Shown: positions 1 through 64,000 of the stretch, one piece after another | How the letters are laid out: each line of letters begins with the position of its first letter | Numbering within the stretch: the first letter of the stretch is position 1 | Source: Owenia fusiformis | Taxonomy: Eukaryota; Annelida; Polychaeta; Sabellida; Oweniidae | DNA length: 64,000 bases | NCBI GenBank assembly: GCA_903813345.2 | Contig: CAIIXF020000001.1 | Location: 46,767,885 to 46,831,884 of the forward strand | Reading direction: 5' to 3' | Made by a program: the position numbers and the translations under genes | The notes under the pieces: model-generated | Told to the model about the DNA's origin: nothing | The model's input: only the letters and a program-made list of their open reading frames with translations | Databases searched by the model: none

Positions 1-203
1 GCTTAAAGAAATCAAATATAACAATAGATTCAGACGGGGATGTGAGCTGATGTTCTTCAAATCTATACATGAAGGTATATTTCATATTATTATGCCATAT
101 TTACTGTGCGTGTGACACAATGATTTACAATATTTATAATACTAAGGCAGCTCAATCTTCCTCCTCAAAGCCGGAATATAGAGAAGGCTTTGGACCGAAG
201 TAA

Positions 204-1455
204 ATTGCAAGACTTACGCCTGCCACAGCCATCGCCATGTTAATCAGTGTTTTTAAGTAGCGCAAGGATCCTGCCATGACCGTGGTAGTGTTATCGTGTA
301 AGCCTGGTATAACCGTGACAGGCTGGTATAACCGTGACAATGCTGTATTATATTCCAAGGCCTGTCATGACCCTGGAAGTGTTATCGTGGAAGCCTGGCG
401 CGACCGTAGCCTTTATTGTGGTTTATAAGCGAATCTGAACATTAATGTACAGTAGTAATTTTGATTTTGACATGATTAAGGTAGTTAAACACCATGATCA
501 TAGTGTTCAACTGTTTAATTGTAATGACAATCACTTAAAATTGTTAAGGATATTCCAAGCATTAATGTCATACATATTTACTAGTCATTGCAATACATTA
601 TAACGGTCATTGTAGGACTAAGCCTAAATTTCTACATTACCACCCTCATACCTGGCCTTGCAATACTATATTACATTGTCACGGTAAGGCCCGTAGCTAG
701 AATTTTCCAAGGGGGGTTCGTTTTTCTAAAAAATTCTAGGGGGGGTTCACTTTGGCAAATATGGCCAAAAATCACTCAAAAAGTAGTCAGAATGGTGAAA
801 AACTGCATGATTTTGAAAGAAATTTTGGCCAGGGGGGGGTTCGCCCGAACCCCCCCTGGCTACGGGCCTGACGGTCATACCAGGCTTAACGATCCCATAA
901 AACATTGTCACGGTCATGCCAGGTTTTCAAATACACATGGTCACGGTCACTTATATCAATCATACATTTCTACATTACCACTCTCATACCCGAACTTGGA
1001 ATACTATATCACATTGCCACGGCGGTCATACCAAGCCTTGCGATACTATATTACATTGTCATGGGCATGCCAGGCCTTGCAGTACTATATTACATTGGCA
1101 CGCTCATGCCAGGCTTTGCAATTCACATTGTCATGGTTATAGCAGTCCTAATCGTAAATTTCTACATTACCACTCTCATACCTGAACTTGCAATACTATA
1201 TTACATTGTCATGGTCATGCCAGTCCTTGAAGTACTATGTTACATTGTCACGGTCATGCCAAGCCTTGCAGAACTATATTACATTGTCACGGTCATGGCA
1301 GGCATTGCAATATAATACAGCATTGTCGTGGTTATACCAGGCTTTCACGATAACATTACCACGGTCATGGCAGGATCCTTGCGCTACATAAAAACACTGA
1401 ATAACATGGTGACGGTTACGCCAGGCGTTAGTCTTGCAACAGATAGGGTCTCAAA
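204..1455. mobile_element. Foldback element copy A with 39-bp minisatellite core
   Basis: The left arm (about 204-420) and the right arm (about 1315-1452) are near-perfect inverted repeats; GCGCAAGGATCCTGCCATG near 261-279 is answered by its reverse complement near 1365-1384. Between them lie diverged tandem copies of a 39-bp unit that includes ACGGTCATGCCAGGCCTTGC. The arms themselves contain minisatellite units in opposite orientation, so the whole element can fold back. A shorter second copy lies at 27024-27741. No transposase is seen. The open frames across this interval are repeat artefacts. Confidence 0.85.
686..870. mobile_element. 185-bp MITE nested in foldback copy A
   Basis: The ends are inverted repeats (AGGCCCGTAGCTAG at the left, CTGGCTACGGGCCT at the right), followed inward by G-run/C-run stretches. 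ACGGT occurs on both sides (681-685 and 871-875), consistent with a 5-bp target duplication. The matching place in foldback copy B is uninterrupted, giving an empty-site comparison. Diverged relatives lie at about 20697-20893 and 21443-21634. Confidence 0.8.
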
Positions 1456-1630
1456 AAATGGCCTCCGCCCTGAGATATCATTATTCACTGGCATTACAAC
1501 TGTCTATACTGTAGTCTAAATTCATAAACAGCACTTTCAAAAGGTTTATACTAGTAATATCACGATCACCTCTTATTTGTTTTGAATTTTTTGTTATGGA
1601 ATAAGACCAAATTTGGCGATTCAAAATCTG

Positions 1631-1660
1631 AAGCGGGAAAAATATTCGAAATGGCGGCTT
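1631..1660 (+). promoter_or_regulatory. Probable MIIP core promoter (E2F-like and YY1-like motifs)
   Basis: GCGGGAAAA (E2F-like) lies just before AAATGGCGGC (YY1-like), the usual arrangement of TATA-less housekeeping promoters. Downstream, GAG|GTGAGA at 1771-1779 is a good splice donor and TTTTTAG at about 2285-2291 a good acceptor. A non-coding first exon (about 1650-1773) spliced to the coding exon is therefore likely. The start site itself is inferred. Confidence 0.5.
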
Positions 1661-2330
1661 GAATTTGTAATTACAACATCCTTCAGATCGGCCTATTCAC
1701 TCATAACAGGCGGAGCAGGGATCAATTCAAAATTCTCCGATTTGGTTCATTATCTGACCGAAGCCAGTTTGAGGTGAGAATCAGGAGAATCGTGTAAACA
1801 TGCAAAAATTTTTTGTTTTACATTGGATTGAAATGATTTGAGTTTCAGCAGTCTCAGTCATTTAACAGGCCTATATACTTTTTAAGATATCTGAGGTATC
1901 AAGCAGTGGGTAGAATTGAAGGTGTTGAAATTCAGACATGGGTGTTTTAATCCTGAGCTTACATGTAGGTGTTCAAAAACAGAACAATGTTATGTGTTAA
2001 ACCTGCATGGTCAGTCACTTATGTTGGGTGCCCTCATGTTGGCTGCGGCATAGACATGTATCATCTCATTCATCTGTTATCAACTTAGTTATTTCAGATT
2101 TAATGTCTAGTTATATAAGTCACTAGTACCAGTCATATCTGATCTTTCACTAGATATTGCGGTCATCTCAATTTTAATCATGTCATTTTGATACCTCAGA
2201 AAGTATCGTTTAAAGCACAATGCAAACTATTATTACTTGTGCATAAACTTTGTTAGTAAACATAGCACTGCATTACAAATCATATTTTTAGATTAATATT
2301 CTGAGCAGTACTGAACATTACGTAAGACGG

Positions 2331-5300
2331 ATGATGGAGAATCTACGCTCAAAAAACCTGGACCTTCTTCGGAAACTTCAACATGGCCAGCAGAAACTCA
2401 AACTTAAATTATCACCACGTAGCAACAAAACCACCAGTAGAATTCTTAACTCTGACAGAAGGAGTAATAAAAATGCTCCGAATACACCTGCATCAGCTAG
2501 AAGAAAATTAGAAGCACTGAAAAAACATCATCTCCATTCAAGCCATCATCGAAAAGCCTTGTCTGAGGATAACAATCAGAAAAACTTAGAATCTTCCCTA
2601 CTTAATGCTTATGAATCCGCCTTAGCTGGGAGCCCTGATTTACGTAACTTCAAGGCAATGTCAAGTACTCCAAAATTTGATTTAAGAACTAAACGTATTA
2701 CTTCGCCAAAGTTTAGAATTGGAGTGAGACATTCTCCTAAGATACCATTCAGTAAACTGAGTCTCAAAGAGAAATTGAAAATCGAGGATGAAAATTTAGT
2801 GAAAGTGACACCTCCAAGGCCAACAAAACCGACCATAGATACCCCAAAATCAATTTTGAAGAAACGGAAAATTATCGATGATAACATTGTTGTTGATTCC
2901 AAATTTGATCATGGAGACCTGTCAAAAAGTAATAGGAATAAACGAGGATTAAACTTCTCCTACTCAAATATTGATGATTCTGTGTACATTCCGCCTTCTC
3001 GCTCCACAGAAAAGAAGAGAAAAGTGAGCCCCAAGAAAGTCCACTATCAGGCTAACAGGTAAACTATCATGTCTATAGTAAGTGTAGTGTATGTATTGTA
3101 GGTATATGAATTTTAAATTGTAATAACAGCTTTGGAATCAAATATTTAACTACATGTTAAGCATAGCTATAGATATATGTAGGTTACACATATGAATACT
3201 CATTGATCAATTGATTTTATCACCTTTATGAATGTACAAGTTAAAATGTCACATTATTTCAGTTTTCCCATGACTTTGAGGTCACGATTGGAGCCAGACA
3301 ACCATGATGATCGTTTAAATGATCCTGGAAATGATCGTTCATACTCAACAATGGTTAGGAATCTTAGTCAGGATCCGAAGTCTATTCTACTTTCAACTGG
3401 TGTGAAAACTCCTAAAAAGGTACTTTTGTCCCATTTTTTAAAAACTTGTTCAATGTATGCTGTATATAATTTGTGTGATCTTTCAAATCATTTTGAGAAT
3501 GAAAAATGATACCAAAGATTATCAAAATCAATATCATAAAACCATCAATCGTAGAATCTCTCTAGCCCCACTGTTTATCATTTTCAGACACCAAATAAGG
3601 TTCATTTCAAGAACTTCAGAAATTCAAGTCAGGATTGTGCTAACTCAAGCCATGATGTCTCAAGGCAACACTCATTTTGCAGTCCTGCAAACACCTCCTT
3701 GACTGGCTCAGCTAGGCGCAGGTCAGCACGGCTACAGCAAAGAGATGGTAACCATATCCTCTATTATCAGATTAAATTGAAAATTGCTCCCAGAAAAATA
3801 AAAACATTAATTTTTGGATTTTTCCTCTTATTTATGTTGTTTTTCTTCATCATTTTCATACATAATAATAAAATGTTTAATTTCTGCCAGTGTTGTGTAA
3901 TATTCTGTAGTTTCATCTACATTTACTCATTTTCGAAGCTCATTTAGGTGGTAACAACAGTATTTTGGATTATCACTATCAAAATAATATTTGAATAAAA
4001 ATAACAATTGACAGGGGTTTCATGAGATGTCAAACAATAGACAAAAAATATGAAAACAATCGGCAAAAATTATAATTTCAGCATGGTTAGTTAAAGTGTC
4101 TGTAAAAACAACAGGAAATAATGAAACCCCTGGATTAACAATATTTTATAAAACATAAAAAAACTACATGATTGCTGATTCATTGTATATGTATTCTATT
4201 GAAGGTCAACAGCCACTGCTAGGTTATGACTTCATTGCTGGAATGTTGGATAACACAAAAACATTCAGTGATTTCCCTGATGATTACTTCGAGAATCTCA
4301 AAGAGTTCCGTAGAGTTAATAAAGAAGACTGTGTTAGCAGTGCAAGAGGGTGAGTGAAATATGAATTTCCAAGAGAATATGTATTACTATAGTTGACATG
4401 TTAATATCTTACAAGGCAAAGTTATTAGTTATCACTTGTTTCAACTTATATAAACATTGTCACATCACACAAATTACATCATGCTTACAGTGAACAATTT
4501 CCTTACTTCAATCTGTATTTTGGTGAGCAGTTTAAATTATTAATCTATCCAGATATTTATCAAGAGTCAGGCATTTTCACGCCCGGTGATCGTGAAAATG
4601 GGACGGAGGGGGGAGCAAGCAATTTCTGGTAGAAAAATGAACAAATCTGCAAACATTATTTTTTTAGAAAAGGTTTATGATTTAATTGGTAAACGAATAG
4701 GCGCACGGTATGGTAAAATATGTCACATATTCTACAAATTTTTTTTAGCCGATTCTCTTCTATAAGATATATAGGTATAAGATCTATTAAAAAAAATGCT
4801 ACGCCACCAACGTGCAAAAGTCAATGTTTTTGCTTTAAATCAAGCATCAACGGTCTACACAACCTGCAATAAATATTTGTAAGTGACATTATCATCATAA
4901 AATTAATGACCTTAATGACTTAACAAAATATGTTTCCATACGTTGTATAAAAAATAATCGAAAATAATTAAAATGGGACTTGCTCCCCCCTCCGTCCCAT
5001 TTTCACGATCACCTGGCGTGTTTTATATCTGGATGATCTTTTGCAATGAAATCATTCCTTCATACATTATTCTTTCTAGGCACAGTGCCCTCCTGAAATA
5101 AATATAAAAAATAATGAAATACATATACACGTACTGCGAAATTTAGAGAAAAATCATCTCAGATAGTACATGTACTTCATTTAGTTATAAATATTCTACA
5201 GCTCCCATATTTCTTTCTCCGCATCAAATATTATCAAGAAAAAATTGAAATGAATCTTATATTCTTGTAAGTTGAATTCCAATTTTCCAGAGACAGTATT

Positions 5301-8300
5301 TATATTTTATATAATAATTAGTATTTATATTTTATATAAGTTGCATGTGTGCTCTTTGAGGATGAGTGCTCTTTAATGAGAATGGTATTAGTTCTTATCC
5401 CATACACTCCATACACTGTATCTCAAATTTAGTAAATATTTGAATTTATATTTATTTAGCTCTACATCAGCTCCACCAGCTCCTGAACCAATTTCTCCTG
5501 ATGTTGAACCACTGGAACATACATGTAAGAAAACCATCTTTATATATAAATTCATGGAGAATTCTTTGAAAATTGAATTAATTGATAATTGTAATAACAG
5601 ATTCATTCTTTTGTTTCTATTGTTAATTGATACCATAAAACTGGAAACTTTGTGAACTGGCTGGACTTCTCCCTGAATATGTGACGTTAAAAGATGAGGA
5701 CTAACCAAGAATTTTAAAAAGAACATCGTTACATAAAGATAGGTTCATTGAATTGTGGGTTATTCACCCTTCTAGTTTGTATAGCTAGTGTCCACAAAAA
5801 TAGATTGCTTGTATATGCATAATTAGATATTCATGACAAATATGGCAAAATAACGACAAAGTAATTGCATAAAATTACAGTAAATCTAACATTTAATTCT
5901 TCAGGTATTCATGGTTATACAGTGAATAAGAGACTGTTTACTGTACCCATGAACACAAATGAAGAGGGCAAAAGTAGATGCCCTATCTGTAATAAGGAAA
6001 GAAAGGACCCAAATTCAGAATCCCCAGCCTTTGTCAGGTAAGGAGATATTTCAGTCATAATTTTATGGTCAACAAGGCATTAACATGTAAAATGTCACTA
6101 CCTTCCACTTGTTGCCGACCACCACCACAATAAAATTGGAGACTATAGCATTTTGTTTTGCAAATCGAAGTGATTCCATATACATGTAGTTTTAGACCGT
6201 GTTTCTCTCACATTACTTTACTTATGTAATTGAAACGAGTAGGTGATCTTTTTTCATTTTAATGCTTTGTGATGTTTATTAACAATTATTTTGACTGTCA
6301 TCGAGTTCACTTGCAGCAAATTCAAGTATTACATAGCTGACATGTTTCAATACCCAGTTTCATAGCAATTGATATGGTCAAGCACAGAATTTCATTCTGT
6401 GTTTTCATAAACAACAAATTGTTCCTATCAGTTATTCTCATCTGGACTAGGCCTACCAAAACGATTTCTCCGAGTTCTTCTAAAATTCATCTAAAACTTA
6501 CAATTAAAATTGTCTTGTATTTCAATTACTGTACTTGTAGGATCAGTATACCACGGTCGACCCTGCTGACCCCATATAGAGTGAAACCTCACAGGAGGAA
6601 AAGCTATGACCCAACTGACTCATGTGCTCTATCAGAGGTAGGTAATGCATAATTCAGAATTTCTATTTTATACACAGAAAGATGTCACTATAGTATGGTT
6701 GTATATCACAGCAGCTTTTAAACTTGTCGTCAGGGCTCAAGCATAATGACTTTTGCATTCAGGAGAAAATGTTTTAGAAAGGACTCATTGTAACCATTAC
6801 ATTAACAGGGAGCAATTTGAAGGAGCAGATATTATGCATGTATTGTAACATTTTTATTTTCGTAAAACAACTCTGATAAAGAGCCATTGTAACAGATTTT
6901 TTCAGGTATTAAGCATGGGCTTTCAATAGATTTATTGAATGCCCATGATAAGAGGCAGCAAATATTTTTCTCTAAGAACTGAAATTTCTCAGAGAAGTGA
7001 TTTCCTTTTATGCAAGTTTAAGCAACAAATTTTTGCTCTGCTCTAGCTAATTATGAGCAATGCTGGTACATATACACAATGCTCTTACTTTATATGTAAA
7101 TTGGTCTTTTATTGATTGGTAAACTAGCCATAGTAATGATGATTTTAAGTTTACATTAGATACTATAATCTGTTTCTGTCAATAATGCCGAGCAACAGTT
7201 GATTGTTATTTTTTAATGATTTTTTTATGTTTGAGAAGTGTTAATATGTATGTTCACATATCTCTATGTTATTAACTACAAACATTTGCAAATATTTATG
7301 CAATTGATAAATGAGTATGGTGCATGTATACCAGGTCATTCTGTAGGTTTTCTAAACATCACTTTTATTTTTTCTGATTTTCAAAATTTTTCATTATTTA
7401 GGGGTCATGTTGGTGTTGACTTAGGCTAGAATAATTTGCCTTCAAACTATGGTTGTTAAATATTGAATTATATGAATAATGGATACCTTGTTCTTTGACA
7501 TAATATACCATAATACCATACTTTGATTAACCAAAGCGTGGGTTAATCACATCCTCCGAACGCAGGTTTCCATACGTCATCCACTTCCTTCTTCTAGCTA
7601 GAAGAAGGAGGTACGAGTTCTGGAGGCTTGGGTTTGGAGGATGGTAAATCAAAAAAGCCTTGCAATTCCATCTCCCTTTATGAGCAATGGTGGAAAGTGG
7701 AATCAGAAGCATATTGTGTATTGTTATTGTGTTGTATTACAGCATTGTTTGGCTGGTTGGGAATATATTGTGTATTGTTATTGTGTTGTATTACAGCATT
7801 GTTTGGCTGGTTGGGAATATATTGTGTATTGTTATTGTGTTGTATTACAGCATTGTTTGGCTGGTTGGGAATATATTGTGTATTGTTATTGTGTTGTATT
7901 ACAGCATTGTTTGGCTGGTTGGGAATATATTGTGTATTGTTATTGTGTTGTATTACAGCATTGTTTGGCTGGTTGGGAATATATTGTGTATTGTTATTGT
8001 GTTGTATTACAGCATTGTTTGGCTGGTTGGGAATATATTGTGTATTGTTATTGTGTTGTATTACAGCATTGTTTGGCTGGTTGGGAATATATTGTGTATT
8101 GTTATTGTGTTGTATTACAGCATTGTTTGGCTGGTTGGGAATATATTGTGTATTGTTATTGTGTTGTGTTACAGCATTGTTTGGCTGGTTGGGAGTGCTC
8201 CAAGCCTTCTATGCTACCCAGAGCTTCAACTGTGGATCTCAGACAAGCTGCTGATGGTATCAAAACCAAACTGTCTACAGTAAGAAACCACCTATTCAAA

Positions 8301-9013
8301 CCTACTTAAAGAATACGTTTTAACATTGTTGATTGTTCAGCATTTTGCCAAAATAAATGTTTTCATTTGAACTTCCACCTCATGAAAATGCCATTTTCAT
8401 GAAAGGATTACACACACATGAGTACAACGTTAGAAACAAATACTAAAATCCTACTAAATACAAATAGTATTGCATGTGTGCCACTGACAAAAAGATAAAT
8501 AAGCAATGATGGAATGCCATAATTAATACCTCATGTATTTGTAGTTAGATGCTCATTATTAATACAATGCATATTACACACTACAAATGTTCAATGATGC
8601 AGAGCTTTTTTAGATATTTTATAGTTTATACATGGTCTTTAGTCCTGTATGAGTATGGAATAGATATTATTTCTAATCCAAGCAAACAACATATATGGTA
8701 TATTTATTTTAATATTTTAGCTTTTTTGATTTTGTAATGACCGATGGAAGAAACATAACAGCATTTTCATATTTTTCAGACTCTTCTTGAAGCAGAAATA
8801 TTAGCCAAAGATTCAACAAAACAATACCGAGTTCCTATAGCAACACCATCGCCTAGAAACACAATGTATGATCTCCGTAGCAACAATAGTATCATCACAG
8901 ATGACTTACTGAACACAACACATAGCTTGAGATATCAAATGCAACGCATGGAACAGGATAGGAAGATCAGGAATAAGATAAATCAATCAAGAAATCATTC
9001 AATGAAACTTTGA
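2331..9013 (+). CDS. MIIP: MIIP homologue (migration and invasion-inhibitory protein), complete
   Basis: There are nine coding exons: 2331-3058, 3263-3419, 3588-3747, 4205-4349, 5460-5524, 5905-6037, 6541-6637, 8175-8279 and 8780-9013. All junctions are GT-AG and phases agree, giving 607 aa. Conserved MIIP blocks appear in order: an N-terminal leucine-rich helix (LRSKNLDLLRKL), a DPKSIL motif, LLGYDFIAGMLD...LKEFRRVNKEDC, C...VNKRLFTVP...CPIC, ISIPRS...HRRKSYDPTD, and HCLAGWE. The first CxxC of the human protein is CxxG here. Vertebrate MIIP (about 390 aa) binds IGFBP2 and restrains cell migration and mitotic progression. This protein is longer because exon 1 encodes a basic, Ser/Lys-rich region. 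AATAAA lies at 9298-9303. Family identification is firm. The start is the first of two adjacent ATGs. Exon 8 has an amplified acceptor, described separately. Confidence 0.9.
4548..5037. mobile_element. MITE with ~43-bp terminal inverted repeats (MIIP intron 4)
   Basis: 4578-4620 and 4978-5020 are inverted copies with about two mismatches (GGGACGGAGGGGGGAGCAAG and its complement). The similarity extends outward through ATCCAGATAT at the left and ATATCTGGAT at the right. The interior is AT-rich and non-coding. Confidence 0.8.
7711..8194 (+). repeat. Nine 54-bp tandem copies spanning the MIIP intron 7/exon 8 boundary
   Basis: The unit carries a T/G-rich tract, an acceptor (GTTGTATTACAG) and the first 20 bases of exon 8 (CATTGTTTGGCTGGTTGGGA). 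There are nine copies, the first lacking two bases. The last copy alone reads GTGTTACAG and runs into the rest of exon 8. Since 54 is a multiple of three and the coding frame has no stop, every one of the nine acceptors would keep the MIIP frame; upstream ones would add 18 residues per copy, up to 144. Confidence 0.95.
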
Positions 9014-9102
9014 ACTGGATACAAATCAAAAATTGGCCTGAGACTGTGGTGTGATAAAAACACTGAGAAAAGAGTGTGCTGTGATAAAAACGCTGAGAAA
9101 CT

Positions 9103-9218
9103 GTATATTCACATCGGAATAGCCTGACAACGGTAAAGTCAGATACCATTGTCACAAATGGTGGACATAACTGTCTGACTTAACCGTTGTCAGACTATTC
9201 CGGTGTGATATTCAGTAT
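9103..9218. repeat. Palindromic MITE in the MIIP 3' UTR
   Basis: TATATTCACATCGGAATAGC...GACAACGG...AAGTCAGA is answered by TCTGACTTAACCGTTGTCAG...TATTCCGGTGTGATATTCA, giving a hairpin of about 45 bp with a short loop. It lies between the stop codon (9013) and the AATAAA (9298), so it would form a stem in the mRNA. Just before it, GTGATAAAAAC(A/G)CTGAGAAA is directly repeated (about 9047-9100). Confidence 0.75.
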
Positions 9219-10223
9219 AACTGTATGTTAACCAGAGTGAAACTCTTAATTTTTACTTGGATTAAGATATGGTGCTTGTCTACTTTGGTTGTCAAGCAAT
9301 AAATGAAACAAAAACACAAAAATCAAAATAAAATGAATTTTTTCAGCAAGTATGAAATGAATCATATTTAAAAGAGAATGACAATTTTATATTTGTGTAT
9401 TTTTATTTCATTTATTGTGTAGCCCAAAGGACCATTGTTATGTTCTCTCTAATACCAATCCAAGTTGAGGATTCTGCTACTCTAAATAACTAATTTTGAA
9501 AGCTTAATTTTTGCCTTCCCTAATTTAGCTTGAATCATTTTTTTCTGTATTAGTTTATTTTTTATGAATCACTTTGAAAAACAGTTTGTTAATAGTCTCC
9601 CAGGAGGTCTTTCAGGGGTTCCATTAGCAGTAGGTAACAGAAAGACTTGTCTGGCAAGTTGTTATGAAAAATTCGAATAAATCCCTTTGATACCCCTCCC
9701 TTGCTGAATGCAGTCTCATGTTTCACACTATAATTCTCCATATTTGTAATAGACTGATAGACCATTCCAGTAAATCTGCCACCTATTGGGTACAATGTCA
9801 TTCTTTCAGTTTCAGGGAAGAAATAGGATTAACTTGTTTGTGGGTAAATTTCAAAACATTTTGTACATTTTGTACATTTTGTGTACACACATTGCAAAAT
9901 ATGACGTCATACATTCAGCCAATAAACATTAGTTGCCAGCTCACCAAAAATGGTCAGGATGTATTGGAACTATTGGTCTACTGTTTAGGATGTGAGTAGT
10001 GGAAAAAATAATAGGATATTTTTAATCTTATCATCCAAAAACAAGCAGAAATTAATTAATCAGAATAGCAATGAACAAAATTGCTTAGAAATTAGCACGA
10101 AACATTTGAAACGACCTCTAAAAAGCATGTCATTGATGTTTGCACAAGATTGTATATACAATATAAGTACTGAATTAAAGATTTAATAAGTTATTCAATA
10201 TTCAATGGTTTACTTGTTTATAT

Positions 10224-11329
10224 TAGTACCCCGGACAGGTTGTATGATGCAGTCATTTTTTTACTCTATATTTGCAATAGAACAACCATTCTTATCAAAA
10301 TTTTCATATGTTATTCTGGAGACAATTTCCAACATGGAAAAAAAATATTTTAACGAAATTCCCAATTTTATGATTTTGACAGGCTTTTTTCAAAAACACT
10401 ACACTGTCAATAAAATACAGGTTTTTGCTTGAACAATTGAACTTTTAACGTCATTTCAAATATTGTCTGGCTATTGAATTTTCGGCCGCCTAAAGTCTTT
10501 CCAGATATATCTGTTGCCATATTAATAACTATGGCTGATTATTGTTATTCACTTGAGTCATATTCAATATTATTACAGTGGACCAGGACAATAAAAACTT
10601 GTTGCTCTGGGTCTTGTTTTGTGAAATGTTCCCTAGATTGAGCCCAGATAGAGGAGGTCAATCTTCTTGTCCACGGACATGAGTTCAACCCGATTCGAAC
10701 TGTTCAATACTGTCCAAAATGAAGTAAAACATTACGAATCTCCAATTTCAAGTATTCTTGGCATTAGATCCTTCAGATATGTTAATATAGCTGTGTCAAA
10801 TTTTATCATGAAATTGTCAGGGAGACCTGACATTTTAAAAGCATGGTACAATTTACGTGCCATGGGCTTGCATGCTGAGTGATGGTGGCGGAAAAAACCA
10901 GTGGAGAAAAAGGTGCGTTATCAGAGGAAACATGACTCAGAGTGACAAGTTTTTCATTGGCCTAATGCACTGTAACAATATTAGGCCTATTGAATATGAC
11001 AAAAATAAATAACAATAATCAGCCATAATTAATATGGCATCAAATACATCTGGAAAGACTTTAGGCTGCCAAAAATTCAATAACTAGACAATCTTTGAAA
11101 TGAAATTAAAAGTTTAATTGTTCAAGCTAAACCTGTATTTTATTGACAGTGGAGTGTTTTTGAAAAAAGCCTATCAAAATCATAAAATTAGGAATTTCGT
11201 TAAAATATTTTTTTTCCATGTTGGAAATTGTCTCTAGATTAAAATATGAAAATTTTAATAAGAATGGTTGTTCTATTGCAAATATAGAGTAAAAAAACGA
11301 CTGCATCATACAACCTGTCCGGGGTACTA
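10224..11329. mobile_element. 1.1-kb foldback element with ~400-bp inverted arms
   Basis: The left arm (about 10224-10625) begins TAGTACCCCGGACAGGTTG; the right arm (about 10920-11329) ends with the complement. Identity is high over most of the arms, with small indels. The ~290-bp centre holds a 71-codon open frame (10667-10882) that I do not recognise and would not call a gene. No transposase is visible. Confidence 0.85.
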
Positions 11330-11360
11330 TATAACTGAAATGATTGTTCTTTCGATTTAG

Positions 11361-11590
11361 ACCAGTGTGAAAGAAATTATGGTCCCCGGGGATTATGGTC
11401 CCCCTTCTTAACGGCCTGTGTAACACCTGTGTAAAAGGGTAGGTGGTACTATCAAATTTTGGTCCTACTCTCTATTGATTTACATGGCGACCTATTTACA
11501 ATTATTTTTCCTTATTATTTATACACAGTAGGGGCCGTAAGGAAAGGGGACCATAATCCCCAGAGCACCATAATTTCTTTTACACTGGCA
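11361..11590. mobile_element. MITE family copy (AATTATGGTCCCC ends)
   Basis: CCAGTGTGAAAGAAATTATGG at the left is answered by ATAATTTCTTTTACACTGG at the right. GGGGATTATGGTCCCC repeats inside the ends. A relative lies at 46019-46193. No gene lies between 9304 and 11695 apart from these elements. Confidence 0.75.
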
Positions 11591-11758
11591 TTGCCTGCTT
11601 ATTTTGAACTGGGAACATGAGTTTTTGTATTAATGTAAATTATTTATGGAAGTTGAAATTCACGAAGTTGAAAGATTTTATGTATCATTCTCATATTTAT
11701 TTCAAGTATTCTGTTCTATACATCATGTTAGTGGTAAATTGGCCATCTACAGTTCTTA

Positions 11759-13879
11759 TTATTCACAAATACAATGTGTAGCAGGGCAGTTTCCAATAGC
11801 ACAGTTGTCTATGCACCACTGGTCCATTCCCGGACCTGCGTATTCTTCGGTTGCATAACACGTTCCTGTTGCAGATGTAGTTGTTCCAGCTGCTACTGTT
11901 GTTGTTGCTCCAGCTGTTGTTGTTGTTCCAGTTGTTGTTGTAGCAGTGGTCCAGGAAGTTGGAGTTGTATCAACTGTGGTTGTCGTACCAGTCGTAGCAA
12001 CTGGGTCATTCGAACCTACACTTATATCGGAGCAACCATAAAACTCTTCTTGGGGTCCACATCCAACACATTCTGTGCCATCTGGGTCAATGCCCCAACT
12101 GTTGGCTAGGATTAGACAGAAGAATGATTAATGCTTATGAGCATAAGTTTAATTCTTATATTAAATGAGTACACATGCATATTATCTGAGACTAACATAT
12201 TTTATGATAGTCCCAGATATTACTTTATATTGGAAGCTACATGATGGACTCTACTGATATAACATTGTTCATTTTTCATCAAAATGTGTTTAGTATGCTT
12301 GCCAAAATATTCTCTTCCGGGGTTGAATGACTTTTACTTGGACTGAATGACATTTACTAATGCATTTATAAGTACATGATCGCTGGGAGAACAAGGACCA
12401 CAAGGGAGGGGTTGAGGAGTTCACAAATGATTCAGCTAAAACAGCACTTCATAACTTAATTCATGATTTAAAACACAAACCCGTCTTGTATCTCCACTGA
12501 AGAACGCATTGAGAGCAGGATAACCCAGATGGCAGTTGGACAGACACCGTGTAATTCCTCTTTAAGTCATCGGGGACATAAAACCTACATTCATATATAT
12601 TAATATTGTATATTAAATGTGTTTTTGGTCGTTGGGAGAGCTGTTTATTTGGATGTATACAATTTTGCCAAATGATCTGATATAACATGATTGAATGCGC
12701 ATATCTGACTATTAGATATATACTGTAGCTTGTAATATACACAACGTGTTGCCATTGAAAGAAACCAAAGAGCAATGAAATTGGAGCATTTAAAGCCCAT
12801 AATTCGGGAAACTCACCTCGTGTCAGAGGTCCCAGCAATGGTTAAAAGGTTCTGGTCGAGACAATCATGCGTGATGACTTTGGTGACATTGTTATTGACA
12901 CAGAGACGATACTCAAAGAAACCCCAATGGTTGGCTGTCAGTTCAACAGTCACATCGAAGACGCTCCCCACCTTTGATAATATCATGCACATTATGGAGG
13001 TAGATGTCATGAAAATAGAGGGCGAATATTTTCACATTTGGCTCTAGTGTTATGTTTATGCCAGATTTGTAAACGTACCTCGTAATTTGCGACAATGATT
13101 CCATTAGCATAAGTTCCACCAGCTTCATTTGGCCACGGTCCGTCCCAGGGATCACCACACACTCCACACTTTCCGTCATTCACGTTTTGTTGATGCTAAA
13201 GCAACATACATTTCGTCACTACACGTATTCCCTCATAAATTAAGTCCCCAATGTAATTGATTCGCTGGCTAGGAAAATTCGTGATCTGCGACGATCGATT
13301 ATGATTAATACATGGGCTTTCAACATGTGGATTAATACTATCGGCTGTTTGATTTTCTTGTTCAATCATCTTGCATTTAGTGGAAGAGGGGCTTATCTAA
13401 TTCACATAATATAAAGAAACATTGTTACCCCGAATCCTCCACAGAAAAGTTCGTTGTCATTATAGTTCACTGGATTATCGTAGCCCCATCTGAATAAGGT
13501 TGATCGTCCCGATGGCCACCACAATCTGAAGTACAAGTTTCAACCAATTCTAGTTATTATCAAGATAATATCTTCAATACAAAATACTTTTTTGACGAAT
13601 GCGGTAAGTAAGACATTAGTATATGTCAATTATTGTTATGGTCTCGTTTTTGTGCTTTGATGCCAAATTTGAAAATATAAAGTGAATCGTCGCCCAAGGG
13701 GTCAACATCTCTGAATAGGAGGATAAGACTATTTTCTTGATATACATTACTGGAAATCTCTGAATCTTTCTCCATTGACTCATCTCATTCTATGTACTTT
13801 AAAATCATAACGGTTCAACATACCTTCCATGTCCATCGACGGATACAACCAAAATGGCTATAATGCAGAACACCTTCAT
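11759..13879 (-). CDS. AA15-type lytic polysaccharide monooxygenase, copy A
   Basis: The six exons are 13824-13879, 13429-13525, 13079-13195, 12817-12971, 12481-12584 and 11759-12105 (minus strand, phases consistent, 291 aa). A 16-residue signal peptide (MKVFCIIAILVVSVDG) ends directly before HGR, so the mature protein would begin with the histidine required for the copper His-brace. The second brace histidine is in ELTANHWG, and FYGCSDI carries the likely axial tyrosine. Conserved AA15 blocks include RWGYDNPVNYNDNELFCGGF and CGVCGDPWDGP. After the catalytic domain come a Thr-rich linker and a C-terminal six-Cys module containing GPGMDQWCIDNCAIGNC, perhaps a carbohydrate-binding module. AA15 enzymes oxidatively cleave chitin or cellulose outside the cell. 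The last intron has a weak donor (GTTTGT). TATATAAG lies about 30-40 bp upstream of the ATG. AATAAA follows about 60 bases after the stop. Confidence 0.92.
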
Positions 13880-14375
13880 ACTGTTGACCTCACTGTTAAA
13901 GTGAAAGACTTATATAAGGTTGAGAACAGGGCAGCGGATGTACTTTAATGTATTATATGACTTCACCATCTGGGCGGGCCTCAACAACACGGCAATTTTT
14001 GATTTATTTCTGATAATAACGAATTTGAATTTTATCAATGCCAGAATATAATTAGGCCTAATATTAAAGTTTTATTACTTTTTTGACTGATAATAATTTT
14101 TGACTTGCCCTTGGTACAACATACCAAATAATTTCTTCGCGTGAAAATACCTCCTCGACCTTCTTCTATTGACATTTTTCTGACCAAAAACAAAAAGTTT
14201 TACATCTATCACATAATTTTCTTATTGAGCATTCACTTCAACCACCTTTTTTATTTCTCTGTCAAAGATATTAGGAAGCGATGGATGTGTTTTTATTCCA
14301 TTTATACTCCAAAAAGAAAGTAAATATCCGACTGAATATTATAAAATATTTTTCATTTTATTTATACACAGTTAG

Positions 14376-16941
14376 TTACAACCAAGTTACACAGTAACAA
14401 TGTGAAGCAGGGCAGTTTCCAATGGCACAGTTGTCTATGCACCATTGGTCCATTCCAGGACTTGACGCATAAAGCTCGGTTGGATAACATCCAGACTCAA
14501 GAGCAGACGTAGTTCCTGATCCAGCTGTGGTTGTAGTTGAGGCAGCTGTGGAGGTAGTTAGGGCAGCTGTGGTTGTAGTTGGGGCAGCTGTGGTTGTAGT
14601 TGGGGCAGCTGTGGTTGTAGTTTGGACAGCTGTGGTTGTAGTTGGAGCAGTGGTTGTTGTCCAGGCAGTCGAAGTTGTATCAACTGTTGTAGTCGTACCA
14701 GTGGTAGCAACTGGGTCATCAAAACCTATGCTTATATCAGAGCAGCCGTAGAACTCCTCCTGTGGGCCACAACCAGTACACTGAGTACCATCAGGGTCAG
14801 TTCCCCAACTGTTTGCTAGTGACATGTAATCAAATATAAGTGATGATAACTGGATTAAACACCAGCGTTGTAAACTTGGGTCAGCTCCACTACCAGTGAA
14901 TACGAAATGAATGCCACAAGAAACTAAGATCAACTTCTAGACAAACACTCATATTTTACGTACGAATAGGCCAGAGCGGTCGGGATAATTTGTATGGCTG
15001 GACTGTCACGGTGACAGTGTCACCACATTTTAAGTGTTAATAGTAGGACTGACATCGTGTCTCTCCGGCATTCACATAACCTATCACTAGACTTGAGGCC
15101 AGCTACAAATGTATTTGAGGCCAGCTACATGAATGTATTTGTGACCAGCTACAAATGTATTTGTGGCCAGCTACAAATGTATTTAAGGCCAGCTACAAAT
15201 GTATTTGAGGCCAGCTACATATGTATTTGAGGCCAGCTACATATGTATTTGAGGCCAGCTACAAATGTATTTGAGGCCAGCTACAAATGTGTGAGGCCAG
15301 CTAAAAATGTATTTGGGGCCAGCTACAAATGTATTTGAGGCCAGCATCCATAACTTCAATGAACACAAGACAATGTAAGATGAAAATGGCCAATTTTGGC
15401 ACCAGTATGATAGAAACTAATTGTTCTGACATCAGGGACATACCTGTCTTGTATCTCCACTGAAGAACGCACTGAGAGCAGGATAACCCAGATGGCAGTT
15501 GGACAGACACCGTGTAATTCCTCTTCAAGTCATCAGGGACATACCACCTATATATATTTATAATCCCTCAACACCATCTGACCTTGTATTCGCGAATAGT
15601 ACTTGCCACTATTCTATTCATATTAAAATGAATTGGTCATAAAATAGTATCGTAGGTTAATCCGGTAGCCGACAGCCAAAAGTTGCATTCGCAAATACAT
15701 GCATTTTGTAATCCACCTATTTTCAGCTTAATAGTACCATTTGAAAAAGATCAGGGCCAGTGACGTCATTCTGGATGCTCAGGGGCTCTCTTCTGAATAC
15801 TAAAACTTTTTTTGTTCAGAGAAAGAAACTAACCTAGTGTCAGAGGTCCCAGCGATGGTTAAAAGGTTCTGGTTGAGACAATCGTGCGTGATGGTTCTGG
15901 TGACGTCGTTATTGACACAGAGACGATACTCGAAGAAACCTTTATGGTTGGCTGTCAGCTCAACAGTCACATCAAAGACGCTCCCCACCTTTGAAAATGT
16001 AAGTGTACATCATAAAGCAACGTGCCAAGAGAATATACTTTGGGATCACGCTGTTGTGGTTAATTCCAGTACCCGCCGAAGCATACCTCATAATTTGCGA
16101 CAATGATTCCATTAGCATAAGTTCCACCAGCTTCATTTGGCCACGGTCCGTCCCAGGGATCACCACACACTCCACACTTTCCGTCGTTCACGTTTTGTTG
16201 GTGCTAAAACAACATACAGTTCGTCAATACACGTATCCTACCTGATTTAAATGTGCTTCGCTGGCTAGAAAATTGAGCTTGAGTCGCTTATCTAATGCAC
16301 ATATCTTGAAGAAACAATGTTATTCACCCCGAATCCTCCACAGAACAGTTCATTGTCATTGTAATTAGGTGGGTTATCGTAGCCCCATCTAAATAGGGTT
16401 GATCGTCCCGAAGGCCACCACAATCTAAATTATAAGTTATAGCAAGGATGAAGAAGGTCCAAGAGTGTCCGATGGATTAGGAAAGGAATTTTCAAAAGAT
16501 TAAGAAAACTACATGGATTTCAGCTTATGCCTTGATTAAAGTTTACATGAAATTACAAAAAGTGGCGTGTCACTTTTCAATAATATAAACTCCTATAGAA
16601 ATACAATAATTTTTTAAATTGTTTAGTCACCTACATAACATAACATAATTAGCTCAAAGTTTGAATGGCCTAATATACGGGTGTCGAATACAGTCCTATT
16701 TGTTCTTACGGACAGCGGAGACTTCAACAATGCAATCGCAATGATGTAACAATCAATCATTCGATACCATCCAACCATCAAAAGCTTAAAACGACTCCGA
16801 ATAAGCACTTATTGATTCATGCCTCATATATAGGACACACGTTTTTATGACATATATGGTATCAAGTCCCTACCTTCCATGTCCTGCCACAGACACAACA
16901 AATATGGCAATGAGGCACACTAACACAACACGTATCTTCAT
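14376..16941 (-). CDS. AA15-type lytic polysaccharide monooxygenase, copy B
   Basis: The six exons are 16874-16941, 16328-16424, 16087-16203, 15834-15988, 15444-15547 and 14376-14815 (326 aa). Exons 2-5 match copy A exactly in length and phase, showing a tandem duplication. The signal peptide MKIRVVLVCLIAIFVVSVAG precedes the mature HGR. The second His-brace residue is in ELTANHKG, and FYGCSDISI is retained. The Thr-rich linker is longer than in copy A because a 21-bp unit encoding AAPTTTT-type repeats has expanded (about 14540-14640). The C-terminal six-Cys module is present and ends CYCVTWL. The intergenic gap to copy A is about 500 bp. All active-site residues appear intact, so both copies should be catalytically competent copper enzymes; substrate (chitin or cellulose) cannot be read from the sequence. 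AATAAA lies only about 15 bases past the stop. Confidence 0.92.
15094..15350. repeat. 22-bp tandem array in the last intron of LPMO copy B
   Basis: About eleven imperfect copies of GAGGCCAGCTACAAATGTATTT occur in the intron between exons 5 and 6. Variants include GTGACC, a four-base insert (CATGAATG) and shortened units. Confidence 0.9.
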
Positions 16942-17302
16942 TTGAATTGATCAGATCGGGGTCCTACAAAGCTGTTCTGTACGACTCAACTCTTCAAAGC
17001 AGGGTGTGTTCATATTATTCTTCAGGCTTCTGGGGTTTGATTTATTCGTTTTTTGATAAAACGTATGTTATCAGAAGTCAATATATAAAAACAGCAAAAT
17101 CAGTAAATCAAAACTTAGGTCACATGCAAGACATCTATCATGACCATTGATGTGAATCCAAAGAACAATCTTGGATTTTCAGAGAATCTTGGAATTAAAC
17201 TCATAATCGTCTGACAGTGGGGAGGGTCAATTGATAGTCTTGGTAAGTTTCTTAAATCGGATTTGTATTGTTGTAACAGGTTTTGTTTTACACAGGCCTG
17301 CT

Positions 17303-17393
17303 AGACTTCCACTAACGCGACCATCAGTTCCGACCTCGCGAATTATGTTCCTTCCACCCAGGTCGGAACTGATGATCGCGTTTGTGGAAGTCT
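17303..17393. repeat. Long hairpin of ~34-bp arms
   Basis: AGACTTCCACTAACGCGACC...GTTCCGACCT is answered by AGGTCGGAACTGATGATCGC...GTGGAAGTCT with a ~20-base loop. The stem is almost fully paired and may be a short MITE. Confidence 0.8.
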
Positions 17394-17720
17394 ATATGAG
17401 GCACGTTGCAGTGTTCTATTTTCTAATTTCTTTCTTCAGGCTAATAATTTAGGCTAATTCTTTAGGCTAATGTCTTCCACTTTGTACAGGCGACTTGAGC
17501 CTCACTTTCAGGGTAAAAGCAAACGTGATATCAGATTTTAGATGATTAATCAAAATGTTCATTTAATAAAATTAGTCCTCTGGGATTTAGGTTATTGACT
17601 TATTGCAGGGCGGAGTTGTCTGCTCATTGTGTTAATATATATTAGCGAGTTATCAGCAACACTGTAAAAATCACAATAATATTGTTCAAGAAAAAAATGT
17701 TCAAAAACTATATAGCAGAT

Positions 17721-18036
17721 TCACCTCATGCAGACAGATCGCCTTAAATTACATTCGTATGATGCGAGACTCGACATTCACCAGGAAAGGAGAAACATTT
17801 TGTAACCCATGAAGCAAATTAATTTTTACTGCTTTATAAATGGTCAATGACAGTCACATTGAGTTCTATAAGTATGAGAGAAGCATGACGTCTTGATATT
17901 TCAAAGTTTTGTTCGAAAAGTGATGGCGGTGATTGAAATTACGATGTAAAGATAAAACCGTATTGAAATCTTCGTAAATTTCTTTGAGAAATTCATACGA
18001 ATGTAATTTTAGGCGATCTGTCTGCATGGGGTGAGA
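17721..18036. mobile_element. MITE with ~40-bp terminal inverted repeats
   Basis: The left end, TCACCTCATGCAGACAGATC...TTACATTCGTATGA, is answered by TCATACGAATGTAATTTTAG...GATCTGTCTGCATGGGGTGA at the right. The interior is non-coding. Confidence 0.8.
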
Positions 18037-19576
18037 TTACCCTTTCCCATACGGCCATACATTTGATTTGAAAACTGGGCACTGGCCACTTCTTTAAGTA
18101 CATTGATTTAGATTATCTTAAAGAGAGCTCAATGGGTTTAACAGGAAATACTTTACATCAATGCTGTCACGCTATCATGGAAGAAAATGCTCTAATATTA
18201 TTGTGTTTTAAATACCGACTTCAGACTTGAATAGAGACATAATTTTGAGGAGTCAACTTTGATCATTTGTAAAATTAAGACACAACTTGAACAAATCCAG
18301 CATATGAGGACAGTCATCTACCTATTTCTATCAGGTTTATCACAGTAGATAAATGTTTATAACTTATGCACTGTAACTACATTATATTGGTAACATTATA
18401 TCTTAAGGTTGACAAGATAAATCAAGCTAAATAAACACTAGACATTCAATAACTTTTGATTAGAGGTGATAAATGATAGCCACCTGTTGCAGTTATACAG
18501 TGAAACCACTAATGATGAAATAGATTCATAATTTGTAATTTTGAGACTAAATTCTCAAAAAGGTAAGCCAACTGGTTTCTCAAAATAAGCTTAATTTTCA
18601 AAAAAAGCGTGCCTATTATCTTCCAAACATTTCAAAATTGTGGCCAACATTTTTTCTGACCAAGCTCTGTTGTTTTTCTAAATAAAATCTTTTTATAGGC
18701 TACCCACAATCTCCGGATCAGCAACTGGAATATTGATAACTGAATGAACCTAGTCTATCTATATAAGCAGTAGCCCTGGACCCAGCAGCTCAGTACATTG
18801 TGGTCAATCATTCCTCAAAAAGGTCTTAATTCAACCTTTGCACAGCATCAAGTGTGAAGATTAGGAAATAACCCTGAGTGGAATGGATCAGCCATAATGC
18901 ATCAAGGCTTTGGCATAAATTCTTTTGACACATTGCAAAATACATTGTACAAAATCAACTAAAAAAATCACTAAAAGAACAATGAAACTTTTAGCAAGGG
19001 TCAAGTTGGCAAAAGCATCAATTTCAATCCATAGAGTCAAGTTGGCACCTTGACAACCATTCAATGAATGACCTTGCTTGAGTTGTTTGTTATATAATGC
19101 AGTGCAGTTATATGAAATACTGTGTTCAGATTGGCTGAAATCAGACACACCTTGCCTAGCTATGTGTGAATTAATAACAAGACCTATAGATCATATAAAA
19201 TGAATTCACGTTCAATCCAGTATTGGGCATCAAAAAGGACCTCAATTTATAGAAGAGATAGAGATTTATTAGATAAACTAGCCTTTGACACGTTTATTTG
19301 TTTGCTTCTTTATTCCAAAGAATACATTGTAGTTTACATTTTAGTCAAATTTGACACACCATTGCCGCTTAGTAAAGGTATCCACATGTACAGTACATCT
19401 CAGTAGCATATACTAATTAAAATCAGTTACTCAGATTCTGATTACATATTTAGCACAATTTTTTCTCTTCAAATGTCCATGCTTACGAGCTTGAAATATA
19501 TAGCACCTACTGTATATTGACATATAACATAAGACTATGTATATCTAGTATATGCATTATCCATGCAAAGTAAAAC

Positions 19577-19950
19577 CAAGGCATTAACATGACAAAATGT
19601 CACCACCTGGTTGATCAAATCTGAAATCTAAAGTCAGATATGAACTTCTGAGAATTTGTGAATGCTTTTGAAAAATAAATTGGTCAATTTGAAGCACGTT
19701 GAAAAAGAAATTTTGACCTTTTTGACCTTGAGAAGGTCATTGATGGTCAAATCTCAAATCTAAAGTCAGATTTGAACTTCTGAGAACTTGTAGATGATTT
19801 AGAAAAAATTGAAATCAGTCTTAACAACAGTCAGTATTTGTTAATTTATAAAAAGATGCAAGAATTTGTTACAGACGCCAACCACCAACCGTCGTTACAA
19901 AAAAGGGAGACAATAACAATATGTCACCACTTTTTGGTGGTGACATAATA
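19577..19950 (+). repeat. Dispersed repeat, copy 1 (AAGGCATTAACATG family)
   Basis: It begins AAGGCATTAACATGACAAA, carries repeated AAGTCAGAT(A/T)TGAACTTCTGAG and TTTTTGACCTTGAGAAGGTC blocks, and ends near ACAGACGCCAACCACCAACC. An inverted copy lies at about 49738-50148, and a short start fragment at about 6070-6135 in a MIIP intron. Confidence 0.7.
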
Positions 19951-20020
19951 AAAATTAACATCATATCACATGTGATACAAAACTACAACAACTATTAAAC
20001 CAAAATGGCAAACTCAGCAG

Positions 20021-23000
20021 TTAAATAATAGGATTGACTTTTCTATTTCGAACTATTCTGGGATTGATGCCTTGTCTCATAGATTTCATGGCCATAGCAC
20101 GATTGAAATGACGCTGTATTTTTGATGATTCGCCAAAATCTTCAAGGGTCGAATCAAGAGAGGTAAGAATTCCACAGAGCACTCCCATAACAAGAAAGAG
20201 AATGATGAACAGTGTATAATAAGTGACTGTACTATCAGGATGGGCTTGCATTTCTCGTAAATGTGCCAACGCAGGCTGAAAACTTGGATTCAGTTTCAAT
20301 GTGTGGGTGAAATGCAACGTTGCTTCATGAAAATGTCCATATGCCTTGAGGATTTCTCCGAGGGTAAAATGTTGGAGCCACGGATTCTGTTCTGCCGCTT
20401 GGTTGTCCAGTGATTCTCTCGTTAAAAAGATAGCATCTTCAAGATAGTGCAGGTTGAATAATACGCGTCCAAGGTTAAGAAGAACATCTGGATTATTGGG
20501 TTTCAGAGAGAGAGCTTTTCTAAAACATTCTATTGACAGTTGGGTTTGTCCTTTTATCCTCCAAAAGTTACCAATCTTGTTCAGGATTTGTGGTGACAGA
20601 GGCTTCTGAAAGTACAAAATGATATTGGTGGTATAACAAACCTACAGCTAAATGTATAAATGTCAAAGGATTTAGAGACATATATATCAATCCATGAAAA
20701 TTTGGGGAGTTGGGGGGGGGGGTTCACTTTTTGAGAAATTCCAAAGGGTTCACTTGTGACAATTTTGGTCTGAAAATGGCCAAAATCACTTAAAAAGTGC
20801 TAAGAATGGTGAAAAACTGCATGATTTTGAAAGATCTTTTGGCCAGGGGGGGGGGGCTTGCTCGAACCCATCGAAGCCCCCTGGCTATGGGCCTCATATC
20901 GATATGACAGCTTCATTTTTGTGAACTTTATTATACATTCATATTGTGCAGAGTGATTAGATTAAATATGGGACTCACCTCCTTCAGTGCCTTCTTCAGC
21001 TTGGATTCCAAGTAATTCATGTCAACTTCAGAATTTTTACTACCCTTTTTTCGAAATATCATGGCTACCTCCGGTTCAGGCATTAACGGATGTGAATCTC
21101 TACTGGCTATCCCTCTAAGGTGATCATACTTTGTAAAATTCACTGATTTTCCACAGTTTAGGGTGTGGTCAACACTGCTTAGTGAGGTTGTACTATGGAC
21201 AGTGGATTCTGCAGATACACTGGATGATGATATTTTTGGCTCTTGATCAGTTTTTTTAATGGATCTGAAAAAATGAGAAGTAATTTACGTATAATGACAT
21301 TGAAGTACATGTATTTATTCAACCTATTTGTAATTTATATTTTCATCTAAACTGTGTAGCTGCATTATTTTGTGAAGGTCGACCTTTTCAGATGTCTGCT
21401 GGTTGTAGAAATGAACCATTTGGTATTCATTTTGAGACTTATTAGCCTGGACATATGCCATAGCCAAGGGGTAGTTCAGTTTAAAAAAACAACCAAATGG
21501 GGGTTCAAATGTGATCCAAATCACTTGAAAAGTACTCAATATGGTGAAAAATTGCATGATTTTAAAGAATTTTTGGCGGAGGCCGGGAGGGGTTCGCTGA
21601 AACTCACCAACCCCCTGGTTTAGTGAGTCTCTAGCCAATAACTTGGCTAGAAATCATGGCATGTGGATCACCGTGTACTAATGGAAAATAAGATAAGAAT
21701 TAAATTATATGTTGTTTTTTTTAAAATCATTATGAGAATAGTCCATCAATTGAAATTGAAACGAACACTGTCCTTTGTGAGATATTGCATTCTTTCATCC
21801 AGCTTTTGTCTAAAATCAAAATCACAGAGTCTGTCATTTTCTAAAACAGTTCTGAAATGAATGTCAGACATTGATTATAACTGGTTGTAAATTCAAATAG
21901 CAATCCAAAAGATGTGAACTAGTATTGATCACTTCTTGCTTGACATTTTGAAATTTTTTATTTAAGTAATATCTCGCGTAAGTGAAAAAATGGTGGCTGA
22001 ATTTTGTAATCACGACATCATGACTCCATGATGGCAGAATATTGCAGTATTAAATTGCAGCCGGTGATGAAAATGCTCTAAACTGTCTCTTAAAAAATAA
22101 ATAAATAACAACCGATGTAGACAGATATATGCACTACATATGAAGATCAATGAAAATATGTCTACTTTATTTAAGTTCATAAAAAGCAACTGTTCGTAAG
22201 ACTATAAGAGGTAGTGTAAAGAATAATAACTAGATTTTGGAAATTGAACGAAGTTCAATTTCAGACTCCAGATCTAGACTTTTTTTAGCCGAGTCATCCA
22301 GAATAAGCCGTGTCATCCAGAATAAGCTGAGTCATCTAGAAAGAGATGGATAAATAAAATAGGAAGGTAGGATAGGATAGAATAGGAAAGAATGATAGGA
22401 TAGAATAAGAAAGAAGGATAGGATAGAATAGAATAGGAAGAAAAGATAGGATAGGATAGGAAGGATAGGAAGGAAAAGATATGAAGAAAGGATAGAAAGG
22501 AAGGATAGGATAAGATCAGATAGGAAGGATGGATGAATTTTTCAACATTTTCTTCTCTACTCTTGACTTTCTATCAGGATACCATCAGATCGATTTTCCG
22601 AAATTTCAAAACGCCATAACTTCCGAGCCGGGAGTCGGATCGAAATTCGATTGAAAAATTCGGATTCCTGACAAAATTCTACCCCTAATTCATAACTCAT
22701 ACGTTAAATTTGGAGATTTTTTATTTTGACCTACTTTTCGGACACGCCATAACTTCCGAACCGGTAGTGGGATCGAAATTTGGTTTGCAGACTCGGATTC
22801 CTGACAGAATTCTACCCTTAAGTCATAACTCATATATTAAATTTGGAGAACTTTTTATTTTGACCTACTTTTTCGGACACCATATCTCAAAAGTGGGTCA
22901 AAATACTTTCTGACGGCAAAATGCTAACACTATTAGCATATTCTTGGCAACATGTATACACAATTTCGAAGAATATAATTAGAGTGTAGTGTCAGAATCG

Positions 23001-26000
23001 AAAAAATATGGAAAACCTATGAATTTGACCTAGATTTTGACCTAGGCATTTCGGTGTCCAAATTTTAAAGCTAGATGGCTTTTGAGGTCCCCTTCTTTTA
23101 AAGGCTTTGATTATATGGAGCTGAACTCAGTCTTTATTCCGTATTTTTTACTTCAAAAAAATATTTTTTCCCATTGACTTAACATGGGCACCAAATTTAG
23201 CGATTTTTGAGTTTTCAAAACGCCATAACTTCCGAACCGGAAGTCGGATCGAAATTTCGTTTTCAGATTCGGAATCCTGAGAAAATTCCCTATAAGATTA
23301 ATATCCTGGACATTTGATTCGGAGAACTTTTTTTTGGACCTCGTTTTCGGACACTGATATCTCGAAATCTGTTTGAGATATCGAAAAACTAAATCGACCG
23401 TAGGTTTCCTACTTTTTTATAAGGAACACAATGAAAAAAACCCGGATCGAAAATATTGAAGGACGACCGAGAAAATCGAAAAAAGTGACAAAGTACTGGA
23501 TTTGACCTAGTTCTTGACCTTTGACCTAGATAAAAATTTGACCCAATTTCCGAGGAACTAGATTCTGGACCTAAATTGACCAAATGACTGACTTTACTGA
23601 AAACCTTATGGTTATTGAGAAAACTGGTTTAGAATAATAAGAATAAGAATAAGAATAAGAATAAGAAAACTGACGAAAACAATAGACTCCAGATTTCATC
23701 TGGAGTCTAATAAAAAGAATAACTAGATTTTGGAAATTGAACGAAGTTCAATTTCAGACTCCAGATCTAGACTTTTTTTAGCCGAGTCATCCAGAATAAG
23801 CCGAGTCATCCAGAATAAGCTGAGTCATCTAGAAAGAGATGGATAAATAAAAAAGGAAGGTAGGATAGGATAGAATGGGAAAGAACGATAGGATAGAATA
23901 AGAAAGAAGGATAGGATTTGATAGAATAGAATAGGAAGAAAGGATAGGATAGGAAGGATAGGAAGGAAAAGATATGAAGAAAGGATAGATAGGAAGGATA
24001 GGATAGGATGAGATAGGAAGGATGGATGAATTTTTCAATATTTTCTTCTCTACTCTTGACTTTCTATCAGGATACCATCAGATCGATTTTTCTCGAAATT
24101 TCAAAACGCTATAACTTGGTTTGCAGATTCGGATTCCTGACAAAATTCTACCCCTAATTCATAACACATACGTTAAATTTGGAGATTTTTTATTTTGACC
24201 TACTTTTCGGACACGCCATAACTTCCGAACCGGAAGTCGGATCGAAATTTGGTTTGCAGATCCGGATTCCTGACCGAATTCTACCCCTAATTCATAACTC
24301 ATACGTTAAATTTGGAGATTTTTTATTTTGACCTACTTTTCGGAGACGCCATAACTTCCGAACCGGTAGTTGGATCGAAATTTGGTTTGCAGTTCCGGAT
24401 TCCTGACAAAATTCTACCCCTAATTCATAACTCATACGTTAAATTTGGAGATTTTTTATTTTGACCTACTTTTCGGACATGCCATAACTTCCGAACCGGA
24501 TATCGGGTCGAAATTTGGTTTGCAGATCCGGATTCCTGACAAAATTCTACCCCTAATTCATAACTCATACGTTAAATTTGGCGAATTTTTATTTTGACCT
24601 ACTTTTCGGACACGCCATAACTTCGGAACCGGAAGTCGAATTGAAATTTCTTTTGCAGATTCGGATTTCTGAGAAGATTCTTTTCTTAATTCATAACTCA
24701 AACGTTAAATTTGGAGAACTTTTTATTTTGACCTACTTTTCGGACACCATATCTCAAAAGTGGGTCAAAATACTTTCTGACGGCAAAAGGCTAACACTAT
24801 TAGCGTACTCTTGGCTACATGTATACAAAATTTCGAAGAATATAATTAATCTGTAGTGTCAGAATCGCAAAAATAAGGAAAAACTTTGAATTTGACCTAG
24901 ATTTTGACCTAGGCATTTTGGTGTCCAAATTTTGAAGCTAGATGGCTTTTGAGGTCCCATTCTTTTAGATGCTTTCATTATATTTAGCTAAACTCAGTCT
25001 ATATTTCATATTTTTTACTTCAAAAAAATCTTTTTTCCCATTGACTTAACATGGGCACCAAATTTAGCGATTTTTGAGCTTTCAAAACGCCATAACTTCT
25101 GAACCGGAAGTCCGATCTAACTTTGGTTTTCAGATTCGGAATCCTGAGAAAATTTCCTATATGACTAATATCCTGGACATTTGATTCGGAGAACTTTTTT
25201 TTGGACCTTGTTTTCGGACACTGATATCTCGAAATCGGTTTGAGATATCAAAAAACTAAATCGACCCTAGGTTTTCTACTTTTTTATAAGGAACACAATG
25301 AAAAAAACCCGGATCGAAAATATTGAAGGACGACCGAGAAAATCGAAAAAAGTGACAAAGTACTGGATTTGACCTAGTTCTTGACCTTTGACCTAGCTAA
25401 AAATTTGACCCAATTTCCGAGGAACTAGATTCTGGACCTAAATTGACCAAATGACTGACTTTACTGAAAACCTTATGGTTATTGAGAAAACTGGGTTTGA
25501 ATAATAATAATAAGAAGAAGAAGAAGAAGAAGAATAAGAAAACTGACGAGAACAATAGACTCCAGATTTTCAATCTGGAGTCTAATAAAACACACAGGGC
25601 TTCATAGTCAGCATAAGGCCATAACATAGCAAAGGCCTTAGAATAAATTAACCTACCTGCCTGTATATACACTAAGGTTCAGCTGGAAAGTAACATTTTA
25701 CCAAAAAAATCCTTTACCTGCACATGTTATTTTCTGGTACAAAATTATGTATTTCCTTACTTTTTTCAGGAAAGTATCATTACATTGTCTACTTTTAGTA
25801 AACCTGGAAACAGGTCAATGGTAGCTACTGTGTTGTCTGGAAACTTTGAAAGAAAATTTCCGAAAATAGAAAGTGTGAAATATTAGAATTTCCTGGAGTT
25901 CCCATTGACCTCTTACCAGATTTACTAAAAGAAGACAATGTAATGATACTTTCCTGAAAAAAGCAAGGAAATTAACACATGCCTTCATACTTTATACCAG

Positions 26001-28090
26001 AAAATCTGTGTACCAGAAAATAACATGTGCAGGTATAGCAATTTTTTACCAAAATGTTATTTTCTAGCTGTACCTTAATAATGGAAATGAATTTTCAACC
26101 CATCCCTATAATATGTGAGAACATGTACATTTTGAATTTCAAGAGTGACGAGACTGAATGTCTAGTTCTGGTACAATCTAGGGCAAAGGGGTGTAACGTC
26201 GACATGTGGGGTAATGTTAACATAAGAAATGGGGTAGCTTTGACACTTACGTACATATTAGAAGTTAGAATTCCATTTTCCGCCATTTTTAATTTCTGGA
26301 AAAATTTAAATCTCGCGAGATCTTGATCCATGCTAGAAAAAGATTGGAAATTAGAGCAAATAAACAACTAGAGTCCATTTCACTGTTTAACTTCGTCAGT
26401 AAAAGCTAAAAAATAAGAAATCAAAATATCATTTTGCAATAATATATAGAAAAATATATTCCTATTGTACATGAATGACATTTGTATATCTTGGATTGCT
26501 TCTAGTTTAGCTTATGAAGTGTGTGGCCTCTTATATTTGGATGCTTCTCTGCCATGTTATTTTCAATAAGATTAACATGGCTGAAATTCTTCAAATTACA
26601 AGACGGCACAGGCTTATTGCACAAAAAACTAAAAAATCTGAAATATACAAATGTCATTCATGTACATTATGAATATACTTTTCCATATATTATTGCACAA
26701 TGGTCTCCCAATTTCTTATTTTTGCCGTTCTACTGACGAAATGAAGCAGTGAAATGGACTCTAGGTGTCGAAGTTACCCCATATGTCGAAATACCCCAAA
26801 TTGGTGTCTACGTTATACCCCTTCGCCCTATACATGTATACTGTGGTGTTTGCCTGGGATGGAAGGACTATGACCTGCTTCCCCTAATTTTCCATGTTTT
26901 GACCTGAGTGTCCTTACTTTACATGTAGATACATGATTTGACACTTTTTCCATGTTTTGACCTGAGTGTCCTTACTTTACATGTAGATACATGATTTGAC
27001 ACTTTTGACAGATGATTCCACATGCTATCTATTGCAAGACTTACACCTGCCACAACCGTCGCCATGTTAATCAGTGTTTTTAAGTAGCGCAAGGATCCTG
27101 CCATGACCGTGGTAGTGTTATTGTGTAAGCCTGGTATAACCGTGACAGGCTGGTATAACCGTGACAATGCTGTATTATATTGCAAGGCCTGTCATGACCC
27201 TGGAAGTGTTATTGTGGAAGCCTGGCGCGACCGTAGCCTTTATTGTGGTTTACAAGCGAATGTGAATATTAATGTATAGTAGTAATTTTGATTTTGATAT
27301 AGTTAAACACCATGATCATAGTATTAAACTGTTTAATTGTAATGACGATCACTTAAAATTGTTAAGGATATTCCTGGCATTAATGTCATACATATTTACT
27401 CGTCATTGCAATACATTATACTGGTCATAGTAGGACTAAGCCTAAATTTCTACATTACCACCCTCATACCTGGCCTTGCAATACTATATTACATTGTCAC
27501 GGTCATGCCAGGCCTTGCAGTACTATATTACATTGTCACGGTCATGCCAAGCCTTGCAGAACTATATTACATTGTCACGGTCATGGCAGGCATTGCAATA
27601 TAATACAGCATTGTCGCGGTTATACCAGGCTTTCACGATAACATTACCACGGTCATGGCAGGATCCTTGCGCTACTTAAAAACACTGAATAACATGGTGA
27701 CGGTTACGCCAGGCGTTAGTCTTGCAACAGATAGGGTCTCGATGATTCTCACCTTTTCTTGTTTACATGATCATATGTTTCTTCATCCGTGTTTATGTTC
27801 CGTTCTTTTCCTTCACATTGCATGCATTCATTATCTTCACCTTCTATTGTCCATTTTCCATGTATTATCTTTTTATTGGTGAGTATATCAAATATCCTAT
27901 CATCTGAGTTATTCTCAGAATTTTGATGATCATCCAATTCTGAATCTGCCACCGTGCTCGTAACACTTTGCACTTTGCCTGCTTCGATATTCAATTTCCA
28001 ATGAGTAGATGTTCTGGAATTAGTATTCAGAATATGCATGGACACAATGTATAGTGCCATGTAGGACATCGACGGCATATCGCACGTCAT
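20021..28090 (-). CDS. Short TTC17-like TPR protein, signal peptide and C-terminal membrane anchor
   Basis: The three exons are 27753-28090, 20979-21264 and 20021-20605 (minus; phases 2 and 0 match; 402 aa). Exon 1 has a modest N-terminal hydrophobic stretch ([13 protein letters not shown]) followed by [13 protein letters not shown], resembling the THWVVTEDGKIQ block near the mature N terminus of TTC17. Exon 2 ends with [10 protein letters not shown] and a charged helix, like the segment before the last TPR block of TTC17. Exon 3 has about three TPR-type repeats ([56 protein letters not shown]), then a transmembrane segment ([20 protein letters not shown]) and a basic tail. Vertebrate TTC17 is about 1,140-1,200 aa and is linked to actin organisation and ciliogenesis. 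This looks like a compact paralogue with the middle missing and a membrane anchor. Intron 1 is about 6.5 kb and full of repeats. Additional exons there cannot be excluded, but none is needed for frame. Confidence 0.75.
20697..20893. mobile_element. Diverged copy of the 185-bp MITE family
   Basis: It shares AGAATGGTGAAAAACTGCAT and GATTTTGAAAGA with the element at 686-870, plus the C-run and GGCTATGGGCCT right end. It lies in intron 2 of the TTC17-like gene. A third, more decayed copy is at 21443-21634. Confidence 0.7.
22228..23715 (+). repeat. Composite repeat, copy 1 (two internal ~132-bp units)
   Basis: It starts with a perfect 10-bp hairpin (GAAATTGAAC-GAA-GTTCAATTTC) and AGACTCCAGATCTAG, then a degenerate GGATAGGAA tract (about 22355-22530). 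Two tandem units with CGCCATAACTTCCGAACCGG follow, then a unique stretch, a further such unit at about 23220, and a terminal hairpin built on AGACTCCAGAT/ATCTGGAGTCT. It is non-coding and lies in intron 1 of the TTC17-like gene. Confidence 0.85.
23720..25590 (+). repeat. Composite repeat, copy 2 (about five internal ~132-bp units)
   Basis: This is a direct tandem neighbour of copy 1, with the same start hairpin, purine-rich GGATAGGAA tract and end hairpin (AGACTCCAGATT...AATCTGGAGTCT). The internal unit is expanded to about five copies (about 24105-24740) against two in copy 1, and a (GAA)n tract precedes the end hairpin. Termination in CTAA after a hairpin is reminiscent of Helitron 3' ends, but no TC start is evident. 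Confidence 0.85.
25673..26079. mobile_element. MITE with ~150-bp inverted arms
   Basis: TAAGGTTCAGCTGGAAAGTA...CCTGCACATGTTATTTTCTGG...TTTTCAGGAAAGTATCATTA at the left is answered in inverted order by the right arm, ending TTTTCTAGCTGTACCTTA. No coding content. Confidence 0.8.
26179..26831. mobile_element. Nested pair of inverted-repeat elements
   Basis: The outer ends, AGGGCAAAGGGGTGTAACGTC and CGTTATACCCCTTCGCCCT, are inverted. Inside them a separate element (26369-26763) has ~110-bp inverted arms starting TAGAGTCCATTTCACTG. One MITE seems to have landed in another. Confidence 0.75.
27024..27741. mobile_element. Foldback element copy B (three minisatellite units)
   Basis: It has the same arms as copy A (GCGCAAGGATCCTGCCATG and complement) and the same flanking motifs, but only about three 39-bp units and no nested MITE. 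Its right end (GATAGGGTCTC) lies about 10 bp from the splice donor of exon 1 of the TTC17-like gene (27753). Confidence 0.85.
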
Positions 28091-28211
28091 TGTCCAGTGT
28101 ATAATGGTTAAAATGTCACAGAATTATTTCAACTTTGACAGATATCCAATATGGCGAACAGGAAGTAAAGAAGTAGGTCAAGGCCATCTGAACCTCGTTC
28201 TCAAAGTCAGA
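28091..28211. promoter_or_regulatory. Divergent promoter between the TTC17-like gene and NECAP
   Basis: Only 121 bp separate the two head-to-head start codons. The gap contains CAATATGGCG (YY1-like) and ACAGGAAGT (ETS-like), typical of TATA-less bidirectional housekeeping promoters. An in-frame ATG at 28104 would extend NECAP by 36 residues unlike the family, so it is more likely in the 5' UTR or upstream of the start site. Confidence 0.6.
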
Positions 28212-31200
28212 ATGTCGGCGGATTATGAATCGGTCAGTTGCGTAAAAAATGAGGTTTTTGTCTACAAGATACCCCCAAGACCGTCAAACAGAGGATATAA
28301 GTGAGTAGCCTGACAATCTTTTCTAATGTAGACGTATTTCCTTATCACACGAGTGCAAAGTCTTTGAGAAAAAGGTTTCCAAAATGAACTATAATTTTTA
28401 GATCGATTTTCATTTTGATTTCGTTTTCTGATTTCCCAACCAAATATGTCAATTTTCAAAGAGGATGCTGTTACTCTTCCCAGGCATAAGTAACTTACGT
28501 TAACTTAGTCTATCAATACAATCTATGTTTATATAGCATACAGATCAGAGATGATACCTTATGCTCACAAAGCAACAACATGAAATTTTTCTTTTTTGAT
28601 TGAATTTGAAGCAACTCCCCTCACAAGTCTTGTGCCTTAGACCCAGTCTATTCCAAGTGTATCTGACCTCTGGATTATAGAAGGTATTGGTTTGAGCTTA
28701 CTCGAGTCTCAAGCCTGATACATGACCTGTATACAGCAGTATAAAACATGCAGGGATTTATCTGTGGACGAAGGTCACGATATAGTGGCCTTAGAAGAAG
28801 ATAAGTTTGAGCAAGAAATAACACAAGTCTCCGAATAAAGATACAGTCCATACATGTATTGTATGTACAGCTTCTTCGGGGATGTATCATGAGTTACCTA
28901 TGTCAGAGGCTGCTGATTGATTCTGATAGACAGCCTTTACACGCATACAATAATCTGATATATACATGTACATGTAATTGTATCGCCTGAAATTGAAATA
29001 CTGAATTGAGGTGCCTACTTAAGATCTCTGAATGTTCCTAACATCAGTGGCTTTGCTTATGAAACTATTGAAGGTTTCAGGTGTGTCTGTGCTGATCAAG
29101 ACTTCTTTTTATCGGTTGAGGTTGATATTTTCTACAAGAAATTAAAATAGCGGTGTTAACGGAAAAAAACGAATTGTCCGGAGATTTTTGAATGAATGTT
29201 AACAAATAGCTGCATTTCAGGGTATACACATTTTTCATATTTCATATTCATCATCAATTTGATCCACTTTAAATGAGATTGGTCTATTTATTGACACTTA
29301 CAGAGACTGAAGAAAGGTCAGGTCTTTGTAGAATTTCTGACTGACCAATTTATCTAAAAAGTATTGACTTTTTTTATGAAAAAAAATAATCAAAGGACCA
29401 AGTGTAATATTATTTCAAATTACAAACATACAATGTTGAGATATGGCTTCTACATTTTGGACTGTGCATTTGTGCATTTTTATTTCATGGAAACAAAAGT
29501 TCAGTAGTAACTAATGTGGCCAATGTAAAGTATTAATGCCTGGTTCAGTTAGATATGTTTGTATGCTGGTTTTTCAGAGCTGCAGATTGGAGTCTAGATA
29601 AGCCAGATTGGAAGGGAAGGTTGCGTGTAGTTGCCAAAGGAAAAGCATTAGCCATAAAGTTAGAAGACAAAGTATCAGGTAACTTTGAGGCCTACAGACC
29701 ATTTCTACTTACTATGTTAATAGTTGGATTTACACGAGAGCCCTTAGGTGTCTTGGGTAAAAATATTGAACTAATTCACCTGCCTTTCTTCCATAATCCT
29801 AAAGCTTTTAAAGAGGCTCTATGCCATAGGATGGTACAATCAGGATAGCTCCTCATATACCCATCTACTTTCAAAGAAGAAGTCCCAGATCTACCTCTTT
29901 CAGTGTTAATTTTGCGATTGTGCTGGCCGATCTAATTATTTTTGAAGAAATTAATTCAACCTGAAGTTTGAATATTCCGGGAAAGTCCTCCTGTTATCTG
30001 ATTGGTTGTTGAATTTGTTTACCATACACCTGATTGGCTCCCTGTTTCAAGGTGCTGGTGGGCGCTTGTGTGACTCAATGGGGATTCCCCTCGATAGCCG
30101 AGTAATCGATTGTGTTTAATTCTGGAGTTTGGTTGTTCTGTTGATTATTTCCGATATTTCGGCAACAATATACTCAAGAGTTATTCTCAAGATATATCCA
30201 TGATATGTGAGATATTATATGAGCAATAACAATAGTTATTTTTGTGAAACCGATGCATTCTTTAGCACAAAGTATAGAAGTGGGAACGGAATAGCTATGT
30301 TGACTGAACCGTCTTTAAACCAGTACTGAACTGCTTTTTCATTCATTTTACATGTATACCTATGTACATATCTCTAAGACGTTTTAGAAAAACAGGTGTA
30401 ATCTCAATTATATTTCGTAAGAGGTCTTGAAAAAGGTGGTGTAAACTCAACATAATTTTTCAAAAACGTTTTAGTCAAGATGTCTTGGAATGTTGCATGT
30501 AGTGTAAATTGGGCTAATGTGACGCTTGTTTATCCTTTATTTCAAAATAAAAATCAGTCTATATTCTCATGTTTATTCGTGTCCGACATTCTCTTCATTA
30601 GTTCCTTCAGGGACGTATTGTAAAAATTTAAAAATATGCAAATCTGTAGCAAAATCAAATTTGAATAATGAATAATGAACAGGGAGGAGCAATGTCTTAC
30701 AATCATATTATCATACTTCATTGTTGTTTTAGAATATGCTCCAAATGCTTTAATATTTATTTTCCCAGGTGAACTATTTGCAAAATGCCCAGTCGAAACA
30801 TATCCAGGTCCAGCAGTTGAGGCAGTCACAGACTCGAGCCGTTACTTTGTCATCAGGATCCTAAATGACAATGGCCAATCAGCTTCCATAGGGATTGGTT
30901 TCCAGGATCGGGGAGATTCATTTGATCTAAATGTGGCACTTCAGGAGCATTTTAAGTAAGTGCAGACTGCAGGTTATGTATAGAAATAAGGATTAAGTCA
31001 TGGTTTGACTCCTAAACATACAAACAATACTGATGAATAAATTAAGGTGCCCATTAAAGGTGCAACAATTCATCAACCAGTGTCAAAATATATTTAAGTT
31101 TGGATATTTCATCCAAGACTAACATAAATTTTTATTATCTACAAAGAAACCCTCTGGATGAACATTATTTCAGCTGATATATCTCTTGAAACATGGTGAA

Positions 31201-34174
31201 TCTTAAAAATCTATTAGTGGGACTCCCTTTAAAGAAGCTTTGGACTGAATTTACACTTCTTAATGCTGAAATTGAGAGTTTATCCATACATTTTAAGAAA
31301 ATAGGTATGTCAAAGAAGATGTTAAGCGAAATATTGACCTGATAACTCAGAAAAAATTAAAATTGCGAAATTTCTCTCTACAGTCCTTGTTGCCCCTTTA
31401 ATGAAGGTTACAGTTTTGAAAAAATGAGATAAAAATGAAATGGATTTTGGAGTATTCTTTTGAAACCTTTATGCAAATCAATTCAGGCATATGTTAAAAG
31501 TAGGGATGTCAGTAAATGCCATCTAGTGGCAATTGCTATAAGTAATTATACTAAATGAAGATTCAGGATAGAACATGCAGTTTTATTGATAACAGTGTTT
31601 CCCTTTGAAATATGCTTCAATTTAAACAATAACAATTAACTTTATCGGCGAGAAAGTTAACAACTTAAAATTAATCTCAGATTACAAGTTTTTGCGCAAC
31701 ATGCGGAGCAATCTTATGACATTCAAAAGATCCGCGCTGCATAAGCATAACCGGAAGTAGACGGAAAATGTAAGTTGTTGAACTGTTTTAAACTTATCAA
31801 CTACTTTATTGATTATGTCCCGTCCTGAAATGGATAATTCCCGTTCTGTCCCTTCCCGAAATATTTTTGTCCCATGACATCCCTTGTTAAAAGCTGCACA
31901 AAGTATTCATAATGGTATTTTGTTGGCACGTGTTAATGCCTGGCAACCCATACAATAACTCTAAGCATGGCACACTTTGAAGTTCTGTGGCAGAATTGCG
32001 AAAGGATTGGTAGTGATAGGATGAACTAAATTCAACATTGTTTTTCCATTAAATCAAATATTGAAAACAATCTGTAAAAAACACATCCTATGTATAATTG
32101 TCAGCAATTGACAACAATTAAATGTGAAAATTATTAATATGTATACTGAGAATTAACTGTTGGCCAAGACAGTCAACAATCTTGATTCATGCAAGAGGTA
32201 TACAGTTTTGCCAGTCAACCTCTGGACCAGTCATCATTGTATCTAACCCTCAAGGAACATCAATGTGTAGTTAACATGTCAATTTTACCATCATTTCAGA
32301 TGGTTAAAGACAACAGATGATATAGAAAAACAGTCAAAACAGTCTGATTCTGCACCTAAGCTGGACTTAGGTTTCAAGGAAGGACAAACTATCAAGATTA
32401 ATATAGCGGTAAGTACACTTATAGACAGAACTTCCTAAATATGAAGAATGTAGAATGTACAATTCGGTCTACAGTATCTTGAGAAAAATGTTACTAGATT
32501 GCACCAAAGATCTAATTGTTAACCCTGATAATTACACTTCTTATCAATTGTGTTTAGGGTAGAAGTACAAAGCCAAGGGAGAAAAAGCAAAATACTGGTG
32601 GAGGTCTTGGCTTGTTACCACCTCCCCCAGGTAGCAGTGGTGGGGCCGGTTTCTTGCCCCCACCCCCAGGTGGTGCCAGACTCTCCTCAGGTCAAAGTTC
32701 ACAGCCAGCAGCAGTGCAAGTTCAACAAGTATCCCAGTCCCAGCCCCCAGCAAGCAATACTGACCTCTTAATGGGTATTTCTGCGCCACCCCCAGCACAA
32801 CAAAACACTCAGCAAGTCACTGGCGATCCATTTGCATCTTTAGGCAGGTGAGTAGAGTAAAAAGTAAAGTAAACAATTCAGAAACAAGTGACTGTCACTC
32901 ATGTTTACTTCCAAGCAATTTCCTAATATTACATGAGGGAGGGCTTTGATTGACCATTAAATGCAGGAATATTACTTTGTTTTTATGTAACTAACAAGGA
33001 GTGGTCACCTTGCGGTATAACTACCATTTTTGTGACCAGCATATGTAGTTCTGCAGCTCACATTAACAATACGTATTATGTGGACGGAAATATTTGGAAA
33101 CCTTGGATCTCAAATTCCTATCGTGAATATCACTTTATAAGACAAATCTAAGGAGGAGGGAAGTTAGCGCAACAGATTTTGGGCAGTCATATGTTTGATT
33201 TTGGCCATTTCCTGGGGATTTAAACAGGTGCATATGTTAGGCGAATGCATTACCTCCAGGAAAATCATTTCTAGAGATGATAGAATAATTTCGATTTTAA
33301 GACAGGGTAGATGCAAACAACCCTCCCACATGTTTTTTCTGAAATGTTTTCCTGATTTTCTACCCCTTCCATCCTTGCTTTTTAATTTTTCTTGCATCAA
33401 TATGTTGCATTTTGACACAAAGTTAATCCCTTAAAAGGAATAAATGATTCCTTTTAGATAAAGTGGAAAACAATATTTCCCATGTTATTTTCCCATAGGA
33501 AAAATCATTGCTTTCAGCTAAGTTTGGTAACCCATAGTGGGTATCTTTAAAACCCCCGAAGGAATCACTTATTCCTTTAAAGTGGTTAATTATGTGTCAA
33601 AATGCAACATATTGATGCAAGAAAAATTAAAAAAGCAGGGATGGAAGGGGTCAAAAATTAGGAAAACATTTCAGAAAAAACAGGTGGGTGGGTTGTTTGC
33701 ATCTACCCTGTCTCAAAGTCGAAATTATTTTATCATCTCTAGAAGTGATTTTCCTGGAGGTAATGCATTGGCCTAACATATGCAATTGTTTAAAGCCTCA
33801 GAAAATGGCCAAAATCCAACATATGACTGTCCAAAATCTGTTGCGCCTACTTCCCTCCTCCTTTATGAGACTAATCGCCTGTAATCTAATGTAATTAAGG
33901 TTTTACCTTATCATTTTAGTCCATATTCAAAATATAGATACATAAGCACATACTCTAGCTTGTAGGGAGAGGGCAATACAACCCTATCCTTGCAAAAAGC
34001 AAAATCAATTTCAAAATTTAGATAGTAGTAGGTGTGAAATATTTTGTGATATTTTTGATCACATGGTGCAAGATTGACCAATCAGAAAGCAGGGATTCTT
34101 GAATTGAGACAATAATATTTTTACTTTCCAGTTCTAGTGGTTCAGTAGGAGGAGGAGGATGGGAGCAGTTCTGA
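28212..34174 (+). CDS. NECAP: NECAP endocytosis-associated protein, complete
   Basis: The six exons are 28212-28300, 29578-29678, 30769-30955, 32300-32408, 32558-32847 and 34132-34174 (272 aa, against about 275 for human NECAP1). The N-terminal PHear domain is well conserved: [93 protein letters not shown] and [16 protein letters not shown]. The second half is Pro/Gln-rich with LLPPPPG-type runs, a DPF motif (GDPFASLG) and the C-terminal WEQF. In vertebrate NECAPs the WxxF end binds the AP-2 alpha-ear and the PHear domain binds FxDxF motifs, controlling AP-2 at clathrin coats. The start chosen (28212) matches the family's short N terminus. A candidate AATAAA is at 35112. Confidence 0.97.
28301..29577 (+). 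other. NECAP intron 1, no other gene seen
   Basis: The intron is AT-rich with no coding potential on either strand, no clear inverted repeat and no RNA gene. The other long introns (29679-30768 and 30956-32299) likewise show nothing I can support. Confidence 0.6.
33150..33863. mobile_element. Foldback element with ~300-bp arms in NECAP intron 5
   Basis: The left arm (about 33150-33445) and right arm (about 33556-33863) are inverted copies; the outer ends are AAGGAGGAGGGAAGT and ACTTCCCTCCTCCTT. A shared open frame in both arms (33164-33418 minus, 33688-33894 plus) is a by-product of the symmetry. Transcribed within the NECAP pre-mRNA it would give a long double-stranded stem. Confidence 0.85.
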
Positions 34175-35254
34175 TATCTTCATATGTCCGTCATAACCTT
34201 TTAGTTCAGACCATTCGAGGATAACATAGCGTGTCAACATGTGATATACTGAGAGACCAAGTGCATTCCATTAATTCTTGACAACTACTCTGATTTTGTA
34301 TTACTCTATCATGAAAGCATCTTATGGACAAACTATTCAGTGAAGTCTATGTCACCAGTCACCACCAAAAAGGAATGACATTTTTATGACTTGTGTTTGT
34401 CAGTTGGCCTCTGTAACTATTGTTACACTTCTGTAACTGCAACTAGGTCCTTACATTCTGTCATGTTAATGTCTTGTTCCTACAATACCATAAGTCTTGT
34501 CCCAAGACCCAGTTTGATTTATAATATATTGGATTTATAAAGAGATCACAATATGATATGCTTATGAAATACCACATATTAAAAAGGGATACATTGTACA
34601 TGTCTTTGATATCTCTATAGATTCTAACATTTAGCAGGCTTTAGCAAACTTTCCAAGACATAAATGAATGAAAAGCAATTATTTTAGATTTGTGCCATAC
34701 TATTCAATACCAAATTTGATAACTGTGGGTCATATTGTATAAATTCTTGCCATGCTTTGTTTTAAAATCCTAAGATTTCAGAATATGTAAATTGTATATG
34801 AATTTCCTGTAATGATCTGATTCAATACATGACTCCTGATGCATGACTTTACTTACAATTTTACTAGCTGTTCACATACATATTATGCATCCAGTATCCA
34901 GCCAAGGGTTTCTTACTCAAATGGTCGTAAAATTACCATTTTATAGTTGGTCAGAATATGTCAGTTTATTGTGACACAATGAGCCTGCAGCAATAAAGAA
35001 TAGACAGAAAATTAAAAATTGAATTAATAATTTTGCTTGGTCTATATTTCTCTGACTACTCTGACAGTGAAATGTATAAATATGAACTTGAAGAACTGCT
35101 AAATCTCGTTGAATAAATGCAATCAAGCCAAAATGGTACATCTGGTATTCTAAGATCCTCTTCTAATAGTATACTTGAATATTGGATTTAAGGACATATA
35201 ATATAATTTACAATATTTGGTTTTGAACATCTTTACAATATCTGGTCACATTGG

Positions 35255-35607
35255 ATCACAATCAACCTATCAGTTGAGTTTATGTTGAGCTCACAATCAA
35301 CCTATCAGTTGAGTTTATGTTGAGCTCACTATCAACCTATCAGTTGAGTTTATGTTGAGCTCACAATCAACCTATCAGTTGAGTTTATGTTGAGCTCACA
35401 ATCAACCTATCAGTTGAGTTTATGTTGAGCTCACAATCAACCTATCAGTTGAGTTTATGTTGAGCTCACAATCAACCTATCAGTTGAGTTTATGTTGAGC
35501 TCACAATCAACCTATCAGTTGAGTTTATTTTGAGCTCACAATCGACCTATCAGTTGAGTTTATGTTGAGCTCACAATCAACCTATCAGTTGAGTTTATGT
35601 TGAACTC
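35255..35607 (+). repeat. 35-bp tandem satellite, about 10 copies
   Basis: The unit reads CTCACAATCAACCTATCAGT then TGAGTTTATGTTGAG. Copies are nearly identical (single changes such as CTCACTATC, TTTATTTTGAG, ATCGACC), so homogenisation is recent. Confidence 0.95.
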
Positions 35608-37009
35608 AATAATAACATGTTGTCGTTACACAGCTTTCTAGAAAATCCAACACATAGAATAGAGTTCCTGAAAACAGTATCCAACCAAAATGGCTAAGAG
35701 ATTATCTACAATGTAGACATGACATGTACACCCTCCTATAAAAGTATGGCAACTAGATGTGACCATTGTGTTAAAGCTTGTGAATGTTTTTTTTTTGATT
35801 TCCATATCATAAAAATTCATCAAATATGATGAAATTCGGTTCAAATCGGTAAACATAAATAAGCTTTAACACGGGTCCAAAAATTGACTTTTGATTTCTA
35901 AACTTTTAGAGGAGAGTGTTGAATATAAATATATGTATAGACTATAAAGTGTATAATGTATAGCAGACTACGAAGTATATGTATAGAATAAATAAAACAA
36001 TGTGCTATAGAATATTATTTAAATCTATTTGTTTTTAATTATAGTAGGAAACAACCAATCAGGCTTTGGAATTTTGTTCAATTGAAATGTCTCCAGACGT
36101 ACAGTCCAATTACATTTGAATTTGCATAAATGCCTGTACAAGTATATTTATTTTAATTGAACTTATTATCCCAACGTAACGAATGAAGTTAACCAGGGAT
36201 ATAGTGAAGGCCTCCGTCAGTCAGTCCGTTTGTCCATCCGGAAGAATACTCGAATACTAGTGGATGGATATTTTCATATTTGGTGGAAAGAAGTATTGGT
36301 GAATAGTTTTACGAAAGAAAAGTTTTTAAAGTTGGCCGCCACTTCAAAAATGGCGGAACTATACTATTGTTTGAAATTTTGGTATTATAATCACAACATC
36401 TATCTATTTCACACATATTCCCTGTTTTTCACCCTAACCCCCAAGGGCCGTGTATTTGGGATCGGGGAAGTTATGAGATCTTTCTGAATGAAGTATAGCT
36501 TTTTTATACTTAAATGAAAGTCAATATAGAGTCGATTGCTAATATTGTATCGTTTTTTTGATTCCAGCATTGAAAAATTCAAAGTGGCCGCCTAATGTGG
36601 GATTACGCGATAATTTCCTTATCTATTCAAAGTATGGCTATATTATACTCAAAATGAAAGAATTATATAGTAGATCACAATTGTGGTATTGTTTTTCCGA
36701 TTCGTGTCTCAGAAAATTCAAAATGGCTGCCTACAGTAGTGATTCGCTATAACTCGGAGAACTCTTCAAAGTAACAAGTAAGGTTCTATTATACTACATC
36801 TATATTATTGCCTCTATGATTTGTGCCATTACATATTCATGAACAGTGTTCGTTGGGATTTGCTTCTCATTCCTAGTTCGAACATGCATTTTTGAAGTAC
36901 AATAATCAACTAAAATAAACCACATAACTAATCTGGCATTATGAAGAATGAACTTCCACCTTGGTATACTATTGTAAATATTTTAAGAATGTTCGTGTAA
37001 TGAACAATG

Positions 37010-37390
37010 TGGTCCATATTTCCATGAAGATCTGTTCATCAGGTGCATCTTTACATGCAGGTAGGTTCATGAAGTTAATCTTTTCATGAAGATGGGTCAT
37101 TTTTCATTTGATTTTCATTTGAGTTACATACGAGCATTATGAACATTATCTCGTATATTAACATGATTAAGTTAATCTTTTTTATTAAGATGGGGTCATT
37201 AGGTTAATCTTTTCACTAAGATGGGTTCATAAGGTTCATCTTTACATGAAGGTAAGTTCATATTTACATGAATAAATGTTCATAATGCTCACCACTACAC
37301 GAGGGTATGTTCATAAGGTTAATATTAACATGGAGATCTGTTCATAAGGTTCATCATTACATGAGGTAGGGTCATTTTTACATGACGATT
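37010..37390 (+). repeat. Degenerate ~34-bp tandem repeat
   Basis: Variants of GTTCATAAGGTTCATCTTTA-CATGAAGAT recur about ten times with many substitutions, so this is an old array. Confidence 0.7.
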
Positions 37391-37686
37391 TTTCATTGAC
37401 TTCTGGGCTATTTCCCTCTTCATTTCAGGCAAACCTTCAACAATGTTAATTCAAATATTTACTACTCACCATGGTGATATGTTGTTAACATCTGGTTACT
37501 AATATACAAACATTACTAATTAGGCTACTTTCATTAGCACATTTCAGGTATACCAATGTACAATGTGTCGCGCGCCTAAACTCTCGTTATCGGGAACAAA
37601 ATGAATCGTTCCAAGACCAGGTTTAAAGGGTGACGCATATCGTTTAGCAAATCGAACGCTCGTTTCTGGTGTTGCTCACCGTTTAG

Positions 37687-37695
37687 TATAAAAGG
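37687..37695 (+). promoter_or_regulatory. Strong TATA box, downstream transcript unknown
   Basis: TATAAAAGG is followed by GC-richer sequence than its surroundings, and GGTGACGCAT lies about 60 bp upstream. It could begin a 5' exon of the receptor gene at 39378 or an unannotated transcript; no open frame follows directly. Confidence 0.35.
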
Positions 37696-39316
37696 CCCGA
37701 TCCCGGAATAATACTCAAGGGTTCACAGGTTCGAGGTCGTTGTGTCAACACCTCTAACTGTTATATAGCATAAGTATATTATAGATCGTCACACATTTAT
37801 AAAAGGGTGATTTTTATTTTGACAAATCAATTCCACATTTATGGGTGAAGTTTCAGGATCTTCTATTTGTGTATAATAAGGAAAAATTGGCATCTAAATT
37901 TCCCCATAACGTAATAGCACAAAGCTTGGCATATGAAATATCCTACAAATGAAACAAAGCAAGACAACCCGGTTTCTAATACAAGGATTTATATTGGCTG
38001 TTGTACATGTATTCTTTGAACGCAATCACTAATGGATAACGTTTTCAAAATCATTATAAACGGATTACTTTATCTCAAAGACAATTTCAATAAACTGGAT
38101 TTTACAGAACTCCCCTTATTTCTTAAAAATGGACTGATCCAGTTGATTCGCCTGGAGCCGCCATATTGTTTTTATACGGGATGCTAATCGGAACCCTTTA
38201 AGAAGTAAAATTATGTCTTACATTAAGTGCCTAATCACTCTTTGTTATTTGTGAAACATATTTGATATAATTCCAATGACATATGATCAATGAGAATGTT
38301 GATTAGTTGAATGTTGATGAAATGTTGTTTAGGCTGATCTGTTTTTTACTCTAGTTGCGCAGAGTGGATATAATTTATTGCTTTGAAAAATATGCCGAGG
38401 AAAATTTTCGCGATTTAGTAGCTGTATGTGGGGTCATGGGATTTCGCGGGGATACCGTACGGCCTTATAAATATACAATATGTTCTTCTCATTCTACCAC
38501 TTATGTCGCCCTGCATAGCAGATCTTTAATGGCGACAATTATATTTAACGATTGTCATTGCTATATATTCTAGGCTACTGTATATTTCTTCCATGATTAT
38601 GAGTTAAATGATTAACTGACGGCAATCAAACAATTTAGCTACCTTGGCCTCAGATGTGTTATGGCATATATGCAGGCAAATGCTACATGATCAATTGTAT
38701 TCTATTAACACTAATCACACTTGTTGCTTGAACAAAAAACAATATTTTAATATAAGTGTGTGGCGCATGCAGCTAATACATTCTGCAGTTAGTGCAAGCG
38801 TTCTGCGAGTCGAACAGAAACTGCTTCCAATCGTAATAGATAATTTTGCGGATCTCATTGATTTCGAAGAAAGAATTTTTTCAGTTTTATTTTCATTTGT
38901 AACCAGTGCATCATGACTCTTTACCAGCCATGTGATCATGTATGGTTCGAGGAGAATAGAGAACATATCTACACATCGATTGTTTCATCTACTACAATCA
39001 CACGAGGTGAGTTCACTTGTGATCCGCTCAATTACGTTGGTTACCGGAATGTCTTATTATTACCTATTCAAAATTTGGAGAGATGTGGTAGACATTTTTG
39101 GTATTTTTGATTGCATGATACATACAAAATTTGTAATTTAAAAAATGATTAATTAATATTAATACATTGGATTACCAATCACTACACTTTGGGCCTAGAA
39201 TGTTAATCATGCATTACAATGGTTTCTATGCGAAATATTGTGCCCTAGAAAGTCTTTCATGAGAAGGTATATTTTGTTTTCTGTTTAACAAGAAATCACT
39301 GACTCACATGACTACT

Positions 39317-39324
39317 TATATAAA
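39317..39324 (+). promoter_or_regulatory. TATA-like box upstream of the NIT-receptor gene
   Basis: TATATAAA lies about 54-61 bp before the ATG at 39378, a suitable distance for a start site near 39350 and a short leader. It is inferred from spacing only. Confidence 0.4.
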
Positions 39325-39377
39325 TCTTTAATGATTGGCGCGTGTGATTTTTGAAATACATTTTTTGGATAAGAAAA

Positions 39378-42300
39378 ATGTGCTCTAGAGTCTGCGACTA
39401 CATGATGAGACAAACTACAGCTACTCTCGTCCTAAATGAAAGAACATTTTTCCGATATCGACAGATATATTGGATGAGACAGTTCGCTTTGAGAACAACG
39501 CAGCTTGTTTCAACGTATGAATCCACCGTATTCAATGCAAGTTGCCCTGTCATCGATTTCGTGTCTATTTCAGGATCTTCAAACTCTTCTACACCATGTC
39601 GGCACAAACGATTCACGAGTATTCATGGGTTTTTAGCATTAATACTGTGTCCTGCTCTAGTTGTGTTCGCTGTCACAGCTCTCAACCTTTTAGAAGATGC
39701 CAGTCTGCTATCCGATATACAAAAGGTATGAATGGGAAATCTGCAAATTCGCATGTTGGGGTTTACAGCCGTGACAAAACGAATTCCAGGAATACTCTCG
39801 TTTACATTACTTTGCCTCGCCCATAATTGATGCATATTGTTTTCCGTAAACCATTATTTTAAAGTGAAGATTCTTATGAGAAAGTGAAGAAAGAAATCTT
39901 AAGTTGTGGATAAACTTTAAGTACTGGGTTTTAGGATAAACAATAGCCGATGGCTGATAGGCAAGAAGCTATTAGTTGTCATAAGACCCGATGCGAATGG
40001 TTTATCTAACTTAAATCCCACACTGACTCTTATGAAAGGTAAATGGTCCATGGTCGAGTTTTAGGAAAAGTTGATTTATTTTGTAACTAACAGTGTAACT
40101 AAACAGTTTCTTTTGTAACTAACAAGTAACAAGGACTATCAAAACAACGTTCATGGGCTCTAATTACAAGAGAAATAGACCAGGAAACAAGTCTTATTCA
40201 AGACAATGAATATTCTGGACATTCGATGCTTTTGTATTGACATATATTATTAAAATAACGTTTCACAATGTCATTTCAATTAACTGCTTTACATATTTCT
40301 AGGTCATTCGTTTCGTTCATGAGGAAGAACAGATCCATTTGTTCATCTCTAATCTCCAAGAGGAAAGGTATACTTCATTCATCTATATCAACAAAGATAT
40401 TGCGATTCTAACAGAACAGGACGGTAGCAGGCTTGCGGAGGTATATTCTCACACAGATGGCTCAATAAGACAGTTATCGACAAATGCCCATCCAAATATC
40501 GATGATGTAAAAAACAAGAATAATGTGTTGAATAATATCACAGCGTTGCGCCTTGATATACACATGCATCGGATGAATTTTTTGAACAATTGCCTGAATA
40601 GTACTGGTTCCAATCACGATTGCAGATTTTACACTGATCTCATTCATAATCTAACTGTAGAACTTAATTCAAAGAGTTCGTTAAGTTATAGTCACTTTCC
40701 ATGGAAAATACAAAGCAGAATTTTAAAGATACAGGTGCGCATCGAATTATGTAGTCGAGAAACCCATGCAGCAACGATGTTGGGTAAAGATCATACACAG
40801 TCGTTCCTTGAAACAGTATCACCTCAATCCAAGGCTATCTCATATAATCCGGAACTTCATTTACTTCGTCTAAGCATGCTCAATCAGATCATGTCCAAAC
40901 AAAATAAATCACATAACAAATCAACTTTGACAGTTAAGCAGCGGACATTGATTGATGAACTGAAACAATATTCACAATCATTGCGAAAGGAACAAGAACA
41001 GTGTTATATGGAACTCAGAGCGACTCTCAAGAGAGATGAAACATATCGGACATTGACAATTGGTGTTACTGGAGTAATCTTATGCATAACAACATTGCTT
41101 ATTATCGCCCAAGTGATGACTTTAAGGAATTCGTTACGTACTGCGAAGATACTAAAAACAGCGGCTGTTGTCACTCTTAGAGAGATCGCAAGTACCCGTG
41201 AAAAAGTATTTTCGGTTATGAACCACGTTCTTCCAAAAGAAGTCAGGGAAGAATTCAACTCAACCATAGTAAGTTTACACTGGCGTAATGTCGTTTCTTT
41301 AGTTTTAACAATTCATTTCAAGTATTCCCTTTTCAAAACCAAACACCCAAATTGTCTCTTTAAAAGATTGACTGTCGAATTAAAATAAAACTGGTAATGC
41401 TAATTGCAGGAACAGAAAGGGAGACATGACGCCAATATGACAGTTTTAACAGTTGAACTTCCAAACTTCTCTGAAATTTTGAAACAGAACTCATGCCACC
41501 AAGTTATAGATCTAATGGGATCCATATTTACCCTACTTGACGAAAGGGTCAGTTTGTTTGATGCTTATAGGATAGAAAGTCCGCGGAACACATATGCTGT
41601 GACATCCTGTAAGTTCACCATTTATTGTTCACTGATTTTTGGCTTTAAATTTATATTACGAAGTTGACTCTTAGCAGATACAAAAAATATAAAATGAGAA
41701 ATAATATTCATACAATAATTCAATCAATAATAAAATGAAATAATGAAATAAAAAGGCCCCCAGCTAAAACAGCAAAATGAAAAATATGTACTTCGTAATC
41801 ATAGATAACCTTCAACAAGACAAGCTAACAAGATAATTGGAGCACTGGATTGAACAATAAAATATATCTATTTTACACTTCAGCTCTTCAAGGTCAAACA
41901 GATCATAGAAATGCTCAGGAAATTGCAGATCTCTCTCTGGATTTCATGGTGGTAACATCAGATCTTGAGGTCCCACATTCAGGAAAAGTCAATCTAAAGC
42001 TTGTTATACATACAGGTAAATCAACTTGCAGTCGGAAAGTCGCAATTTGATCATTGAATACATTTTGCTTGGGAGGGGGCGGGGCGGGGCGGGGTGGTTT
42101 CTTTTTCTGCTCGATCATAGTTTGGGATATTTGAGTTTGTTTTCCGTATGACCGAGTGATCTCTCTGAATCACACATCCAAATATTATGGCTCCATCACA
42201 AACAGTTTTTAGATGTCTCTTTTTTAGTAACATCTGGGTCAGTACCACAAACAACTAAATTTGAATTTAAAACTAAAGTGCCTCTGCTTCCGAAACATTT

Positions 42301-44367
42301 GGCATCTTGCTGCTATAGACCCATTCATGTGAATGTTATATGCATCAAAACTAGTAACTCAGCTAACAGAGAACAAATATACAAACAATATTAAAATGGA
42401 CAAGTGTATTCATTTTTAGGTTGGGGAATAACTGCCATAACTGGGAAGGAACATCTCAGGTACTCTGTCTTTGGTGAAGTGTTACAGACAGCGAAACTGA
42501 TGTTGAAGAAAGCAACGCGTAAGATTTCTTGTTTGTATACATTGCGAAAACACATTGTAAACTAAACGAAAAATCCAATGAATTATATTAATACGAATAT
42601 TATAAATATAACGATATAGTATATGCACATATGATTCAGAAATAGACGAAAACAACAGTCATGAAAAACAGACAAATATTGTTCTATTTTATGTGAGTGT
42701 TGCTCAAACAATTTACTTTTTAATATCTATATCTGTCAAAGTCATCAATACATCATCAAGATAAATCAGAAATCTCAGGAAATGTGTACAAAAATCGAGA
42801 TCGCACTGAATTTACACAAAGATACATATAGCAATAACACTATCCTTCAGCCACCAAAATCTACTTGATATAACTTTGAGACTAATATAAGTCTGTATTA
42901 TCTTTTCTCGTATTGATCTTGATTTTCATTCTATACGAAAAAACAACAGCCTTTGGCAAGGCCACGAACATACCTAAAGTTACAGGTCTCGCATAGTTTC
43001 CAATCACTTTTACGTTAGTCACAGGATATATCATAACTGGATTTTTCATAAGCTTTACATAGGCTACATATTTATACAATCCATAAATTTTTTTTGATGC
43101 AGCCAATAGGATAACGATGACCGAAAAGACGTGTCAGCTCTTAAAAAAATGTGGGGGCTACAGAATTAAACTAAGAGGACATATTAAACTGGAGGTAATT
43201 AATTATTCTGTGCTTAGGAGTCAGATTTTCTTTGTTCTTATTGTACATATATAAATTTTATAAATTATTATCTTGAGTGATAGTAGTATATGTATTATTT
43301 TTCTATTTTTTGGTTACCATTTTGAAGAATTGGGAGAATTTAAACATTTCCCCCCCATTTTGGCACTTCGAATCTTTAACTTCACAAATTTATAACATGT
43401 CGTAGATCTTTTGGTACTTGGGATTGTGAGGAAAATATTGGTTAGTCAACTGTCTATGTTGCTTGTATTTTGTCACCACAAGGATATAGATTTTTTATTT
43501 TTCAGAGATAGTTTATTACTCTGTCTTGACGGAACATCAATTATATCTGGAAAACAAAATATATATTCTGCTACTGTAGAATCAACATGTATTTACTTTC
43601 AGAATGGAAATCGGCTGAGCACAATGTATCTTCTCGGTCGTGACATGATTCTTTCAGGAAGCGACTTTGACATTGAGCCATCATCTATGGACATATCATC
43701 AATTTCAAGTCGGATTTCGACCGTCAATTCAAAATCAGGTGATTTGAGAAACAGCAAAACTAGTAAAACACATAGTTTCATCGATCAGGTTAAAGAAATT
43801 AAAACTAAGATATCATGGCCTTTAAATAGGTCATTGCGAAATTCATCAGAATCAATGCTAGCTCTTCAAGATATTCAAGACTTTGAAACTGAGCAACTTG
43901 GATTGACAAGAAAAAATTCAATCTCAAAAAGAAGAAACACTCAACTTAGAAAAATGTCAAAAGCTTTCAAAGACGGCAAAACATCGACATCTACCCTTGC
44001 TCCAATAAATTGTGAAGATTTGCTTTTTATGAACGACTCATTGACGTCATTAAATAGCTCACTGGGCTCTGTAAAGGACGCTGTCATAGGTTCCTCACCT
44101 TGGTATATCCGTAAGTTATCTGCATGCTCGTATAAAGTCGAGCAGAAGTATAGGCCGAATCTTGGTTCTAAAAAGACATCCATCGGTTCCGATTCTAAGC
44201 ATCAATTCGTTCAGGATCATCCTCGGAACCAAACTGCCAACACGAATTTAACATCAACAGGAAAAGAACCCAATTATCTATCATCGAAACGTAAAATTAA
44301 GAAGGCCTCAAATGTTTCAATGCTAAGTACTATGTCCCGGTTAGAAGACATTGAAGAACCAATTTGA
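39378..44367 (+). CDS. NIT-domain receptor with degenerate guanylyl-cyclase-like domain
   Basis: The seven exons are 39378-39725, 40303-41268, 41410-41608, 41884-42015, 42420-42518, 43103-43194 and 43603-44367 (866 aa, phases consistent). The order is: cytoplasmic N terminus, TM1 (FLALILCPALVVFAVTALNL), an extracellular NIT-type domain with the hallmark ISNLQEERYTSFIYI, TM2 (LTIGVTGVILCITTLLIIA), and a coiled linker with REKVFSVMNHVLPKEVREEF as in receptor cyclases. A class III cyclase-like domain follows (MTVLTVELPNF; DAYRIESPRNTYAV; KLVIHTG; LRYSVFGEVLQTAK; PNRITMTEKTCQLL; RGHIKLE; RLSTMYLLGR). Both metal-binding Asp positions are changed (Glu, Asn), and the transition-state Asn and Arg are Gln and Lys, so cyclase activity is probably lost. 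A Ser/Lys-rich tail of about 230 residues follows. An earlier acceptor in the last intron would insert residues into the domain; 43603 fits the family. AATAAA is at 44532. An upstream exon cannot be excluded. Confidence 0.85.
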
Positions 44368-44949
44368 AGTTATATAGGTTATCAACAGTCTTCCAACATC
44401 TCTCGGGACCTCCCCCGTGTAGAGCTGAGACGAGCAGGTGCCCCAGTGGGTTGAAGAAAGACGATGTGTTCATGTTATTGTTAATATGTACATATGTATT
44501 TCACGCAATTGTAATTGCTATACTAAGTGTTAATAAAACGCAATTATGCTCTCTGATGTATATTTTCAATTCTTACTCTTTTGAGTATTATTGGAATCAG
44601 AAACATTGATCAGTAAAACTGGAGTAACTGGAGAACCAACCAATAAGTGATGTTGTTTAAAAAAACGAAATGAAGTATTCCATTTCAGCCAGTCCGAAAA
44701 CATCTCACAAATTTAGCAAGCCACACAAATCCAAATACTCACTACTACTGTACTAATTTTAATACCATAGTTAAAATATTGCTTAAAAGAGCATTAGAGC
44801 AATTAGTGCAATTATCACGACTGTCATTTAGGCAAATATTTTGTAACAGATTTATATATTGCATTACAGAAATATCATGAAGAATGTTATTTAATACAAT
44901 ATTGGACGTAGATGCAATTATTATTTGTACAATTTATTACTTTGTTCTA

Positions 44950-45903
44950 CAGGGCGTCCACAAAAAACTATACCCAACTTCAAAGCCAGGATACTAGAAT
45001 TCTGAGCAATTTTAAAAATACGAAGGTAAAAATAATAGGCCCGTTTTTCCTCCATCAAATGGTACTCATTATGTAACTATCATGGATGACTGAGCAATCA
45101 TGACCATTATGAAAGGTGGTGAAATCAGCACTGTGCCAAGTTAGCATTCAAGTAGGAATGACACAGTGAATGTTTTTTTGTGTTCAAAACATTATTTATG
45201 TTCAAATTCAAACTTGTTCCATGTTCTTCACACTTTTGCATAACTTTTTGTTGATGCCTCCCTCTCCGGATATTGGATCCAAAGAGCCTCATGATCAGCA
45301 ATGAAACTTCTCCTTGGTGATATGCAGCTTTGAAGTCAGTTGCATCCCCATGTAAAGTCAATAACCCTTGCTGAAATCCTCATTTTCTCGGAAGATCTCA
45401 CGTTGATTGAGTCTAAAGAAGTAGATTCATGTGGAACAGTATTGCTTGAATCCATTTCAATAGTAAGAATAGGGGTTCTATAAACAGTACACTGGACTTG
45501 TTTTTTAGAACTTTTTGTTGGCTCTGCTGCTCAGTTGTCAGTTGAACCATTTTTTGCAGGCCTACTTTAGAATAAGGTTATTGTCAACACTTTTTCCATA
45601 AGAGAGTTACTCAGTCCCCGGTCCAGTTCAGTTAAAAGGCCTGTCCTCTAACATAATGTTACAGAAAAAGAATACTAAGTACATATCAATTGCCACACAT
45701 GAAGGTAACTTGGCACAGTGCTAATTTTACCACCTCTCATAATGGTCAAGATTGCTCAGTCATAGATGACCGTAACATAATGATCTAAGTTCCATTTGAT
45801 GGAGAATAAATGTTTTTTTACTACTGCCTTTAATTTCTAAAAACCTGCTCAGGATTCTAGTAAATTGGTTTTGAAGTTGTGTATACTTTTTTTTGACGCC
45901 CTG
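44950..45903. mobile_element. Mariner/Tc1-like non-autonomous element, ~200-bp TIRs, TA target site
   Basis: The ends CAGGGCGTC...GACGCCCTG are flanked by TA on both sides (44948-44949 and 45904-45905). Inverted arms continue for about 200 bp (TTGGCACAGTGCTAA near 45710-45725 answers TTAGC-like sequence near 45131-45145). A 78-codon frame on the minus strand (45125-45361) may be a transposase remnant but shows no DDE motif. Confidence 0.75.
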
Positions 45904-46018
45904 TAGTTTTAATAGATGTCCAATATGATTCACATTTGACAAGAGATGATCTGAAACTCCCTGAGCCATAATCGAGGTGAGATTGACATTTACCATCCTT
46001 GCAGCAAGGGTATATAGT

Positions 46019-46193
46019 CCCGGTGTAAAAGGGTAGGCGGTCCTCTCAAATTATGGTCCTACTCTCCATTGATTTATATGGTGACCTAAATACAACTCTT
46101 TCCCTTATTATCTTATACACAATCAGGGCCAATAAGGGCCGTTTAGAAAGGGGACCATAATCACCAGGGGACCATAATTTCTTTCACACCGGG
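46019..46193. mobile_element. MITE, relative of the element at 11361
   Basis: CCCGGTGTAAAA and TTTCACACCGGG are the termini; the interior shares AAATTATGGTCCTACTCTC and GGGGACCATAAT with the element at 11361-11590. TATAGT flanks both sides, a probable target duplication. The rest of 45904-47532 shows no gene. Confidence 0.75.
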
Positions 46194-47532
46194 TATAGTA
46201 TATTATGAATTTAAGCATAAATAAAGTCCTACACTGGAAAGAATGACATTGATGGCGCTTTTACAATATGACGGAATAATATCAATTTTGACTTGTCGCA
46301 ATGGTTGCATTTTGTCACCTGTACTCATTCTGTTAAATTAGTGTATTCCTTCAGTCATATGTAACACCTTGATGGATCAAGACGTCCTTAACTGTGAAAC
46401 ATCATTCTGATTTATCAGAGCCCCTCTTTACCTAACGCTTATGAGTCTGAACTATTCCAAAAGGATAGTAAAGGCTGTGGATCCCACAATGGTGAAACAT
46501 ATAATGTCATAATGATTCCATTCCATTTATCATTTGTCAATCAATATTTCAATATTTGTACAACTGCATTTACCAGAATAGACCTCATTCTAATAAGTTT
46601 TAATTAAATACATTGCAATACAATTATTTTGCATTACGTTCACATTTTACGACTGCTTGTAATAATCACGATATTCTGATCAAAGGGAAGTAAGTGATTT
46701 ACATGATTACACCATATTTATAGAGACGTTGTATCTCAATGCGCATGCGTGTTGTTGAGGGATGTTCCAGTGAAACCGGTTTGAGTTAAGGTAACATTTT
46801 TCATTTTAGCTCTTTTGTTACATTTCTCTCAACATTCGTATTTGAATAATTTCAAATCTGATTTAGTGTTAATAACACCAGGAAAATAAAAATGTCTCAT
46901 CGAGGCCCCATGCATGAATTTGCCGCCATTTTAGATGTAAACGTTTAGACTTTTAGATCATCTAAAACGTTAATTATGATGCCATTAGCTTAATTCAATT
47001 TCTGAGGTCTATGTCTATATATATCTATGTCAATAATCCGCAAATGGCCAACGAGCCCATTAAAATCATAAATAAACACCTGCATGTACAAGCGCACCAA
47101 TGATAAACAAGTTGTGCCACAACAGTATGTCGCTAATACTTTTAGCAAGAAACTAATCCATTTTCATCCGTTGACTTGGTCTTTTTTACTTTTCCACGTT
47201 TGTAGTTGGTAGTATATCAGATTGATCCTTATGTGTTAAACAGTTTTATTTCCCTGCTAACGTTTTATGCCTCCATTTAACGTAATTTAAGACAAATATC
47301 TTCTGGTTCGCCCCTCGCCACAAGTCTTAAATTTATCTCTACTGTTAGTTGAGTTTTCATGTTACTTTATTATTTCTTTATCTTTTATAAAAATGCATGC
47401 TCGTTATATTAAACTGCATCGAGATTTCCTAGCATTAACATTATTCATATTTGCATCAGTGGCAACCCATATTGAAATCTAATCATGACGAACGGAAACC
47501 AAACATATGTTATTTACCTCTTTAAATAACAG

Positions 47533-50500
47533 GATACGAATGTGCGAATCAATTAAATGATGATCCGGTATATTATATAGATAAAGTTCGATTGTCTTGT
47601 AGAATTAAACAGATCACAATTATGTCTACACCTGACCGATTTGTGCAATGTCTGTTAATGTTATGGCAAATATCTGATGGATTATCCGAACAGCAACAGA
47701 TAGGTATGATTATTGTTAAGTTATTGTTAAGAAATGCTTATTTTGTCACTATTTTCGCAAAATTCAGATATATATTCGTGTGAGTATGCAAGGGAAATGC
47801 TTCGATCAACCAATACATTGATTTAAGACGTAAACGTATATAATAAATAATTATAAATGATGATTTATACACGCCTAATCATCGAGAACGTATAGTGACA
47901 AAATATACCGTCGTACACTTAAGGTGTATGGTGTCACTATTAACTGATTTGAAGCGAAAACTATGATGTAGGTTTGATGGTACAGATTAACAGGTAAAGG
48001 TGATTTTTTACCCCTTGTTGAATGCTATTTTATTTTATGAAAGTGTGGAGATCTATACTAGCTAATCGAAGATGCCTTTCAAAATCCAGTTTATGCTATA
48101 TCTGGAAAGTGCTGAAGTTCAAAGGTTCTAGGTTAAATAAAGTTGAAGTAATACTGTTATTGTTCAGTTTCACTTTGAAATGATGAATGATTTAATTTGT
48201 ATTCTCTGTAAAACGTACGTGCTTGTTTTGTTTTGGCGTATGCTTTCAATGTTTATTTTTATAATTGTTTAAACGGGGGCGACATAAAGACAGTATTCAA
48301 CGTTTATAAACCACTATTACTTCAATGATACACATTAATTAGCTTTCTTGCAATATGTGATTTGAGTACCACTTCTAAGGCATCTAAGCACCGCCGTTTA
48401 ATAGTAACTACTCACATTTAGATTAATATATCGACTATGTAAGAGGGGAAACTATCGCAAATTAATTCACGTACAAACCAATAACAATATATAAGGAAAT
48501 CTTCAAAGAGTGTTTACCAAATGAAGCCTGACAGTTGGACGCGCTGGGTAAGGTACAACGCAAGGGTGATGCAAATTGAGCTAACTGCATGGTGTTTTCG
48601 TCTGTACTTTAACATAATAAGATACACTTTTATGCATTTTAATAATCTTAAGAAGTTGACAGAAAGATCTGTACTAACTAGTCGAAATATGCTATATCTG
48701 AAAAGTGTGGAGGTTCAATATAGTTCAATCAAGTTGAATTAGTAATGTTGTGATTGTTTCGTTTCAGTTTTAAATGAATCTGACCCCCCTGCCCCGTAGT
48801 ATTATGAAAAATACGTTGTCTACATTAGGGTTAACTGTGAATTCAGATATGTTAGTTCAATGGGACAACGTACATCGAGATGACATCGTACACTTATGAT
48901 ATTTTATTTTTATTATTCTAGCAAAAACGTGACTATATATTAAATTTTCAAACGACATTAATTATGTAACTTAGGGAAACATATTCTCATAAAAATAATC
49001 GACACTCCTAGGCGACAGGGGAAAAGATGACCAAAGGAAATGTGAAAAAACCAACATTTTCCAACCGATTATTGTTGGTGGGTAGATTTACTGCGAAAAA
49101 ATCGAGTACTGCTCGAAAATCTTTTAACGTTATTAGAAAAGTAAATGTCTTCCAAATCGAATACGTACGAAATTAAACATGAAATCCCTTAAGTATTCCT
49201 CAGATTAATCCCAGTTTTTGCTTCATATCAGTTAGAATAGTGACACCGTACTAAAGTGTACGACGGCGTGTTTTGTCACTGTACGTTGTCGATGGTTAGG
49301 CGCGTTATAAACCAATTATAATTGATAAAATGATACAGGTTTACATAGCATAGATTCATGTGTCTACTACATAGGAATACGATCGAGTGATACACATAAC
49401 ATGATTGTGACAATCGAATAGATAAAAAACGACCCAAAACGTTATTATACAAGGTGAATGTAAAATTGTCAAGATGGTTGAAACAAGAAGTACATGTATT
49501 TTTTATCACATTTTGTCCATAAAAATGTATGTCTTTCAGTTTGACCTTGTTTCAATTTTGTTAGTTCAACGTATCATTATATCATATATCACCAAGGTTA
49601 GAAAAAGAAACACTATTTCAGAAACATCACTAACATAAACTACAAAGGAGTTTAAGCATTCTTTTTCTTTTTGAAAACTTTTTCTAAAAATTGGATACAG
49701 AAAAAATGTTTTGAGAAAAAATGTTTTTTTGTCTGGGGTGGCAGTTGGTTTCTGTTGGTTGGCGTCTGTAACAAATTTTGGCAACTTCAATAACCTAAAA
49801 AATATACTGTTTAGATTGACTTAAATGTTTTCAAAATCATCTACAAGTTTTCAGGAGTTAAAATCTGACTTTAGATTTGAGATTTGATCTTCAATGACCT
49901 TCTCAAGGTCAAAAAAGGTCAAAAAGGTCTTTTTTCAACTTGCATCAAATGGACCAATTGTTTTTCAAAATCATCTACCTTCAATGAACTTTTCAAGGTC
50001 AAAAAGGTATTTATTCAACTTGCTTTAAATTGACCAATTTTTTTTCAAATCATCTACAAGTTCTCAAAAGTTCAAATCTGACTAAGATTGAACTCATAAT
50101 TAATATTGTGAGCAACTAGGTGGTGATATTATGCCTTGTTAATGCCTTGTTTTGTTGAAGGTATATTGTAAAATAAACTAGATTTCGAACGTAATGAAAT
50201 ATGGCTTCGTTTTTAGGGTCTGGTTGTGCAAGTCAGCACGTCATAGAATTATCCGTTACTCCCAGTGCATCTCTGGATCTCACAACGTACCTTTCAGAAG
50301 AAACTTGTGTCAATCCCTTCGGCACATGTACATCAATTGAGCCAAGTATTGCAACATTGCGTTTATCTCAAAATGGGCAAAAAGAGACGGATCCTTTTGC
50401 GAAGAAAAAAATATCAGCATGTTTTGATCCACGTGACGGATGGAAATGGACGTACATTTCCTCAACCACACTCGGACACGATTTGTTTTCTTTGGTGTCC

Positions 50501-53500
50501 GTAGATGAAACCATGCTTGTATTCAAAATTGGAATACTTGATAATGAAGGTAAGCTATGTTTAAAGTTACTTTACACGACTAATGTACACTGTAATCATG
50601 GGCTCTACACTGATAGAGCCCATGCTGTAATAGAGGAGTGTGAAAAAGAAGAACCAACAGATTTTCATGTAGCAATCCGTCAGAAATTAAAATCAGATTG
50701 TATATCAATATGAAATTCTGATTATCGGTTTCCTAACTTTATTAATTGTAATTGGCGGATATTTAAGGATCAATAGCTACGATTTCTACAACAGAAGAAA
50801 TATCAGATGAACGAACAAACAGACCAACGCCAACTATTACTCCAAAAATGACAAGCACACCAGGTAGAACAGCACTTTCGTTCTTTACGATTCTAGAAGC
50901 ATCCGCAGTTGGGATGGACGTCACTCTTTTATGACTTGTAAATCATAACAATATTTTGTAAACTAATTAGTCACACCTAACTCATTTATATCTTGGATTA
51001 CAAAGGTATCAGGTTTTCATTGATTGAATATTTTCATTTGATTGAAAATCAAACTGGTAAAATAGTATGACATGTCTTTTTAGAATCAATTTATGTCCGA
51101 AAGAAACGAATTTACTTAAATGACTTTACAATCGGCAGAATATTGATAAACAGCTAACAAAATTTCAATGACAACATTTTCATTTTCCTATTGAATAAGC
51201 TAATTTGCTAAATAGTTAAATATTCTATTAGATCTTTATTAACGATTAAAGTAATAGGTTGTCTATAAAACTTCTCCATGGACATTTGCATATAGGAAAT
51301 TGTATTAGTTAATCACAAAATTGCTATTATTTATAATTATTTAGAAATAACAATTAATGGTTAAAAAGTGTTATTAGTATTACTTAAATAACAAATATTC
51401 TATTCATTAATCCGTCCAAGGCTGAAGGCAAACATAATATATAAAGGTTATGTACTGGGAGGTTCTGGATATAGGGTTTATCAAGAAGGAGATATGCAAT
51501 TATAACTGGAGGGCCGAGGGTAGATATGCATCATCTCGCGAGGGATGAACCCCATTTCCAAACCGACCGTAGATAACTGCTTTATCCTATACCCAGTTGA
51601 GTTTTCTTGAATATTTTTTTATCCATTTCTTCAAGATTTTATCAATTTTTTTTTGAATTACCGGAAGTGGGAAGATATGCCCAGGAGCGGGAAATATGGA
51701 GTTTCTGGATATCGAAACCTCAAAATCAGGATACAAGATATATCTTACCAATTTATCTTCCTAAAACTTACCGTTTGCATTCATTCGACTTCACTTCTTG
51801 AAAGAGAGCTTGTCTTCAACTTCAACTAGTTTATAACTAGACTCTGCGCGCAGGGTACCTAAAAAACTAACTAAAAAATTCTACCGGACATAGGATAAAT
51901 AGAATTATGCCTCTGATATTTTTAATTATCTACTTATCTGGTTTCTGTAATTCGATTCCGAAGATGGGAAATTACATCTTCACCTCTTTTTGTCTTGGTT
52001 ATTAGGGTTGTGTACTGGGAGGTTTTGGATACAGGGATAAATCCTGTATCCAAAACCGACCGTACATAACATATGTATTTCATACCTACTGAGGTTCTAG
52101 GTACATCATACCTTATAAAGTTCTAAAATTCCAAAACATACTTAAGGTACGCGTTTTCTTGGTCTTAAAGTTTGCGAGATTTGCAAAAAATTGGAAAAAA
52201 GACATTTTGTTCTAGCGACAGTGTGCTCCTTGGAGAGGCAAATTAAGATAACTGTTGGAATAGGTGAGAAGGTAGAACTCAATGAATACTTACGTGATGA
52301 ATACTGCGCTAAGAGTCAACAGTCGTGCTCACCAGTCAGACCTACAAGAGGGAACGTGTATGCTACAAATAGAGGCAAAAAGCAGAACGTCTTCAGTCCA
52401 AAAACCTGGAATTGTTTCAACCCATCGCGTAACAAATGGTTGTATGTGCCCAACGACTTGCCAGGAAATGACACATTTTCAGTAGTGTCGAGAAATAACA
52501 CAAAACTGACAGTTCACATTATGATTGAAGGTATGTACCCGACTACCTGAGACTAACATATCTTTTTTTGCATACCCATGCATGTTTCTTTATATATCAC
52601 TATTTGCGCGAATGTGTGGCGGTTGCAATTTAGGGATAAGTAACTTTGTCCCAGTTATTTTGCCAACGTATTTTAGAGAAAGTGTGCCAATTGAGAAAGA
52701 AAATAAACCTAACTGTTAGAATTGGCGAGGAATTAGAAATCACAGATTACATACAAGCAGATTATTGTGCCAAAATCCAACAAACATGCTTACCGGTTCA
52801 ACCTACACGTGGAAAAGTGCATGCCAAATATAGAGGCAAGAATATCAGATTCAACGTCTTCAATCCCAAAACCTGGAATTGCTTTAATCCAATGCGTTAT
52901 AAATGGTTGTATGTGCCCAATGACTCGCCAGGAAATGACACATTTTCAACAGTGTCAAGAGATAACACAAAACTGACATTATATATTGTGATCGAAAGAA
53001 GAAAACGTATGTATGAAAGTTTTGCGAACATTTTAACATAAACGTAGAAATTGTGAAATTATTTTGTGATGGAAATGCCTTATTGAAGACAGATAATATA
53101 CATTGGTTGTAGAAAGGACATGTGTAACAAAGACTTTGATTGAGTTAAATGCTACTATTGGGAGGACATTAGATATCACATCGTATCTAAAAAATGGATT
53201 TTGCACAACGACGACAGCAGTTTCGAATGAATGTTTGCCTGTCAAACCTTCAGTGGGAACTGTGAAAGGTAAAAGAAGGTACACCCGAAGAGGAACATTT
53301 GAACCATTTGTGACGAAAACCTGCTTCAAACCGAATATCTACAGATGGACGTATGTTGCTTCCGAGTCTACATCGCACAAGGAAGACTCGTTCTCTGTTA
53401 TTTTAGCTAACAATGAAAAATTGGATTTCAAAATAACCATGAAAGTAGAGCCATGGTTCTTTCCTATTTTTGCGGATGAAGAAGGCCGTAACTTCCGTAA

Positions 53501-56500
53501 GTGCTTGTTATTTAACGTGGTAATTTAGTTCAATAATCGAGTTTCAGGAGTTGTTATAAATTTCCATGGTAGAGTTGAGTATGGTTTGGCAACTGTACCA
53601 TATTTCATAAAATTGATCAATTGAATAAAACAGCTACTGTAGTTACTGAGGAAACCGTAGATGTCGGCTGCGACCACCATAACAAAACGCCCAAAGGTAT
53701 AATTCATGATAAAAATGAAGTGGTTTAATGTGTAATGCGACTATGAAAATACAGCTGAATGTTCGAACATGCTTTGTGTGCTTTTCAAAAGGGTTTGAAA
53801 CCAGAGCATTTTTCATTTTCTGCTAGTTTTCTGAATATTTACATCTAAAAACACAATGTTTGATATTTGATGTCATAAGAATAGTAAACATAGACCCATT
53901 ACATACATTCTAAAACATAAGTTGTGAAGATTGGATAAAAAATGCCAAAGTTAGAGCAGTTTTAGTGAAAAATTCTTTGACAGATATATCTGTAGCTCTG
54001 GGTTCCAAATGGATTTTATTTGAGACAGATATATATCCGTCATTCTGGGTATTCAAGAGGTTAAGCGACATCTGGAGTTCTAAAAGGATACCCACAGGCC
54101 CCTTTTATCAGCAAAGCGATTGGTGTTGCTAGAGGTTTCGTGTTTTACGTTTATTCATTTGTATGAATGACATTTTTCTGGCTTATCATATGCTTATTTT
54201 TCAAAATATAGGGCAAAGAAATTTCGAGCCTAAAATGCATTAAAAGTAGTGTTTCGACTGATCTAGTACTATTTAGTGTATTGCATGGCTCATAGTGTAT
54301 GATATATATTCAAGGTTTCTAGCCATGCATGTATTCTTATTAGATTTAGAAAGCAGAGCCAAATTTATACATTTTTATAATCAAACTTTACACAAAAAAT
54401 CGTTCATGGACTCATCTTCAGACTAACTTAACTAGCAGAGTATTTCAAGGGGAGGAATTACCAAATCCAAATCAAGACTTTTGACGTCAAAATACTCCCG
54501 AAACCGTTACATATTTGAGTCCTGTACATATCTTTTATCGTGTTGTTCCCTGATGTTTTCCAATCATCTCCGATCCGCATCTTTCGGTCCCTTACCCTAC
54601 TATCACACCAAACTAGTTCTCACTACGTTCTCGAAAACGGGCTTAAACTGTGCACGAACGGATTTGACGTACTAAGAACCAACTAAGAACCATTTGGGAT
54701 CTGTTTACAAACTTCATGAAACTACTAGAACGAGTAGGTCCTCCAGAACTTAGAGCATGCTCAAAATTTTCTGGTGATCGTCAAAACGTTGCCGAATGGG
54801 TTTTAAACTGTGTGCGAACTGAATGAACGTATATACAACGTTCTACGGTCTGTTTACGAACTTCATGGACTTTCCCGGACGGGGAATGTGATTTAGAATC
54901 GATTCAAAATTCGATGGCGACCATGCCGTTCTGTAATCAGGTCATGATGACCTTCTAGACTAAGGGACGGTTTATACTACGTTGCACACCGACATGGTGC
55001 GACCTGAACGAACTGCGAATAAGATGGACGTATTGAAGACTGTTTATGAACGAAGTAGCTAATTATTTTAGACATATATCCCGACCGCAGCCAGATTGAG
55101 CCCGTTTTACGACATTTTCGTAGGACTAACAAGAACGGCTAAGAACTAGTTTGGTGTGATAGGGGGGTTAAAAAGGCAATTGTAATCGTATTCATATCCG
55201 GGTGAGGAATGGTCATTGAAGTACCACCGATAACATGGGATATGTTTATATCGTTATTATTTGAAGCATTTTGAAATTTAAAATTTCAATTACAACTCTA
55301 CATTAAATACTCTTGATAACATCACAAAAATACTAAATTGTATTGCAGAAAACAACTGCCAGGTAACAGAAGTTGTATATCTAAATGTAACAGCTACAAA
55401 AGCAATAGGGCTTACCAAGTATATGGAAAAGGAACGATGTACGGGTACTCACGGTTTATGCTCTGCAAGGAAGCCGTCACAAGGAGCTCTGCGAGTGAAA
55501 GGTTCCGATCCATTTAAGATGTCTAATCTAGGAAACTGTTGGAACGCAACACGCCTTAAATGGACTTATACGTCAATGAATGATAGGGATGGTCAGGATG
55601 AATTTTCTATTGTGTCACTTGGTAACACTGAACGAAAATTCGTAATATCCATAATCAAAGGTAAGATGTTTATCTCCGTCTACACTGATTTCTGACTTGG
55701 TTATGAAAACGTGAGTTATGCTACTGACGAGGAGATCAGGAGGGCTGGAGCAAAATAAAATTTTATTTATGAGGACGTTCTATTGTGATTTTTATTTTAT
55801 TTTATTGCTTTTTCATTTCAGAAAGCACCTGTGTGTTAAACGATGTGGTATATTTGAATGTAACTGCTACAAAAACATTAGACATAACAGAATATTTGGG
55901 AACTGAATATTGTACGGGTGTTCAGAATGCATGCTCTGCAACAGAACCGCTAAAGGGAGATTTGAATGTGAGAAAAAACGTAAATCGATTAAATCCATTC
56001 GAGATTACTGGCTGTTTTAATCCCAAAAGCGGCTACAAATGGACGTACACGTCTCTGTTTGATACTAGTGGACAAGACGTGTTTTCCGTTGTATCAAAGA
56101 CTGGCACAATACTTACATTTAACATATCTATCTCCAAAGGTAACTTTCTCATGTAATCATATACATAAAACATTATTACCTATATGACAAGTAAATTGTA
56201 CTTGGCACATGGCGTCTTTTACTGGCACGAATGCATGTGGTGTATATATCTACCTTATATCACGTACCAATCAAAACTATGCTTGTCTAGGCTTGTATAA
56301 TAGCTAAGCCACAAAAATCCATTGTTTTATCCACATTGAGAACCATCATTCAACAATATATCACAGATCAGAACTACTGAAATGTGAAAATTAGTAAGAA
56401 TTTTTCTTCTTAAGTCAACATACCAGGGGCGGATCCAGGATTTTGTGTTATCTGGGGGGGGGGGTGTTTGATAATAACCGTGAGCGAAGCTTAAGGGGAC

Positions 56501-59500
56501 CGCGTGAGTGGGCGCAGCGACCGAGTGCGAGAATAGGGAGGTCTGGGGTCCCCCAGAAAATTGAACATCATTTGGTGCATTTTGACCAATTTCAGAGCGT
56601 AGGTCCAATTCCCGGGTCTGATTTCAGCAAAACGCAATTGCGCTATTCTGACTTTTTAGGGGGCCCACGCCCCCGTCTATATCCGCTAGTGCATACTACT
56701 GTTTATAAGATATACTAGATATAGTAGTATAATATAGATAATGCTGCTGTAAAACGGAGCCGAGTCAAATGTGTTCATTTTGGCCCGTACAACGTCTGGT
56801 ATCCCGGCTGGTATCGAATATTCAATAATTATTAGGTGTTAGGGTTGACATTCGTTCAAATACATACAGTATTATATATTTCAGATTGTATTCTCCAAAA
56901 GGGGGAATCAAAACGCGTGACTGTACATGTGCTAGGTGAGTTCATACTGAAAGAACTAACACCCGATGCAGTATGCACCAAAGTACAAACAACAAGAACT
57001 TGTCGAATCAAAACACCAGAAATGGGGAAATTAACGACTTCACTGACAACAACTACAATCGACCCTTATAGAAACAAGGGGTGTTACAGTGCTGATGGAA
57101 CTTGGACTTACAAAGCTAAGCAAAATCCCGGCAGAGACAGATTTTCTTTTGTATCACCTGACTGTTGCCATAGTGTTGAATATGTCGTCAATGTGATTGA
57201 GTTGAATGGTAGGAGTTTTGAACTTTTATATGATCATATTAGTATTCAGTAGTGGGTATTAGGTACCCTGCGTGCAGAGTCTAGTTAAACTACCATTCGA
57301 AGCTCTCTTTTAACAAGTGAAGTCAATCGAATGCAAAGGGTAGGTATAAGGTACAGCCATTGCGTCTGTGCAACAAGATGGCCTTCCTTCTGGTAGCAAA
57401 TTTTCTACATTTTGTTTTGTCCATTTAAACACATTCTTGGACGATTTTCTCCGGCCATCATCGAAGGCGTATATGCATGCAGGTATCGCATCACTATGCA
57501 GTGTGCGAGCCGTGTTACCCGCATTGGTTTCTTTTATTTTACTTCCAGTAGCTTGGTTATATTTTATCATGGAGCCTGTACATTTGAGGCAAATTCTTGA
57601 TTGGCTCGTAGATAACTGCACTTGCAAAATGGTTCATTGTTTATTTGCAGATAAGAATTCTGTTTGTGGATTAAAAGATAAAGAATTTAAAGGTATAGAA
57701 TGTAGAAATGTATACTCCAGACAGTGTCCAAATACATATAGATGCGTTAAGAGAAAGGCGTGTTGTAGATACAGTGATGTACCAGCCTGCGAAACAATTC
57801 TTAATGAGAATTACGGAAATGAAACTGTACCATGGGCTTGTCGTGGAGGAAACAGTAAACGCTGTCCAGAAGGCTTTTCATGCTACACACACCCCATGAA
57901 TGTGTATACAATGTGCTGCAAAATCAGTGAGTTTTTACCCGTATAATATTTGCCCATTTGAAGTATATTTTTTTTAATTTTTTTTTTCAAAATCAAAACA
58001 TATACATTTAATCAAGAATACAAAAGTTAAGTAAGGTGTCATAATATAAAATATAAATTTTCAGTAAGTACATAAACCTGCAGTAATCTCACATCTATAA
58101 GATGTAAAAAATAAAATAAACCTATAAAGATGTAAAGATGTGAAAAAAGTATATCTTTTTAAATATAAATGTTATGGAATTGGTGGACAGTTTTTCAATA
58201 ACATAAAATTGGTGTACTAAACAAATCATCAATCTTGACTTAAAACAATCGTTGAAAATAATATAGTTTAGTTTAGTTTATTATTTATTAAAGTGTCACA
58301 GGCCTATTATTTTACATAATTATACGTTCAATTATTCAAAAGCCCCAAGCCAACAATGGCTTATGAGACACTGTCCATCTCAGAAATATTGCTAATAAAA
58401 TTATTGTTTTTGAATGAAAAAAATATTAAAGACCGACAATCAGTCAATAACTAGAATGTCGAATAATCCACTCATGCTAAGAAGTCTTATTTATGATACA
58501 TTTAGGCAATGAGAGTCCATGATCCAAATATAACTTTTAATATCCATGACATTTTACCACAAGTATATCAACTCAGCCGGCTATTGCAAAATTGTTTGTT
58601 GAATCTCACTCACATAATGTTCTTTAAAGTCCAATTAAGCGTGTGAGTATTGACCTAAATTAGGTTACTAGATTTTATCATAAGTCCACTGCAATGCTTG
58701 TTTCATGTCCAAGGCTTGAATGTAGGATGGCCCATTACCCAAATAAATTCATGTAATCCTGGAGCTCTTGGCCTCAATGTTATTGCTCTGGTGTGGCCAG
58801 ATTTTACTGAATCTCTGCATATTCCTCAAAGTATATTCCAATTCTAGCTGTTTTCTGGTCTTTTGCTGCTCCACATATACGTTGTTGTATTCCTTAGAGT
58901 ATCTTAATTTCGCTTTTGACTTCAATATACGTGCTTTGTCCGCGGGAGATTTCAACGTAACCAGTACAATACCAGCACTATCATGCCTTTTTGGTAGTCT
59001 TTTGACATCAATGGGGCACACATCTATCGGGCCATCATCACATACAATTTCGGACAGTACGTTGTTTACCATAGTAGAATCCAATATTGCTGAAGATTCC
59101 GGCAGATTCTTTAAGACAATTACAAGTTCATTTGCTGAACTTTCATTCGAGGTATAACAAGGTTTCTCAAATCCATCAATACGGTATTTCAATTTCTTGA
59201 TTTCAGCAGATACTGCATTTACATGTTGTAATATTTCAGCTTTTTGTTGTTCCAATTTAGTCTCAAAATAACTCACCAACTCAGCTCGTTGAAGATCAAT
59301 CTGTTTGAGGACTCCAATATTCTGATCCATGATTCTGTTCATTTGTTGTTGTAATGTTTGGATCGTTGCACCCAATGCCATTATTGATGCTGAAGTATTT
59401 GAATCCATTTTAGGTCCATCTGTATTAAATCCAAATCGTTTTCCAATGTCAGCCATGTTTGATTTTTCAGTGTTTTCCTTTGTACCAGCTGAACTTTCTG

Positions 59501-62500
59501 AAGTCTGTTTTTGACTGTCCTGTTTACACTTTTGCGATTTCTTGAGCTTACCCATTCTCTTTGTATATTCCAATTGAACGTTGATACAGTTATAAATCCA
59601 TAAAGTTTACAAAAACATCAAAATTGCACAAAATAGTAGCACAGAATTATTCACGTGTCATGTTGGTACGGTGGCCTATATAATCTATAATATTACCTTT
59701 CAGCGCAGTGTACCGATAAGGTAGGAAAGACACATAGGCCCGAGGATGGAGATTTCAAAGATCCAATTGATAAGTGTAACAATTGCAAATGTCTGAAGAA
59801 CGGACAAATCCAATGCACTGACAAGCAGGCGTGTAAACAATGCAAAGTCCCAAATATGAAAGCACTTCAACCGCGAGGCTATACCTACACTATAAATGAT
59901 GGTTGTGATGAGTGCGAATGCATTTCGTCTCCTGTTACCAACTGCAAAGGACCTTGTGGTGAATATTCTTTGTTTTAAATTTAATTTACTTGGGACTCGA
60001 GATAACTAATGAATATTCTACGTTTTTAATTAGATTTTCGAGGGACTCCGAAAATATTGTTTTTAGCGAGTCGTAAGATTAAGATAACTGGTTTATCGAT
60101 ACTGCTTTTAACATTTTATTTCATCAAGAGCTTGAAGGTGCCAAAGTAACGGAATGGAGTGGAGATTCACCTTGCACAGAGGAGTATGGATTATCAGTGA
60201 AGATTAAGCATTGTATTAACACAAATCTAGACGATACAACTAAAACATGCAGGATAACAAAGACTGAAACTAAAGAGTGCAATCCGCTCCTTATGCCTAG
60301 TAAGCCATTTTATGATTTACACTAATAGTTTAGCGTGCAATTTGAAATCCAAAGATTTCATGGAAAAAAAGATATTTAGCAGAAATTATAATTTGGTATA
60401 TCTATCATAGCTCGGTGTTTTGTAGACAATTAATACAAGTTTACGATATTTTCCCTCGCAAATCCCATTATTAAGAGTGAAGTTTTAAAATATTTATACT
60501 TATAGAGACAGGAATACGCAAAACAGAAGCAGCCCCATTGGTGATAGGAGGCAAAAAGGTCAGTCCTGCTAGAAACTATCGATGGATGGCTCGATTGTCC
60601 CACATCGAATCGCCGCATGGATTGTTGTGTGGGGGATCAGTGATATCAAGACTCCATGTACTTACTGCTGCCCATTGTATCTGTTCATACTGTGAAGGTT
60701 GTGTTGTAAAAGACAATCAATTGGTTCCTTTTTTTAAAGGGTAATGTATCATTGTCTCATTAATAGAACTTAACGATCGTCATCAATACATTATACATGT
60801 CATGTACACATGGGTAATACGTGTAAGGCACCCCCTCGTATATTCTCTATGGTTTTAACATAGATAATATATAAGAGAAGAATGTGACTTACTCCCCGTC
60901 CGTGTATGTACAACTGTAGAACGCCGTCAGAATGAATATATATTTGTTATGAAGATCGCTGATGTTATAAAGGGGTGATATGTAATTTCAAGGTGTGGAA
61001 TCCTTGTTACTGTTGGTGATCACTCTATATCGACGACTAATGAGGATGTGGAACAAGTACGAAAGTCTTTTGTAATGCAAATACACAGGAATTATAACAG
61101 TACTTCGTTTGATAATGACATAGCCATTCTAACCCTGGAGCATCCATTGATTTTCAACGATGACGTACAGCCTGTTTTATTGCCTAAAATACCACCTGGG
61201 ATACTAAAGTTATCCAAGAGATATTGTACAGTAGTAGGTTGGGGTTTGACTGGCCCCGGAGGAATATGTAAGAAAAAACTCTAGTTCCTATTTCTTTTAG
61301 TATATTGCATAGTAAAGTAATACTAGATAAAGTGTATATTCAAATATTTTTTTACTATAACTCTCGGATGAAAACGTTTTACTGAATTGAACTTTGGCTT
61401 CGCATTCTTTTCAAATGGGTGAATGACCCGCTATCAAGATGTATAAAATTATTCAATATCACATGAAATTTATATCACACCATTTTGTATTTTCGAATGA
61501 ATTTTATTTTCTCTGCCTCATAGCCAAAACCTACCAAAACCAACAGTTATGTTACACCACACATCATGATACTTCCCAAATAAGGTATTGACTAGATGGA
61601 CGCCTAATATGCTGATTTGCATTATTTTCTTACTCATTAGATTGAAATTCATGATGGTTCATAAAGTTGGCTCGACCATGTAATTAATGGTACATGATCC
61701 CAGTTACATACACTGTAGACCCTTTTGAATTTTGTATTTCAAAGCTGACGAGTTGCAGGAAGCAGGATTGCTTCTCGACGAAGAATGCAGCCGGGCGAGT
61801 ATCGTAACAACAGAGAACATGATATGTGCAAACATCGAACGTTCAGGAGCAGATTCGTGTTATGTGAGTAAAAACTATTCAATCAATGTCTTGAAAGTAA
61901 AACAGATCAATGTAGATACCATGCTTATATTCTTAATATAGCTAGTTGTATAATTCAATCAACGCATTAATCGACATAATATAGTAACTATTGGTTCATG
62001 TATGTTTTATTTATTTAATAGGGTGATTCTGGCGGGGGATTATCCTGCCGTCTATTTGGACCCAAGTACCCATGGGCCATATTTGGAATCGTTAGCACTG
62101 GGAGTAGACGCTGTGGAGCGAATGGTGGAGGAGCTTACACTAAAGTTCAAAACTACGTGGATTGGATAGAAAAACATATATCTAGTAAGTGAGATCGACA
62201 GTCAGATGTATGAGTATTATTTCGGATAGTATCTACGCCAAATGCAGTGACAAATTTGGAAACTCACGGGTAAAGACATGGTGTGGAAAGAAATAATTTT
62301 TGAAAATCCATCAATTTTACAAATGTATCTCAAAATTAAATAATGATATTGTATTGTAATTATTGAAACATGAATAAAGTCTGATTTTTATTATTCAATT
62401 TAGCCGATGGGTCATGGGGCGAATGGAGTACGTTTACACCTTGCTCTCAACTTGGACAGAGGTCCCGTTCGCGTGTTTGTACAGACCCGTTACCAATTAG

Positions 62501-62567
62501 CCATGGGAGTTGTACGGCGTTGAATGGTGAAAAAATGAATATTGAAGTGGACACAGAAAATTGCTGA
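47533..62567 (+). CDS. Secreted mosaic serine protease: seven novel 4-Cys repeats, Cys-rich, VWC-like, TSP1-like, trypsin, TSP1 (5' end missing)
   Basis: The exons are 47533-47703, 50217-50549, 50795-50863, 52216-52530, 52677-53006, 53113-53496, 53643-53696, 55349-55660, 55822-56139, 56885-57208, 57651-57926, 59704-59958, 60129-60299, 60506-60740, 60993-61267, 61745-61863, 62022-62184 and 62404-62567. They give an unbroken frame of 1421 residues after a missing upstream exon that must end in phase 1. Order: an unrecognised N-terminal exon, repeat D1, a Thr/Pro linker, D2-D4, a short linker, D5-D7, a Cys-rich module, a VWC-like module, a TSP1-like module, a trypsin-type protease and a terminal TSP1 (DGSWGEWSTFTPC). 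The protease has the full triad: TAAHC, DNDIAIL and GDSGGG. The Asp six residues before the catalytic Ser (DSCYGDS) predicts trypsin-like specificity. The two short linker exons (50795, 53643) are the least certain. AATAAA lies at 62583. The modules suggest an extracellular or cell-surface role; the substrate is unknown. Confidence 0.85.
47846..49325. mobile_element. ~1.5-kb element with ~95-bp inverted termini in the protease gene
   Basis: The left arm (about 47846-47941: CGCCTAATCATCGAGAACGT, AGTGACAAAATATACCGTCG, GGTGTCACTATT) is answered in inverted order at about 49236-49325. Inside, a ~130-bp block (about 48050-48190) recurs directly at about 48655-48785 (ATGCTATATCTG(G/A)AAAGTG). No transposase is evident. 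It fills most of the intron between 47703 and 50217. Confidence 0.8.
49738..50148 (-). repeat. Dispersed repeat, copy 2 (inverted relative to 19577)
   Basis: TTGGTTGGCGTCTGTAACAA starts it, repeated AAGGTCAAAAAGGTC and CATCTACAAGTTCTC blocks follow, and it ends at CACCTA...TGTTAATGCCTTGTTTTG, the reverse of the copy at 19577-19950. It lies just upstream of exon D1. Confidence 0.7.
51440..51885. mobile_element. Interspersed repeat fragments (TACTGGGAGGTT family and TCATTCGACTTCACTTC family)
   Basis: TATGTACTGGGAGGTTCTGG with ATATAGGGTTTATC starts it; near-palindromic relatives are at about 52015-52070 and 63900-64000. The adjoining TTCGACTTCACTTCTTGAAA...CTCTGCGCGCAGGGTACCT (about 51780-51860) recurs inverted at about 57260-57340 after D7. 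Confidence 0.65.
54594..55168. mobile_element. MITE with inverted termini and internal repeats (intron before D5)
   Basis: CCCTACTATCACACCAAACT at the left is answered by AGTTTGGTGTGATAGGGGG at the right. Inside, blocks of CTGTTTAC(A/G)AACTTCATG and TTTAAACTGTG(C/T)GCGAAC recur about every 130 bp. Confidence 0.75.
56425..56690. mobile_element. MITE (GGGGCGGATCCAGG type) between D6 and D7
   Basis: GGGGCGGATCCAGGATTTTG at the left faces GGGGGCCCACGCCCCCGTCT and TATCCGCTAGT at the right, an imperfect inverted pair. CATAC-like bases flank both sides. Non-coding. Confidence 0.65.
58258..59610 (-). mobile_element. ORF1-only non-LTR retrotransposon (HAL1-like)
   Basis: On the minus strand an intact 274-codon frame (58749-59573) is followed by about 490 bp of non-coding sequence ending in a short TAAAC-type repeat tail (about 58258-58280). 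The protein has a basic Ser-rich start (MGKLKKSQKCKQDS), a long coiled coil (ASIMALGATIQTLQQQMNRI and LEQQKAEILQHVNAVSAEIK), then an RRM-like segment (ELVIVLKNLPES; VKRLPKRHDSAGIVLVTLKS) and a basic end, the layout of L1/Tx1-type ORF1 proteins. No ORF2 (endonuclease or reverse transcriptase) follows. It sits antisense in the intron before the VWC-like exon. Confidence 0.75.
60506..62184 (+). other. Trypsin-type protease domain (four exons) of the mosaic protein
   Basis: The activation region reads EAAPL then VIGGKKVSP, so the new N terminus would be VIGG, preceded by Leu rather than the usual Arg/Lys. Catalytic His (TAAHC), Asp (FDNDIAIL) and Ser (GDSGGG) are present. DSCYGDS places Asp at the base of the S1 pocket. 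The usual SWG near the S1 entrance reads STG. The C-terminal helix AYTKVQNYVDWIEKHI is normal. Exons 60506-60740, 60993-61267, 61745-61863 and 62022-62184 join in phase. Confidence 0.9.
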
Positions 62568-64000
62568 ATTGCATTATGTTAAAATAAAGCATATTCAACA
62601 GTTTATTTTCCCCCACTTTTGTTTTGAATTTGGTTATTGTTCCTTTTATAATCTTAATAAGAGAACTTTAAGTGCAACAAAATTTTATTAACATTTGTGA
62701 CGAAAAAATAACATTATGTACATTTCTATATATTTGTGATATTAACATATACATGAGATTTGCTATTTTTATTCCATGATGGTGAAATCCCAAGCAATTT
62801 AATTAGCCAATTTGATTTAATATTTATTCACCCTGGAATACACGCTCCATATTACACGCAGACATCTTTTCATTCTGTATTCCACTTACATATCATCATG
62901 GATTAAAATCACAGTGTGGTTACTATTGCTATGGTTATTGTTTCCGTGACATTAGCATATTACAAAGATGGTGTAAAAATTGTTTTTCAATATGATCTAC
63001 TGTTTTCTGATCATCCATGATGATTAAATAAACCATGATTACACTAACTGGTATACAGCAGATTAGTCTTCTACTTACCTGTTATTTAAGTAGATAAGGG
63101 GTATCCAGAGTCTTGATTCAAGAGTAACAGTAGATCATTCTGCAGCAAACGGTTTGTTCACATAACATGGAATACAATGAAGCATTTCAATATAAATGGT
63201 GACCTTATCCTACGCATATGAAGATGTATATCATAAGATCGATGCCATCATGAATTTATAGAATTACCTTTAAATACCATTTCAGTTAATAGCCAGTCAA
63301 CAAGGTGCAGTGTGAAACATCGTACACCTTTACGCCGCACCTTGAAAACGTTTGTTAACATATTTGTATATAATTTCTTTTAACTTTTAATTTCGCGCCA
63401 GCGCAAATTTGTAACAGGCTCTAAGCTATAACGTTAATACCTGTATCAAAATACATTACAATTGCTCTTTAAAATCATTGATATAAGACTTAAAACATCT
63501 AGAAACGTATTTCGTGCTATAAAAATTTAAAACCTCTATCATGTCTAAAACTGGAGTCTTTAATTGCAAATCGCAACCTCTTTGGTTGATTGTTTAAACA
63601 AAATAAATTACCAAAATCAAGACATCGATTGAATTATTTGATAACGTAGAGTTAAGGTCGAAAAATAATTATTACATTTCATTTTGATATTTTTGTTTGA
63701 TTTCGACAAAAATGTGGTATCATATTTCCAACTTTAATTACTTAATAACGCAACATTATTGCGATTTGTTATTTTCCCTTTAAAGATATGAATTCACAAA
63801 AAGAAACATGTATGATGTACACTACATGTACGTGTATGTCTGTTTATAAAAACACTTTTCACTTAGCAATGGTTATGTAGTGAATAAATAAGGTTATAAA
63901 ATATGTACTGGGAGGTTTTGAATATAGGGTATATCCTGAGGGATATATTTATATCTCACCGAGGGGAGATATAAATATTTCCCGAGGGATTTACCCTATA
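62568..64000. other. Downstream intergenic sequence, no gene seen
   Basis: After the AATAAA at 62583 the sequence is AT-rich with no coding signal on either strand. From about 63900 the TACTGGGAGGTT-family repeat begins, with inverted TATAGGGTATATC and GATTTACCCTATA; it reaches the window edge. Confidence 0.6.

Follow-up and report, generated by a model that had tools for sequence, protein, structure and literature searches.

Seven tandem copies of an unnamed, probably extracellular domain in a trypsin-like protease gene model of Owenia fusiformis

Described systems nearest to the locus

Several modular animal serine proteases, including the MASPs, factor C, corin and the polyserases, carry a trypsin domain behind an N-terminal array of modules. 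A gene model of similar layout, in which symmetric exons encode repeated Cys-containing modules ahead of an intact trypsin-fold domain, is found in a 64,000 nt stretch of Owenia fusiformis DNA (hereafter the window; contig CAIIXF020000001.1 of assembly GCA_903813345.2, positions 46,767,885–46,831,884 of the forward strand). It differs from these proteases in that its repeated module, present in seven copies (D1 to D7), is unnamed, and in that a TSP1-like exon follows the protease. The Cys of the PICLP motif in enteropeptidase usually tethers the N-terminal chain. This Cys is missing here (PVLLP), and such a tether may therefore be absent.

The closest counterpart of the repeated module is the bacterial Big_9 domain (PF17963). 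The two share their length class, an arrangement in tandem arrays, a PxxG turn before strand D, an aromatic strand E, a GxDxF strand F, and, in the predicted structures, the spacing between strands B and D, E and F, and F and G. Unlike Big_9, the Owenia domain has no Pfam score, contains four cysteines and approximately 18 extra residues between strands D and E, has an irregular strand C in the D1 model, and occupies one phase 1-1 exon per copy in an animal protease. The Cadherin_3/CSPG repeat (PF16184) shows a weak in-register alignment (42–103 to 42–105; P 0.055; score 15.1, with permutations reaching at most 11.9), but none of 17 Cadherin_3 domains exceeds 4 bits with the domain HMM, and its profile similarity does not equal that of Big_9. 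Ancestral-type pacifastin domains often occur within multidomain, matrix-associated proteins (PMC13388995). The pacifastin-like stretch at this locus likewise belongs to a multidomain, probably extracellular protein, but differs in falling below the Pfam cut-off and in lying beside a protease domain.

Gene model and domain copies

The gene model comprises 15 exons (Table 1), is open over 1323 residues and ends at a stop codon. The seven domains come first in it, followed by Lustrin-type, pacifastin-like and TSP1-like exons (one of each), the intact trypsin domain and a C-terminal TSP1-like exon. AG precedes all 15 exons and GT follows each of the first 14, with compatible phases throughout; the first ten exons are of phase 1-1. 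The acceptor of D7 was read directly from the DNA, and an alternative in-phase acceptor is possible for D2 at 52222.

Table 1. Exons of the gene model, in window coordinates.
Feature	Position	Strand	Remarks
Exon D1, domain copy 1	50217..50549	+	phase 1-1, 333 nt
Exon D2, domain copy 2	52216..52530	+	phase 1-1, 315 nt
Exon D3, domain copy 3, nearest relative D2	52677..53006	+	phase 1-1, 330 nt
Exon D4, domain copy 4 and C-terminal linker	53113..53496	+	phase 1-1, 384 nt
Exon D5, domain copy 5	55349..55660	+	phase 1-1, 312 nt
Exon D6, domain copy 6	55822..56139	+	phase 1-1, 318 nt
Exon D7, domain copy 7, the most divergent, with an additional CC pair	56885..57208	+	phase 1-1, 324 nt
Cys-rich exon, Lustrin_cystein in second half	57651..57926	+	27.9 bits, cut-off 27
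Cys-rich exon, pacifastin-like stretch	59704..59958	+	Pacifastin_I 20.5 bits, cut-off 27.9 not reached
Cys-containing exon, TSP1-like by eye	60129..60299	+	no own Pfam match, E up to 0.1
Trypsin exon 1 (VIGG, TAAHC)	60506..60740	+	
Trypsin exon 2 (DNDIAIL)	60993..61267	+	
Trypsin exon 3 (end ...GADSCY)	61745..61863	+	
Trypsin exon 4 (GDSGGG)	62022..62184	+	
C-terminal TSP1-like exon including stop codon	62404..62567	+	TSP_1 17.1 bits, cut-off 21.6 not reached

The original prediction that the seven exons at 50217–57208 encode copies of one domain of approximately 105 residues is borne out by mutual profile recovery: a profile built from any six copies recovers the seventh at E 5.3e-35 to 2.7e-11 (Z = 1000). 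When all six frames of the window were searched, the seven domain ORFs scored E 6.7e-33 or better, with the next best match at E = 3. The four cysteines described as invariant (C4, C31, C38 and C69 in D1 numbering) are common to all seven aligned copies, and the invariant columns number 11 in total, the others being P43, P60, W78, Y80, D89, F91 and S92. The LDIT-Y-L element of the proposed signature is absent from D7. Protein identity is 64% between D2 and D3, 48% between D5 and D6, and 17–39% in the remaining 19 pairs. Between the closest copies, dN/dS is 0.221/0.756 (D2/D3) and 0.435/0.894 (D5/D6); dN is lower than dS in 10 of the 21 pairs, and dS was saturated, and so not computed, in the other 11.

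Of the claim that the array belongs to a secreted protease, the enzymatic part holds. The trypsin domain (PF00089) scores 151.7 bits, above its cut-off (E 3.4e-44), and its catalytic His, Asp and Ser, as well as the D-S-C-x-G-D-S stretch, align with enteropeptidase. Secretion is presumed, as no convincing signal-peptide exon was found: a strict scan of 44.3–50.2 kb of the window gave no candidate, and a relaxed scan of 44.0–50.2 kb gave two weak overlapping candidates (47622 and 47658) that were judged implausible. Among the accessory modules, Lustrin_cystein (PF14625) reaches its Pfam cut-off, whereas Pacifastin_I (PF05375) and TSP_1 (PF00090), the latter in the C-terminal exon, do not. The array could also lie in a decayed or misjoined gene, the protease model then not being one protein. 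No first exon of the gene was found upstream of D1, the model was read from the DNA sequence, and the activation site is unusual, with Leu before VIGG. Such an explanation is nevertheless very improbable, given 15 exons that are open and in phase to the stop, intact catalytic residues, and dN below dS between the closest copies.

Named families, predicted fold and Big_9

Within the searches made of Pfam, NCBIfam, PHROGs and PDB sequences, the domain has no name. None of the seven copies reached the cut-off of any family in Pfam or NCBIfam. In the Pfam listing, which extends to E 10 and from which the HMMER filters discard most weaker matches, only DUF5727 (PF18997; D5, residues 5–56, 12.9 bits, E 0.076) and BTBD8_C (D7, 11.3 bits, cut-off 27) appear; no copy has a listed match to Big_9 (cut-off 23.6 bits) in this range. 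The DUF5727 match could be taken as the trace of an already described animal family that Pfam misses through lineage divergence. This is improbable: the score lies far below the cut-off of 26.5 bits, none of the other six copies has DUF5727 among its listed matches, approximately 0.5 such matches are expected among seven queries, and no paper in the literature searched contains the word DUF5727 (nor was any found there on Big_9 in metazoa). The match was set aside as chance.

PHROGs gave nothing convincing (best E 0.09). A profile search of PDB sequences gave four matches at E up to 10, of which the best, to 6xi1 (flagellin hook IN, E 0.016, positions 66–103), was treated as chance; D7 alone reached E 0.57 at best. 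No relative was found in viral contigs searched with D3, D4, D6 and D7. One locus (L343) was picked up by a KWTY-type DNA pattern, but the domain profile does not match it at E up to 10. When the profile was run against 343 loci, the best matches were repeat-rich frames of L069, L109 and L011 (whole-sequence E 0.0013–0.033, single-domain iE > 6), which were not taken as support because these loci had been chosen for Big_9.

The anticipated compact fold is supported by structure prediction. From an input alignment of seven sequences, AlphaFold (AF2) returned five models with pLDDT 76.9 to 87.1, and the D1 model is a compact all-beta domain (pLDDT 87.1, pTM 0.81) with strands at 6–14, 19–21, 47–52, 76–81, 87–95 and 99–107. 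A bacterial Big_9 domain modelled alike, from an alignment in which 46 of 47 rows came from motif-picked loci, has strands at 20–22, 47–51, 58–62, 70–77 and 83–90. The start spacings B-to-D, E-to-F and F-to-G agree within one residue between the two models. In Foldseek, the Big_9 model itself reaches E 1.2e-5 (TM 0.83), while the D1 model finds nothing at E ≤ 0.001 in either PDB or BFVD (best E 0.004). The best viral matches of the D1 model mostly differ from those of the real Big_9 model, with 2 of 50 listed BFVD targets in common.

In an hhalign comparison with eight Ig-like families, from which 2 of 19 Cadherin_3 and 3 of 30 PKD_4 loci were dropped (<55 residues), Big_9 gave the lowest P: 3e-4 to 7e-4 in three samples whose loci were picked by a motif that is itself part of the match, against 0.039 or more for the seven other families. 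A set of 40 Pfam-located Big_9 domains, hand-picked among the matches listed out of 368 counted, is less biased but not unbiased, its source genomes having themselves been reached through the motif; it gave P 0.0088 and a score of 18.6, above all 200 permutations (maximum 15.2). The signal is weaker in this set than in the motif-selected one. Seven of the 40 domains hold the exact motif GTD[ST]F[TV]Y; the 33 others gave P 0.011, aligned at PxxG. Across all Big_9 sets, P ranges from 2e-4 to 0.011 and the probability from 3.9 to 45%, depending on the set. With the domain HMM, 10 of the 40 domains exceed 4 bits, compared with 0.2% of 600 Big_9 shuffles and 0/176 domains of other families; with its N-terminal part alone, 4/40 exceed 2 bits, compared with 0.7% of shuffles and 2/176. 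A slight preference for Big_9 remains, via PxxG, in the part of the profile outside the W-T-Y...F-S motif. The motifs PxxG and W-T-Y..G-x-D-x-F occur in the same order as in Big_9, with weak statistics and imperfect controls.

The Big_9 link is weakened by three controls. Against PKD_4, one permuted profile reached 21.0, more than the 18.6 of the less biased Big_9 set; the domain HMM gave a shuffled CARDB domain 14.2 bits, more than the 13.2 of the highest-scoring real Big_9 domain; and matches of the N-terminal part land on PxxG not only in Big_9 (56/56) but also in other sets (13/17), so that this landing is by itself little proof of a relation. Shuffles exceeding 4 bits made up 0.2–1.3% across nine sets, and Cadherin, Cadherin_3 and He_PIG scored slightly above their own 16 permutations. 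The global score of the 40-domain set (3.84) is within background (permutations: mean 2.0, sd 1.7, maximum 7.1). Default hhalign alignments to Big_9 cover only 15–36 columns, mostly in the last third of the domain. Big_9 HMMs favour D5–D7, not D1 or D4.

These controls, the weak profile probabilities, an N-terminal signal that is mainly one PxxG turn, and the lack of Foldseek matches to the viral proteins that the Big_9 model finds best would all fit an animal beta-sandwich without Big_9 ancestry, in which WTY...GxDxFS and PxxG arose by convergence, as motifs that strands and turns acquire in beta-rich extracellular domains. We regard such convergence as a serious possibility, though one that falls well short of even. 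Signals were clearly weaker for the seven other beta-sandwich families, which are similar in length and source, and both motifs and the strand spacing follow the order of Big_9. The suggested resemblance to bacterial Ig/cadherin-like repeats is accordingly retained in part: Big_9 has the lowest P of the eight families, and PxxG slightly extends the likeness beyond the motif first noted, but the match is weak, some controls score as high and Foldseek does not confirm it. By Pfam's cut-off, the domain is not a Big_9 member. The further proposal, an Ig-like sandwich to which two disulfides were added, ranks between possible and likely.

Proposed origin and role of the array

The seven tandem copies represent an unnamed, probably extracellular domain. 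Our preferred reading, held with a little less than even confidence, is that it is a probably disulfide-bearing, perhaps Big_9-derived Ig-like sandwich, arranged in an exon-duplicated array that serves as a protease-targeting arm. The domain would be remote kin of the Big_9/cadherin-like (tandem-95) repeats, from which it differs through the D–E insert and through its four cysteines, probably paired in two disulfides. Carried on symmetric phase 1-1 exons, it would have been multiplied by exon duplication.

A broader version is rather doubtful: a new animal family would have arisen from Big_9-type repeats that gave up their compact turns in exchange for two disulfides and an insert, becoming an exon-shuffling module that provides proteases, and perhaps other extracellular proteins, with a ligand-binding arm. 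Should the domain recur in other animals, the domain libraries would lack an entry whose likely relatives are bacterial adhesion repeats. It would then also illustrate concretely how a Big_9-like fold can be fitted to the disulfide-rich extracellular environment of animals and dispersed through exon shuffling, and unannotated parts of invertebrate mosaic proteases would become nameable and testable for binding.

N-terminal modules of other modular proteases hold or steer the enzyme. By analogy, the array, which makes up the N-terminal arm of this mosaic enzyme, may hold or steer the trypsin-like protease to matrix, surface or ligand, and cleavage before VIGG, at the unusual Leu, may release the protease or switch it on.

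The repeated domain and its predicted fold

Exon–intron structure and modules of animal type suggest that the window is animal DNA. Seven exons (D1–D7) encode copies of one domain of about 105 residues, and their alignment contains 11 invariant columns, four of them cysteines (7/7 copies). Profiles built from six copies recovered the remaining one at E 2.7e-11 or better in every case. The seven-copy array described in the original prediction is sound; a six-frame search of the window returned D1–D7 at E 6.7e-33 or better and its next match at E = 3. The two closest pairs, D2/D3 and D5/D6, have dN/dS values of 0.221/0.756 and 0.435/0.894, respectively, with dN below dS in both and dS saturated in 11 of the 21 copy pairs.

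All seven copies were scanned against Pfam (E up to 10), NCBIfam (E up to 1) and PHROGs. Pfam listed matches for two copies, both far below cut-off, NCBIfam a single family for one of the seven (E 0.12), and PHROGs four families with one copy apiece (best E 0.092); among PDB sequences, the best match to the D1–D7 profile was partial (E 0.016). No match in these collections is convincing, which bears out, for the libraries searched, the proposal that the domain is an unnamed one. No relatives were found in viral contigs searched with four of the seven copies. Recurrence elsewhere in animals would make this a new domain family.

With the seven copies as sole alignment, AlphaFold2 produced five models (pLDDT 76.9 to 87.1). 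The best, of D1 (pLDDT 87.1, pTM 0.81), is all beta except for two short helical turns, with strands at residues 6–14, 19–21, 47–52, 76–81, 87–95 and 99–107. The best 50 of 1265 Foldseek matches in the PDB were mainly Ig-like sandwiches (CD244, NCAM, Fabs, intimin, cohesin; TM ≤0.40), but none of the 1265 PDB or 972 BFVD matches reached E ≤0.001. On these results the predicted fold is compact and has an Ig-like character, as had been suggested, but no firm class.

Possible kinship with bacterial Big_9 repeats

The last third of the domain had been likened to bacterial adhesin repeats such as Big_9 (PF17963). Big_9 loci chosen by a GTDSFTYTV-type DNA pattern in at least 117 stretches gave 787 domain matches (564 non-redundant). 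Against this full set, the D1–D7 profile reached hhalign P 0.0021, its score of 20.35 being higher than that of 60 permuted decoys (17.7); P was 2.2e-4 to 2.8e-3 with five samples of 30 and 3e-4 to 7e-4 with three samples of 28. Seven further Ig-like families, drawn from eight bacterial genomes, gave P values of 0.039 (Cadherin), 0.055 (Cadherin_3), 0.062 (He_PIG), 0.17 (PKD_4), 0.29 (CARDB), 0.41 (Calx-beta) and 0.75 (fn3), the first three each scoring slightly above their own 16 permutations. One permuted profile scored 21.0 against PKD_4, showing that chance can yield scores near 20.

As the locus-selecting motif belongs to the match, the test was redone on Pfam-located Big_9 domains, 40 in all. 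These gave P 0.0088 and a score of 18.6, with all 200 permutations lower (maximum 15.2), but a global score of 3.84 that lay inside the background (permutation maximum 7.1). Removal of the seven with the exact motif left P 0.011, with the alignment at PxxG, a turn motif in the N-terminal part.

Scored singly with the D1–D7 HMM, 10 of the 40 Pfam-located domains (shuffles 0.2%), 34% of the 564 motif-chosen domains (shuffles 0.4%) and 0/176 domains of the seven other families (shuffles 0.2–1.3%) exceeded 4 bits, yet a shuffled CARDB domain scored 14.2 bits, more than the best Big_9 (13.2). An HMM lacking the W-T-Y...F-S half exceeded 2 bits in 4/40 Pfam-located domains (shuffles 0.7%; none above 4 bits), 9.6% of the 564 (shuffles 1.2%) and 2/176 of the others. 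PxxG was covered in 56 of its 59 Big_9 matches and hit in all 56, compared with 13/17 matches in other sets. In the reverse search, D7 was favoured most by the two Big_9 HMMs: it outscored 2000/2000 shuffles with one, and 11/2000 were as high with the second. D5 and D6 came next (12 to 26 of 2000 as high); D1 and D4 were not favoured.

For comparison, one bacterial Big_9 domain was modelled together with 46 relatives (pLDDT 97.6); its strands are B 20–22, C 37–41, D 47–51, E 58–62, F 70–77 and G 83–90. With strand letters for D1 assigned by us, start spacings are similar for B to D (28 in D1 vs 27), E to F (11 vs 12) and F to G (12 vs 13) and diverge for D to E (29 vs 11). The models would fit a common strand order in which D1 has a single insertion, about 18 residues long and carrying the fourth cysteine, ahead of strand E, and an irregular strand C that bears cysteines two and three. 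Counting against this reading, the best viral matches of the Big_9 model (E 1.2e-5, TM 0.83) are absent from the best 50 of 972 for D1, and 2/50 targets are common to the best viral matches listed for both models. By Pfam's cut-off the domain is not a Big_9 member, and some permuted or shuffled controls score as high; Big_9 kinship is its best-supported candidate origin.

A mosaic protease gene

The open reading comprises 15 exons (1323 residues to the stop codon; splice sites picked by frame), with AG 5′ of all exons and GT 3′ of the first 14. The ten exons preceding the trypsin domain are phase 1 at both ends with lengths divisible by three, a hallmark of shuffled extracellular modules. D1–D7 are followed by a Cys-rich exon (Lustrin_cystein, 27.9 bits, barely above cut-off), a pacifastin-like exon (20.5 bits, below cut-off), one resembling TSP1 that has no Pfam match of its own, and the trypsin domain (151.7 bits); the C-terminal exon is again TSP1-like (17.1 bits, below cut-off). 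Alignment with enteropeptidase shows His, Asp and Ser retained together with D-S-C-x-G-D-S, which suggests trypsin-like specificity. Leu, not Lys/Arg, immediately precedes VIGG, and the Cys of enteropeptidase PICLP is missing here (PVLLP), so activation and tethering may not follow the textbook scheme. No signal-peptide exon emerged from a strict scan of 44.3–50.2 kb, and a relaxed one (44.0–50.2 kb) gave two weak, mutually overlapping, implausible candidates; secretion is thus inferred from the modules. Judging by architecture only, the D array is most likely an adhesive or targeting arm of the mosaic protease.

Other features of the window

Features of the window and their best matches
Position	Strand	Feature	Match or remark
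50217–57208	+	D1–D7	
60506–60740, 60993–61267	+	Trypsin domain (VIGG in first exon)	Cys-rich insert following TAAHC
58749–59606	−	Intronic 285-residue ORF (after the Lustrin-type exon, before the pacifastin-like one)	No convincing Pfam match
12461–12841, 15301–15567	−	LPMO_10-like stretches	20.4 and 18.9 bits (cut-off 23)
11759–12127, 14376–14936	−	Thr-rich, Cys-containing frames adjoining LPMO_10-like stretches	No convincing Pfam match
20021–20641	−	Exon of TPR-repeat protein	TPR_2, E 4.4e-14
29537–29848, 30672–30959	+	Two exons of DUF1681 gene	32.4 and 87.4 bits
40303–41388	+	Long ORF	NIT (nitrate and nitrite sensing), 20.4 bits vs 24.9, sub-threshold
7598–8309	both	Tandem repeat	Several frames open

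The intronic ORF resembles LINE ORF1. The LPMO_10-like stretches apparently belong to two adjacent genes, the DUF1681 gene is NECAP-type, and the TPR-repeat exon looks to us like TTC17. The long ORF with the NIT match is possibly, at a guess, a receptor cyclase.
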